From NCBI GenBank assembly GCA_030272155.1, contig CP126200.1, positions 4,836,001-4,900,000 on the forward strand: DNA of 64,000 nt. The letters are read 5' to 3'. This document shows, piece after piece, positions 1-64,000 of the stretch; position 1 is the stretch's first letter, and every line of letters starts with the position of its first letter. This DNA comes from Tetradesmus obliquus (lineage: Eukaryota > Chlorophyta > Chlorophyceae > Sphaeropleales > Scenedesmaceae). A program made the position numbers and the translations under genes. Below the pieces are notes generated by a model, which ran no database searches, was not told the origin of the DNA, and saw only the letters and a list, made by a program, of their open reading frames with translations.

Positions 1-214
1 CTTCATGTTTCTCGATGCCGCAGTGTGGCGCTTTGTTGCAGGGTGCATGCAGCAGAACCACCTGTCTTGCTAAAGCACACTGCGAGTATGTGCAGTGGTG
101 TAGCCTGCAGCACTCGATTAGCCAAGCACAATGCTGCTGCTGCGGTGTCGCACAAACATTGCCACTTGTTCGGACGTGGTGCAACGCTGCTGGTGCTGTC
201 TATGTGTTGCGCAG

Positions 215-823
215 GTTGGCAAGTTTGACTCCACAAGCCTTACCACATTTGCTGGTGCCAACAATGAGCTGGTGAGACAGCATTTATCTTGGATGTAAAA
301 TAATCAGAAAAACGGCTCTGCAGATGCTTCCAATACAACTGTTAGATCACCGAGCATTCTCCGCTTGTATCAGTCACAAAGGGCTCCTTGCATGCTAGAA
401 ACACATGTGCTGAACCACTGAGCGGCCATCAACGGCCAATTGGCACATTGCTGTGTCGGCTGCGACAGATTGCAGTGCTTGAACAACAGCAGCGGCAGCT
501 TGAATAACAGCGCTTGCACAGCAGCAGCAAACAGCAGTGTGCTGCAGCAAGCAAGCCCAGTGGTGCGCTGCAGCAGCAGCCCATGCAACCAGCGCATCTG
601 TAGCACAAAGGCACGCCGCAGTATCCTGTTCAACTGATGCTGCGGTGCACCTACATGCACACACTCCTGAGGCAGCCCGGTGCGGCGCAGCGGCTTGTAG
701 GCAGCCCCTATGGCAAACAGTTGTAAACAAGCAAGTGGTTGTCAGCGGCCCAGGCAGCGGTACGTAAGGAGCCTTAGACGAACGTGAAGTCCTTAACAAG
801 GATGACAAACAGTTTGCACGCCT

Positions 824-879
<56 letters not shown>

Positions 880-1161
880 CATTTCCCCATGCCCGCCATG
901 CTCCTGCTCCTGCTGCAGCAATACATGGGCACATTCGCTGTTGAGCTGGGACCCAATGGGGATGATGCCATTTTCATTATGAACGCTCTGGACCGTGCCA
1001 ACTTCATTCAAGAGCCCACTGACTTTGAAATGGCGATTGTGGGAGGCACGGGGCGCTACAAGGGTGCCACTGGGGAGTCTATCCACAGCGGCACTGAAGT
1101 GACCCAGCCAGGCAATGTGTATGTGGCTGAGGTTGCGGTGCCGAGGTTCAAGCGCTTCTAA
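215..1161 (+). CDS. Dirigent/allene-oxide-cyclase-like protein, last two exons (5' part not found)
   Basis: Two exons fit: 215-271 (after GCAG, donor CTG|GTGAGA) and 919-1161 (after CTGCAG), joined in phase 0 and ending in TAA. The second exon reads YMGTFAVELGPNG, then EMAIVGGTGRYKGATGE, then VAEVAVPRFKRF and stop. The VGGTGRYKGATG stretch matches the signature of the small beta-barrel shared by dirigent proteins and allene oxide cyclases (VVGGTGxFxxARG in plants). Family knowledge suggests a secreted or plastid barrel protein; the substrate cannot be inferred. The intron carries a (CTG)17 run. The first exon(s) with the start codon were not found and may lie left of the window. Family assignment is moderate; the exon calls themselves are good. 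Confidence 0.5.
829..879 (+). repeat. (CTG)17 microsatellite
   Basis: About 17 uninterrupted CTG triplets lie in the intron about 40 bases before the acceptor of the second exon of the dirigent-like gene. All six frames stay open across it, so the poly-Cys and poly-Ala readings there carry no coding evidence. Confidence 0.95.
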
Positions 1162-3489
1162 ATGCTTCATGTTCGGCAGCTTGTCGACCTGAACGAGCTC
1201 AGGGTGAATGTGCACCAGGGAGCGTTCCCCTGGCTCTACTTCTGTGGCGATTGGGCTGGAGCTGGCATTTGGTGTATGAATGATGTGCGAATGATGTGAT
1301 GTGAGCGCTTTGATGTGTGAATGATTTCATTTGTCTGTTGATAGGGATGACTCAGAGTGGCGTAGCAAATTTGCTTGGATTATTGGGATCGCTCCCAGGT
1401 GGAGATGACTTGCTGTCTGTTATCCATTCTGAGGCTGTGATCTGGAGTAGAATGACAAATGTAAACAGTATACAGTGAATGCACAGTCACGCAACTTCTG
1501 GAGTGTGTCGTGATAGGGATTTGCTACAGCTTGTTGCATGCTGCTGCTGACCCCTGATGCTGTGCTGCAGCTGCGCCTGCTGCTTTGCAGCACATGTGTG
1601 ACTGTTATCAGCTTTGTCAGCCGTCAGCACACCCATCCTCGTGTTGTTGACCCCTGATTCTGTGCTGCAGCTGCGCCTGCAGCTTTGAAGCACTTGTGCC
1701 ACTGTTCTCAGCTGTGCCGGCACACCCACCCTCATGTTGTGGGGTGCTGCAGCTTGCTCAACGTATGCTTGCACAGTTGGTGTGCCTGGCCTCATGAACC
1801 TGATCTGCAGCGTGTACCGCTGTCATGCATGTTGCCTGCTGGAAACATCATCCCAGGAAAGCACCCCTCAGTGTGACCGTAGCAGGGGAGCATGTCAGCC
1901 TGCGCATCAATCGCGCCAGATTTGATTATGATTTTGATGATCTATAAGTCCTACGTTGCGCTGCTGCATGTGCAGCTGTCGCCAATGCACCAAGCCAAAA
2001 TAAAACGGGCGGTGTCACCCCTGTGCTATCTTGTGTTGGTAGTCGTCTCATGTGCAGCGGTGATGTTTGCTTCCAGCCACCTGTTGATCGCATCTGATTT
2101 GCTGTGATGTTGGGCCATGTGTTTGTCTGCTTGCTTGTTTCAGCAGCCGTCCTGCCATTGGGTGCCTTGCATGATGACTCTGTGGCACCCACTGTATGCA
2201 TGCATCTTACCGTAAGATGATCTTACTAAGACCGTGATGTTTGGATATGATGCACGCATGCCATGCAGTGCTTTGCTATCAGCAGGAGCCCGGCTTTCAT
2301 CACCGGGGCTCGTGAGGAGATCACCAATGCGCGACAACATTGAGCCAGTTCTGTTTTCTTTGTGTTCGGGTGTTGCTTCCACTTCAGCTCCAGCGCTGCA
2401 GCCGGACAACCATGATGGCATTGCTACTGCCATTGGCATGTGACATGCGGTACTATTAATGCTAGCTGCACGTGTGAGTTGCATGTCTGTGTTGATGTTC
2501 ACAGAGAGTTTGCCAAAGCTGGCAGATGATGCGTCATGCATTCAAAATGCAGCAGAATCTGCTTTTGCAGCTGTGCGTGTGTGTGTTCAGTCTCCCTGCT
2601 GCCTGCAGTGGCAGTCACTGGCACGTCATGACGAGATGTTTGGTCAGTGCACTGAGTGCGCACTCATCATGAGCCAGCAAGGCAATAATGGCGTTGATGC
2701 TATGGCTTGATGGAATGTCTTGATGGTAACATGATTGTTCCTATTTGATAGGAAGATGGGGATGATGAGCCAGAAAGGCAATAAGTTACAGCAAGCGTCA
2801 TGCGCGCCCCCTCGCAACCAACAGATACACCATGGTGTATGGCCAGACCTGACGACACCAGCAGCCTTAGGAAGCCAACAGTACCAAGGATTGTCACTTA
2901 GCCAGGTCCTATGAGAGTAAGCCTGCCAGTGCAACTCTTTGTACTGCCAGTGGTGGCACTGCCAAATCATTTGGTGGTGCCATGATGGCAATTGCCATCA
3001 CTTAAGTAACTACTTGAACTTATTGAATGCCAGCCTACGTAGCGCTGCAGCAGCTGGCTCAGTCAACTGCCGGCATGACATCGCAAATCGATTTCATGAA
3101 CGTTTATGGATGCATTTTCGTGGCGTATCTCACTGCGACCGTACGGGACTTCATGAATGCTGATCGGCTGCAGCACATGATGTGCACATGCTGCCACGTG
3201 GCACCTGACCACAGTCAGATGAGGCTCTGATCAGCCCCCATTTCATTCAACAGGAAGTGTAATTAATACATTTTAACAATGCTGTCACCTTTTAGGGTCA
3301 CGTTCTAGAAGACATATGTTCGTCGGTCCGCACTGAGCCCCACAATCTTGTTCCTGATGCCCTTCTTGCTCCCACCTTGAAAGTCCTTCAACAATACGTA
3401 TTACAGTGCGTAGATATTGTATTACGTTTCAAACTCCAACGTCACTCGTGTCACCAGCCACCAGGTGACCCAGCGAGAACTTTGCCAGC
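1162..3489. other. Intergenic region, no supported gene
   Basis: No reading frame here shows a recognisable domain or consistent splice structure. It contains an imperfect direct repeat of about 48 bases (about 1546-1592 and 1644-1690, each with the core GACCCCTGAT then CTGTGCTGCAGCTGCGCCTG). The open frames at 2140-2541 (-) and 2234-2443 (+) are mutual shadows without recognisable content. Confidence 0.5.
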
Positions 3490-3747
3490 ATGGCGCCACG
3501 CGGCCTCTGCACGCTGCTATGCGTGGCGTTCCTAATAGGAACGCTGTCAGGGACGTCCGCACAGGACGTCAACCACGGCAAGCCACGTGAACCCCCTGTG
3601 GGCTCCCTCAGCAAGTTCAACCCGACCACCATGCACTACGAGCCTGTGAGAGCAACAATGCGTCCCTTAATTGTTCAAATGATCTACATTGTGGATGTGT
3701 GCCAGCATCATCTCATAAGTGCACCCTTGCTTGGCACTGGGCACCAT

Positions 3748-3818
<71 letters not shown>

Positions 3819-4183
3819 GCAAGCGGCAAGGCACTGCCTGGCAGAAGATCAAACCGTGCTGCTATAACTGCAGCTGAGCAGCCTGAGCAATGCTAATGAC
3901 ATTGATGCAGGCTGTTCTGCTGCTATCGCCATACCATGCACTCTCCACACGTCGTGCACAAGGGTATGCATTGCCACTGCACATGCGCCGTGCTGCATTG
4001 AGCTGAACCGACCACTAACATCTACAGGACCCTGGCTGTGCAGGTAAACTCGACAGCAGGTACACCTACTACCGCATCAAAATCAACCTCAACGAAACCT
4101 TCAGTGACATTTCCAGGCCGGACCCCAATGAGCCCCACCTGATGCTCTCCCAGGGACCTGTCGTCCTTGAGAGCAAAGCCTGA
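3490..4183 (+). CDS. Small secreted protein, two exons, 103 aa
   Basis: Exon 1 is 3490-3645 (ATG to donor CCT|GTGAGA) and exon 2 is 4028-4183 (after CTACAG, ending TGA). Each is 156 nt, so the junction is phase 0. The protein starts with a basic residue and a hydrophobic run (MAPRGLCTLLCVAFLIG), a typical cleavable signal peptide ending near TSA. The mature part contains RYTYYRIKINLNETFSDIS, with one N-glycosylation sequon (NET), and ends GPVVLESKA. I do not recognise the family. It sits downstream of the dirigent-like gene on the same strand and could be a diverged relative, but I see no clear similarity. Its intron holds a (CAG)23 run. The stop is 3 bases from the stop of the convergent neighbour. 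Confidence 0.55.
3749..3817 (+). repeat. (CAG)23 microsatellite in intron
   Basis: A near-perfect run of about 23 CAG triplets sits in the intron of the small secreted-protein gene. It reads as poly-Gln, poly-Ser or poly-Ala by frame and lies outside the spliced coding sequence. Confidence 0.95.
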
Positions 4184-4186
4184 CAC

Positions 4187-4447
4187 TTAGTGAATGCTCC
4201 AAGTTTGGCCGGGGTGCTCTTGCTGTTCTGCTGCTGTTGTCCTCTGACGCACAGGCTGCACAATGCCCAAGGCAGCAGAGATCCGCGAATGACAGTCTTG
4301 GAGAACTGTTTTGTTAGTTCCTAGCTCTTCCTGCAGCGTTTCAATCTGCCCTCGCAAGCTCTGGTTGTCAGACAACAGCTGCTCATATGCCTGTTTACTG
4401 ACAAACAGCGCGCCCTGAAACTCAACTGTCTCCACACGGGCGGACAT
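4187..4447 (-). CDS. Short coiled-coil protein, 86 aa, single exon
   Basis: An ATG at 4447 opens an 86-codon frame on the minus strand ending at 4187. The central part (SKQAYEQLLSDNQSLRGQIE followed by TLQEELGTNKTVLQDCHSRI) has regular Leu/Ile heptad spacing and charged residues, so it should form a coiled coil of about 45 residues. The tail is polar. No family is recognised; short coiled-coil proteins of this size occur as prefoldin-like or complex-subunit proteins, but there is no motif for either. It is convergent with the small secreted-protein gene, with only 3 bases between stops, so the 3' UTRs must overlap. Composition is coding-like and it lacks the triplet-repeat bias of shadow ORFs. 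Confidence 0.5.
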   Translation of the reverse strand: MSARVETVEFQGALFVSKQAYEQLLSDNQSLRGQIETLQEELGTNKTVLQDCHSRISAALGIVQPVRQRTTAAEQQEHPGQTWSIH

Positions 4448-6559
4448 CCTTTTGCTGATTCTTGAATGTCTAACTTGATATTGATGATGTTTACTGCTTT
4501 GCCTGAGCCGCTAACGCCCCTTATTCAACCCTGCTAAACCCTCAGGGTGCAGGCTGCCCAACCGCACTGCATCTTGCCCACCGTACACCTGTTTGAACAG
4601 AATCACGATGACTCACAGTGGAAGCTCATACCAACATCTATCACGCTGTTCACGTTTTGCTGGTCAGCGACTGCAGAACAGCTGCATGGGGATGTGCAAG
4701 GTCACCTTGCATATTGCCCAAGGTGGCCTTCACATGGCAGCAGTCAGCACAGGCCGTTGCGAGGGCTGCAGGCAGGCGCTGAATGTCTCATAAGGTCAAG
4801 TAACCCATTTTAGTTTGTGCTGTGTGCTCGTATGAAGCTGTAAAAACACGTAATGCAGTGCTAGGTTAGCGGCTGTCGCCCTAGGGTAACCCCACTCTGG
4901 GGCTGTAAACCTAGCTCCACAAACCTAGGCGGTAACGGCCCTGGTGCTGGTAACAGGGTCGTAGCCCAAATTTCTGCAAGCTGTTGCGTGTCAGTGCTTG
5001 CGCTTGGCAATGACAGGCCCACTTCGTTCGATTACTTCCATCTGCTTCACATGCGAAAAAACTATGATAATCCATGTTAACAGGCAGCGCTGGGAGTGCA
5101 GGAACAAGTTGCTTGCCTCTGCCAGCGTTGACAGCAACCAGCACTCAACCAGCACTTGATGCAGAAACAGCAGGAGAGAAGAAGGACTCTCTGCGTATGG
5201 TTGACATCTGCGTTCAAAGCAGCAATGTCAGCAAAGCAATGTGCCTTGCAACGCACACCTGCAAACAGCTCAGGCAAAGAGTCTGAACGCCATGAACACA
5301 ACGATATTTGCGGCATAGCGTCTGCTATTGAAACACAGCCGCCGCCCTCACCAAATGCAGCGCTTGTGCGCACAGCGCATGCCGCCATGTATGCTTGAGC
5401 ACGGCTACAGCACTTGCACAATATCATGATGTTCAATCTGTTGTGGCTCATTCTGTCTGAGATGGTGACAGGACCCACAGGTAAATATCCTCTCCCAGAA
5501 TTACGCAACTTGAGCAGGCCCATCCCAAGCCTATTGGGGGTCTTCTCTGCAAGGTCCATGCACAAGCAGCCAGTTCTCAGCCTGCAAGGTCCATGCACAA
5601 GCAGCCAGTTCTCAGCACTGAGTGCATCGAACTGCAGACAGCTCCGCGCCAGACAGGCATGTCCAACAAACGCAATGCTTCAATCCTGAATGAGTTCAAC
5701 TGTCATTGGAAGAGTCAGTGTAACAGGCCCCGCTTGAGAGCCTGCTGGGGCATGGCCACTCAGCACATGTGCTGTGTAGTGACCAACTGATACATACATG
5801 CTACATGCATCACTACGCACCATCAAACAATGCTGGACCAGGAAGCCCCCTGCCCTAGGCCCTGGTGCTGCAAGCGGGCGGTTCATGCAGGCACAGCAGT
5901 TCAGCAGCACGACCTCATGCAATAGACACACCTGTTGCATATTCAAGGGGCTGTACACACGCGCATGTGGAATGCTGCTCTGTTGCACGGAACCCAGCCA
6001 GATGGACCTCATGCAAGCATTGAAACCAGATGGACCACATGCAAGCATTGAAACCAGATGGACTACAGGCAAGCATTGAAACCAGATGGACCACATGCAA
6101 GCATTGAAACCAGACGGACCACATGCAAGCATTGAAACCAGATGGACCACATGCAAGCATTGAAACCAGATGGAAACGATGCAAGCACTGATACCAGATC
6201 GGAGGCTGATTGTACTACCCCACCCATGCATGCACCCGATGCTCTACAACACCGTCAGTCCCTGTTGCTGATAGCCACTGCAACGAGGGCAAAGGGGAGA
6301 GTTACATTGCTGCCACCCTACACCAGCTCAAGATGCTTCATTGTGCACAGCCAGCTTGCGGATGGCAATACATGCATCACATGAAACTCGAATGCAGCAC
6401 CCATCACGAGGCCGATAGTGTGTAACATTAGACAAGCAGTGTAATCTCATGCATTGCAAAGATGCTCTACATCAAAATGGCTCAGGTGCACCAACTGCGT
6501 TGGCAGCGCTGCAGCCACACGCAGCAACAACGGCATCACCTAACGTCACCCCCTGATGT
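4448..6559. other. Intergenic region with tandem repeats
   Basis: No supported gene. It holds a 36-base direct duplication (about 5545-5612, core GGTCCATGCACAAGCAGCCA) and a 28-base minisatellite at about 6002-6175. The weak ORFs here contain only repeat-derived or low-complexity sequence. Confidence 0.5.
6002..6175. repeat. 28-bp minisatellite, about 6 copies
   Basis: Six near-identical head-to-tail copies of a 28-base unit with the core GCAAGCATTGAAACCAGATG then GACCACAT. Copies differ at one or two positions (for example GACTACAG and CAGACGG). It lies 3' of the BTB-Kelch gene. The translated pattern seen in the minus frames (GFNACMWSIWFQ) is a by-product of the repeat. Confidence 0.9.
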
Positions 6560-6717
6560 TCACACAGACACGCGCGCCACCACAGGGCTTGCCCTACTAA
6601 TGCCAAATGGCATGCGCGCAATGCCGTCACTGCTCCATGCATTGGCTGCTGGGTCGTAGCTCCACACCTCTCGTACACCAGTCTGTGTGAACGCCGACTC
6701 CTGCTCATCCTCCTCTC

Positions 6718-6752
<35 letters not shown>

Positions 6753-9700
6753 GCTTCATCTGCCTCCTCATTGTCATCCCCTACTGTGCCTGCTGCCTGC
6801 CCACCCACCGCCACAACCTTCCCCTCGTATGCCACCACACTCACACCTCGTGAGTCCTTGCCAGGCCGCTGCAGCTGTGCAATGCCCTCGCGCCAGCGCC
6901 AGGTGCGCAGGTCCAGCACATCTACACGCGCCTGCTGGCCCTTAACGCCAGCCACCACCATCACGCTGTACTCATCGTATGCAGCAGCTGACAGGCTGGG
7001 ACGCGGCAAGCCTCCCCGTGGGTAGCGAGGACCTGTGAAAACATGCCGCGGGACGCAGCAGGGAAGGCATCAGCATTGTTTCAGCCACAGAGCCTGTCTC
7101 ATGCATCAGCGGAAGTTAGCTGTTGTGGACTGACATGAAAGCAGCACTCCTGCCTCTGCCAGCAGCAGCGTGACGGCCACTACACTGCACACCTCCACAC
7201 CGCCAAGAAACCGTGACAGCGCACAATAACAAGAATGAACACACACAGAAGAGCTACCTGTGAGTGCAGCGCCTGGCCACCTGCAGCCGCTTGGGTTGTT
7301 AGTCCATCTGCACAGCATGACACACACTGCAGTCACCCATCTAGGCCATGCAAAGGCGCCCTTGGCCAAGGGCGGCTGCATGGAGCTGCTAGAAACATGC
7401 AGCCTCAGACAGCGCAAGCACGCGCGCGCCGGTTGCCAGCAGCAGCCATTGATCAAGTTGCTGGAAGGCTCAGTGCGTGCAAGCCCGGTGCATGTTTGCG
7501 TGGGTTTGGTGGTACAGTTTTGGTGCGTGGTGGGCAGGGTTAAGGAAGCGTGTAACGCGTTGTCTGCACCAAGCTCGCCAGGCACAGCTGCTGCTGGCAC
7601 TAAATGCTGGTGTCTCCTGATCCAGCTTTGTCACAGTGGCTTGAAAGCGCACAGCTTTGCATCTACTTCGTAGTTTGGTCCTTATAACAGTGTTGCATAC
7701 CTGCCACTGGCAATGTCCAGCATGGCAATGCGGTCAGACATGGGCCTGTTCCTGTCTGCTTCATTCTGGTCGTCTGCAGCGGATGTGCTGTAGCCACCAA
7801 TCGACAGCAGCATGCCCTGCAGGCAGTGGAAGAGGCAGCATGCATGTCAGAGGGGTTCCAGCAAGCGCAGCTGCGCTTATCAGATGAAGGCGTGATGGCT
7901 AAATGCACAGATATACTAACGTAGCTGCATAAAACACTGCGACTGCTGCACTACTCCTTCGGCTGTGAAGGATTGCATGCAGACATCAGCAATGCACCGC
8001 CGCAGCAGTTTAAGCCGCACCTCGTGCCTGTTGCTGACAAGTGCAGAGTTGGTCAGCCGCTCTACGGATGACGGCGGGTCCGTTTCAAACCTGTGCATGC
8101 AGCAGCCACACGTTAGTAACAGCTTGAGCAACTGCGCAGCAACTTCGTGGTGACCCAGGCAGACGCAGCTGCTCTGCAGTCACCTGCTCAGGTAAGTGTG
8201 TTTGCTTTCTCAGGCAAGGAGACAGCAAGCAGTTCAAGGCAGGCGAGTCATTGGAGTCAGCAGCTAGCTGACAAAGACCGTCAGATAACATGTTAAGAAA
8301 CACTGACCATGTGTCAATGCTTGGATCGTATTTGCGCAGCGGCGTGGTAGCCCACTGTCCTGTCAGGTTCTCGCCGCCTAACATGTACAGGTGTGACTTG
8401 GCGGCAGTCATGGCAGCATCGCAGATCAATGCGAGTTAAGCTGGCGGCGGCCTGCAATCCAGATTCCTTCCCAGTTGCCGTGAGTCCGGCTGCCTCGCCG
8501 ATGGCGTGGACACCGCCGTTGACAAAGTATATCACATCTTCGCCTGCGCAGGACACACACACACATATACAGAGCGCTAGCTGCATCATTGTCTGACTGA
8601 CTCAGAGATATGGCAGTTACAGCCTTGAAAAGATGCAGTGCAGCGCTTGCTGCAGCAAGGTGTGCTGTGATGCGGAGCCTGGCTTTCAGCGTGTGCCTGG
8701 AGTCGAAAGAATCAGGCGATGCACCGCATTATGACGCTTGTGCAACAACAGCCATCATAGTATCTGCTCAACAGCTGCTGCTGCTGCTGCTGCTGCTCTG
8801 CCACACACTAGGTGCTTCATACACCAGCACGAAGACTGGATGCTGCTGTGCTGCAAATACATCCACGCCGCACAAACATGCCATATTGGATGGGGTGGGT
8901 GTCTGCGCCAGGCATGACTCACCAATGTTTGTGTACTCTGCGCGGATCACACCGGCCAGGCATGTAAGGTCAGCGGGCAGCTCTTCATGATATGCCTGCT
9001 GCTTCAGGAAGTTAGGGCGGGGGTCGTCACGCCCTGCAGCAGCAGCCGCCATAGCACAGCAGAGATTGCGCGGTGCGTCAACAACACTACAGTGTACAAC
9101 AGTGTGACTCGGCAGCAGAGCAGACTCAAAATGGAGCAAGCCGGGAGTCGATGCACACGGCAGTCTGTTGGTCAGGTGGCGCTGTATCACATGGCAAGAC
9201 ATGCTAGCTTGCCTAACATAGGGCGCAGCGTGCTGCTGGCATGCTATACCATCCCGTGCCAGCACAAAGCAGCAGAGCACTGAACTGTAAGCAGGTGCAC
9301 ACGCAGCATGTCTGGCTTAGCCAAGACTGAATGCGATGCGAAGCATCACCAGATGCCTGTACCACCAAGTCGCTGCCATGCATGCACGGCATGGCTGTTA
9401 TCAACACTGTTCCCCACCTGCCCTGTTGGCCCACCCGCGTGCAGCGCTGCTGTACATCAGCAGGCCGTACTTCTCTGCGCTGCCTGCAAAGTCCAAACAC
9501 CAGAGAGTCATGCTCAAGCACAATCTGCACACCACGTGGCTAGCAAGCATGCCTCTGGTCAGACACTCCAGCCACGCAACACACGTGCTGCACCAGCTAC
9601 CAGAGCAGCAGCCACGCGCCTTCTTGCAACACCCAACTAGCAGACAGTACACTCACAGGTCTTGCAGGTTAGTGGCAAGGTCGTAGGTAGGCACCACCAG

Positions 9701-10364
9701 GTAGTGCTGCTCTCCTGCTGCTGGCTGCAGCTGCAGCCCCAGATAGTCCAGCTGGTGCTTCACTGCAGCCAGCAGCCGGCGGTCGCCCGCAGGCAGTGCA
9801 TAGGCAGGGCCCTGCCGCAGCGCTGCAACCACTTCTGCTGCTACTGCCGCTGAGGTGTCCAGGCGCACTTCGGGGCTGCTGGGGTTGCGCTGCAGCGCGT
9901 ATTCCACCAGCTGCAGCAGCGCAGCAGGATGAAGTTTGACTGAGACAAGGTTGAACCTGAGAACAAGTCAAACGTGAGGTTTATGCTAGCTGAAAGGTGT
10001 TGGCGTGCTATTGGCACATGCAAGAGGGCTGTGCTGCAACTGGGGAGCACCAGGTGCAAGCAGGTGCATGCAGCGAAGTGAGTGAATGGTCTAACAAGCT
10101 GCACCAGATTGGAATTCTAGCTCTGCGCAGCAACGAAAACTGCTGGCTTTCACAGTCTCAAGCAAGGAAATAACAAAACGTGTGGTAAAGCAACCAATGA
10201 GCACCACAGCGCGGCAGGGTTTCATGGAGATTCGTTGAGGGTGAGGGTGAGATCACCTGTGCCAGATGCGAGTCTGCCTGGGCCAGCAGGATGCGCTTTG
10301 ACACAGTGGCTGTGAAGTCATCAGCCATGATCTTCACCCATTCATCCGACCCTTCTGCAGCCAT
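6560..10364 (-). CDS. BTB-Kelch protein (probable CUL3 substrate adaptor)
   Basis: ATG at 10364 (upstream ATG at 10418 also in frame). Exons: 10364-10257, 9956-9657, 9524-9418, 9033-8923, 8543-8308, 8090-8021, 7816-7701 and a last exon ending 6560. Phases agree from exon 2 to exon 7. Exons 1-2 give a T1/KCTD-like BTB fold (DEWVKIMADDFTATVSKRIL; LLAQADSHLAQ; KLHPAALLQLVEYAL). Later exons give Kelch blades: VIYFVNGG, KSHLYMLGGEN, KYDPSIDTW, GMLLSIGGYS, VMVVAGVKG, KVVAVGGQA, VWSYDPAANAW. BTB-Kelch proteins dock substrates onto CUL3 ubiquitin ligases. Oddities: the exon 1/exon 2 phases do not match, exon 5 changes frame by one base at about 8421-8433 (LTR to ICDAAMTAAK), and the last acceptor is unclear. 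These mean a missed micro-exon, assembly indels or early decay. A poly-Gln run (11 residues) interrupts the last blade. Confidence 0.75.
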
Positions 10365-10743
10365 TGCTGCTGTGCTTCTGCTGTTGTGTTCCTCCTGCTG
10401 CTGCTCACTGCTTTGCACAGTGGTGTTTGGTGGGATGCAATGATGCCGCGTGCGTTACGCAAGTCCGGCAGACAGAGATGACCTTCTGCGTAAACCAGGA
10501 AGCCGTCCGCGTACAAACGCTACCATTCATGCCTTGCGACACACACTCGGAAGAAGTTGATACGACGAGAGGAACCGGGTTTCGCTACAGCCCTACATTT
10601 GCAGCATGCGACGAAAGCTATCAGGTTGAATGCCAGTGTCAATTTCACAACGCATTGACCGAGCATGACCAGCATGCAGTGTGGCAAGTGAGCGCACAGC
10701 GCGGCACTCTCAGTGGCAAACTTGCCCGCAGCAGCTGACGAAG
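10365..10743. promoter_or_regulatory. Divergent promoter region between BTB-Kelch and F-box genes
   Basis: 379 bases separate the start codons of two head-to-head genes that both look like ubiquitin-ligase substrate adaptors. It must hold both 5' UTRs and promoters. I see no clear TATA box. The upstream in-frame ATG of the BTB-Kelch gene (10418) lies inside. Confidence 0.5.
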
Positions 10744-13700
10744 ATGGATCACACACTTGATGCAGCAGCTCTTCATGCTATCCTGTCGCATTTGGAGCCC
10801 CGCTCGCTGTGTTCCTGTTCTCTGGCCAGCAGCACCCTTGCAACAGTAGTGAATGCCAACTCTCTTTGGCAACCGCTGCTTCAGCAGGACTTCGGCTTGT
10901 ACACTCAGGTAAGCTCAAATTACCGTTATGCGGCCCATGTATAAGGGCCTATGTATAACAGCCTAACACAAGCAGACGTGGCATACCATGCTGGTTGCAT
11001 CTCCACACGCCTCTCTCCCTCCTGCAAGCACCCTGGCGCTGACACATTCATGCATGCGTGCGCCCAGCAGCACATACCAGCATCGCATGTTGCAATGCAC
11101 AGCACAGTAACCCAACAAACGCATCATCCAGAATCCAGGAGCTGCGCAAGGACCGCTGCAACCTGTTGCACTGCTGATCACACTTTTGCCTGCTCATGGA
11201 GCTGCAGGCTGCAGGAAGTCAAGGCGTGGACTTGCAGAGCACCTACAAGCAGCTAGCATCCAGCAAAGCAGCACATGCGTTGCGCTTTGCAGCAGTGTAC
11301 ACAGATGGCGGCTGTGATGGCATGCCAGATGACTTGACGTACTGGGTGAGCAGCAGCTGCTTGCAGGACAGCAGTTGGTTTGCTGCTGTTGAGGAGGCTC
11401 CCTAGCGGTCAAACTGTGCTGACCAACATCATGCAGGACGTGTGTTAGGCAGCTTCCACATGTATTGAACGGTGCAATTGTCGCATGCCGGGTCGCAGCG
11501 GTGGTTGCATTGTTGCAGTGCTGGTGACCAGCATCTTGGCATGGCCCATCAATGCAGGACGCTGTAGCAGACACAGCACGCATTGTTGCCAGACCTCAGA
11601 TGACTGCATGCATTGGATGCGTGGACAGCAGCTGCACACAGCACCAACAGCATGGGTCAAACAGCTTGCCGCGTTCATGTGAGGAAGCAGCTGACGATGC
11701 GTGCCTATTGCCTATTCTTGTGCTGCCCCTGCTGCTGCCTCCACAGGCCGACCATGCTTTCCAGCCCAACTGCTACTCGCCACACTGCAGCGATGGCAAG
11801 TCAGACATCAGCATAGTAGCACTGCTGCAGGTATGGTATGGTAGCAGTGGGCCATGCCAGCAAGTTGCAGCAGCCACCACTGTGGTTACACCAATGCGGC
11901 AGCACAGGCAGCAGGTATTCAGGAAGCATGTGGCTTGGCAAGCGTCTTGGGCGGCGTGCTTGCCTGGATTCCTGCAAGTTGCAGCGCAACATATCAATGC
12001 ATTACCTGCCCGGGATGTGGCTGCTGTGCATTGCTGCCTCCGCTATGCCTTTCCACTCATCCCTCACTATACCTGTTGAACTTACTCACACACTGCTACT
12101 GTCACACCCTATCCATGCCGTTTTGCTCTCCTGCAGCCGAATGGTTGTGAGCTTGATGTGCAACTGGCGCAGCACCGGCAGTACCTGGTAGCACGCTGCG
12201 CCCCCGCGGCAGCGCTGCTGTTTGGGCCTTCGGGTGGTGGGGGTGGTGCCGGCGGCGCTGCCGCTGGGCTGCAGCTGCAGAGCGTGCCGCAGGCTGCTGC
12301 ATCGCTGGCGGGGTGGAGCTCTGTGGGACTGGAGCGGCTGTTCATGGACCTGTACCAGGTGAGGTGTGTTTAGTGTGATTGGTTAGAAGTGATGGGATGC
12401 AGCTGCAGAGCGTGCCGCAGGCTGCTGCCTCCCTGGCGGGGTGGAGCTCTGTGGGGCTAGAGCGGCTCTTCATGAACCTGTACCAGGTGGGCTGCTGGTT
12501 GTGTGTGATGATTTCCGCATGCAGTGATTGTTGCTGCAATGCATGTTGACTGCTGTGTGTACGTTCATTGTGTTCAACGATTCAAGGTTGGGGCGGAGGA
12601 TGGATGCCCGTGATCATCCACAGGGAGTGTGCACCTGTGCCAGCTGTGATTGCTGCTGTGCTGGTATGGTGCGTGGCTGGCCGGAGCTCTGTGGGGCTGC
12701 AGAGGCTGTTCATGGACCTGTACCAGGTGAGCCACAGTACTTGTTTTGGTATTGCGCTTGTCGAACCATGTGGAAGCCAAGCTGCGCCTGAGCGTTGTAT
12801 GCCCCTGCTTGATGCCGGTTGCATCCACATGTCAATCTTTTGTTGAAGTGCAGCATGCGCCTTCGCTTACTGGCGACCACATGAGAACTCACACACATGT
12901 TCTTGTCCACAAAAAAATGCACATGCGCCTGCCTTTGACTACTTCTTCTTTCTCTTTCTCCTTGCAGGACTTGGTGCTGCACCAGCAGGGCAGCACATGG
13001 GGCAGGCTGCTGCTGCGCGATGTTCCTGCAAACCAAGTGCCGCAGGAGCTGCTCAAGTTAGATGCAGCAGCGCAGCGTATAGAGGCACGGCAGGGCCATG
13101 GGCTTTATAGTTCGGTGCAGCAGGTGCCGCAAGATGCGGTCGTTGCAGCAGCACGCGCAGCGCAGGCGGCACTGGCAGCAGCAGGGCCTGGCAGCAGCTT
13201 GTTTGATACCACGCAGCAGCAACGGCGGCAGCAGCAGGAGGTGCAGCAAGGAGTTCCAGCACCTGCGGCAGCAGCAATACCAGCAGTGTCTGCAGCAGCA
13301 GGCAAAAGCAGTGAAGCTGCCGCTGCTGCTGTTGCTGCTGACGCGCTGGGGCCAAAACAGGCCGCGCGGCACATGTATGATAGCAAGCAGCTGGAGTGGT
13401 TTGGGCAGCAAGACAGCTCGCGCACAACGGGTGAGCCGGGATATAGAGAATGATTTATAGAAGGGCGCAGTTTTTGGACAGCTCTTCAAGCAGCAGTAGC
13501 AGGAGTGCAGCAGCATGGTTTGATCTTCCGGCTGTCATCATTTGCACGTGTGCTACGCGCGAGATTTGCATCATGAGCCGTTTGTGCAGCAGCAGTGACC
13601 ACACACTGCTATCAGTGACAATGGGGCGCTCAACTGTGCCGCTCTCAACTGTGTCCGCACTGCTGTTATTGTCTCTGCTGCGCCCGTTGGCTTGTGCAGC

Positions 13701-15534
13701 GTTGGTGCATGAGGTGGCTGTGTCCAGAGTGGGCCACTTCACCTGCCCACTGGCGGCAGGAGCGCTGCTGCTAGGCCAACACCCAGCAGCAGCAGCAACA
13801 GCAGCACCTGGCAGCAGCAGCAGCAGCAGCGCGGATGGCTCTACCAGCAACCCTCAGCTGCAGCAGGTGCTTGCGTTGAAGCATGACCCTGCTGCAGCAG
13901 CACTTGATGGCGCAAACACGCTGGATCAAGTGCTGTCTGCCGTTGCTGCAGGCCTGCTGCCACCCGTGCTGCAGCAGGGCGAGGGCACAGGTGTGCAGTG
14001 GGTGGAGTTTGCTCCGCTGGATGCAGCGCAGCGAGAGGCGCGGGCGCAGCTGGGGTGGTACATGCGGCCGGTGGTGTGGTTTAGGTGAGGCTGGGCGCTG
14101 CACATCGTGTTCTTTTATGGGTAGCTGGGCTCTGCTGCTGGTTGTATGGTGTGTGTGTCTGTAATGTTGATTGTGTGATGTGAAGCGGGTACGGGGCGCA
14201 GCGGGGGTGGTACATGCGGCCGGTGGTGTGGTTCAGGTGAGGTTGGGAGGCGCTCTGTTGACAGAGAGTTTCCATTGTATATGTAAGCATTTGACATAAG
14301 CTGGCATGAAAACATGTATCTGTGTCTGTTGCCGCAGCTAGGTCCTGCTGCTGATGTGTGGCTGCAGCAGCGTACTGTTGATTGTGTGATGTGTAGCAGA
14401 GGTACAAGGTTCAGTGTCAAACGAAGAAGACACCACCAGTAGCATTGCCAGTACCATCAACGTCTGACAGTCTGCTGCCTGTGCTGCTGCCTGTGCTTGC
14501 GGCATTGCAGGCTCAGCACACCCCAGCAGGCCCCATTGGCTGGCATGCCAGATGGAGCAGCAGCAACCGAACCGCAGCAGCAGCAACAGCAGCATGACGT
14601 GATTGACGTAGAGTCAGACAGCGCAGACGGCCCGGCAGCAGACGTAGACGCAGCAGCGATAGATGTAGACTCGGACACAGCAGCAGCAGCTGCAGCAGCA
14701 GCAGCAGATGCAGATGCAGGTCCAGTAGTGCTGGAGGCTTCGTCACAGGAAGCGCAGCCAGGCTATGCAACAGCTTCCTCAGGCAGTATGGAAGAATCCT
14801 CGGATGAAGGCGAAGAAACTTCTCCCGCGCTGCAGCAGCAGCAGCACGCCAGCACAGCAGCAGCAGCAGGAGCAGCAGCAGGAGCAGAAGAAGACGAAGA
14901 GGCAGAGATGCTATCAACGCCAGACAGCGCAGCAGTTAGCAGCTCAGCAGACGGCGGCTTTGAAGATGTGGATATGGAAGATGAGGGCGATGGTGTCGAT
15001 AGTGCAGCAGCTGCGGCTGCTGCAGCCTCTGCTGCTGCGCATGCAGCAGCAGCAGCACCTGCTGTGGGCGGCACAGCTGCTGAGGAAGACGCAGCCATGA
15101 GTGATGATGCAGAGGACCAGCAGCAGCAGCAGCAAGGGCAGCAAGCAGCGATGACGGTAGACACAACAGCTGCTGCGGCCGGCGAGCCACACCTGCAGCA
15201 GCAGCGGCAGGGGCAGCGCAGCAGCAGCTTGTCGTGCAATGCCGGCTGGCGCAGCAGCGGCGTGCCTGCAGTGACCACCTGCGGCCCCCCTAGCGGCTTG
15301 ACTGAGCTGGTACCTGATGATGCGAGTGTGCCGCCGCACCTGCTGCTGCGCATGCCGCTGCGTGGCGTGCATTCTGGCAATGTGGCTATGCTAAAGCTGC
15401 TAAGCAGTGAGGATAAGATGCACGAGTATGATGACCCTGCTGAGGAGCCTAATATCGATGTGCAATGTGTGCTGTTGCGGGGGGTGGCTGTGCAGCTGCA
15501 GCAGGGGCTGCAGGGTGCTGTGACGCTGCTTTGA
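10744..15534 (+). CDS. F-box protein with long acidic poly-Ala/poly-Gln tail, 889 aa
   Basis: Exons 10744-10908, 11208-11345, 11747-11830, 12137-12358, 12968-13430, 13511-14084 and 14511-15534 join with matching phases (2670 nt including stop). The N-terminus is an F-box (ALHAILSHLEPRSLCSCSLA, then NSLWQPLLQQDFG), which binds SKP1 in SCF ubiquitin ligases. The middle (HALRFAAVYTDGG; NPCYSPHCSDGK-like NCYSPHCSDGKSDISIV; GWSSVGLERLFMDLYQ; FAPLDAAQREARAQLGWYMR) has no repeats I can name. The last exon is rich in Asp/Glu/Ala/Gln and ends with PPHLLLRMPLRGVHSGNVA. I cannot assign the substrate-binding family. Exon 6 (13511 on) is the least certain; its first 50 codons look weakly coding. Introns 4 and 6 contain duplicated exon ends (see repeats). 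Divergent from the BTB-Kelch gene. Confidence 0.65.
12397..12726 (+). repeat. Two echo copies of F-box exon 4 tail with donor site
   Basis: The 3' part of exon 4 (real tail ends 12358, TACCAG|GTGAGG) is repeated at 12397-12486 (TACCAG|GTGGGC) and, shorter, at about 12668-12726 (TACCAG|GTGAGC). Both retain the sequence for the WSSVGL and LFM(N/D)LYQ peptides and a usable-looking donor. They sit in the intron on the same strand. Exon 5 joins in frame directly to the first copy, so the extra copies are probably intronic. Confidence 0.85.
14192..14236 (+). repeat. Echo of F-box exon 6 tail with donor site
   Basis: The last ~45 bases of exon 6 (ending 14084, GGTTTAG|GTGAGG) recur 152 bases downstream (GGTTCAG|GTGAGG), including the WYMRPVVWF codons, inside intron 6. 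Confidence 0.85.
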
Positions 15535-17466
15535 TGCTGTGCGGCGCTGAATGCCGCTTTGATGAAGTATGCTTGGTGGGTTGGTGGGAGGACAGAGCAG
15601 TGTGCTGCATGGTGAAAGCATGTAGTGGTGCTTGCAAGCAATGTCAACGTCTGTTTCTGTTGCCCTTGCCGGCATCGTGGGTGCTGCCAGCACATGCTCA
15701 TGCGTGAAAGCTGGTGCCAGGGTGTGTTGTATGTTTGGTTTTCGGCGTGCTGCTGCTGGTGGTGTCAGCAACATGCGATGCATATGTCCATGCGTGGCCA
15801 TCTTGGCATCCAGGCTGGGTGGCTGAGTGTGCAAGCTGCCTGCAAGCACCTGTATGGACTTGGGGTATTGTATGAGGATTGGCAATGCACAGCGTGAATG
15901 GTTTGGCTGCGCTGCCTGTGACAGGTGTAGCTGGGATGCATGCTCTGGCCAGCACCAGCGCTGACAGGCGACGTTGTGTGGCTTGTGGGCAAAGCTTTGT
16001 GCGTGATCGCACGGTAATGTTTGCTTGTATCATGCAATCATGAGAAGATTCACAGGGTAGGGCTTGGGCTCATGGAGGAGAGTTTCCTAAGCCAAGGTTG
16101 GTGCTGTTGTGTGGCGCTGCTACGGTGTGTGTTGAGCATGCAAGTGGCAGCCCGCACTGCAGCAGGGTGCACGTGTCGTGTTGCTGGGAGAGCCATGGGT
16201 ATGTTGCTCCCTGGTTTGAAGTGTCTGTTGCATTCAAGGATGCCAGCTGGGGGCTTCAAGGTCTGTCAGGCTGTAACCCAACCAGTTCATAATCATCTGA
16301 GCGGTGCTCTGCCCGCTGCAACGCTTGCAACATCTGTTACATTGCTGCCACGGACCATCAAAATGCCCTGGTACAGTTCTTGGTCCTGGTCGCAGCAACT
16401 GCAGACAGCATGTGCAAGTTTGCAAGGTTCGAACCTCATAAACCACAGACACCCGCTCTCGCCAAGAAGAATTTGGAAGTAATGGAGACCTCAAGCCCTA
16501 AGAAACTGGCTGGCAGGCGGCATCAGCGCCGCAGTGCATGGCGGCCACCAGCACGACAGCTTGCTGCAGCCGTCCAGCACAGTAGTCACTAGGGGATGCA
16601 AGCAGCACAGTACACTTGGTGCCTGCAACCTGCTATCTGTGGCCTTGGTCAGCACAGCACCTGCCACCTTGACTCGCGCCAGCAGCCCAATACTGCATTG
16701 TCTACAATGACATTCTACAGCAGCAGCAAAAGGGGCAACAGCCCCAATCCATTGCTTGCTCAGGAACGCTGTAGGTTGGTATGCAAGATGCTGAAAGGCA
16801 AAGCAGCGCCACGCATCAATCATGGAATAATACGTATTCAGTTCAATGCAGCCATTCCAGGGAAATGCATAGTATGTTGGTCAGTGACCAAACGCACAGT
16901 ATGCCATTGAGACAAAGCAATGAAAGCAGCATACAACACAAGTAGCACGAACAGTGCGTCATCAACGCCCCCTGTGCCAAGATATACAACAGGCTGTGGT
17001 AGAACACAAAAAGCCTGGACCTGAGAGCTAGGGCGCAGTCAATGTGTTTAGGAAGCAGGCCTGCTGAGTAGGTGGCATTGCATCCAAAAAACATGCACTC
17101 TTTGATGCCATTGCCTGACTGGCGACCATGAGTTGTTTTATATGAATAACAACATCAACTTGTTGACAGCACACCGTGTTCAGCACCTGTGGAACACATT
17201 CAGCGCCACAACCAGCATGTACACACTTGCAGCACTACCTCATATGCCCCAAGATACTACAACAAACAGCACTAACGCAGCAGGAAACCCCAGGCTGTGT
17301 GCCTGCTGTTGAAGTGTGCAGCACCCAGAGCTGCAACCGCTGCTGCTCACATAGCAGTGCCCGATAAAGTGTGAAATTGGCCAGGTGCCTGCACTGTCTA
17401 CACTGCAGCTGTGCCACAGGGGCTGCAGCTCAGCGACACACGCGCAACACTGGCACCCACTGCTGC
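15535..17466. other. Intergenic region, nothing supported
   Basis: Between the convergent ends of the F-box and DUF1990 genes. Short ORFs in several frames show no domain, no consistent splicing and no repeats of note. It should contain both 3' UTRs. Confidence 0.45.
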
Positions 17467-19870
17467 TCAGGCTTTGACTGCCGCCGCAACTGCTGATGCT
17501 GAGTCGTTGACGTAGCGCAGCTGCATGATCTTCACCACCGGCAGCGACACCAGAGCCAGCAGCGTGTCTGGCTTTGAGAACAGGAACACCTCGTACCTGC
17601 AGCAGCAGCAGCAGCAGCCACACATCAAAACATGGTCAAGACCTTGCACATCACCATGCTAAACGTCACACGTACATCCCAAACATGGCGACAGAGACAG
17701 CGCTGCAAGCAGGTCCAACTGCCCCGTCTCCTGCAAGCGTCACTCCTTGTGCCAAGGCCACTGCGCACCCGCACCACTGCGCTGCCACAGCTGCAACCCT
17801 GCTCACCACACGGAGCTGTTTGCGTGCAGCCAAAGCCCGCTGCACACCCCCACCACACAGCTGCACTGCAACAGCTGCAACAGCAGCAACCCAGCTCATC
17901 ACACACAGGCGGCTTCCTGCAGCCAAGACAAACTGTGCATCTGCACCACTACACTGCAGCAGCTGCAGCCCCTCACCACACGGAGCCGTCTGCGTACAGA
18001 CAAGACCCAATGTGCATCCGCACGCTGCACTGCAACAGCTGCCACCCAGCTCACCACACGGAGCCGTCCGCATGCAGCTCCACTGCAAAGCGCTCCTCTC
18101 CTGCAAGCTGGTGCCCATCCAGCGAGCACATGCCCAGCGCAAAGCGCTTGCCTGCAGCACACAGCAACACACAGGCAATACATGTACGACAATGGCATGG
18201 GTGGAACTCCAGCGGACAAATTTTGCTGTGTTTGGGTTGAAACCGGGTGATGAAGCACTCTCAGCACAGGCAGACGACATATTATAGTGATGCCGAGTGC
18301 AGCAAGCTTGCAGGAAAGCAGAAATGCGGCAAACCCTGCTGTGCAGAGCACATCAGCATTGTGCTGCGACACCAAGAGGCATTGCAACATCCAACAGCAA
18401 CCTGTCTCCACAACACGATTAGATGACAGTGTGCCGCACCTGGTCCATTATCAAACTGCTCCGAGCCTTCGTTCATGTATGTGACGCGCGCAGGCAGCAC
18501 GCTCCAGGGCACCACTGTCTGTGTGGCGCTGCAGATCGTGGCGCCAACCTTCATGGCTGGGTTGGTTGTGCAATTCCAACCTGTGCAGATGTGGCAGAAG
18601 TAATATGGCAGTTTTAGGCATGATAAATGCACAATTGCGCACCTTCGAGCAATGCTGGTCCAGAAGCCCCCCTGCCCGAGGAGTATGCGAGTGTGGCAGG
18701 TGTGGCGCATGTGGCAGCTGTCAGCCGCAGGCGTGGCTAGCGTAAGCTGGGAAGGCATCTAGGGGCCGATAAGACGTCGCAGGGCAGCCATGCCAGGACC
18801 AGATGCGCGGTGTAGGGCCAGCTGCTGTGTGCGCACACAAACAAGCTGATGCAACATCTCGTTCTTGACACACGTATGCAATGAGAACAGGCCGGCTGTG
18901 CAACTGTTGACATAGCATGGCAGCCTGCAGCTGTGCATTCTGCTGCTGCTCTCAGCAACACAAGCCCGCCTGCAGGAGTGCTATGAGCTGTTGCTGCAGC
19001 GCGATTGCCAACACAGCAACAGGCGTGTGCCGTATTACTCACCTAGCTGCAGATGTGCCCAGTTTTTCACTGCGTCCACTGCTGCCTTGTACACGTCCTG
19101 GCCGCTGCCAACCTGCTTCCTGGTTTTTGTGATCATGAAACCACCGTTTTGAACGCCAGCTGGCAGGTCTGGCGCGCTGACAGATGCACCAGCAAAGTCA
19201 TGGTTGCAGTCTCGGCTGTTATGTGGCAGCAGCAGTAGCATGAGCATAATATAGCTGGTGTTGCACCGTCAGAAGGGCATAGCAGGCTATGCTGCATCAC
19301 CAGCAGTATAGCTCCTATGTAGGTGGTTCTATCCACAAGTATGCTGCACATGCGCTTAGGGTTGCAGAAGCGACATGCATATTGTTGATAATCCCAGTGT
19401 TGCGTGAGGGCACACGCTTTGGTGCCTGTGCATACAAACTGACCAGGCACTCTCAAAAGCAGCACACACCCTGCTGGCAGGCTGCCCTTGCACATGCCTT
19501 GTGCAGGGAGCAAGAAAAGATGATGATCCACTGCAGAAACTTTATACAGGGATGAATGCGTGCACGCCTGTACCTGGGTGGCGTGTCGGTGATGTTAGGC
19601 CTGCTGCACAATACGTGTGTGTGGATCGGCAAGGGCCTTCGCCTACCTAGTCCATTCATCCATCAATCCAAGCATCTCTGCAGATGTTGGCTTGGCGAAC
19701 CTCAGCGAGGAGAGCCCTGTGAAGTCTTTCGTTGCTGAGGACAAAGCTGCCCTCGCTGTCACAATAGCCCTCCTGCGACGCGTATTCGTGGTGTTTGCAG
19801 CCGTAAAGCATGTTTGGCCGCTCCTGCACCCAGCAGGCGCGCTGCTCACGTGGCCCACAGAGGCAAGCAT
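17467..19870 (-). CDS. DUF1990 (UPF0548) family protein, 254 aa, 5 exons
   Basis: Exons 19870-19647, 19215-19043, 18580-18440, 18151-18055 and 17596-17467 join with phases 2, 1, 1 and 2 and total 765 nt. The N-terminus (MLASVGHVSSAPAGCRSG, then NTRRRRAIVTARA) looks like a plastid or mitochondrial transit peptide. The rest follows DUF1990 in order: FAKPTSAEMLGLMDEWT, an FAGAS/DLPAGVQ segment, QVGSGQDVYKAAVDAVKNW, VVPWSVLPARVTYMNEG, then KRFALGMCSLDGHQLAGEER (the family's YGTLpgHpxxGEErF signature) and DGSVWYEVFLFSKPDTLL. The family occurs in bacteria and plants; its biochemical role is unknown. The Trp codon of GSVW is split by the last intron. That intron is packed with copies of this exon end (17790-18054). 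Very confident in the family, since all motifs align. Confidence 0.88.
17790..18054 (-). repeat. Echo array of DUF1990 exon 4 tail
   Basis: On the minus strand the end of exon 4 (GGCTCCGTGTG|GTGAGC at about 18055) is followed by further copies at about 17985 (GGCTCCGTGTG|GTGAGG), a diverged one near 17905, and one near 17808 (AGCTCCGTGTG|GTGAGC). The repeat period is about 85-95 bases and includes a shared CTGCAA/CAGCTGC-rich spacer. All lie in the last intron and keep a donor-like GTGAG. Confidence 0.8.
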
Positions 19871-20560
19871 ACTGTCGAACAGGTGGAACAGGGGTGAAGT
19901 GCTTGTGACGTGGACGGCACCTACACAGCGTGAACTGCCACAACCTAGCTTCGCTGACCACCCGAGCCTTTGCCACCCATCAACATACATGTCACTGGAG
20001 ATCAGGGGTCAGTTCCAAAGCCCTGCCAGGGTGTTAACAGCGTAACATACTTCAAACTGTGACACAGGCAACATGCGCACCGGAGCCATGCAATTTGCGT
20101 GCTGTATAGCATGATCCTGGCCAAAGACGGTCCGGGCCATGCCGTAAGTTACACGTGGCTCGCAGTTGTACTGCAGCAGTACTGAGCCAGCACCATGCAT
20201 GAAGGGACCACTTTACCATGCATACTGGTGCCAGTCACAGTGGCAACTTGGTAGTATTTAGCAGTCCATTCCGACTGGAGTCAGACTCTGACAGTCAGAA
20301 TCTAGCTCCAGTCTGAGTCAGCACATCATGCCGCACTGTGGCACCATTTTGGTGCCACAATCAGGTGGTCACACACTGTAGCCAACAGATGAAATCAAGA
20401 CACAGCAAGGAGGGGAGAGATTTTAGCTGTGTGCGTACAAACACCCAGCACATCTCCGCCAACAGCTGCTTCAATTCATCATTGAATGTAAAAGAAAGTT
20501 GTGCATAATAATGGTCCTTGGAAATGTCAAGTCAAGATCACAAACCTCAACTTCCGTTGA
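19871..20560. other. Intergenic: promoter of DUF1990 gene and 3' flank of SDR gene
   Basis: 690 bases between two minus-strand genes. The region 20271-20340 has several inverted GACTC/GAGTC words (AGTCAGACTCTGACAGTC) that could form a hairpin or a binding site. No gene is supported. Confidence 0.4.
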
Positions 20561-20717
20561 TCACCACGGCAGCTCTTCGCCTGTGTACGAGTAGAACTTG
20601 CCATTCAGAGATTGCACTGGCTCGGCTCCTTCCAGGATCTTCAGCTGTGCTGTCACACTCTCAGAGGTGGGGATGCTGAGGTCCCAGCGAGGGTTCATGT
20701 CAGTCCTCACAGCGCCT

Positions 20718-20759
<42 letters not shown>

Positions 20760-23204
20760 CATGCGGCATTGGTGATACCTTGAACAAAACAGGCGACTGT
20801 TGCATACCGTGTGCCTTTCATGTGGGATCAGCTGCTGGTGACTCGTACGGATCTCTGCAGTTGCTGCATCTTATGAAGACTTCGGCTACCCGTGGTGTTA
20901 CATTAGCTGAGCAGCTGTGCAACAGCTGCCTTTCCACTGGATAGCTGGCTTGGTCTGCATGCCCAGCAGCCAGCAGAATTCTCCATGAGCTGATTTACTA
21001 GCAGCCATGCACTATGGCAAAGTAAGCTTGTGATGCATTGCATTGCATCAGTCCTACCTGGGTGCAGCACGACTGAGGTGACATTCTTGTCAGCCAGCTC
21101 CCTTGAGGAGGTCACTGCCACCATATTCAGGGCAGCCTTGGACGCCCTGTGGTTCGCGACAGCAGAGCAACGGCCAGCATTTGGTGGCAGACAGCCTTGT
21201 GTCATGCCCTCATCTCAAATGCCATAATCCAGCTGGTTATTGGTAATCGTTTTGTGCGTCCAGCTCATATGCAGCACCACAGCCAAGGTTGAAGGGTTTG
21301 GGTCCATGTATCGCCAGCCTTGTCTTGACTTAATTTGCAACACAGCTGCCTTTATATGGTTGTGGCTGTTCACCTGTAGTTGTAGATGTAGATACCCTGC
21401 AGCAGCTCGTCACCAATGGACCCTGCAGCAGCAGCCAACGCACATGCGCATGCATCACTTCTCAGCTGACGCGCTGCATGAAACGTTCATTGCTGGCTCG
21501 TGCGGTCTGCAGGTGCTGTTGCCAGCTGCTGCCCGTGCCGTTGCTGATCGCCAGTAAGATGCGTTAATCATTGTACACGACCATTGCTGCCAGCAGATGT
21601 TCCATAGCATGTCAGCAGCTGCTCTCCAGGCTCATTGGCTCTGCTGCTGCTCCCATGAAACAAGCTGTACAACAGTTGCTGGCCAAGTGTGCGTAGGGCC
21701 AAAGTAATACAGGCTGCAGGGCAGCCTGCGCAACCTGGCTTGCACCACCACCACCAGCAGCAGCAGCAGCAGTAGCAGCTAGAAAGTACCTGCTATTGAG
21801 CTGACGTGGACCACAAGGCTGTGGCGGTCCCCTCCAAGCAGGCCCTGCAGTACGCGACCACAAACCAGTATGCACAAACTGTCAGCTCAAGGCGCACCAT
21901 CTGCATTTCAGAAAGTTGCCTTTCAGAGAGTTGTCTGCAACCACAGCCATTGTCGACAGGCTGCTTCATCGATCAAGCTGCAATGCTCAAGCATGGGCAG
22001 CCACGTTTCTAGACAGCGCCCAAAACACTGTCCCGCCTTCAACCAAAGTTGAGTGGTCGACAGCTTGCCCACACAATGGCCCGCCAAGCCTGGTTGCTGC
22101 TGTCAGACACTTATGCAGGCCCATGCACCGCACAGCTGGTGCAATAATCAGCATGCCCGCACGTGTTTGAGCAGCTCCCTGAGCACCATGAGCGGCCCCA
22201 GCGTGTTGGTGCTGATGGTCTTCAGGAAGGCCTCAGGGTCAAAGTCAGCCAGGCGCTCCTCAAAGCTGTCCAGCAGCACAGCTGCATTGCTGACAAGCAC
22301 CTGCAGCATCCACAACAGCAATCACTTTGTGTGGTAGTTCTGTGGCTGGAGCGCTGGCTGCTGCATTTACTTGCTGCAAGACGAGGAAGCCAACCACCCA
22401 GCATCTGCACTGCAGCTCACTGCTGGCATCGCGTAGTGTATGTGTGATGCGGATTGCCTGCAGGAATGCGCCTGCTGCATGATTGCTGCTGCACAATGAT
22501 GCACGACACCAGCAGACAGCAGCAGCTCACATCAACGTGTGGTATGCGGCCGCTGTCCTTCACTGCTGCTGCCCACTGCACCACGCTGGCTGGGTCTGAT
22601 GCCTCCAAGCTTGTTGTGATGAGCTTATCTCCATACTGCTGTGCCAGCTTCTGCAGACCAGGTGATGTGGAGGGGTCCCGGCCTGTAGCGAGGACGGTGT
22701 TGCCCTGCTGCAGCAGCTGTGCAACAAACTGCATAGCAGCACGCCAACGCACGTACACATGCCGCAGGGTGTGCAGCAACTCTGGTTAGTTCCAGCAGGT
22801 GCAGTTTCATTGTGAAGACAGTCATATATCAACCTACAAGACAGGAGTGTTCAAGCGTGATTGCTCTCTTCTCTGCACCTATGCTCACCTCCAGCCCAAT
22901 GCCACGTGTGCCTGCAGGGCAGTAACAGCACAGCAACAGCAGTGACAGTCCTAAGCAGTGATGCACGACTGCACGTCTCTTGCTGTGTTGCAAATGTATC
23001 TACAAAGAATAAAAAATGCTGTTTGACACAAAAGTTTACGCATAGTGGCTGACAGGAAAGCGCAACACATGGCCACGGGTCACCCAGTCTGAAGTGGTTG
23101 GGGAGAAACACGGTCGAACGGTGCTCTCGGTGCCCGGCGCTATGCTGCCATATAATGGAATTACCTCCAGTGACTATGACGTACTGATCCTCTATCTTGC
23201 CCAT
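20561..23204 (-). CDS. Short-chain dehydrogenase/reductase, sniffer/C-factor-like, 248 aa
   Basis: Eight exons: 23204-23165, 22911-22889, 22728-22531, 22300-22163, 21844-21790, 21422-21374, 21146-21058 and 20715-20561; phases all match and total 747 nt. The protein is a complete classical SDR: MGKIEDQYVIVTGG then TRGIGLE gives TGxxxGIG (residues 12-19, NAD(P) binding), VLVSNAAV stands for NNAG, HVSSIAG supplies the Ser (148-149), and YNYRASKAALN gives YxxxK (Tyr167, Lys171). HPGAVRTDM follows, and the end GKFYSYTGEELPW is typical of the C-factor/sniffer subgroup. These are cytosolic or plastid NADPH carbonyl reductases; the substrate is not predictable. Exon 2 is only 23 nt and carries half of the cofactor motif. 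The last acceptor follows a run of about 13 CTG. Start chosen because upstream codons in frame do not resemble SDR. Confidence 0.9.
20716..20758 (-). repeat. (CTG)n run directly abutting a splice acceptor
   Basis: On the minus strand about 13 CTG triplets end in CTGCAG|G at the acceptor of the last SDR exon. It fills the position of the polypyrimidine tract. Confidence 0.85.
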
Positions 23205-24055
23205 GGCTGAACTTCGCACCCCGCGCCCAAGAAACAAGCCTTGAAGGTGCAAACGCTGTAGGCCACGCACGTTTCGCTGTCGAGACTTGAATACCTATAT
23301 GCTGTATTACCGCTGATACGCAGCTTGCAAGTGCCAAAAGGGCTCTCTTCAATGTACTGAAGATGAACAACACAACTGCAGCCCCTGGCATGCAGGACAC
23401 AGCTTTCAGCGTACACTTGATAAGCACAAGCTGAACATACATGTGTTCTATGGGATGATGCGTGCCATTCATGAATGCCCTTGTTACCTCTGCAAGTGAC
23501 ACTGTCAGAAGTATCTAGGGTCAGACTCTGGCCCACTGCAGTTGGCCAGCAGTGGGCCAGCGGCCAGCTGCACGGGGCTTGGCAGACACTGTAGAGATGG
23601 ACACAACGCAAATGGTGCATTAAGATAGTGAACGGTGAGTATATAATGAACACGGTGCCACAGGATCTAAGCGCTGGGTGGCAGCTGTGAAGGCACCGCA
23701 ATGGGGCTTACATATCATGTGCAGCACCATACGGTGCATGGGTCCAGCTTGAGCTTTGTCTGGGTCACAAACGAAAGTTACCCAGCTTAGTGATTTTTAG
23801 TAGATACGAGTGGACTTTGTGCGTTTTCCGCGTGTTTTCAAGAACCCGAACGCCAGACCCTGAACGTTCAATTTCACTCATCTGTTTGTTGACTGCATGC
23901 GTCCTATCGCTCTTGCACACCGCAAGCTCAACTATAGAATGGTTGAATTCTTTCAGTATTACTTCTGACAAGTTCAGCACAGCTAGCGGTGCCATCAACG
24001 ACAGCATTCGCGGACGCCTGTAGACACCTCCGCAGCCGTGCATGCAAACGTAGCC
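23205..24055. promoter_or_regulatory. Divergent promoter region between SDR and Cys-rich membrane protein genes
   Basis: 851 bases separate two head-to-head genes. The interval has no supported coding sequence. AT-rich stretches near 23630-23645 (GTATATAATG) could be a TATA-like element; its strand assignment is not certain. Confidence 0.4.
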
Positions 24056-27000
24056 ATGAATTGGTATCAAATAGCACTTGTTTTAGCTCTGGTGTGCAAC
24101 GTACGTTCTAGAGCAGCAGGTGAGGGCCACGTCACGCTCTGAACACTCTCACTCAGTCCCAGCACTGCTACATGAAGATGCACAAGCAGCATTGTGTTCG
24201 TCCTGCTTGCTCATAACAAATCTTGTACGCTTTCCTTGGTGCCTTGCTGCAGCATCCACAACCACTGCAACTGCTGCGTCATCATCACCAGCACCAGTGG
24301 TCAATGCCACGACAAATGCCACAACTGCAACCTGCGCCAATGGCACAGTCAGCATGTCAGGCATGTGCTTGCAGTGCAAAGCAGCATACGCTGGATGTGC
24401 TCCAGGCAACTATATGTCTACGACTGGGCAGTGCAGCACATGCAGTGCTGGCCAGGTGTCGTACTTCGTCAATGCCACACGCTGCTTTGCATGCAGCGCC
24501 AGTACACCACCCAACCACCAGCAGACACAATGCGGTGAGCTCCACGGTTCTTTTGCCAGATGTACAGCTTGGCGTACACGTAATAGTTGCGATTGACAGC
24601 AATAAGCAGATCTTGGGCTGTGCACTGCATGCAGGGGCAAGAAGCGTTGTATGCTTGACACCCATGGCAGTGGTGACTGCCAGCTTGCCAGTTGACATCA
24701 AGGCTGTTATGCTGCTGCTGCAGAGTGCCCTGTGGGTTACTTTTACAAGGCACTCAATGAAACATCAGGCATCAAAACCTGTACCAAATGTGTGCCTGGC
24801 CTCGTGACCACCAAGCCCAACAGCGGCCAGTGCAGTCAGTGCCCGGGCAACTCTGTGGCAACAGCAGATCAGTCTGCATGTGGTGAGCACTTGCATCAGC
24901 GCACTGAAGATGACAACTGCGGCACTGCTTTACGTTAGGCGCTAGCAACCGTGTACTTCTGCAACAGCGGCAGCCACTCTGTTCTCCCATGCAGCAGAGG
25001 CAGCAAAGCATTTGACAACGCACCTGGCTGTACACAAGCTATGATGAACAGAACACTACAGCAGGGCATGCAGATGTCCACCAAAGGCGGCTTCAGCAGG
25101 TTGGGTTTGAGCGCCTGGCACACACTCGACAAGTTCTTTTTGTTGTGCTGCTGCAGATTGCCCAGCCGGCTCGTTCTGGAGCAATGCTTCTGGGACACTC
25201 AACTGCACATCCTGCGCGGATGGCGAGGTGTCAACACCTAATGCAGCGTCATGTGTTGTGTGTGACAGGAGCCGCCACTTGACAGGCAACTCGGAGAAGA
25301 CAGGCTGTGTGTGCATGGCTAACCAGCTGAGGGTTGCAGGGAACGACAGCGCATGCTGTGAGTAGCTTGCTGTGGCTGTGGCAGGCCAAGATTGGCATCG
25401 TGTGTTCAAGCATGCCTGTGCATTTGTGCGGCTCACACCAGTACGTTGATGCGGCTTTGTATCTGGCAGCACCGCAGCAGCGTGGTGGCTGGGAACTCGT
25501 GCATAGCAGACTACACACAGCCAGCTTGCAGGAAACATCAGTCAATGAACACATCGGCACTCGCTTAAGCCCGTTGTGCCTGGTGCTGTTCTTGCTGCTG
25601 CGATGTCCCTGTGCAGACTGCCCAAAGGGATTTTACCTAATGAATGATGGTGCCTGCACACCATGCCCACCTGGAGGCGTGTCTACAACCATCAATGCCC
25701 TGTCTTGTGGGCGGTGCGCTGCTGGCACACCAAGCGCTGCTCAGGACGTCTGCCTGTGCCCAGATGCCAATGCTGCACTGCAGCTGGCAGCGAATCGCTG
25801 GCAATGCTGTGAGTTGACTGCAGCAGGCGGCCACACCTGCATGTACAGAGATGTTCCTTTTCCTTGCTGCAAGGCGGATGTGTGTCTCCTGCCTAAAGAT
25901 AATGTATAGTACGCTATGCAGTACTCAGCTAATCGCCCTGTGCCATCTCACCTGGCAGACAACATTACTGCTGGAGCGTGATGGACAGAATGAAATAATG
26001 GCCTGTCGCGGTGAACAACGTGCTGCTCATCTCCCTTTTTCTTGTCATGCGCAGTGTGCAAGCCGAACTACTACATGCCCCGAACTCCTGCAGGCCTCTT
26101 AACAGGAACCTGCACAGCCTGCCCAAGTGGCAGCTTCAACAACGGTTATGGCCGCGGTATAGACGACACTGCCAGCTGCAGGACGTGTGGGAGCAGGGAA
26201 ACAAAGACGGCAGACGAATCTGATGGTTACCAGGAGTGCACATGCACACCTCCCTTTAGTGCTACAGCTGTTGGGGAGCCCTGCCTCTGTCCTGCAGGCT
26301 ACTACCTTTCAACCAATTCAACATGCGCCAAATGCGCTGCTGGGTTCTATTCGGCAGTGCCTGAATCCACCACCTGCATATCCTGCAACAGTCCTGGCCA
26401 GGCAATCAACGCTGCACAGACAAGCTGTTCCTGCCAGCAGTTTTGGGTGGTGGTCAACGCTACTGCCTGTGGTGAGTGGGTTTTGCATTTGTGGGCGGCG
26501 CTCGTGCTAACACAAGTGCTCAACCACAGAACCATTTGCTGATACATTAGTGTTGCTTTTGCTGCTGCTACTGCGGCAGCACAGCCTGTTTACTGCATGT
26601 AAAGCCTGCTATGTTGCAAGTTGAGGTATGCCGTCCTGCTGTCTGTGTGTTCTGTCCCTGCCACCTGCAGCCTGTCCCAAGGGCTTCTACTTGAAAGACG
26701 GCACAACATGCACAGCCTGTGCATCAGGCTGGGTCTCTACAGAGGTCAATGCTGCCACGTGCTCCATGTGCCCTGCTGACAAGCGTGCCAGCCACGACCA
26801 GAGCTTGTGTGGTAGGTACACGACGCTGTCAGCTTTGAAGTTGAAGTTCCAGCATCAACCTACTGCGATGCGGTGTGTGTTTGCTGCGCTGCCATGCAGC
26901 TTTTCCCTGCAGGAAAGCAATAGCAGTTGTTTATTCAACGGGTGTCATCAGTGTGTTGTGCTGTTCTTCTTGATCTTTGGGTATATGTTGAGTCCGTACC

Positions 27001-29168
27001 TGCACAAAGATGCATCATGTCAGCGAATGATGCTGGGTTGCTGCTGCTGCTGCCGCTGCAGTCTCTGCGGCTTTGACGGGTGTGTGCCCAGCAGGAAGCT
27101 ACGTCACAGACGCTGGCGCATGCGAAGCCTGTCCTGCAGGCACTGTGACTTCAGTCGCCAATGCTACCAGCTGCCGGTCCTGTCCAGGCGACATGGAGGC
27201 TAATGCTGAGCAGACAGACTGCTACTGTCCTGTCCTAGGGACACAGCAGGTTGGCATTGGCACCTGTGGTGAGTTGCGACATTTGGATGTATGAGTTGGA
27301 GGTTTGCACGGCAGCATTCTCATCAAGCGCAGCATCTGTAGGGAACCGAGTTGAGTGCACGTCTCAAAGTGGTAACTCAGGTGTCCTGTCAAAGGCTCAG
27401 TGCCCTCCTGTGGTATCTCTCTGCCATGCAGTGTGCGCGACCGGATACGTTGTAGTGGTCAATGCTACAGGGGATCAATCCTGCAAGGCATGCCCTGACG
27501 GCACCACCAGTGACAGTGATGCTGATTACATGAACTACTGCATCACAGCAGGGCCTTGTGCAGCTGGCTCTTACTTGGCAATCAACAGCACAGAAAAGAC
27601 ACGCCTGTGCAAGACCTGCCCAGCCGGCACGGTGAGTACACTGGCCAGCATATGCTGTACACATGTCGTTGTTTTGGTCAGGGCTGGTGGCAAACTTGGT
27701 CTGATGCCTGTGCGATTGAGTATGAGCTCACTGCAACCACCGACATCCTGTATAACAAATACCTGCTAAGCCGGGCAGCTTTGATCATGAGTTATGGCTG
27801 TACTGTTGAACCTGCAGATATCTGCTGCTGGCAATGTCACATCCTGCAAGCAGTGCCCTGCCAACTTGGTTCCTGATGCCCACCAGTCGGCCTGCGTGTG
27901 CCAGGATCCTGAACGAGTTATGATCAATGGCACTTGCGGTACGTACTTGAATGGTTATGGCGCAGCTGCTTGATATGCACACAATGCTGGCAGCGCAGGC
28001 AGCACCTTGACTTTGTTTTAGGGATGATAATGACCAGCTCAGATGGCATGTCTGCCAATTCCCGGTTTAAGCGTGGTTGCTGCCGCTGTTCTTGCTGCTA
28101 CAGTGTGCAAGCCCGGCACTTATGTTGATGCCAATGGAGATTGCAGCAGCTGCGCCCCTGGCTGGGTTTCTACAGCAACAGCAACCCTGACTTGCTCCCG
28201 CTGCCCCATCCCTCTCGTGGCGACTGAAGATCAGGCATCCTGCATCTGCCCTGGCTCAATGAAACTGTCATGCGAAACGAACACATGCTATTGTCCTATG
28301 GGGTCGTACAAGGATGCTGACGCAGGCTTTGTGTGCAAGTCGTGCCCCTCTGGCACAACCACCACACGGATTGACGCACTGAGCTGCATAGGTGAGACAG
28401 GCAGCACAGTTGCGTACGGGTTTCAAACTTTGCTGTGCAGTCTGGTTGTGCAGCAAATGCAGATGTCATCCGCGAGCTGCGCTATGTAAAAGTAAGGGGC
28501 CAATGCAAGCATGCTTGAGTATGGGCGCTATTCAAGTTCCGCTATCTGCTGTCTTGTTAATGTACTTGCTTGCAGATGCCACAACTGCAACCCCAGCTGG
28601 CAAGTTGGACTCAACGATTCACACATCAACGTCACAATTCACATTGAGCTTTCCAACGGAATTTTCAGCTCTGCAGCAGGATAATCTGCTAATGGATGGC
28701 TTCAAAGAAAGCATTGCGGCGCAAGTGATGAGGGCTACCAACGTATCTGCCCAGCAGGTGGCTGTGGCTCATGTACGGCCCGGTTCCGCCATTGCTGATG
28801 TATATGTGTCTGCACCCACTACATCTACTGAGGAAATAGAGAAGAACATGCAAATTATCGGGGATTCCTTTGACAGTCAGTTCAAGACAGCATTCCAGGT
28901 GTCAACCGCCACCCCAATCAGTGTCAGTTATGCATCAACCACCACAAACACCCCTGGTGAGGATGCAGCAGAAGCTGCTGCAGCTGCCAGCCATCAGGTT
29001 GCAATGAAGGCTGGCACAATAGTGGGCATTGAGATTGCTGCCATCGGTCTGGCAGTATTGCTTGTGGGTGCATTTGTGGTACGGCGCCGCAAGCAGGCTG
29101 CTGCTGCAGCTATTGCGCAACAACAGCAGCGGCCGGTGGTGGTTGAGGTGCAGAGCTCAATTCTGTGA
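24056..29168 (+). CDS. Cys-rich type I membrane protein with GCC2/GCC3-like modules, 954 aa
   Basis: Twelve exons: 24056-24119, 24253-24534, 24724-24882, 25157-25357, 25617-25808, 26055-26471, 26671-26811, 27062-27268, 27432-27631, 27818-27938, 28104-28391, 28576-29168; 2865 nt in frame. A signal peptide (MNWYQIALVLALVCNVRS) is followed by about ten Cys-rich modules of the CPxGxY...CxxCPxG type, as in ephrin-receptor/TNFR-like GCC2_GCC3 repeats (CPVGYFYK, CPAGSFW, CPKGFYLMNDG, CPKGFYLKDG, CPAGSYVTDAG, CKPGTYVDANG), with many N-x-S/T sites. Then comes a ~130-residue domain (FTLSFPTEFSALQQDN, VSAQQVAVAHVRPGS), a transmembrane helix near residues 904-926 and a short tail RRRKQ...SSIL. Likely a cell-surface receptor or adhesion protein; ligand unknown. 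Ten of eleven introns are phase 1; only intron 9 is phase 0. Divergent from the SDR gene. Confidence 0.85.
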
Positions 29169-30039
29169 GCTCTTTCAACTGATGTTTAAGCGATTCTAAC
29201 ATTCAGTGCTCATTCGCATGCTGGGATACAGGGCAAGCACCCTGGTGATGTGTCTGCGCTGTTAGTTATGCCACATGCCCAGCCTTGCTGAATCGCTGCC
29301 AAACCAAAAGTAGCTTAAGCATACCAGCATGATGCTGCAGTTTTTGATTGAACTTTGATTTTGTTTACTAAGCTGTATGAATTTTAAGCAGCGTCCGCTC
29401 TGTCCATTGCTTAGTGTGGATATCAAAACCTTAGCAAGGGGCCCGTGGCTGCAATATCTGAAGGAGTCAGCAACTGCATTCTTGGTGAAGCAGTATGCTG
29501 TATGGCCACACTACTAGGCCCTGAGGGTGTGTTTTACCACCGTCATATATTCAAGACATGCAATGTACCCATGGCCAGCAAAACATTGTATTTTTGTCGT
29601 GCCCGCAGAAGTGCTGTTGTCATTGGCTGCTACTGTTCAAACAGTTATGGCCTGGCTGCTAGCCAGCACAGGTTGCCTCTGTGCAGGACGCTGGACTGAT
29701 GCATGACTGTACATGACAGCCTACATGGGTCCGCCAATAATCACTGTTCCAAATCTGATTGATCACCATTGTGGGCAGCTACTTGTTCTGAAGAAAGAGC
29801 GCGCGCAGGGGGAGGTTTGGCTGTCGTATAGCAGTGGTCACCAGGAATAGCTGTTCAACTGCTGTGACAGCAGTGTTGATCGCACGCCTAGCACTTGCTC
29901 AAATATAGTTTGGGTCATACACTTGCTTGTTGCACGCTGTTTTCAAACATTAATGCGTGCTCACTTGCCTAGTAAGCCTGAGTCGGCTGCACATGTAAAA
30001 AAGCATTGTCCATGTTACAACCGTTCATAGGATTAGGAA

Positions 30040-30070
<31 letters not shown>

Positions 30071-31237
30071 CATCAGATGATGAACAATTGATAGCAGCCC
30101 TGGAGCCTCCAGGAAACAGGAAAGGCTTTCCTGTTCTGCCGTGTTGCAGTGCATGAGGGATACAAACCAACTGTACCATGCAGATGCCGTACACCGGTGC
30201 CTGGTACCAGGCAAATCAAGCTGCACAGCATTGCCGCAATATCCAGCCGGGGTGCACAGCATAATTCATCATGGAATGCGTCGTTGCCTTGTGTTGACAA
30301 TAGTACCTGGACATGATCATGCAGTCATGACTGCAACCCACGAAAGCACCTTTGCCCAGGCGCCACACCACAAACCTGAATGATCATCATCCCTGTTCAT
30401 ATAACGTACTGCGGAAACACCAATTGGCTGTGCGCTGCAATGGGTCACAACTTTGACTCAATGACATATATGGATTTTTCTCACAGCCGCATGGACTTGC
30501 TCACACGAGCTGTGCACAGCCACTCACAGCCGCACTTCACAGCCACTGCTGCAGTCGCGCTTAAGCGTCTCTATGGCACCAACGTCACACAGAAGCATCA
30601 TGCTGCTTTACATCACAACACCTGCAACCCCATTGCAGGCGAATTTGCCAACTGCAAGGTGCGTCCACGTGCTGATTTTGTGCCGCTCAAAGCCTTGAGC
30701 CATACGAGGGTAGCACTCAGCGGCCACACAAACAAGACAGGCGCCTTGCACCTGCAGCGTCAACAGCAGAAGTACAACGGACAAGCAACAGGCCAGGTCA
30801 GCATGCTTGACTGCAGCAGCAGCATTTGGCAGCTCTGTGAAGAAAAATCTAGGATGCTGCAGCATGCGATTGATCTCGCCAGGAGATCCTGCTCATGCTG
30901 CTGCTGACCTATGCTACATCAGCCATCAGCTGGCTGGCCAGCACTTGGCCACGAGCTTCCACAAACAGATGAACCCATGCTGCAGCAAGCTGCACGGCCA
31001 TGTCGCACGACCGCCACGGCTGCAACTATACACACAGGCTGCTGCAAGCACTGCTACAAAGTATGCCCACCTGAACGCCAAAACCAGCAGCTTTCAAGTG
31101 CCTCGAGCTTCAGGTCATGGGGCCTTCAGGTAGGCTGCAGCATATGTCTGCAGCTCATACACTGCCTGGCTGTGCTGCCTTGCTGCTGGTATTAAACAAC
31201 TGCTGCCACCACAAACACATGTCCAACCGCACGCCTG
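29169..31237. other. Intergenic region
   Basis: About 2 kb without a supported gene; it contains the 3' ends of two convergent genes. A GAT/ATG microsatellite lies at 30040-30070. The open frame at 30380-30907 (+) and its shadows have no recognisable domain. Confidence 0.45.
30040..30070. repeat. (GAT)10 microsatellite
   Basis: Ten uninterrupted GAT/ATG triplets; the only sizeable triplet run in the window that is not CAG/CTG apart from short CAT runs in a dispersed repeat. Confidence 0.9.
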
Positions 31238-32376
31238 CTACTCGAAGTAGCATACGTGTGACCGTATGCGCAGCAGTGCCAAGTTGGCCTTTGTCTCAAA
31301 CCACGTGGGCCAATCAAAGTCCCTGTTGTTGTGGCGCGCACACAGCGGCACAATGTAGCAGTGGCGCTGCGTGCGGTCGCCTTTTGAGCCAAACATGGCC
31401 GCCGCAGCTGGGGTTCTGAGTGCAGCGCAGCGCAGCACAGCCCTGCGAAAGGGAAAAAAGTGCACCAAACAGCAGCCGCAAAAAACACAGGCAGCGCGGT
31501 ACTGCGATGCAGCAGCAGCTCAGCTGATGTTGCAGACACGACATGCACGTGAGCTGTAGTTGAAACCTCGGCGCTCAGTTGTGCCGCACTGTAGCAGCAT
31601 GGAGGTGGCACTTGCAGCGGCAGCAGCAGCAGCTGCTACATGCTCCAGCGGACCCAGCAGGCATCCAAGCTAAGATGATTTGCAAATCGTAAACTTGCAT
31701 TAGCAACCGCAGCTCGCTGCTCAACCTGACAGCAAACAGCTCCGCACAGCCAACTACACAAACTCACTGCCACTGTTGCTGTCAGCTATTTGAATTCATT
31801 GCTTGTTCACCTGCAGGTGTGCGCTGCGCTGCGTGTGCTTCTCCCATAGCCGCAGCCAGCAGTGCTGGCCATCGCCACTGGAGCCGTTCACGCCGGCAAT
31901 GCGCAGCCGCTCAGTGGATGTCACCTTGACGGCACACACGTCCTCACCACGCGCACCATTCCTGCAGCAGCAGCAGCAGCAGCAGTGGTAGCGGCGCGTT
32001 ACAGGCGGGATGTGTATCTTGATGAGCATGCGCACCGCATTAAGTGATATGCTAGCTGCAGTTGATTGCATGTATGTCACGCTGGGGCTTTGTCAGCAGC
32101 ATGGTGGGCAGTGCCAGTGCCAGAAGGGGCTGTGCCAGTGCAGTGCGCCTAACCTAGCAAGCTACCGTAGTTGAGCCCTGTCTGACTGGCGCCCTCTCCT
32201 TCATGACAGGGCACTTCAACACCAATGTTCCAGCGCTGCTGGGCAATGGAATAATTGCAGCTCACAAGCTGCCATGCCATCAGCTCAGCCCCAATTCACG
32301 ACTGATAGCAGCAAAGCTACCTGTCATGCACAGTACCACCCACCTGACGCCTGCAGGGGCCGTGGAGGCAGCAACA

Positions 32377-32408
<32 letters not shown>

Positions 32409-32897
32409 TGCTGCGACAGCGCCAAGGCGTGTGCCAGTGGCAGCGCTAGCTACACTGACGCTGTTCACCTTTCCAGCCGAGCTGCTGCTGCTGCTGCTGC
32501 TGCTGCTAGCTGGTGTGCGTACATGAGTTGCCGCCGTGTTGCGTACTGCACCTGCTGCTGCCTTGGCACTAGCGCTGCTGGTGTTTGAGCTGATGCTGCG
32601 GCTGCTGGCCGGTTTAGGCGTCACGCTTGAAGATGCGTTCTGTGTTGAAAGCTTGGCTTTTGTGCTGCTGCTGCCGCTGCGTGTGCTGCTGCTAGCTGCC
32701 GCAGCTGGGACTGTGAGTGTCCTGCGTGCAGGTGATTCAGTGGAGCTCTTGCGCGCTGCTGCTGATGCTGCTGATGCTGTTTGCATTGCAGGCCTTGCTG
32801 CAGCAGCGCTGCGTGCTTTTCTATCTGCTGGATGCGCAGCAGCTGCCTGTGGTGCCTTTCTGCTGCCCTCAAGTACAAGGGCAGGCACTTTCAACAG

Positions 32898-32931
<34 letters not shown>

Positions 32932-33949
32932 GATGATGCCGCCGCAGTCCTTGCAGCCCTTGCAGCTGGCTTGCTGGGGTCATTTCGTGCACTGCTGCTC
33001 GCTGCACTGTCAGCTCGCACCCCTGCACCTGATGCCTTAGGGGCCCTGCTGCTGCCTGCCAATGCTGCTGCTGCTGCTGCAGCTGGTATTTTCACAGCTG
33101 TGTGGCCACCCCTGCACCTGATGCCTTAGGGGCCCTGCTGCTGCCTGCCAATGCTGCTGCTGCTGCTGCTGCTGCTGCAGCTGGTATTTTCACAGCTGTG
33201 TGGCCAGCAGAGACCGCACACAGCTGCTGCTGGTAGTGTTGACTGCACAGCTGCCCAGTCACAGCACCTCTGCTGCACCTGTGACCTGCTTTTGTCCGCG
33301 CTGTGCACTGCAGCTGCTGAGCGCTCCCAGCACCTGCAGCTGGTCGCGCTGGATTCCCTGTCGCTCTGAGCTGTGCTGCTGTTGGTCCAGGTGCTTTCAG
33401 TGCTCTTGGCGCTGGTGCTTTGGGTGTATGCGAAGCTGCCGCAGCCTCTGCTGCTCTGCTGGAGGCTTTGCAGCTAGGCCTTGCCACAGCTGCTGCAGCA
33501 TCCTTTGCTAAGCCCTATGGTGAATGCATTGCTGCGGCCTGCTGCTGCTTGGCAGCACAGCCATGGCCACGTGTTACCTTGCTGGCTGCTGGAGGACATT
33601 CTGGTGGTTGGGTTGCTGCTGTTTGGACCGCTGCTGCTGTTCTGGTGCTCCTTCTGGGGGTGCTGATGCTTGCCGGACTGCTGCTGCTGCTGCTGTTGCT
33701 GCCAGCAGGCTTGCGTGCAGCAGCTGTGGAGCCTGACTTTGTGGATTTGCTGCCGAGAGGTTGGCCGACTGGGCGCTTTACATCTCGATCTGCTGTTGAT
33801 GCTGCGCTTTATGCACCAGCTGCAGCAATGACGAGAGTTGATGTGCCTCTTAGTTCATTACTTGGTGTTGCTGTCGCTGCTGCTGCTGTCCCAGGTGACA
33901 CAGTCTTTGCTCCCAAACCAGTGGCAGTAGCGCGTTTTTTGAGTGGCAT
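31238..33949 (-). CDS. Basic Ser/Ala-rich protein with Cys/His finger and HNH-like C-terminus (broken frame)
   Basis: Pieces on the minus strand fit one gene. From about 33949: MPLKKRATATGLGAKTVS and a Lys/Arg/Ala-rich stretch. At 33318-33241: CTARTKAGHRCSRGAVTGQL then CSQH, a small CxxxxxxxxC...CxxH finger like those annotated DUF5763. Then a long Ser/Ala region to 32344, whose donor GTCAG|GTGGGT is phase-compatible with exon 31961-31811 (NGARGEDVCAVKVTSTERLR). The last exon 31442-31238 reads CAALRC, then PSCGGHVWLK, and continues one frame over as GDRTQRHCYIVPLCARHNNR; C...CGGHVW...YIVPLCxxHN looks like an HNH/treble-clef site. The frame break lies in AAAAGG at about 31380-31386, so it is an assembly indel or a mutation. 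A 90-bp tandem duplication (33019-33203) also breaks the frame. The exact 5' structure is unresolved. Confidence 0.45.
33019..33203. repeat. Tandem duplication, ~90-bp unit x2
   Basis: Two copies of a segment containing CCTGATGCCTTAGGGGCCCT, a CTG run and GGTATTTTCACAGCTGTGTG. In the minus-strand reading each copy encodes VKIPAAAAA...LAGSSRAPKASGAG; the junction puts the second copy in another frame after GVATQL-stop. Confidence 0.9.
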
Positions 33950-34388
33950 TCTAAATCCTGATCAAGCTCAACAGACTGCCAGTGTGTGCGCAATGCATAT
34001 GCATGCACATATCAGCAGATGCACTGCCATTTCGCGCCAGGCGGAGTGGTGCAAGGAGTAAGGACAAGGCGGTCTGGCAGCATATGCAAGCTTTTAAGTT
34101 AAGTAAGCAGATTTGTCACTACACATCTGGTCTCAGGGGACCGTCAAGGGACCCTTAGGCCAGGACCGTGTACAGTGTCACTGCTGCTGTTAGGCAGGGT
34201 CTAAGCTCAGGAACCCAGCTCGGACAGCGTCATAAGCCACCCAGGGTCTCCAGCTACAAACGTGAACTTGTTTACGCGTTCATGCAGACTGATTAAGTGC
34301 GAGACATAAATGAACCTGCTGCTGGCGTTGGACGGTCGAGTTGATCGTGTTACCGTGGAACGCTTGAAAGGATAATTACGGTAGCAAT
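33950..34388. promoter_or_regulatory. Divergent upstream region of the finger-protein and BSD genes
   Basis: 439 bases between the proposed start of the minus-strand basic protein and the start of the BSD gene. No coding evidence. Confidence 0.35.
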
Positions 34389-35647
34389 ATGTTTTCCTTC
34401 CTGAACGAGATCGCTGGAGCTCCCCCAGACACCAAGAATGAGGTGGGGAAGACAGGGTGTGTTGCCCCACCTGCTTCCCTACTCGTGCAAACCCCTTGCT
34501 CAGTTGCAGGCACGTTATGTCGTCTTGATTGCAGAATTCCAAGGCAGGAAAGGAGGCTCAATCAGATGAGCAGTGAGTACAAGCTGTTCAACAGCACCAT
34601 ACAGCACTGCTGCTCTGTTATCCTGTCAACTGCCTGCGCGCCCCCTTTGTACTTGAGCTGTGAACCTGCCTGCTGGCGCAGCATGATCCTGCTGTTGCCA
34701 CTCGCACATACACCAGTGTAGCACTGCACTACACCCTTCCTGCAAGCTGCTTCTGCTTCGCTAGCAAGCCAACCGCCAAACTGCCTCTGTTGTTCGCTGC
34801 CTGCAGTGCTGCACAACCCGACTCAGCAGCCAGCGTGGGCCTGGGTCTTGGCAGCCTCTGGAGCGTCGCAACAGCAGTAACATCTGCGGTCAAACACTCA
34901 GCAGATGAGGTTGTCAAGAGCGTGGCGCACACAGACTGGAAGTCAGAGCTCGCTGCTTTCACCCAAGAAGTGGAGGCAGAGGCACACAAGGCAGTGGAAG
35001 TGGTGCAGCACCTGCCGCAGCATATCGTGCACACGCATGAGCAGCAGCAGCAGCAGCAGCAGGGCACGCGCCTCTCGCGCATCTCAGAGGTGCGGCAACA
35101 GCAGCCAAAAACCTGCTTGTATTGTATTTGGAATAATGCTTTGGTGTTCATGACGTCATCATGCAAAAGCACATGGCGCAGCAGCGTAGGAACAGGGCGG
35201 TTGCCACGAGCAGGAAGCAAGCAGCAGCTGACTCAAACAGGTGGATTGCGCTTCTGGGTTCCTGCATGCTGGCAGCCACAGTGCGCGCAGCTCCAGCTAG
35301 CATGCAGTACCAACCAGTGTTTGGGAACAGCAATGGGCATGCCCAGCTGATCACCTCATTGCGTCTGCCCGAAATATGTTTGGAGAACAGGCACGTGCGC
35401 ATGCACAGCTGGAAGGCGCGTCCTTGAACACTCTGTGATCCTTTGCATCTTGCATCTGTTTGGAACGCCTTCATTCTTGCAGGGGAGTTCAACTCCACGA
35501 GCAGACGGCAACGGCGGGGGATGCGGCAGTGCTGCTGCTGGTGGTGGCGCACCTCTGGCGTCAGTTGGAGTTTCGCTGGTGGAGTTTGGCAAGCAGCTGA
35601 TTAGCGGCACAAAAGAAGTTATAGACACGGTGCGTGGGCCAGTGCGG

Positions 35648-35678
<31 letters not shown>

Positions 35679-37217
35679 AGCTTGAGCGTGCTTACAAAGC
35701 CAGGGGCTGTGTCCTGCAAGCGGCACGCTGCTTGATTGCATACGGCATGCCCAAGAGCGTATGTAAAAGCCTCACAACTGTAGTGCGGCCTTTCCTTTGT
35801 ACCCTACCTGTGGCTACTGATGTTGTTGTCTGTTTGTGTCGTCCCAGGTCACCGAGATGGTGGAGGGAGAGATTGCCACTGCAACGAAGGAGGTGCCGCG
35901 ATTTGCAGCAGGCGGCGCAGCAGCCAGGGCCGGCGGCAACAGCAGCAGCAGCAGCGCAGCAGCGCGCATTGCCAGCAGGCGGGGAGCGGCAGCGCGCTAC
36001 AGCCGCTTTGAAGCAGAGGTGGGCAGGGAGGGCAGGCGGCCTACCTGATGCATGCGTGCAGTGCATGACCATGGGCTATATTGCAGGTGGCTTGCAGGTG
36101 GCTTGCTGGATGTGTGGCTTACTTACAGCCGCTTTGAAGCAGAGGTGGGCAGGTGCCTTACTTGCTGCATGTTACCCGGATGTCCTTGCAGCGCATTTGG
36201 AGATCAGTGGTTTAGTGCATTGCGACGTGCTGGGTTTGGGAAGCAAGCAGAGCATGCTAGCTTGGTACGGCCGGCGCTGGCGGAGGTGGGCAGGGAGGGC
36301 AGATGGCTTACTTGCTGCATGCGTGCGGTGCATGACCATTGGCTGTATTGCAGGTGGCTTGCAGGTGGCTTGCTGAATGTGTGGTGCCGCGTTTGCTTGT
36401 AGGGTAGGGTAAGCGCATTGGCTGTGTTGTGCGACTATGTCTGCTGCATTTATCAAACAAATGCAGCATGGTGTGTCTGCTGTATGGTTTAATTGCTGCA
36501 TGGATGTCGGCTGCGTTATGTTTTTGCTCTTGATCGCTGCGCACAGGTCGCCGCCATGCAGCGCGACAGCAGTACCTATTGCGACGTCGCCAGCTGAGCA
36601 TATATGTTTCTTGTGCCACTTGAGTGTGTCTGCTGAAGGTACTGTACTTTTCATCGCTTTGCGCAGGTCGCGGCCATGCAGCGCAACAGCAGCACCTGCT
36701 GCTAGGACATGACTGTTTCTTGTGTCGCAAAAATGCGTGTGCTGCTCTTGTTGCACTTTTCATCGCTTTGCGCAGGTCGCGGCCATGCAGCGCGACAGCA
36801 GCACCTACTGCGATGAGCCGGAGGATGCTGCGGACTATGCGGCCTGGCGCAGCAGCAGCGCCAGCATGCAGCAGCGCCAGCCGGAGATAGACAAGATCAT
36901 GGCGGGTGGGCGGTGTGTTGTTATAGTTTCCACTGTTTGTTTCCTGTTTGTTTCCACTATGTGTTTCCTTTTTGTTGAGCGCCAGCCGGAGATAGACAAG
37001 ATCATGGCAGGTGGGAAATTGTTGGTGTTGGTATTTGTACTTATGCTGATTCGCTGCTTGGGTCGCAGCATGGAGGTCTCTTGCAGGAGCTTCTGCTGTG
37101 GCTATTACTGCATGCGGCAACGTGTGTGTGTGCGCGTGCGGCTGTCCCCGCAGCCTGCACGGCGGCCTTGTGCGTATGTCTGTGAGCGCTGCGGGCACTT
37201 ATGAAGATATAAACCAG

Positions 37218-37249
<32 letters not shown>

Positions 37250-37797
37250 CAGGCAACGCGTTCATGGCTGAGCTGCAGTCACGCATCGTGCCGCTGCTGG
37301 TGGAGAAGGAGGACTTCTGGGCGCGATACTTCTATAGGTGCGAGCGTGTGGTGTCCTTGGCTTGCAGTGTCAGTTTGCACAGCACCAACTGGTGCTTGCT
37401 GGTAAGGCTGTAGGATGTGCTGTTACGCTGCAACCCATCTAGCTTGTGTATGTACGTAGGGAGCGATGTGTACCAGCCCTGCTCGCCAACTGGAAGCAGG
37501 CTGTGCGCCTTCAGTGCAGTGCTTCAGTAAAGCGCCCTCTCCCTCACCCCTAAGCAACCTGTGCGTGGTTTGTTGTGTGTGTATGCGCAACGCTGTGCAA
37601 GTTTCGGACTCAAGCTGGTGTTTTGCTGCATGCCCGCTGTCAACTATCTCTCCTGCCGCGCGCAGGCTGCACAAGCTGCAACAGAAGGAGGAGCAGCGGC
37701 AGCAGCTGGCGGCGCGCGCCAAGCAGCAGCAGCACGAGGCAGAGGAGCTGGGCGGCTGGGATGATGAGGACCCGCAGTCGCCCCGCACACGCGCAGC

Positions 37798-37831
<34 letters not shown>

Positions 37832-38665
37832 GAACAGCAGCAGGTGCAGCAGGAAGAGGCTGTAGAGCAGCAGGTGCAGCAGCAGCAGCAGACGCAACGA
37901 CAAGCAGCAGCTGATGAGGCAGGCCCCGATGAGGCTGCTGCTAGTGGTGATGCCGGCCGCAGCAGCCGGACGCATGAAGAGCAGGCAGCAGCATCAGCAG
38001 CAGCTGCAACAGAGAGCGTCAGTGAAGCAGCAGCGGCCGAGCCGGGCGCCCCCAGCAGCGATCCTCCTGCTGCTGCTACTGCTGCTGTGCCAGCTGGTGT
38101 TGCGCGCAAGCTGACTTCCGAGGTTGAGGACAGCCTCCCCAGCACGCCTGTGCAGATTGGCTCCGATGTGTCTGATGCTGCGCCTGCCACTGAGACCACT
38201 AGCGATGCCAGCGGAGCTACACACAGCAGCAGCGGGCCAGCAGCAGCAGCAGCACATTGGACGCTGGTGGCCGGGCAGCTCCAGCAGCAGCAGCAGCAGC
38301 AAGCAGAGCCTGCAGAGCCTGTCACGGAGGCTGTTGATCAGCCTGCAGCTGGTGGCAGCAGCAGCAGCAAGGAGGAGCAAGCAGCCCCGGCATCTCCTGC
38401 AGCCTTAGCGGAGCGAGCAGCGCCTGCTGCTGCTGCTGCTGCTCCTGCCGCTGCTGCATCACCTGCTGTTGCCAAAGCAGCCAGTAGTGCAGCAGCACCC
38501 GCAGCAGCAGCAGCAGCAGCAGATGACGAGGATGACGAGGACTGGGGTGAAGATGCTGATCAGGTTGCCCCGGCAGCAGCAGCAGCAGGCGCTGCTGGCT
38601 CTGCCAAGGCTGCTGGTGCTGCTGCTGGTGGTAAGGAGGATGAGGATTGGGGTGACTGGGACTAG
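34389..38665 (+). CDS. BSD-domain protein, 635 aa, 8 exons
   Basis: Exons 34389-34442, 34535-34572, 34807-35089, 35483-35629, 35848-36018, 36776-36905, 37253-37337 and 37666-38665; phases match throughout and total 1908 nt. The N-terminal half is amphipathic (VSLVEFGKQLISGTKEVIDT, VTEMVEGEIATATKEVPRF). Exons 5-7 encode the BSD domain near residues 225-305: YSRFEAEV, MQRDSSTYCDEPEDAADYAA, PEIDKIMAGNAFMAELQSRI, and the diagnostic FWARYFYR. BSD domains are small helical folds found in TFIIH p62, synapse-associated proteins and plant BSD proteins of unknown role; this layout resembles the plant group. The C-terminal exon is a long Gln/Ala-rich acidic region ending DWGDWD, with poly-Gln of about 11. 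Exon 2 is just 38 nt. Introns 5 and 6 hold echo copies of exons 5 and 6. Confidence 0.85.
36019..36775 (+). repeat. Intron 5 of BSD gene: echo copies of exon 5 tail and exon 6 head
   Basis: The tail of exon 5 (TACAGCCGCTTTGAAGCAGAG, ending 36018) recurs at 36124-36144 with donor GTGGGC, and a shorter form (GCGGAG|GTGGGC) near 36281-36290. The head of exon 6 (GTCGCGGCCATGCAGCGCGA from 36776) appears earlier at 36547-36585 and 36667-36704, each after a CGCAG or CACAG acceptor. An 80-bp intron segment (36037-36117) is repeated at 36305-36385. Copies carry stops or base changes, so none would extend the protein. Confidence 0.9.
36979..37009 (+). repeat. Echo of BSD exon 6 tail with donor
   Basis: The last 27 or so bases of exon 6 (CGCCAGCCGGAGATAGACAA then GATCATGGCGG|GTGGG) recur 104 bases downstream as ...GATCATGGCAG|GTGGG within intron 6. 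Confidence 0.9.
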
Positions 38666-38685
38666 CAGGCGCGATTTTTAGAGAG

Positions 38686-38965
38686 AAGGTTCTGAGCTTC
38701 GGCTGTGCAGCTGGCTTTCAACAGTGCGAGCAGGTCTTTGGGCAGATGCATGCGAAGCACATGGCTTGTTTCAACGCAGCAACTCAGTGAGTCACACGCA
38801 CCACTTGAGGTCAGCAGGTTCTGAGCTGGGGCTGTGCAGCTGGCGCACAACTCTGCGAGCAGGTCTTTGAGCAGTTATCTGCTATGCATCCATGCATAAG
38901 AAGCACCTGGCTTGTTTAAAAGCAGCATCCCAGTGAGTCACTTGCACCACTTGGTGTTGGCAGCC
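38686..38965 (+). repeat. ~130-bp tandem duplication in 3' flank of BSD gene
   Basis: Two diverged copies in direct orientation, sharing TTCTGAGCT..GGCTGTGCAGCTGG, GCGAGCAGGTCTTTG and the final AGTGAGTCAC..GCACCACTTG. It begins 20 bases after the stop codon, so it probably lies in the 3' UTR. Confidence 0.8.
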
Positions 38966-38997
38966 GCCGCATCTGCAAGCTGCAGCTTGTCCATAGG

Positions 38998-39030
<33 letters not shown>

Positions 39031-39427
39031 GCTTCGGCGGCAGGTGCTCTGGTGTACATTACTAATGAGCAATGAAGATGATAAAGCTGCAGGTGACGCT
39101 GCTGCACCTGCTCTTGTGCACCTGCCAAGTACTGTCATGGTGCATGGCGTCCTGTGCGAGCTATTGCTGCCTCTGCACTCCGAGGTGCCATGGCAGGCAT
39201 GAAAGTGTTGTGCAACAGCAGGCTTTGCTAAATGTCATTCAGCTGGCCTGCAGTAGGTGGTGGCATCTCAGTTGTTCTTGGTAACCTATTGCCATGCCCT
39301 CCCCACAACCTCGCGCTCGACGCAGAAGCGCCTTTCTCTTCGCTATGGTGCGCGCTGAAGGCAAGGTTCGTTGCAATAATGGAGAGTGTGCGTGCCACAC
39401 ACCAGCTTCATCAGTACTGAGTACTAG

Positions 39428-39505
39428 TCATCATCATCATCATGTTACCCATCAAGCCATAGCATCAACGCCATCGGCCCCGCGCCCCAATGGAGCGGCA
39501 ACAGA
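39428..39505 (+). repeat. Dispersed ~70-bp repeat, copy 1
   Basis: Core words CATCATGTTACCCATCAAGC, CATAGCATCAACGCCATCGG and CCCCGCGCCCCAATGGAGCG. Close copies occur at 47363-47440 and a more diverged one at 58508-58580. It may be a short non-autonomous element or a conserved UTR module. Confidence 0.8.
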
Positions 39506-39874
39506 AGGGACTACACCATTATGTTACTGAGTACTAGTAACCTGGGCGGTGCTCATCAGCTGAGGCGTTGCAGATTACTCTGCACTGGCAGCACTACTGC
39601 CGCAGTTGAGCCTCAGCGCCACGTAGGACACAAGATAAGACAGCGCACACGTGCACGCGCATGGCTGTCAACAACAGCAAAGCCAGCGCACAAACAAAGA
39701 CAGCGCAATCAGGAGCCCTCACAACAGTGACCAGCTGGCACAACATTCAGTCCCTGTCAGTGGCGGGACGTCCATGGTCGACCATGCACCGACATTGCAG
39801 CACATCCCAACAGCACAATGTGTGTTTAAAATGCATGCACTGCCCAGGATGGTTCGGTTCTGGTTCCACCAACC

Positions 39875-40399
39875 TTGCTGCCCTCACAACACGCGCCCGG
39901 CTGCTGTCACTGCCGCCGCTGCCAGTGCTGCTGGTGCTGCTGCTCGTGCTGCCACGAGCCTTGCTGCTCTCACAGCTACCACCCTGCTGCTGCTGCTGCG
40001 CCTGCTGGCGCTGCTGCGCAGGAGGCTCCTGCGGCAAGCCACATCATCAGCTGCCCTCTGCTTCAGCAGTGGCCCTGCCTGCTGCTGCTGCCGCCGCCCT
40101 ACTCTATGTAGGCCCTGCCAGCTTGGCTGCTGCATCCCTGCTGGCCTGCTGCACAGTAGCTGCACAGATGCTGGCCGCCCAGCTGCTGAGGTGCTAGCTG
40201 CTGCTGCTGCTGCTGAAGAAGCGGTCGCTGGCCACTGTGTGGTGTTGTCCTGCTGCAGATCGCAGCGCGGCTGCATTGCACTTGAGGACAGCACCAGCAT
40301 CGCAGCAGCAGCCATAACTCCCTGGCTGTGTGCACAGTCCTGCTGCTGGTGCTGCTGCTGCTGCACCTCATCCCTGCTGCTGTCCGCCGCAAAAGCACC

Positions 40400-40436
<37 letters not shown>

Positions 40437-40823
40437 GCAACAACGCGGTGGGCAGCACCACTGCGGCTACTGGCCACCTCGCTGCTGCTTGTGCTGCTGC
40501 TGCTGCTGCTGCTGCTGGCCGCTGCATCACTGCTGCTGCTGCTGCTGCTGTCCGGCATTTCAGCCGTTGATAGCGGCACCCCAGGATAGCGTGCAGCCAG
40601 CAGCGCCCCGACTGCTGCCACCTGCTGCCTGCTGTAGATCTGCCGCGGGAAGTTGAACCGCAGGGAGTCCCTGCTGTGGCGCATCTGCATTGCTAGGCGA
40701 GCCAGATCGGCAGCACACGCGGCAGCAACAGCATCTTCAAACGTCATTCGCACCACCCTTTTAGATTCCGCCACCGGAACGTGTGCTGCCCATCCTGCTT
40801 TGCGCGGCATGCAGTAACGGGTC

Positions 40824-40867
<44 letters not shown>

Positions 40868-41414
40868 TCCTGCTGACTGCCTGCACGGTACACAGCTGCT
40901 TGCTTTGGTGCTGCCTCAGCTGCTGCAGCTGCAGCAGCTGCTACCGCAGCCCTTGCTGCAGCCTCAGCAGCTTGCAGAGAGGCATCTTCCTCTGTGGGTG
41001 CTGCCGGCTCAAACCACCCCGGCCGCTCAAACTGCAGCAGCTGCCGCATGTCTGCCACCTGCTGCGCTGTGTAGCTGCTGTCTGGCAGGTTGCCAGCAGT
41101 GCCGCCTAGGGCCAGCTGTGCCAGGCCAGCAGCACACGCAGCATGCAGGCGGCTGCTGTAACTCCTGGCAAGGGCTCTGTCGCCGGCATGTGAGATTAAC
41201 ATCCTGTATCTGCCAGCCACGCAATCCACATTCCTGCCATAAGGAGGCCCCTCGACACTGCCGCTGAAGTACGCTGCTGCTTCCGTGACTGCTGCTGCAG
41301 CTGCTGCTGCTGCCTTCCCCACGGCTGCATCGGCTTCTGTTTGCAGCTGAGCCCGCTGCTTCACACGATCTGCACTCCTCACCAACTCAGCTGCAGGCAG
41401 TGCACTTGGCACTG

Positions 41415-41447
<33 letters not shown>

Positions 41448-43047
41448 TGTCCCCCTGACAAGCAGCCAACACCAGCAAAGGCCGCTTCAGCTGCAGCAGC
41501 GCCGCCATGTCTGCCACCTGCTGCTGCGTGTAGATGCTCGCAGGGAGGTTGAGTGCTGCTGCTGCCTCTGCAGTGAAGCCCCATATGGCTAGGCGTGCCA
41601 GGTCAGCTGCACAAGCCGCCTGCACCCTGTCCTGTGCATATTTCACATACTTCCTACCTTGCATGATGCTGCCCTGAAGAGCCATCCACCACCCAGATTT
41701 CACCCTGCCAACCAGACTGCCCCGGGGCGGCTGCTGCTGGCCGTTGAACAGCGCTGCTTCTGCCGGAGCAGCGGCAGCCGCCGCCTCTGCTGCAGCTGCT
41801 ATTGCTGCGTCTGCGGTATGCTCTACTGCACGTGCAGCTGCTGCAGCTGACTCATCACCTGCCACCTTGCCCACTCGCCATGCCTGCAGCAGGTTCTGCC
41901 AAACTGTCAGCTGTTGCTGCGTGTAAGTGGCTGCAGGGAGGTTGAGGCTGCCCACTAGAGCACCATACAGTGCAAGGCGTGCCAGGTCAGCAGCGCAGCA
42001 TGCCTCAAGGCGGCTGCTGAAGTGCCACGACAGCACCTTGCCTGCATGCACCAGCTTCCACCTCCAAAGCACGGAACCGTTTGCAGCCTGCTACTCCACA
42101 AAGTTGCCTCCGGCAAGGATGGCCTCGAGTTGCTGTGCTGCTGCCGGTGCTGCTAGCCGCACAGATGCCGCTGCATCTGCAGCGGCGCGCACTGCGGCCC
42201 GTTCTGCTGCCGCTCGAGCTGCCAACTCTGCTGCTGTCGCTGCGTCCCATGCCGGCAGACGCAAGCCAGGCTGCTTCTGCTGCATCAGCGCTGCCCATGC
42301 CGCAACCTGCTGCTGCTGGTACAATTCAGGTGGGAAGTTCAGCTGCTGTGACGTCACAACTGAGCTGTGCAGGGCAAGCCGTGAGAGGTCAGCAGCGCAG
42401 GCTGCTTCATCCGCAGTTCTAAACGATTTGCTGTAGATGCCGACCTCAGTTTTTGCCTGAGCTGTCCAGTTGCCCTTGCTCCTGCTTGCGTTCTTGGGTT
42501 TCAGGCTGCCCGCATCCAGTTGCGTTATGATGGAAGGAGCGGCAATCCTTGCTGCCTCCACTGCCTTTGACACAGCTGTTTTTGCAGCAGCTTTGATGCT
42601 GGGCGCGGCCATATGTTGACAGTGGTGCGAAGCTTTTGAACCTGCAGGTCGCCAAAAGCTTCCTATGTCCGTCATTGATTTCAGGTGAGGAAAGAGGAGG
42701 CATCAAGCAGCAGCACTGGAAGTACAGGTACTGGTAGCAGCAGCAGCAGACTAGCTGCCTGCAGCACCTCGCATGTCCCAGGGTGACGTGCCAGCTGCTT
42801 AAGCACTCCTGCTTGTCACTTACTTGTGTTTAAGCGCCGCGGTAACGGTCGCCGATTGTGTTTGTGGACAGCACCCGGAACAATCAGCTGTGGAACATTC
42901 AGCTCATGACAGTGCACTGGGCAAGAGCTTTTTGCATGTTCCGAAAAAGGATTGACAACGTGAGCTGCTCGACATGTTGAGCATGGTATGCTGAAGTCTT
43001 GTGAATTGCCCCGACCTTATTACATGCTAGGGTTCTGTTCGGGCTGA
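39875..43047 (-). repeat. Inverted duplication, left arm (~3.17 kb)
   Basis: This arm matches 58930-61990 in inverted orientation. Similarity covers the AP2-like gene, ~80 bases directly upstream (the CAGCAGACTAGCTGCC word pairs with GGCAGCTAGTCTGCTG), and a further ~210 bases ending at TACATGCTAGGGTTCTGTTC near 43021-43047. The 3' boundary is just after the stop region (GTGAGGGCAGCAAGGTTGG). Some stretches over 180 bases are identical in translation. Confidence 0.9.
39884..42612 (-). pseudogene. AP2-like repeat gene, broken copy
   Basis: Aligned with the intact copy at 59381-61969, this copy starts at ATG 42612 (MAAPSIKAAAKTAV) and keeps all five AP2-like repeats, but has two lesions. An in-frame TAG at 42093-42091 follows GGNFVE where the intact copy reads on through FVERAAAGG. 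A frameshift lies near 40795-40815, just after the poly-Gln run, so the last repeat (MTFEDAVAAACAADLARLAM) is in another frame. Poly-Ser and poly-Gln runs also differ in length. No splice sites bracket either lesion convincingly, so I call it a pseudogene, though a one-base assembly error could explain the frameshift but not the stop. Confidence 0.7.
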
Positions 43048-43889
43048 CATCGTTTAGGCAGCAGCACTAAGGCCTCCAGCCAGCCTGAGGCCCCTGCCTG
43101 GCACAAGCTGCTGTCCTCAGACCGTGTCATGCCACGCTGGCGCCGCGTGCAGCTTCCTGCAAAGCATTGTGAAAGCCTAAAACATTGGTAGCCAGCATCC
43201 TTTCGAGCTGGCCTCTAAAAAGAGTTGCAGTTGACAGACTCTGCAAGAACATCTCTGGTTCTCTAACCGGTAGATACATCATCAACTGAGATCTCTAAGA
43301 TAGCTCAAGCACCAGCAAACTCATATGAATACCTTCACACAACCATCAAACAACAGGCATTGTTGATGTGCCGGCAATCACGGCTAGCCTGATTCACTTG
43401 TCAAACTATCACCTGAACAACCTGACCTGAACGAGATTATCAGATGATGGCCGCCGTCATTCTGCGGTCTGCGGCAGACACTGCATGTTGATACATCATG
43501 TGGTGCTACTCGTACCTACCACCTGCCTCTGCATGGGTAGATATCTACCACATCGATGTAAAATAACGAATATTAGACAAAGCCAGGATCCAAAGGACGC
43601 TGGTCATGCACAGCCACATCGATGTGGCACTGGCCCAGCTGCAGGGCACCACCAACTGTGGCGTGTAGGCCCAGACTGCTGTGCTGTGCCGCTGCAGGCA
43701 CGTCATATTACAAACCGGTAACAGCCGTGGGGACTCTCGCAACTGCAAGCAGCACTGCACATGTGTGCTGTACAGCATGCACTGTTGCCAGTTTGGCATC
43801 TGGTGGCGTCTCATCCCCAGCAGACGCATGATGGCTGCAACTATCAGCTGTCCATGAGCAGTCACCTGTCGCTGCCCATGGCATCACTG
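43048..43889. other. Intergenic region 3' of the RuvX-like gene
   Basis: No coding feature is recognisable. The interval includes the outer edge of the inverted duplication and the presumed 3' UTR of the RuvX-like gene. Confidence 0.4.
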
Positions 43890-45374
43890 TCAACTGGTGT
43901 TGGGCCCATCTGCGCTAACTACCACTGCTGCTGCTGCTGCTGCTGCTGTCTTCATTTGCTGCCGCTGCTGTTTCCGCCGGCGCTGCTCCCTTGGACTGAG
44001 CAGCATCCACTTCAGGTCAGCAGCAGCCTGCTGCTGCACCTGCTTGGAAGCCCAGCTGCACTGCTGGCTGCCATTGCTGCTGCTGCTGCTGCTGCCACCA
44101 TCACTCGTGCTGCTGCTGCTGCTGCTGCTGGCCTGCAGCTGCTCCACTGGCTCCACAAGCCCGTTGTAGTACCTCGACAGGATCAGCGCTGCTGCAAATG
44201 CATCCCGCCCAATCGCATGCTGCTGCTTCTGCAGCTCATGCCGCTGCTGCTTCGACATCTGCTGCCGCGGCTGCCCTGTGCTTGCTGCTGCTTGCTCTGC
44301 CTCTATCTCCATCTGCGTTCTAACATCATATGCAGCAGCACCAGCCATCACTGCACGAGCCTGCTGAGAGCTCTTCACCTCATTCACAAGCAGCACTGGC
44401 AGCTCCAGTGGCGCCGCCAGGTCAGCTAGGGTTTGCGCAAACCGCCGGATGAAGTCATTAATCCAGCGGCCATCACCAGGCACAGCTGCTGCTGCTGACG
44501 TGCCCTTTGCAGCAGCTGCTGCTGCTGCAGCAGGTCTGCTGCTGGTAGCTCTGGTGGCTGCTGCGGCTGCAGCAGCTGATGCTGCTGGGGTGTCTGGCTG
44601 TTCAGTGAAGACTGGCAGCCCTATGACAAAGCCATCGCAGCCCTCCTGCAAGCCCACATGCAGTACAACGGCTGCTGTACGCGCAAGCGGCAGAACATTG
44701 TTGGCGATGGCTGCACTTTCGCTTGTGCTGCGACCGGAAGGCCCTTGCTGCCGCCGCTGCTGCTGCTGGACAGGACTGCTGCTGCTGTTGTTACTATCAT
44801 TGCTGCTGGTGTCCTGCTGCCGGTGCAGCGTGAGCAGCGGGACGTTGTGGCTGCTGCGCCTCACTGCTAAGCCTACACGATGCACACCAACGTCAACACC
44901 CATGGCTTGAAATAGCAGCTGGGGCTGTTGTTGCTGACTGTTGTTGTTGTCTGCTGCATTTCCTGGGGCGTCATCCTCGCTACTGAACGATCCATATGTA
45001 ACTTTCTTCAGGAGCCGCTGCCGCCGCTGCTGTGCTGTTGCTGAGCTGGTCAGCGTACTGCTGGAAGGCCTCAGCCCAGCTGCTACTGCTGCTGCTGGGG
45101 GTTGCTGTTTGGCTGGGGGTTTTGGCGGAGGCTTTACCCATTCAGGACGGGCCCATTTCAAGCGTGGGTCTTCCGTTTGCTGCTGCTTTATTTTTGGCTG
45201 CCCTGGCTGGGACAGCTGCTGCTGATGCTCATGCTGATGCTCCTGCTGCTGTTGTTGACTAACATCACCAGTCGACCTCGCTGTTACTGAAGGAGGCTGT
45301 TGACGACTAGTGCTCTTGCTGTGGTGCCTGGGTGTGCTTGTCAGGCCTTGGCATGGGCAGCCAGGTAGGTACAT
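43890..45374 (-). CDS. RuvX/YqgF-family RNase H-fold protein, probably organellar, 494 aa
   Basis: Single-exon frame from ATG 45374. The N-terminal ~150 residues are Ser/Gln/Pro-rich and fit a long transit peptide plus linker. The YqgF core follows: MGVDVGVHRVGLAVR (first catalytic Asp near residue 161), GFVIGLPVF, WINDFIRRFAQTLADLA, LPVLLVNEVKSSQQA (Glu in place of the DExxS motif) and GRDAFAAALILSRYY (last acidic residue). All three acidic positions of the RuvX active site appear kept. Bacterial RuvX/YqgF is a Holliday-junction resolvase-like nuclease also implicated in rRNA 5'-end processing; plant homologues are organellar. The core is stretched by poly-Gln, Asn/Ser and Ala insertions and a Ser/Gln-rich tail. 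Head-to-head with argininosuccinate lyase, 407 bases apart. Confidence 0.8.
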   Translation of the reverse strand: MYLPGCPCQGLTSTPRHHSKSTSRQQPPSVTARSTGDVSQQQQQEHQHEHQQQLSQPGQPKIKQQQTEDPRLKWARPEWVKPPPKPPAKQQPPAAAVAAGLRPSSSTLTSSATAQQRRQRLLKKVTYGSFSSEDDAPGNAADNNNSQQQQPQLLFQAMGVDVGVHRVGLAVRRSSHNVPLLTLHRQQDTSSNDSNNSSSSPVQQQQRRQQGPSGRSTSESAAIANNVLPLARTAAVVLHVGLQEGCDGFVIGLPVFTEQPDTPAASAAAAAAATRATSSRPAAAAAAAAKGTSAAAAVPGDGRWINDFIRRFAQTLADLAAPLELPVLLVNEVKSSQQARAVMAGAAAYDVRTQMEIEAEQAAASTGQPRQQMSKQQRHELQKQQHAIGRDAFAAALILSRYYNGLVEPVEQLQASSSSSSSTSDGGSSSSSSNGSQQCSWASKQVQQQAAADLKWMLLSPREQRRRKQQRQQMKTAAAAAAAVVVSADGPNTS

Positions 45375-45781
45375 GGTCAGTTAAGCATCCACCCGCCCAG
45401 CAGCCAGAAAAAAGGTTTTTGTTGTAAATACTGTTCTCCTTGAGTGTTTCAAAGATGATTGTATCACTGCTAGCTGCGGCAGAGTTCACAGCTCAACGTC
45501 ACTCACAACCACAGCAACCCTGGTAACCCGAGACAGCAACACTCCCAGAAGCAACTGTTATACATGCAAATAGTTTGCTGTCGCTCAGATCATTCATCTG
45601 CGACTGGGTCGAGTTTTGGGGCTTACAAGCCACGTGCTGACTTGCTTTGGCTGTAACGAGGTTCTTACGGCCTTGCCAGCAACCTCTGCTCTGTAAAACG
45701 TCATTCAGAGGAAAAAGCTTGTTCCTGCCGCAGAAGTGGCTGTTGTGTGCTTGGCCATCCCGTCCTGCACCTGCATATCGA
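45375..45781. promoter_or_regulatory. Divergent promoter region, RuvX-like / argininosuccinate lyase
   Basis: 407 bases between the two start codons. It is relatively AT-rich at 45405-45470 and lacks triplet repeats. No specific element is identified. Confidence 0.45.
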
Positions 45782-46515
45782 ATGGCTACCGGCTTTTCCC
45801 TGCAGCGGGGTGCTGCAAACAGCGGAGTAGCACGAGCATCGTGCTCTCGTCAGCCACACGTGCGTAGCGCACTGCTGCTGCCAAGACAAGTGCTGCTGCC
45901 AGACACACTGCTAGGCGCACACTCTCACTTTCTGCGTCCATCACCGCTGTTGCAGTGCCCAAAGGTTAACATCAACAACAGCAAAACTGTTCGGCTGTCG
46001 CCCATGGTGAGTGGCCTGCCTGGTTCTGTTCAAGGCCTGAAACACTGCACCCATCAGCATGGCACAGTGGGGTTGTGCTGTCAACTTATCAGCTGATCTG
46101 GGTCTGCAGCTGCTCATTGAGGCAGCAGCAACTGCGTACAGCGGAAGAAAACTCCTGGAATAACTTCAGGGTGCAGTCTCGGGGAGCTTGGAGTCAAGCC
46201 AGCATTGCAGAATGCAAACCCTAGCTAGCAGCTGCAGGTGCCCAGCGACGGCCACATGCCAATGTCGCATCCCTTGGGCCCCTTCAATGATTGCAATTGC
46301 TTTCATCATACATGTTATAGCTATGGAAGGTATTGGCAGGCTGTTTCAGACCACAAGTAGTCAGCAGCTGCATGCGCAGCTTACCGTGTGATCCTGCATG
46401 CACACTGCCCCACACAGCAGCAGCTGGCCGTGGGGTTTCGAACAGCATACATCATCACCAAAGCACTTGCAACATCCACACACAGTTCTCCAGTGACCCT
46501 GCAACCCCCTGAGCA

Positions 46516-46548
<33 letters not shown>

Positions 46549-49500
46549 AGGCTGCCGCCGCCACAGAAAAAAGCGCCCCCGCTGAGGAGGCCACGCCCAA
46601 GCTGTGGGGCGGCCGATTCACCGGCAAGGTTGACCCGCTGATGGAGAAGTTCAACGCGAGCCTGCCCCTGGACAAGCGCATGTGGGCAGAGGACATCCGG
46701 GTGCGTTGTATGTGTAGTGTGGCCTGTGTGTAGTGTTTGGCAGCAGCAGCAGCAGCAGGCGGCGCAGGTGTTGATAGAGGAATTGCAGATGACAGGCAAG
46801 CGTGCGAGCCAAGTGGGCCGTAAACAGCATATCTGACTAGCTTAAGGCCAACACAAGGTAGGCAGGTGTGGCAAGGTTGACCCGTTCATGGAGAAGTTCA
46901 ACGCCAGCCTGCCCCTGGACAAGCGCATGTGGGCCGAGGACATCCGGGCGCGTAGCTGCAGCAAGTTAAGCTGAATGTTTCAGCAGCTGCTGCTGCCAGC
47001 TGAATGTTTCAGCAGCTGCTGGCCTGGCAGCAGCAGCAGCAGCCTCTGGCTTGTTTGTGGGTGCAGGGCAGCAGCAACGTGTGCGCAGAGGTCATCCGGG
47101 GGCTTTGATCAGCATGTAGCTGCATGTTTGGGCGGCCGCTTCACGGCAAGGTTGACCCGCTGATGGAGAAGTTCAACGCGAGCCTGCCCCTGGGCAAGCG
47201 CATGTGGGCAGAGGACATCCGAGTGCGTGGGCTGCAGCACACCACAGAGCATGTGCATGTCTGAGCAGTTGCTTGATGTGCGGCAGCAGCAGCAGCAGGT
47301 GTGTGCTTGAGGCATGCGGGAGGAGGATGCTATGGCGTATCACTTTCTCAACGTTGCCTGTGCCTCATCATGTTACCCATCAAGCCGTAGCATCAACGCC
47401 ATTGGCCCCGCGCCCCAATGGAGCGCCAACAAGAAGGAGCACTACATCATCATGTTTGCTTGCCTGCGTGTTTGTGTTGATGCCTGCAGGGCAGCCAGGC
47501 GTATGCCAAGGCTCTGGTGAAAGCAGGCATCCTCACCCAGGAGGAGGCGGAGACCATCGTGGGCGGGCTGGATAAGGTGCGGAGTGTGTTGCAATTCCTG
47601 TGTTGGCCTGCCCTGCATTTTTGCATTACTGACAGCAGCACTACATGCTGACTGCGTGTCCAGCGTCACCTGTGATGGCTTTAATGACTGAATGAAATAC
47701 AACCCACATGCGTGCATGTTTTATCGCGGCAAGACTGGTTTCTATCACAACTTCAGAGTACAGGGACCAAGCAGCAGCATGGCAACTGTCATATGTCACA
47801 CCCCTTCGCCACTGTTATGTCTGTCAAATTGGGCGTGCTTGGCGGCTCATGTTGGCGGTATGCTGCAACATTTGCACCCTGTGGATGTAGGCACGTATAG
47901 CCAAGGCGGGCAATTAATACATCCTCGCGGCAGGCAAAAAAAACATATCACTGTGCTGCTGTGCTGCCGCGCAGGTTGCGTCTGAGTGGGCGTCCGGCAC
48001 GTTTGTGGTCAAGACGGGCGACGAGGACATCCACATGGAAAACAACTTGCACTATCACTGCTAAGCATGCTGGCTGTTTTCACTAAATATCCTGCCTTGC
48101 TGCTGCACAGGTTGCGTCCGAGTGGGCGTCCGGCACGTTTGTGGTCAAGGCGGGTGATGAGGACATCCACACCAAATAAAACTTCACTACTGCAGCAACT
48201 TTACTACTGCAGCAACATGATGACTCATTGATTGAATTCACTGCCTTCTTGCCGCACAGGTTGCGTCCGAGTGGGCCTCCGGCACGTTTGTGGTCAAGGC
48301 GGGTGACGAGGACATCCACACCGCCAATGAGCGGCGGCTGACTGAGCTGGTGGGGGCGGTGGGCGGCAAGCTGCACACGGGGCGCAGCAGGAACGACCAG
48401 GTGCGCGTTGTTTTGTATTGTTTGTAGCAGCAGTGCGCTTGGGTCTGCATCGTGGCAGTTTCAGACAATGCGCATGTCTTGCCAGCAACGCTGGATACAA
48501 CAGCTGTCTTGTCGGGCTGTGTTTGTTATGTGAGCTGGTTTGGGCAATGTGTGGCAAGCTGCACATGGAACCGACTGCAGAAGAAGACCCCGTTGTGTGA
48601 AGTAGCAGGGCGCTTTGCTCTGCACTGAAGCCGATATGGGGCTGGGCAGCTGTTGCCTGATCCTGCTGTGCCTGCTCTGTTGCTGCTGCAGGTCGCCACA
48701 GACACGCGGCTGTGGCTGTTTGCTGCGTTGACTGAGGTGCGGGGCAGCCTGCAGGAGCTCATCAGCGTGGCCACAAACAGGGCAGAGGCGGAGGCGGACG
48801 TGCTCATGCCAGGTGAGATGGTGTGACTGCTGGCTGCCGCTGTGCCTGTATGTGTTATGACGGTGTGGTAAGGCAGCCTGCAGGAGCTAATCAGCGTGGC
48901 CACAACCAGGGCAGAGGCTGAGGCGGACGTGCGTATGCCAGGTGGGTCGGGATTTAGGTGGGGTGGCAGGGTTGCTGGCTGCTGCGGCGCTGCTTGATGT
49001 GGAAGGCTGGTTGCAGCTGCAGAGTAACAGCAGCAGTGTGCTTCATGCGATTAACCACAAGTTTGCACACATATTGGGTGGCGGCGGACATGCTCATGCC
49101 AGGTGTGCGGGGTGGCTGGTCACGTGCTGCGGCGCTTATTGTTGATGAAGGGCCGGCGCAGTATCATCAGTGATGGTGTGCAAAGATACGCACTGCTCTA
49201 GGTTGCAGCATCCCGCAGGCCCAGCACTGCGGTCACCACCAAACACTGCGCTGCCACTGTGCTGAACACCCCAACGACTCCGCCACAGTACAGACCTCCA
49301 ACCTCTGCATGTGTCCTGTCACCAATACATGCCTGTCCTGCAGGCTTCACGCACCTGCAGCAGGCGCAGACGGTGCGCTGGGGCCACTGGCTAATGAGCC
49401 ACGCCTCAGCCTGGCAGCGCGGCGACATGCGGCAGGCCCAACATCGTGCTCGCCACCCTAACACACAATAACCACAATTCGCAGGCCACTGTCTGGCCTT

Positions 49501-52322
49501 TCAAATGCCCCTCAGCTGACCTTTTTGTGTGTCTACTGCTGCTTGTTTCAAACGCCGTTGTGCAGGCTTCACGCACCTGCAGCAGGCGCAGACGGTGCGC
49601 TGGGGCCACTGGCTCATGAGCCACGCTTCAGCCTGGCAGCGCGACGACATGCGGCTGCGCGACCTGCTGCCGCGCGTGGCCACGCTGCCGCTGGGCAGTG
49701 GCGCGCTTGCAGGAAATCCTTTTCTGGTGGACCGGCAGTTCATTGCGCGGGAGCTGGGCATGGTGGGAGGCGTGTGCCCCAACAGCATGGACGCTGTCAG
49801 CGACCGTGAGTCCAACCGTTTGACTGATTGCTTTGTTGATTGTTGCGTGAACGAGCATACAGCTCTGCGAGGCGGGTGTAGCAGCAGCACGAGTAGTGCT
49901 TGGATGTGAATGTGCTGTGGGTTCTCCGCAGCGCCAGCATGGGCGGTGGTGCGCTTGCAGGAAACCCTTTTTTGGTGGACCGACAGTTCATTCACAGGTG
50001 CTGGGCATGGTGGGCGGGGTGTGCCCCAACAGCATGGACGCCGTCAGCGACCGTGAGTTTGTTGGGTGGTTTTATCTGCTGAGATCAGCATTTGGTTGCT
50101 TGTGGCATCAGTTAGTGCCAGCAGTGCTCGGGTGTGTGTACAGCAGCAGCTTTGTGGAACATTGCTGTTGTGACCAGCTAGCTAGCCTGCTGTGCATGCT
50201 GCTGGCCTCCTGAGTAGCAATGCTTCCTGTCTCCTTGCAAGATGCTGCGCGCGCCTTGTGGCCTTTGTCACTTCAGCACAAGTTGTGTGCAACGCAACAC
50301 AGCCAACTTGCTGATCATGCCTTGCGCTACCATCCTCTGCTCATTCTTCTCGCCCCCATCTTCTGTTCATTCTCCTGCAGGCGACTTGGTGGCGGAGAGC
50401 CTCTTCTTTGCTGCGCTGCAATAACCAGTTATCAGTTCACACCTCCTTGCCCTTGACACTCCTGCAAGCGTCCTCTGCTTGATGCTGCCGCAGAAACAAC
50501 CTTGAAGACGCAAGTCGCCTGCCGCATCTGGGGTCCTTGTTGTCATAGTGTTCGTAATTCAGTGCACCGTTGTTGCGGTGCAAGCAAGGTGATGTCTTTT
50601 TCAGGCCTCCTGCGAACAATTCCTGCTACATGCTGTGCCGTCCTGCAGGCGACTTTGTGGCGGAGAGCCTCTTCTTTGCTGCACTGCACCTGGTGCACCT
50701 GTCTCGCTGGGCTGAGGACTTGATCATCTACAGCAGTGGACTCTTTGGCTTCGTGCAGTGCAGCGATGCATATGCAACAGGCAGCAGCCTCATGCCACAG
50801 AAGAAGAACCCGGACGCGCTGGAGCTCATTAGGTGGGGTTTGTCATAACATGTTATTTAGGGAGTTTGAATTGCGGGGTGTTTGGCCTGACAGCTGGCAT
50901 AGGCTGCATGTAGCAGTGGCTGCTGATGCAGCGCGTCTCTGCTACAGCTGCTGGGTGCACCTGCTGTGCTTTTGTGCTGCTGATTTCAAACCTTATTGGG
51001 GTGACTGGAGCCACACATGTTGACGATTGCTGCTAAACAAGGTTGCTTTCTTGACTGTGTTGTTTTTGCGGCTTGCTCTCCTGCAGGGGCAAGGCGGGCA
51101 AGCTGCAGGGCAACTTGGCTGGCGTGATGGCTGTGCTCAAGGGCACGCCCACCACCTACAACAAGGACTTCCAGGAGGCATGGGAGCTCATGTTTGACAG
51201 CGTGGACGCGGCGCACGACTGCATCCGCATCGCCACTGGGGTGCTGTCGACGCTGAGCATCAACCCGGACAGGATGATGAAGGTGCGCTTGATTCGATTT
51301 CAAATGGTGTTATAACATATGTGGCCAAACAAAGCTTGCCAGGTGGCGTGCTGTCCATGCTGAGCATCAGCCTTGACAGGATGATGAAGGTGGGTGGGGC
51401 GCTGTGTCCTGCGGATGTCTGTACAGCATACAGTTGTGAACTTCTGTAGAGACTTTCTGTGTTGTGAAACTCACACCCGCTGTCTGCCCTGCAAGACCTG
51501 TTGGCGGCATGATAGACACAGCAAATGCTTACACCCTGCTGGTGTGCTGCCTGTTCCCATCCCTCTCCATGGCAGGGCCTGTCTGCAGACATGCTGGCCA
51601 CCGACCTTGCCGAGTACCTGGTGCGCAAGGGTGTGTGCTTCAGGAAATCGAACTCCTCACATCTTGCAACACTTCTCATGTCCGCAGGGCCTGTCGGCTG
51701 ACATGCTGGCCACTGATCTTGCTGAGTACCTGGTGCGCAAGGGCGTGCCCTTCCGGGAGACGCACCACGTCAGCGGCGCTGCCGTCAAGATGGCGGAGGA
51801 CACTGGCGTGCCGCTGAGCAGCCTCAGCGTGGCGCAGCTGCAGAGCATCCACCCGCTGTTTGAAGATGACGTCGTGAAGGTGCGTGTGTGGGGTATCAGG
51901 CAGTGCTGCTAGTAGTGGCGTACAAGAATCATAGACGCCGGATACTTGGTGTTCTTCAGGTTCTCTTGTGGTTTGTTTGGCGGCTTTGGCCTAGGAGACG
52001 GCCTAGGGCTTTGGCTGTTTCATAGGCAGGGCAACATGCAGATTGGACAGTTGCAGGTGCCGCTGAGCAGCCTCAGCATGGCGCAGCTGCAGAGCATCCA
52101 CCCGCTGTTTGGTGACGACGTGGTCAAGGTGCGTCGTTATGTGTGCGCGCAATTGTTTTGTTGTATGTGCATGGGAAAGCGCCGGCTTTTGGCTCTGTTT
52201 GCTATGCTGTGTTTAGCCTTGACCCGCTTTTCAACGACGATGTGGTCAAGGTGCGTGGGTGGATTGTCAGCAGTGCCAATAAAGGTTATGTTTGGGATGC
52301 TGACGTTTCCGTTGTTGCATGG

Positions 52323-52360
<38 letters not shown>

Positions 52361-52605
52361 AGGTGTGGAATTCAGTGCCCCTACTGACGCACGTGACCCG
52401 TTGCTGACGTATCCTGGTGCATTGTCTGCTGCTGCTGCTGCTGCTGCTGCTTCTGCTTCTGCTGCTGCTGCTGCTGCAGGTGTGGGACTTCAGTGCCTCT
52501 GCTGACGCGCGTGACACTGAGGGCGGCGCCAGCAAGCGCTCGCTGCTGGAGCAGGTGGCCAAGATGCGCGCCTACCTGGCAGCAGAGCAGGTGGCGCAGC
52601 AGTGA
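45782..52605 (+). CDS. ARG7: Argininosuccinate lyase, plastid-targeted, 553 aa, 10 exons
   Basis: Catalyses the last step of arginine synthesis: argininosuccinate to arginine plus fumarate. Exons 45782-46006, 46551-46700, 47490-47576, 48260-48400, 48692-48812, 49566-49805, 50649-50832, 51087-51282, 51688-51879 and 52480-52605 join with matching phases (1662 nt). Exon 1 is a transit peptide ([20 protein letters not shown]). Family landmarks follow: [24 protein letters not shown] (near 193), [15 protein letters not shown], the fumarase/ASL signature [12 protein letters not shown] (near 365, mobile Ser loop), [16 protein letters not shown] and [18 protein letters not shown]. Fumarases and adenylosuccinate lyases share only the signature, so the assignment is safe. 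Start chosen as the ATG giving a transit peptide. The gene is spread over 6.8 kb because its introns are filled with echoes of its own exons. ARG7 is the Chlamydomonas name for this enzyme. Confidence 0.95.
46870..46947 (+). repeat. ASL exon 2 tail echo 1
   Basis: Copy of the last 78 bases of exon 2 (GGCAAGGTTGACCCG to GAGGACATCCGG) with few substitutions. Its donor is changed from GTGCGT to GCGCGT, so it is probably dead. Confidence 0.95.
47128..47222 (+). repeat. ASL exon 2 tail echo 2
   Basis: Copy of most of exon 2 from the GGCGGCCG word onward, with a one-base deletion (TTCACGGC for TTCACCGGC) that shifts frame. The donor GTGCGT is intact. A shorter fragment (GCAGAGGTCATCCGG) lies at about 47083-47097. 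Confidence 0.95.
47363..47440 (+). repeat. Dispersed ~70-bp repeat, copy 2
   Basis: About 90% identical by eye to copy 1 at 39428-39505, in the same orientation, inside ASL intron 2. Confidence 0.8.
47975..48174 (+). repeat. ASL exon 4 head echoes (two) with acceptors
   Basis: The first ~63 bases of exon 4 (GTTGCGTCCGAGTGGGC to GACATCCACACC, real copy at 48260) occur earlier at 47975-48036 and 48111-48174. Each directly follows an acceptor-like GCGCAG or GCACAG. The first ends ACATGGAAAAC, and the second runs into AAATAA, a stop. Confidence 0.95.
48872..49102 (+). repeat. ASL exon 5 tail echoes with donors
   Basis: The end of exon 5 (GGCAGCCTGCAGGAGCT to CTCATGCCAG|GTGAGA) recurs at 48872-48941 (CGTATGCCAG|GTGGGT) and as a short form at 49081-49102 (GCGGACATGCTCATGCCAG|GT). 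Confidence 0.95.
49344..49440 (+). repeat. ASL exon 6 head echo with acceptor
   Basis: The first ~97 bases of exon 6 (GCTTCACGCACCTGCAGCAG onward) are copied 222 bases upstream of the real exon, after a CTGCAG acceptor. Identity is very high until GGCGACATGCGGCAGG. Confidence 0.95.
49941..50052 (+). repeat. ASL exon 6 tail echo with donor
   Basis: The last ~110 bases of exon 6 (GCGCTTGCAGGAAA to AGCGACC|GTGAGT) are copied in intron 6. A small indel (CATTCACAGGTGCTGGG for CATTGCGCGGGAGCTGGG) changes frame. The donor is intact. Confidence 0.95.
50381..50422 (+). repeat. ASL exon 7 head echo with acceptor
   Basis: The first 42 bases of exon 7 (GCGACTTTGTGGCGGAGAGC to GCTGCGCTGCA) are copied 268 bases upstream after TCCTGCAG and run into ATAACC, a stop. 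Confidence 0.95.
51340..51389 (+). repeat. ASL exon 8 tail echo with donor
   Basis: A copy of GGGGTGCTGTCGACGCTGAG to AGGATGATGAAG|GT with several substitutions, 58 bases after the real donor. Confidence 0.9.
51576..51643 (+). repeat. ASL exon 9 head echo with acceptor
   Basis: A copy of the start of exon 9 (GGCCTGTCTGCAGACATGCT to CTGGTGCGCAAGGG) lies 112 bases upstream of the real exon and is preceded by a GGCAG acceptor. Confidence 0.95.
52057..52250 (+). repeat. ASL exon 9 tail echoes (two) with donors
   Basis: 52057-52128 repeats GTGCCGCTGAGCAGCCTCAG to GTGGTCAAG|GTGCGT with few changes. 52219-52250 repeats only the last ~30 bases (GACCCGCTTTTCAACGACGA then TGTGGTCAAG|GTGCGT). Confidence 0.95.
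52363..52400 (+). repeat. ASL exon 10 head echo with CTG tract and acceptor
   Basis: The (CTG)n-CTGCAG acceptor and the first 38 bases of exon 10 (GTGTGGGACTTCAGTGCC..) are copied 117 bases upstream, with GAATTCAG for GACTTCAG. Confidence 0.95.
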
Positions 52606-52633
52606 TGCAACCCAATGCATGTGCATGCCAGCA

Positions 52634-52880
52634 AATCGGCTGGCGCAGCAGTGATGCAACCCTGCTGCTGGAGCAGGTAGCGGAGGTGCGCGGCTACGTG
52701 GCGGCAGAGCAGGTGGCGCAGCAGTGATGCAGGAAACGTAATCCATGTGCATGCAAGCGCGCTTGATCATCAAGCACCATGATGGTGCATGCCTACCTGG
52801 CAGCAGAGCAGGCGGCGCAGCAGTGATGTTCAGGTGCTTCTGGCTGCGCTTACCTAGAGCAGCTGGCGCAGCAGTGGTGA
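52634..52880 (+). repeat. ASL terminal-exon tail echoes (about four)
   Basis: After the true stop (TGA 52603-52605) the terminal segment is repeated. A short copy lies at about 52640-52656 (CTGGCGCAGCAGTGATG), then 52662-52730 (from CTGCTGGAGCAGGT to GCGCAGCAGTGATGC), 52786-52828, and a diverged one at about 52844-52880. Each includes the stop codon region, so they would be 3' UTR. Confidence 0.9.
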
Positions 52881-54323
52881 ACAGACAGGAGCAGAACCCT
52901 TGCTGGGCATGCCAGGGTACAGAATGATGCGTGCTGAATCATCTGGCCGCAGCATGTACTGTTCAGGAGCATCTCTGTGCTGTGATGCTGTGATGGCGCT
53001 GGTGCTGCTGTGAGGTCACTTTTGTCACAAAAGTTGTGTGGGAACAGGAGCTGAATGTGCACACGCATCATGGGCAACTTGCCTTGAAGGAAGTCAGCCG
53101 CTGCTTGTGCAGCTATGACATGATTTGGTGCAGCAGCAAAGGCAAGTTTTCTTGCGTAGAGGTGCTGCTAATAGGTTTTGCTTGTGGATTATGTTGCAAT
53201 CGCCATCTGCACATCAGATAGGCTGTGATTCATCCGTGTCTGGCTGTGGCAAGCTCTGCCAGCGGCAGCAGGCCTTTTGTTTGCAGGATGCTCTGCATGG
53301 ACAATGCTGTCAGTATGAGCGTTGCAGGGCCCAGCTGCTTGATATGGTGTTGACCTATCAAACGTCTGGTCTGTAGCACTGCTGCATGACGCAGCGGCAC
53401 AATGTGGCCCTTGCAAGGCCCTTGCACGGTGCAGACGACGACAAGGATCTTCTTGTGTCACTAATGTAACTTGCTTTTTTGAAGCTGTTGTACACAGGTA
53501 TCTGATTTATATCCTGCAGCTCGAAACACCGTGAATTGCATGCCCTACAGGTGCAGGTATGGTGCTGCAGTAGCTGGGTGTGCCATGCTGCTCTTGGTCC
53601 AAAGTTTTGGCAGGTGTGTTGATACGCCGGCACACGCAACTATTTCCATGAATCAAAAGCATCCTAGTCTTTCGCAGGTGTACTCAAGAATAGTGCACCC
53701 AGTCAACCGAGTCAACAATGCGCCCTGTTGAAGTGAATCTAGGCGTCGCATAAGCTAGATTGTCGCTGAACATGACGATCACACGGAAACTACAATTACT
53801 TCACATTGAAAGACGCTCGATCGCCTCTCGTGCTGGGAGTGACAAGCAAAGGGACTGTCACGCTGCGTGTCGTGTCAGTGCGAAGCTGAGGAGCCCAACA
53901 TTTGGTTCAGGCTCGCCGGAAACATAGACTTGATTAAAGCGAAGAATTTACAGATCCCGGCATGATTTTACATTCAACTATCCATCACAAACAGGTGAGA
54001 CGTGCAGTCGCACAGGCTGTGCAAGCACACATTTACTGCCTGCTTACGGTGAGGTTGTTTTAAATCCTATCAGCGTTGACTTTCGCCTGTTGTTGGCTGC
54101 TGTACAAGCAGCCACAGGGCTTTCCTCTGCGTCGAGGTTTCCGCAAGCGTTACCGGGCACTCCGAAACTTGCATGCTCCCAAATACTCGATCCCATGCCC
54201 CACACCCATTACAAGTGTGTTCCGTGTTTGCAGAGTCTTCATTGCTTACCGTGATCGCCGTCTGACCACAGCCCAGTTGACAATCGATCGAACTACCTAC
54301 AGCTGTCAGCAGCTAGGAGCAGC
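52881..54323. other. Intergenic region
   Basis: No supported gene. ORFs here are short and lack domains. It must include the promoter of the gene starting at 54324; whether coding sequence extends upstream of that ATG is uncertain. Confidence 0.4.
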
Positions 54324-55460
54324 ATGATCCTGTCCCCGCCTGTTTCTGGAGGCATGTTATGGTATGGCCTGGTCCAGCCTCGCCTTGCTGCCAAGCCCGT
54401 GCCTGTGCAGCCGGCTGCTGCACCAGCGCCCAGGAAGCTGCTGTCAGAAATCTGTGTGAGTTGCCAGCTGCTGGGCCCCTCTTGCAACAATCATCAGCAG
54501 CTCTCACTCAAACTAGGATGTTGTTCACCAAACTTGCATCCTGCGTACGGCTGCTGTTGCATTGAGCAAGTTGCCCATGGCGGTTGATCTAGTTCAACCG
54601 CCAAGTGTGTGAGTCACTGGCAGATGACCTGGCAGCCCAGCAACAGCTTCCCAAGCTTCCCATGATACCACTCAAGTCACCCAGCAAGCCTCATTGAATT
54701 GGCATCATGTTATACATCAACACGTTGCTACCTGCCACTTGTTCCTGCAAGTGCACCTGACTAGCAGCACATTCCTGCCCAACACTTCCACGCAGCAATT
54801 GCCCACCAATTGGCTCAATCCCTGCTGCTGCTGCCTGCAGGTGAGCTACCCTTACTGCAAGCTCGAAAACTGCGAGCCCATCGGCCCCACTGCAGTGCAG
54901 GCCAGCTTCCCAGTGGAGCAGGCAGTGCGTGGTGACAAGGGCCACAGCCACTGCAGCACCAGCGAGCTGGCTCGACACATGGCCAACGCAGGTGCGTGCA
55001 TGCTTGTGCAACTGCACCATCATCAGCAAGTTAGAAAGATTATTCAGCAGCAGCCACTGCAGCACCAGCAAGCTGGCACGACACATGGCCAACGCAGGTG
55101 CGGCACATGACTCTGTTGAACCTGCGGTTTGTGCAGCATGTCTGTGCAGCCACTGCAGCACCAGCGAGCTGGCACGCCACACGGCCAACGCCAGTGCAGC
55201 ACATCTGGCACCTGTGCTCTGTGCAGCATGATCATCAATGCATGAAGGTATCTTAATTACAGCAGCCGCAGCACCAGCGAGCTGGCACGCCACATGGCCA
55301 ACACAGCTGCGTTTTGAAAAAAGCAAGTCTGGGCTAACTGCAGCAGCCGCACACTAAAGGCATCAGCTGCTCAGCATGTTTGTAAGACAGGCGTGCCAGC
55401 AAGGTAGCACTGCTACCTTTCATGGGGCTTGTGACAAGCAACTACCACAACACCTTTTCA

Positions 55461-55494
<34 letters not shown>

Positions 55495-55585
55495 TGGCTC
55501 CACTGCAGGCTCCGCCGCATGCGCATTGGCCAACCCCAAGCCCGGCCGCTACTTCTACCAACAGCACTTCCTGCCTCCTCACCCG

Positions 55586-55640
<55 letters not shown>

Positions 55641-56483
55641 GCCGCAACTGCAGGCTCCGCCGCATGTGCACTGGCCAACCCAAAGCCGGGCCGCTACTTC
55701 TACCAGCCAGTGGCAGGCACCTTCACCAGCCAACTGCTAGCCACCTACTCCATTGCAGCCATTGCAGCCGGCGGCAGCGCATCACCCGGTGCTCTGCTCA
55801 GCCAGCCAGCCAATACAGTCAGCGCACATGTTGCAAGCTTCAAGCGAGGATTGGCAGTTGCTGACTCTGTTGCACACGGCTGCCACCTGCGCGCCGAATA
55901 TGTTGTGAAGCCCTACTGGTATGTGGCAGCACACATCTGCCCTGTCTCGAGCAGCCTGAGCAGTGTTGCTAGCTGGAGCTTCAACAGCCTCAGCAGCAGC
56001 GGCGGCAGCTACAGCAGCAGCTTTGATACCATGGATGAGGCAACTGCAGGCTGCTACCAGGCCACACCCGCTACAAAGCTGCTGCATGCAAGCAGCGGCA
56101 GCAGCGGCGCGGCTGCCGCGCTGTGGCAGGGAGCGAGGTTCCCCGGGCACTATGACTTGGGGGAGCATTATGCAGCACCTGGGGTGATGGCAGTTGCCTC
56201 GGAGCTCACTGCTCTGGTGCATGGCGGCGACTTTTACATGCTGCATTGTGACTTCAGGGTGCGGCGGCTGGTGCCAGCGCATGTGCCGTGTGTGGTGTCA
56301 GTGCAGCGGCTGGCGTGTGGCGGGCAGCAGCAGCAGCAGCAGCAGCATGCTGGCAGCAGCTGCGCGCTGCTGCAGGCGTGGGTGCGGGAGATGCCTGGGG
56401 CGATTACATACAGAGCTACATTGAGGGAGAAGGGCAGGGTGGCGCGCAAGCCTGCAGTGGAGCTGCTGTACACCGTAGTGTGA
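54324..56483 (+). CDS. Unrecognised protein, 370 aa, three exons
   Basis: Exons 54324-54455 (donor TGT|GTGAGT), 54841-54991 (GCAG|GTGCGT) and 55654-56483 join with phases 0 and 1, 1113 nt in total. I do not recognise the family. Visible features: an N-terminal stretch with a Pro/Ala-rich linker (PVPVQPAAAPAPRKLL), a Cys-containing segment (CKLENCEPIGPTAVQASFPV), HCSTSELARHMAN, then ANPKPGRYFYQPVAGTFTSQ and a long Ser/Gly/Ala region with SFDTMDEATAGCYQATP and GARFPGHYDLGEHY, ending VARKPAVELLYTVV. There is no clear signal peptide or membrane helix. Exon 3's acceptor is duplicated (55509) and exon 2's tail is repeated three times in the intron, so other splice forms are conceivable; the model given is the only one I found that stays in frame. 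Confidence 0.55.
55051..55306 (+). repeat. Three echoes of exon 2 tail of the 54324-56483 gene
   Basis: The exon end CACTGCAGCACCAGCGAGCT to GCCAACGCAG|GTGCGT recurs at 55051-55097 (donor GTGCGG), 55148-55194 (donor lost, CAGTGCAG) and 55263-55306 (CACAGCTGCG). Decay of the donor increases with distance from the real exon. Confidence 0.9.
55509..55562 (+). repeat. Echo of exon 3 head of the 54324-56483 gene, with acceptor
   Basis: GCTCCGCCGCATGCGCATTG to CCGGCCGCTACTTCTACCA after ACTGCAG copies the first ~54 bases of exon 3 (real start 55654). The two are separated by a (CTG)n tract. Both are phase 1 at the acceptor, so the upstream acceptor could be used but reads into other sequence. Confidence 0.9.
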
Positions 56484-58929
56484 GGGCTGCAATGAGTTTG
56501 CAGTTGGCTGCTGTACACCGTGGAGTGAGGCCGGCTGCTGCACATAGTAGGGGTGTGTTTGCAGTCGGCTGCTACTGTGTGCAGCTGTTTTTATGTATGC
56601 ATGGTGTATCAGGAGTTTGCTGGCAACTGGTGTGGTGCTGCTGCCGCAAGTGCCTATAGCGTGCTTGTGGCAGCAGCAGGCGGCATGTTAAGCTGGCATG
56701 GTGGCAGCTGGACGTGTGTGCTGCTGCGGGCACTGCGGGGATCGGAAGTTGTTGAGCACAGTTGAGCTTCAGCTGGTGTCGGCCTTAGCAGAGGGTGCGT
56801 TGCGCCTGCTACATCACTACCGTAGTAACACATGATGATGAGACATAATTATGGCAGGTTGAAGACGATTGGGCAGGTGGGATGCATACATCTGGGCTTT
56901 GGAGGCAGGGCTGCAACTGCATAGTCGTCAGGCTTTCTACGGCACCGGATTGTTGTTGGTGTGATTGGTGTCGAACCGTCCTGTGTGCGGCACAGTTATG
57001 TTTTTTGCATCACCCTCTGCTGCTCAACTGCATTGTTGAGGTTTTGGGCAGGTTTTGGACCATGGCTTTAGGGTGCATGCCCAGCATAATCAGGGGCGGC
57101 TGTGTAGTATTTGACACAAAGTTGTTCACAGCAGTTGTTTATCAGGAGTACAGTGTGGGTGAGGTCACATTGGCAGCTCTCCTGCAAGCGGTGGCTTGCT
57201 TGCGTATGCGTGGCTGCTGATGCGCGGCTGCTCCTGCGGCTTGTGCACTCTGCTGGCGCAAGCTTTCATGCGTTGCGGCGGTAGCTTGCTGTTGGTTCCA
57301 CACCTCAATGACCACAGCGGTGGGACACGATGCATCATGTGGCTGTCTGCCTGTACTGCATGCTGGTTCGCAATTATCTAGCATGCTGACGTGTTTTTGG
57401 TGTCTTCAAAGCATGCGCTGCACTGCCTGCACGTGCTGATAGCGGCGGTTGCAGGCGGCAATTTTGCCAATATACAGTACTAAAATTGAGTGCTGTGGCT
57501 GTACGGATGGGCTGTGTGTACAACGGTGCAAACGGGAGCCGGATGGGATGGAGTTCGAGGCATTGTAGCGGGGTATGACGAAGCTGCAGCAAGCTGTTGC
57601 GTGACGGCTGTTTGCAGATCAGGAGCATGTGGGTATCAGGTTGGCTAATGTGTGTGGCGCACTGACAGTGCGAGTAGTCTGGACAGCTTGGCTTTGAGGG
57701 TGGGGCTGCGTGCAGCATATGAGCTGCAGAGATATCTCTCCAGATGCGCACTGAACAAAAAGCGGGCAGCAGTAGCGCAGAGGGATGGTCCTCCGTGCAG
57801 CTGCACACCAGCTGCTGCTGCTGCTGCTGCTGCTACAAGCACGACATGTTGGCGAGGACGTGCAGTGCTGCACCACGTGGTGCCTGCCCTATACCTAAGA
57901 CGTGCAGTCAGTCAGCAGCACAGGCAAATGATGCGTCGCTGTGTGACAACAGACATTTTCAAGTGTTTTCTGGCGCAGAATTGCATGCTTCACACTTCGT
58001 GGTGAGGCGCTTGCCAGCCTCAATCTTGTGCAGTCAGGACATATACAGATACAGATGCAGATGGCTCAGCAGCCAGAGTGTTGTTATAAGTTTGCAGTCA
58101 GCCATACAGACAATAGACAGCACACACTCTTTGTGTCCCTTGTTTTGACATAGGTGTCTGCGCCATTGCGGCACTGCTGCTTGGTGCAATCACGTAGCCA
58201 CCTAGCATGCTGCTGTTACATCATTTTCTGCTTCAGCAGCCGCCAGGCGTTGAGCAGCTGCGGTGATTCAAGCTTATCTAAGCTGCATTGACGTGCGGCA
58301 ATCATTATTTGTGTTCTTAGTGGAGGCGCAGCATCATGGGGGCTGAATTGCCCTTTTAAGCAGCAGCCACCCAGTTTTCTAGGTTAGCGTGCGTCTGTGC
58401 AGCTGTTGTCCATCACAGTGGGACGACCAACACAGCCCAACTCTTATGTCACAGTGTGTTCAGCACCTGTGACACAGCATCAGCATGCAGAGGTTGCTCA
58501 ACGTTCCTCAGCATCATCATCATCATGTTACCATTTAGGCCATAGCAACGTCGCCATCGGCCCTACCGGCAGAAACCCCGCGCAATGCGTGCACCCTGCA
58601 AGCACTGTCGCCGCCATCACTGCATGTTCAATGTCTCTCTGGGATTGTGGGTACACGCAGTGCTACGTCTTTCACATGCATGCACAATGAGAAATTGTCC
58701 TTGTAACTATCCTTGAAGCCAACTCTGTCGTGCACGTTCAAGTCTGGGTCTACCAGACACAGAGCTCATGCGCCCGCTTTGTGACATGTGCTGCGGGTCT
58801 GGTGGCTGTAACATTCTGTCTGGTGACATTCTGTCTTCCTCGGCCGCCAGGACACACCAGTTTATGTGGTGTGCGTGGAGACAATGCATAGGGCCCCTTT
58901 GCTTTCCTGCTCGCATCATTTGAATCAAT
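56484..58929. other. Intergenic region
   Basis: About 2.4 kb without a supported gene. Just after the upstream stop, the segment CTGCTGTACACCGTAGTGTG is repeated once (56506-56530), another terminal-exon echo. A third, diverged copy of the dispersed ~70-bp repeat is at 58508-58580. Confidence 0.45.
58508..58580 (+). repeat. Dispersed ~70-bp repeat, copy 3 (diverged)
   Basis: Shares CATCATCATCATGTTACC, GGCCATAGCAACG and CGCCATCGGCCC words with copies 1 and 2. Confidence 0.65.
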
Positions 58930-61401
58930 GTCAGCCCGAACAGAACCCTAGCATGTACTGAAGTCGGCGTCGTTGAGCAGACTTCCTCATACCATGCCAG
59001 CATCTTGAGCAGCTCACGAACTGTCAATATTTCCTGGCTTTACGCACGTAGTCCATCTCTGGCCCAGTGCACTGTAATGAGCTGAATGCTCCGGGTGCTG
59101 TCGGGTGTTTCTTGCCCAGGCAAACGGACACAATTGGCGGCCGGTACCGCGGCGCTGAAACACAAGTAAGTGAAAACAAGTAGCGCTTAATTTTAAATAG
59201 CTGGCACATCACCGTAGGACATGCGAGCTGCTACTGGCAGCTAGTCTGCTGCTGCTGCTGCTACCAGTATTTCCAGTGCTGCTGCTTGATGCCTCCTCTT
59301 TGCTCAACTAAACTAAATGGCTGATATAGAAAGCTTTAATTGCCCTGCAGGCTCAAAAGCTTTGCACTGCTGTCCGACTTATGGCCGCGCCCAGCATCAC
59401 AGCTGCTGCAAAAACAGCTGTGGCAGAGGCAGTGGAGGCAGCAAGGATTGCGGCTCCTTCTACTGTGACGCAGCTGGATGCGGGCAGCCTGAAACCCAAG
59501 GGTACAAGCAGGAACCAGCGCAACTGGACAGCTCAGGCGAAAACTGGGGTTGGCGTTTTCAGCAAGGCGTTTAAAACTGCCGCTGAAGCAGCTTGCGCTG
59601 CTGATCTCTCGCGGCTTGCCCTGCACAGCTCAATTGTGACCTCACAGCAGCTGAACTTCCCACCTGAATTGTACCAGCAGCAGCAGGTTGCGGCATGGGC
59701 AGCGCTGATGCAGCAGAAGCAGCCTGGCTTGCACCTGCCGGCATGGGACGCAGCGACAGCAGCAGAGTTGGCAGCCAGGGCGGCAGCAGAACGAGCCGCA
59801 GTGCGCACCGCTGCAGATGCAGCGGCATCTGTTCGGCTAGCATCACCAGCAGCAGCAGCACAGCTGGAGTCTGGCCACACCGGGGCTTACTTTGTAGAGA
59901 GGGCAGCTGCAGGAGGCGTGGGCGAATGGAGGTGGAAGCTGGTACATAAAGGCAAGGTGCGTTCGTGGCACTTCAGCAGCCGCCTTGAGGCATGCTGCGC
60001 TGCTGACCTGGCACGCCTTGCACTGTATGGTGCTCTAGTGGGCAGCCTCAACCTCCCTGCAGCCACTTACACGCAGCAGCAGCTGACAGTTTGGCAGAAC
60101 CTGCTGCAGGCATGGCGAGTGGGCAAGGTGGCAGGTGATGAGTCAGCTGCAGCAGCTGCACGTGCAGTAGAGCATACCGCAGACGCAGCAATAGCAGCTG
60201 CAGCAGAGGCGGCGGCTGCCGCTGCTCCGGCAGAAGCAGCGCTGTTCAACGGCCAGCAGCAGCCGCCCCGGGGCAGTCTGGTTGGCAGGGTGAAATCTGG
60301 GTGGTGGATGGCTCTTCAGGGCAGCATCATGCAAGGTAGGAAGTATGTGAAATATGCACAGGACGGGGTGCAGGCGGCTTGTGCAGCTGACCTGGCACGC
60401 CTAGCCATATGGGGCTTCACTGCAGAGGCAGCAGCAGCACTCAACTTCCCTGCGAGCATCTACACGCAGCAGCAGGTGGCAGACATGGCGGCGCTGCTGC
60501 AGCTGAAGCGGCCTGTGCTGGAGTTGGCAGCATGTCAGGGGGACAGCAGCAGCAGCAGCAGCGCAGTGGCTAGCGCAGTGCCTGCTGCCGCCTTATCAAG
60601 GAGTGCAGATCGCGTGAACCGCCGGGCTGGGCTGCGAACAGCAGCAGACAGAGCTGTGGCAGAGGCAGCAGCAGCAGCTGCAGCAGCAGCCACGGAAGCA
60701 GCAGCATACTTCAGCGACAATGTTGAGGGGCCGCCTTATGGCAAGAATGTGGAGTGCGTTGCTGGCAGATACAGGTTGTCATTGACCCATGCAGGCGACA
60801 GAGCCCTTGCCAGGGGTTACAGCAGCCGCCTGCATGCTGCATGTGCTGCTGACCTGGCACAGCTGGCCCTAGGCGGCACTGCTGGCAACCTGCCAGACAA
60901 CAGCTACACAGCGCAGCAGGTGGCAGACATGCGGCAGCTGCTGCAGTTTGAGCGGCCGGGGTGGTTTGAGCCGGCAGCAGCACGCAACAGCACACCATCA
61001 GGAGCAAATCCAAGGCTTCAGGCTATGGAGGCTGCAGCAAGGGATCTGGTGGCAGCTGCTGCAGCTGCAGCAGCTGAGGCAGCACCAGAGCAAGCAGCTG
61101 CATATCGTGCAGCGAGCCAGCAGCAGCAGCAGCAGCGACCTGCCTGCTGCTTGCAGGGCAAATCACGCTGGTTAGCACGCGTCAAGGTCGCGGACAGTAG
61201 CAGTGTGTTCCAGATGACGTTTGAAGATGCTGTTGCTGCTGCATGTGCTGCCGATCTGGCTCGCTTAGCAATGCGGATGCGCCATGGTAGGCACTCACTG
61301 CGGTTCAACTTCCCGCGGCAAATCTACAGCAGGCAGCAAGTGGTAGCAGTCGGGGCGCTGCTGGCTGCACGCCACCCTGGGGTGCAGCTAGCTGAGGTGG
61401 T

Positions 61402-61434
<33 letters not shown>

Positions 61435-61553
61435 CCGTGGACCCAGCCAAGGGGTTGTGGCTGCTGCGGCGATGCTGCTGCTGTCCTCAGGTGCAGTGCA
61501 GCCGCGCTGTAATCTGCAGCAGGACAGCAACACACAATGGCCAGCAGCCGCTT

Positions 61554-61585
<32 letters not shown>

Positions 61586-61990
61586 AGCACCTCATCAGCC
61601 GGATATGATATGCAGCAGGACAACACAACACTGAGGTCAGCAGCCGCTTCATCAGCAGCAGCAGCAGTTGCCGGCACCTCATCAGCTGGGCGGCCACCAT
61701 CACCTTTACTGTGCAGCAGGCCAGCAGGGATGCAGCGGGGAAGCTGGCAGGGCCTGCATAGAGGAGGGCGGCGGCAGCAGCAGCAGGCAGGGCCACTGCT
61801 GAAGCACAGGGCAGCTGATGATGTGGCTTGCTGCAGGAGCAGCAGCGCCATCAGCAGCAGCAGCCGTAGCAGCAGGGTGGTAGCTGTGAGAGCAGCAAGG
61901 CTAGCGGCAGCACGAGCAGCAGCACCAGCAGCACGAGCACCAGCGACTGCAGTCGGGCACATGCTGTGAGGGCAGCAAGGTTGGCGGACG
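58930..61990 (+). repeat. Inverted duplication, right arm (~3.06 kb)
   Basis: Mirror of 39875-43047. Outside the gene, the 58930-59220 part matches 42780-43047: GAACAGAACCCTAGCATGTA pairs with TACATGCTAGGGTTCTGTTC, and GCTGAATGCTCCGGGTGCTG aligns with its counterpart near 42880. It encloses the intact AP2-like gene and its upstream region. Confidence 0.9.
59381..61969 (+). CDS. AP2-like five-repeat Ala-rich protein, intact copy, 862 aa
   Basis: A single uninterrupted frame from ATG 59381. It contains five repeats near residues 47-110, 181-245, 302-375, 460-525 and 595-665. Each has an aromatic/Trp-led strand region (NWTAQAK, WRWKLVHKGK, GWWMALQGS, RYRLSLTHAG, RWLARVKV), then F-x5-EAACAADLARLAL and LNFP..Y.QQQ. 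This is the back half of an AP2/ERF DNA-binding domain (strand 3, the TxxxAAxAxDxAALxxxG helix, and NFP), but the YRGVR start is absent. Ala-rich helical linkers and poly-Gln/Ser tracts separate repeats. Plausibly a nuclear DNA-binding protein; the AP2 link is by pattern, not proof. The ATG at 59317 opens another frame; the equivalent ATG of the sister copy is in frame, so the N-terminus may differ between copies. No introns are seen, unlike most neighbours. Confidence 0.6.
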
Positions 61991-62689
61991 CCGCCGCAGC
62001 AGCAGCAGCTGGAGCAGCAGGCTCAGAGCAACTTCACACAGCAGACTGGTCAGGATGGACCTGATGGTACATACCAAGCCGGAGGTAGTGGTCCTGTTGA
62101 AATTCAATGCGTTCTGTTACTCTGCAAAAATGCTCGGGGTGCTTCTGTGAAGAACCCGCGCAGCACGCAGAGCTCCCACAGGAACACTGCCTGACATGAC
62201 AGAAGCTGTCAACTGGGGTTTGAACAACAGATGCATTGATAAGCCACACCTGCGGGATAAAATACGAAAACTGCGCGCGCTTAGTTATATTCTGATAAAG
62301 CTGACCTTTGAAAACCTGCAGCCACACCAGCATCAAGTACGGGCCACGACTGCTGCTGCTTCACCCTTCGTTGCCTGCTAGTTGGTAGCCGAGTCGGCAA
62401 TCTAGATCGGAATAGCAGGTAGCAGGTGACTTCACCATCGTGACACTGCTCGGCGTGTTAGACACAACAGCAGCATTAGCAGCAGCGGCAGCAGACTGCT
62501 GCTGCTGCTGAGCAGCACCAGTCGATGTTGTCTCGGCCAGTGGTGGCTGCTTGGACCAAGCAAACGCTCACAGACCATTTCTTCAAGGAAGCAAAGGTTG
62601 GTGATCAGTAGGAGGCCGCCAAAACCTGCAGCGTATGAGCTAGGTTTAGGACTGAGCCAGCACAGGCTGTGGCGCCGACGGTCGAAGCA

Positions 62690-63031
62690 GCAGCAGCAGC
62701 AGGCTGTGGTGCCGCCATTCGCAGCAGCAGCAGCAGCAGCAGCAGCAGGCTGTGGTGCCTGCCATTCGCAGCAGCGGCAGCAGCAGGCTGTGGTGCCGCC
62801 ATTCGCAGCAGCAGCAGGCTGTGGTGCCTGCCGTTCACAGCAACAGCAGCAACAGGCTGTGGTGCCTGCCGTTCGCAGCAGCAGCGGCAACAGGCTGTGG
62901 TGCCTGCCGTTCGCATCAGCAGCAGCAACAGGCTGTGGTGCCTCCATTCGCAGCAGCAGCAGCAGCAGCAACAGGGTGTGGTGCCTGCCATTCGCAGCAG
63001 CAGCAGCAACAGGCTGTGGTGCCTGCCATTC

Positions 63032-63071
<40 letters not shown>

Positions 63072-63384
63072 GCTGTGGTGCCTGCCATTCGCAGCAGCAG
63101 CAGCAACAGGCTGTGGTGCCTGCCATTCGCAGCAGCAGCAGCAGCAGCAACAGGCTGTGGTGCCTGCCATTCGCAGCAGCAGCAGCAGCAGCAACAGGCT
63201 GTGGTGCCTGCCGTTCGCAGCAGCAGCAGCAACAGGCTGTGGTGCCTGCCATTCGCAGCAGCAGCAGCAGCAGCAGCAACAGGCTGTGGTGCCTGCCATT
63301 CGCAGCAGCAGCAGCAGCAACAGACTGTGGTGCCTGCCATTCGCAGCAGCAGCAGCAGCAACAGGCTGTGGTGCCTGCCATTCA

Positions 63385-63417
<33 letters not shown>

Positions 63418-63436
63418 GCTGGTGGTGCCGCTGATC

Positions 63437-63470
<34 letters not shown>
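62690..63470. repeat. Minisatellite, ~20 copies of a 33-50-bp unit
   Basis: Head-to-tail units of (CAG)n-CAACAGGCTGTGGTGCCTGC-CATTCG with n from 3 to about 12. The constant part is strongly conserved and variation is mostly in CAG number and CCATTCG/CCGTTCG. Three plus frames and three minus frames remain open across it, reading as RLWCLPF-poly-Ala, QAVVPAIR-poly-Ser, GCGACHS-poly-Gln and their complements. With no flanking conserved coding, I call it a repeat, not a gene. Confidence 0.9.
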
Positions 63471-63729
63471 CAGCGGTTTCCATTGTGCTGGCCTTTCATG
63501 GCACTTTCGCCAATGCTTGCGGCAGCTATGCACTTCAGGGGCAGTGTGACATCTGGTGATGGAATGCATGGCTTACCAGCGGAGCCATGCAGCCAACAAC
63601 GGCACATGATGAGACTTACTGTTCACATGCATTGCGTGTCATTCAACGTCAAGACAAGGCATCAAAGTCATGCTACGCTGCTACCGTCGCCACCACCACC
63701 GCGGCTGCTGCTGCTGTTCCTCTCTGCAG

Positions 63730-63802
63730 AAGCAAGGCTATGTTTCGCGTGCAGCTTTCAAGCTTATAGAGATACAGAAGAAGCACAAGGTCATCAAGCC
63801 AG
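63730..63802 (+). CDS. FtsJ/RlmE-type rRNA 2'-O-methyltransferase, one internal exon (gene runs off the window)
   Basis: A 73-nt exon between CTCTGCAG and donor CCAG|GTATGG reads KQGYVSRAAFKLIEIQKKHK then VIKPG. This is the start of the FtsJ/RrmJ fold: the Lys of (Y/F)KL is the first residue of the K-D-K-E catalytic tetrad, and VIKPG precedes the SAM-binding strand. Members methylate the 2'-hydroxyl of a ribose in large-subunit rRNA or tRNA; the compartment cannot be told from this fragment. Upstream exon(s) between about 63480 and 63670 are not resolved and the SAM-binding exon must lie beyond 64000. Confidence 0.7.
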
Positions 63803-64000
63803 GTATGGGTCAGCACTGCACCACTGCCACCACTGCAGCAGCAGCAGCAGCAACAAGCAGGGTGCAGCTTGAAGACTGTGTGCGAAGTCGGACGCCAGTA
63901 GGGACAGCTGCAGCACTGGCAGCCGCTGTTGCTACAACACCAGGAGCCGCACAGTAGTCTGGGGAGATGTTGCCGGTTGAAACAGCAGCCGTATTGTGTA

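Follow-up and report, generated by a model that had tools for sequence, protein, structure and literature searches.

Partial copies of exon edges recur beside splice boundaries in the Tetradesmus obliquus genome and are very probably products of tandem duplication

Introduction

Why should the introns of a gene hold worn copies of the exons that border them, and why should each copy keep to one particular side of its source? The question is raised by the argininosuccinate lyase (ASL) gene of the green alga Tetradesmus obliquus, which lies in the 64,000 nucleotide stretch of DNA analysed here (hereafter the window; contig CP126200.1 of assembly GCA_030272155.1, positions 4,836,001 to 4,900,000). 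An initial annotation of the window reported degraded copies of ASL exons at 15 places, ascribed them to repeated tandem duplication of boundary segments, and knew of no described gene with such copies at nearly every boundary. We refer to these partial exon copies as echoes.

Exon copies inside introns are familiar from tandem exon duplication and mutually exclusive exons, in which whole exons with both splice sites are copied. Duplication on a smaller scale has been linked to intron gain. In the potato RdRp gene, as described in the account of that locus, one tandem duplication across an intron-exon boundary gave a new intron (PMC4974935), and the model of Rogers and of Hellsten et al., as outlined in a review (PMC3443670), invokes the tandem duplication of an exonic AGGT segment. 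Internal gene duplication is ubiquitous and common within genes according to Gao and Lynch 2009, as cited in both of these papers (PMC3443670, PMC4974935).

Materials and methods

Ten ASL exons were compared with 11 non-coding segments (nine introns and two flanks) on both strands, with 60 dinucleotide shuffles each. The genome comprises 104.66 Mb in 17 chromosome-sized contigs (3.1-11.1 Mb), and was sampled as the window plus another 28 stretches of 10 kb each, placed at set positions with at least one per contig (344 kb, 29 loci); some counts refer to 264 kb and are marked as such. Genes were predicted with a purpose-written gene finder trained on the sample, which recovers each of the ten ASL exons, placing both ends exactly in eight of them, and also miscalls some ASL echoes as exons; the true ASL exons were substituted for its predictions in the 344-kb counts. 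One tandem array (L013 6300-7300) was left out of the donor, acceptor and boundary counts and of the flank, codon, indel, profile, echo-to-echo, non-coding island and GC3 analyses because the gene model there is unreliable; it is included in the two counts of direct repeat pairs given below.

Results

Echoes of the ASL gene

The rebuilt gene model is as follows.

45782..52605 (+): ASL gene; 10 exons, GT-AG introns, open frame, PF00206 and PF14698
45782-46006, 46551-46700, 47490-47576, 48260-48400, 48692-48812 (+): ASL exons 1-5
49566-49805, 50649-50832, 51087-51282, 51688-51879, 52480-52605 (+): ASL exons 6-10

Its coding sequence of 1662 nt holds 553 codons ahead of the stop and no internal stop, all introns are GT-AG, and the protein matches Lyase_1 (PF00206, 4.2e-104) and ASL_C2 (PF14698, 2.2e-26).

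The search with exons returned 18 matches, of which 16 lie in the adjacent intron or past the stop, within 2 nt of the exon edge and on the side that the initial annotation had predicted, exon starts being echoed upstream of the real exon and exon ends downstream of it. Two matches remain, exon 4 against the 3' flank (4.1 SD) and exon 9 against intron 2 (5.7 SD, gappy), which we take for noise. None of the 18 is on the reverse strand, although both strands were searched, in agreement with the claim that all copies share the orientation of the gene. The echoes in and after ASL, together with others in the window, are listed below; except where a line says otherwise, they were identified by similarity to the exon and by the exon search with shuffles.

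46870..46953 (+): exon 2 end, donor lost (GC)
47130..47228 (+): exon 2 end with donor
47956..48035 (+): exon 4 start with acceptor
48092..48173 (+): exon 4 start with acceptor
48531..48589 (+): exon 4 end, GT at 48592; 7.6 SD, absent from the initial annotation
48836..48944 (+): exon 5 end with donor
49077..49118 (+): exon 5 end, short, with donor; narrow pass, 4.1 SD
49339..49433 (+): exon 6 start with acceptor, 97% identical; exon-against-intron search with shuffles
49940..50058 (+): exon 6 end with donor
50373..50420 (+): exon 7 start with acceptor
51338..51392 (+): exon 8 end with donor
51564..51653 (+): exon 9 start with acceptor
52045..52134 (+): exon 9 end with donor; AG also at the inner edge, so that 52057-52128 has AG and GT
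52215..52276 (+): exon 9 end, older, with donor; self-similarity, failed the shuffle-controlled exon search
52355..52397 (+): exon 10 start with acceptor and CTG tract; exon-against-intron search with shuffles
52656..52731 (+): exon 10 end with stop
52786..52828 (+): exon 10 end with stop
52846..52875 (+): exon 10 end, short possible echo; weak, failed the shuffle-controlled exon search
12265..12732 (+): echoes in another predicted gene; window self-comparison and gene prediction
36013..36816 (+): echoes in another predicted gene; window self-comparison and gene prediction
54944..55705 (+): echoes at predicted exons downstream of ASL; window self-comparison and gene prediction

A copy of the named exon is present at all 15 places given in the initial annotation, that near 52634 in one comparison only; three of them (52219, 52634 and 52846) are short or weak and did not pass the shuffle-controlled search independently. 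Echoes touch 11 of the 18 ASL splice boundaries and the stop. The splice signals were said to be kept, which holds for AG in all six acceptor copies and for GT in seven of the eight donor copies among the 14 aligned echoes, the exception being the copy at 46870, which reads GCGCGT against GTGCGT. In the end echo of exon 4 (48531-48589) the final two exon bases differ and the GT comes next. When the window was compared with itself, pairs less than 3 kb apart comprised 59 direct and one inverted.

Recurrence across the genome

Tandem copies are expected to lie near each other and in direct orientation, and this is what the sample holds, with 262 direct against 6 inverted close repeats at spacings of 60-1600 bp (344 kb). 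Direct pairs occur in 21 of the 29 loci and on 16 of the 17 sampled contigs; the remaining 8 of 29 loci are without any pair, so the habit is uneven across the genome. Chance was rejected as a source, since no pairs appeared when 27 pieces (264 kb) were dinucleotide-shuffled once each.

Many of these repeats are tied to gene structure. In 94 of 208 direct pairs (264 kb) one copy covers a predicted splice site or stop and its partner is non-coding, against 37.4 ± 7.7 under a circular-shift null in which 0 of 500 shifts reached as high. The side rule recurs as well: in 344 kb, 64 donor echoes lie downstream and 6 upstream, while 58 acceptor echoes lie upstream and 12 downstream, and the 18 exceptions among 140 boundary echoes may be gene-model errors or true exceptions. 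A rule-conforming echo is present at no fewer than 76 of the 556 predicted splice boundaries (344 kb), a figure that is imprecise and probably a lower bound because the gene models outside ASL are predictions that miss some exons; ASL itself scores 8 of 18 by that stricter route. In a single gene of another locus (L028) 12 of 28 boundaries are echoed, and other echo-bearing genes match EFTUD2 (L021) and glutamate-cysteine ligase (L008) by Pfam. Echoes are thus common to many sampled genes, the idea of an event specific to ASL was abandoned, and this gene illustrates, with particular richness, a habit that is general in this genome.

Origin of the echoes

Recurrent tandem duplication of units of ~80-450 bp very probably explains the echoes. 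If local duplication of units of this length is frequent in the genome, a unit across an acceptor would produce intron end, AG and exon start, followed by intron end, AG and the whole exon; a unit across a donor would produce the whole exon, GT and intron start, followed by exon end, GT and intron start. The protein would be restored only by splicing at the inner, original edge, and the survivors of selection would therefore carry a partial copy on the intron side, in the orientation of the gene, with starts upstream and ends downstream. The side rule would then follow from tandem duplication and selection on the protein together, because other arrangements would break the message. Later the echoes would decay like intron sequence, and some boundaries would be amplified again into short arrays. 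We infer both the selective filter and the molecular step, which may be slippage or end joining.

Direct orientation and local spacing fit this origin, as the initial annotation proposed, and homology between the intron parts of the units exceeds chance (19 of 38 nearest units at p<0.05 and 34 of 38 at p<0.5). Homology of whole units, flanks included, holds in aggregate, with 19 of the 38 nearest units not significant singly. Several of ten duplicated units that were aligned are colinear though worn, and a young whole-unit duplication is found in the gene matching EFTUD2, where L021 2627-2822 and 2764-2959 (196 nt, spacing 137) are 100% identical. A copy born without intron flanks is disfavoured, given that the side rule requires tandem geometry and that intron parts are homologous in aggregate. 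Whole-exon duplication was rejected for the ASL echoes, which are partial and include one edge.

The copies might instead be an assembly artefact, which we hold to be very improbable: they differ by 0-27%, form regular arrays and lie on chromosome-sized contigs, and this divergence, with direct pairs on 16 of 17 contigs, makes assembly error unlikely. A mobile element, an introner or an mRNA retrocopy is rejected as the source, on the ASL matches and a search with exon 6. Any of these could yield many copies genome-wide, as are found, but the echoes adjoin their source, share its orientation and include splice signals together with intron sequence. When one exon, exon 6, was searched as DNA against the whole genome, with the best candidates scored, there were three matches, all at the ASL locus, which argues against a mobile element or a paralogue; similar copies in unrelated genes, as expected of an introner or transposable element, were not found among these candidates. 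As for a retrocopy, an exon-exon junction occurs in none of the ASL matches, and the copies hold splice signals and adjoining intron.

Exon parts outlast intron flanks

A duplicate might be expected to decay neutrally along its whole length, an expectation that does not strictly define tandem duplication, and here it fails because the flanks are lost too sharply. Where the exon part is at least 88% identical, similarity on the intron side reaches no further than 8 nt from the boundary in 25 of 36 donor echoes and, among acceptor echoes, in 17 of 36; between random donor pairs the median extent of similarity is 3 nt. Simulations of neutral decay, passed through the same detection steps, gave an extent of 8 nt or less in 7-30% of cases against 69% (25/36) of the observed donors, a comparison in which the simulations include the winner's curse in detection while gene-model errors and non-independent array echoes may still affect the observed counts. 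Median flank scores were 33-42 in simulation and 3.75 (donors) and 10.25 (acceptors) in the observed echoes.

Position profiles of echoes at least 85% identical place the change at the splice signal. In 44 donor echoes identity is ~0.9 in the exon, 0.75-0.93 at +1 to +6 and 0.3-0.6 thereafter, and in 40 acceptor echoes it is 0.97 at the AG and declines over about ten bases. Donor echoes retain GT in 40 of 53 cases, and acceptor echoes retain AG in 48 of 50. The same step appears between echoes of one boundary when the real exon is excluded (n=37), with a mean of 0.90 in exon parts and 0.65 in flanks.

Third positions bear a disproportionate share of the differences between exon and echo, with 258/1850 against 203/3735 at first and second positions (103 echoes, 344 kb), a ratio of 2.56 (bootstrap 2.1-3.2). 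The ratio shifts with the sample, being 3.06 for 76 alignments in 264 kb, and neutral simulations give 1.5-2.4, so that the overlap in ranges makes this by itself a modest excess only. Ten trimmed ASL alignments give 30/224 third-position and 11/449 first- and second-position differences. Duplication followed by plain decay leaves unexplained how strongly the exon part outlasts the intron part.

Discussion

Three readings of this anomaly can be weighed, each beginning from duplication. Introns of this genome, putatively cryptically simple, may gain and lose bases so fast that the intron parts vanish while exon parts of ordinary complexity persist, with no need of selection; this is possible, if somewhat unlikely. 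In the 49 nearest echoes the intron parts show 0.092 gap events per aligned nucleotide and 14.6% mismatches with 69% alignable, against 0.0063 indels per nucleotide in exon parts, and in nine hand-picked, well-aligned units of the 49 the intron mismatch (112/690) is about twice the p12 difference (39/537), as neutrality predicts. Fast indels in introns would account for the sharp edge and for the scarcity of indels in the echoes. The echo nevertheless shares the same intron as the parts that vanish, the gap count is inflated by the alignment of weakly similar sequence, and the third-position excess is left unexplained. We consider it doubtful that the echoes are instead young, with exon and echo derived from strongly diverged haplotypes of a hyperdiverse or hybrid population and carrying allele-like differences from birth or after recombination. 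Exons would then differ mildly and mostly at third positions, and introns would be nearly beyond alignment. The third-position excess, the dN/dS-like values of 0.27 (101 echoes) and 0.16 (10 ASL echoes) and the slight decay of GC3 (0.804 in echoes against 0.816, with a strong-to-weak over weak-to-strong ratio of changes of 1.27) are consistent with this, as is the independence of flank and echo divergence (correlation -0.02 observed, -0.5 to -0.6 in neutral simulations), for which a haplotype model gives a weak correlation. Such a history would need extreme diversity, very young whole-unit duplications exist, and haplotype simulations reach an extent of 8 nt or less in 28-49% of cases (69% observed) with 0.012-0.015 echo indels per nucleotide (0.005 observed); in addition, the interval of the strong-to-weak over weak-to-strong ratio (0.88-1.74) almost reaches the 1.79 expected if changes were shared equally.

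It is decidedly unlikely that, after tandem duplication had formed the echoes, selection or copy-correction preserved them, perhaps in the role of rival splice sites or of occasional partial exons, so that exon parts decay several-fold more slowly. The step in identity beyond +6 of the donor and the contrast of 0.90 with 0.65 between echoes favour such retention, as do in-frame stops, of which there are 2 against 6.8 expected in the 101 of 103 echoes counted by codon (of the two dropped, in which the real copy showed a stop, one holds a third stop). A simulation with slow echoes at f=0.25 also gives a third-position ratio of 3.0. Yet the slow-echo simulations yield an extent of 8 nt or less in only 22-33% of cases (69% observed) and a correlation of p12 with flank divergence of about -0.6 where -0.02 is observed. 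The echoes themselves carry 31 indel events in 6097 nt and some frameshifts, and GT is lost in 13 of the 53 donor echoes, several of these within one array. A second splice site at the inner edge is not enriched across echoes, 52057-52128 alone being noted with AG and GT, which speaks against echoes being cassette exons in general. Plain gene conversion of an echo by its exon is disfavoured by reasoning, as it should not raise third-position differences. That a genome-wide layer of partial exon copies ending precisely at splice signals greatly outlives the intron DNA of the same duplications, through selection or exchange with diverged alleles, and is more than debris, we regard as rather unlikely.

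The type of mutation is known; its density and order here are unusual, and the persistence of the exon parts is unexplained. Within the literature covered, the nearest event is that in the potato RdRp gene, where, in the published account of that locus, one boundary-crossing tandem duplication was a single event from which a new intron arose (PMC4974935), whereas here many boundaries in many genes are copied, donors and acceptors alike, with no new intron shown. The AGGT model, as presented in the review, is alike in that intragenic tandem duplication creates extra splice sites and differs in making a new intron from an exonic segment (PMC3443670), while the boundaries copied here already existed, as did the introns that received the copies. 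In ASL no new intron was found between duplicated exonic segments, all 16 rule-conforming echoes being situated within existing introns or past the stop. The duplicated segments of Gao and Lynch 2009, as cited, create or contain introns, which distinguishes them from decaying partial exon copies. A genome-wide account of decaying boundary copies was not found in the open-access literature searched, which is not proof of absence, and the portions of the Haematococcus genome paper covered (PMC7617258) hold nothing on boundary echoes.

Tandem exon duplication involves a whole exon with acceptor and donor, in contrast to the partial copies described here, which include one edge and show no enrichment of a second splice site.

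This genome lets tandem duplication across exon boundaries be followed through all ages, from copies still identical to copies that can hardly be recognised. It is relevant to the lengthening of introns, to the origin and silencing of decoy splice sites, and to the source of raw material for alternative exons. The mismatch in decay between exon and intron parts raises the testable question of whether partial exon copies in introns are neutral. If echoes did persist by selection, they might compete as splice sites and thereby set the levels of isoforms or transcripts, and if their persistence is truly long, this organism's introns would consist largely of recycled exon edges.

Two aspects had gone unremarked in the initial annotation, namely that the side rule would need no special mechanism and that echoes are better preserved, relative to their own intron flanks, than plain decay would leave them.

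Annotators should be warned that gene finders may call echoes as exons, as happened in ASL. Twelve short, high-identity islands that appeared to be non-coding were read by eye, with the following outcome, the other islands being ambiguous.

L008 3229, L012 752, L013 7495, L014 3336, L015 7925, L018 7034: edges of missed exons or echoes (about six of the 12)
L031 1286, L013 7715, perhaps L023 7858: plain arrays (two or three)

A candidate exon within the argininosuccinate lyase gene

One worn partial copy (echo) of an exon edge in this gene happens to carry a splice signal at either end:

52045-52134, (+) strand: echo of exon 9, donor intact, AG on the inner side

The AG sits exactly on the inner edge, and it and the donor bound a 72-nt segment (52057-52128) whose phase matches its neighbours; this segment is a candidate cassette exon. 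CTG/CAG triplet runs are frequent in the introns of the gene and at 44500-45400 of the window; they also occur as acceptor tracts. Predicted proteins at several loci are glutamine- and alanine-rich.

Distribution and types of repeats

Close direct repeats were absent from eight of the 29 sampled loci (L004, L005, L006, L010, L020, L024, L026 and L030), even though some of these carry intron-rich gene predictions (12 predicted exons in L005); the habit of close repetition is uneven. Six long reading frames in three of these loci (L004, L005 and L010) were compared with Pfam, and none had a hit that passed the curated cut-off. Other repeats were as follows:

Window 40598-42425 and 59588-61363: diverged direct repeats, spacings 384-1685 bp
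Window 62818-63455: non-coding tandem array of many copies, spacings 76-562 bp
L019 (sampled elsewhere in the genome) 1-6039: tandem arrays, ~6 kb, units near 275 and 340 bp

The diverged repeats share 64-83% identity, several lie within predicted exons, and they look like repeat-domain proteins. Copies in the non-coding array are 78-93% alike, and the L019 units, 85-97% alike, form satellite-like arrays.
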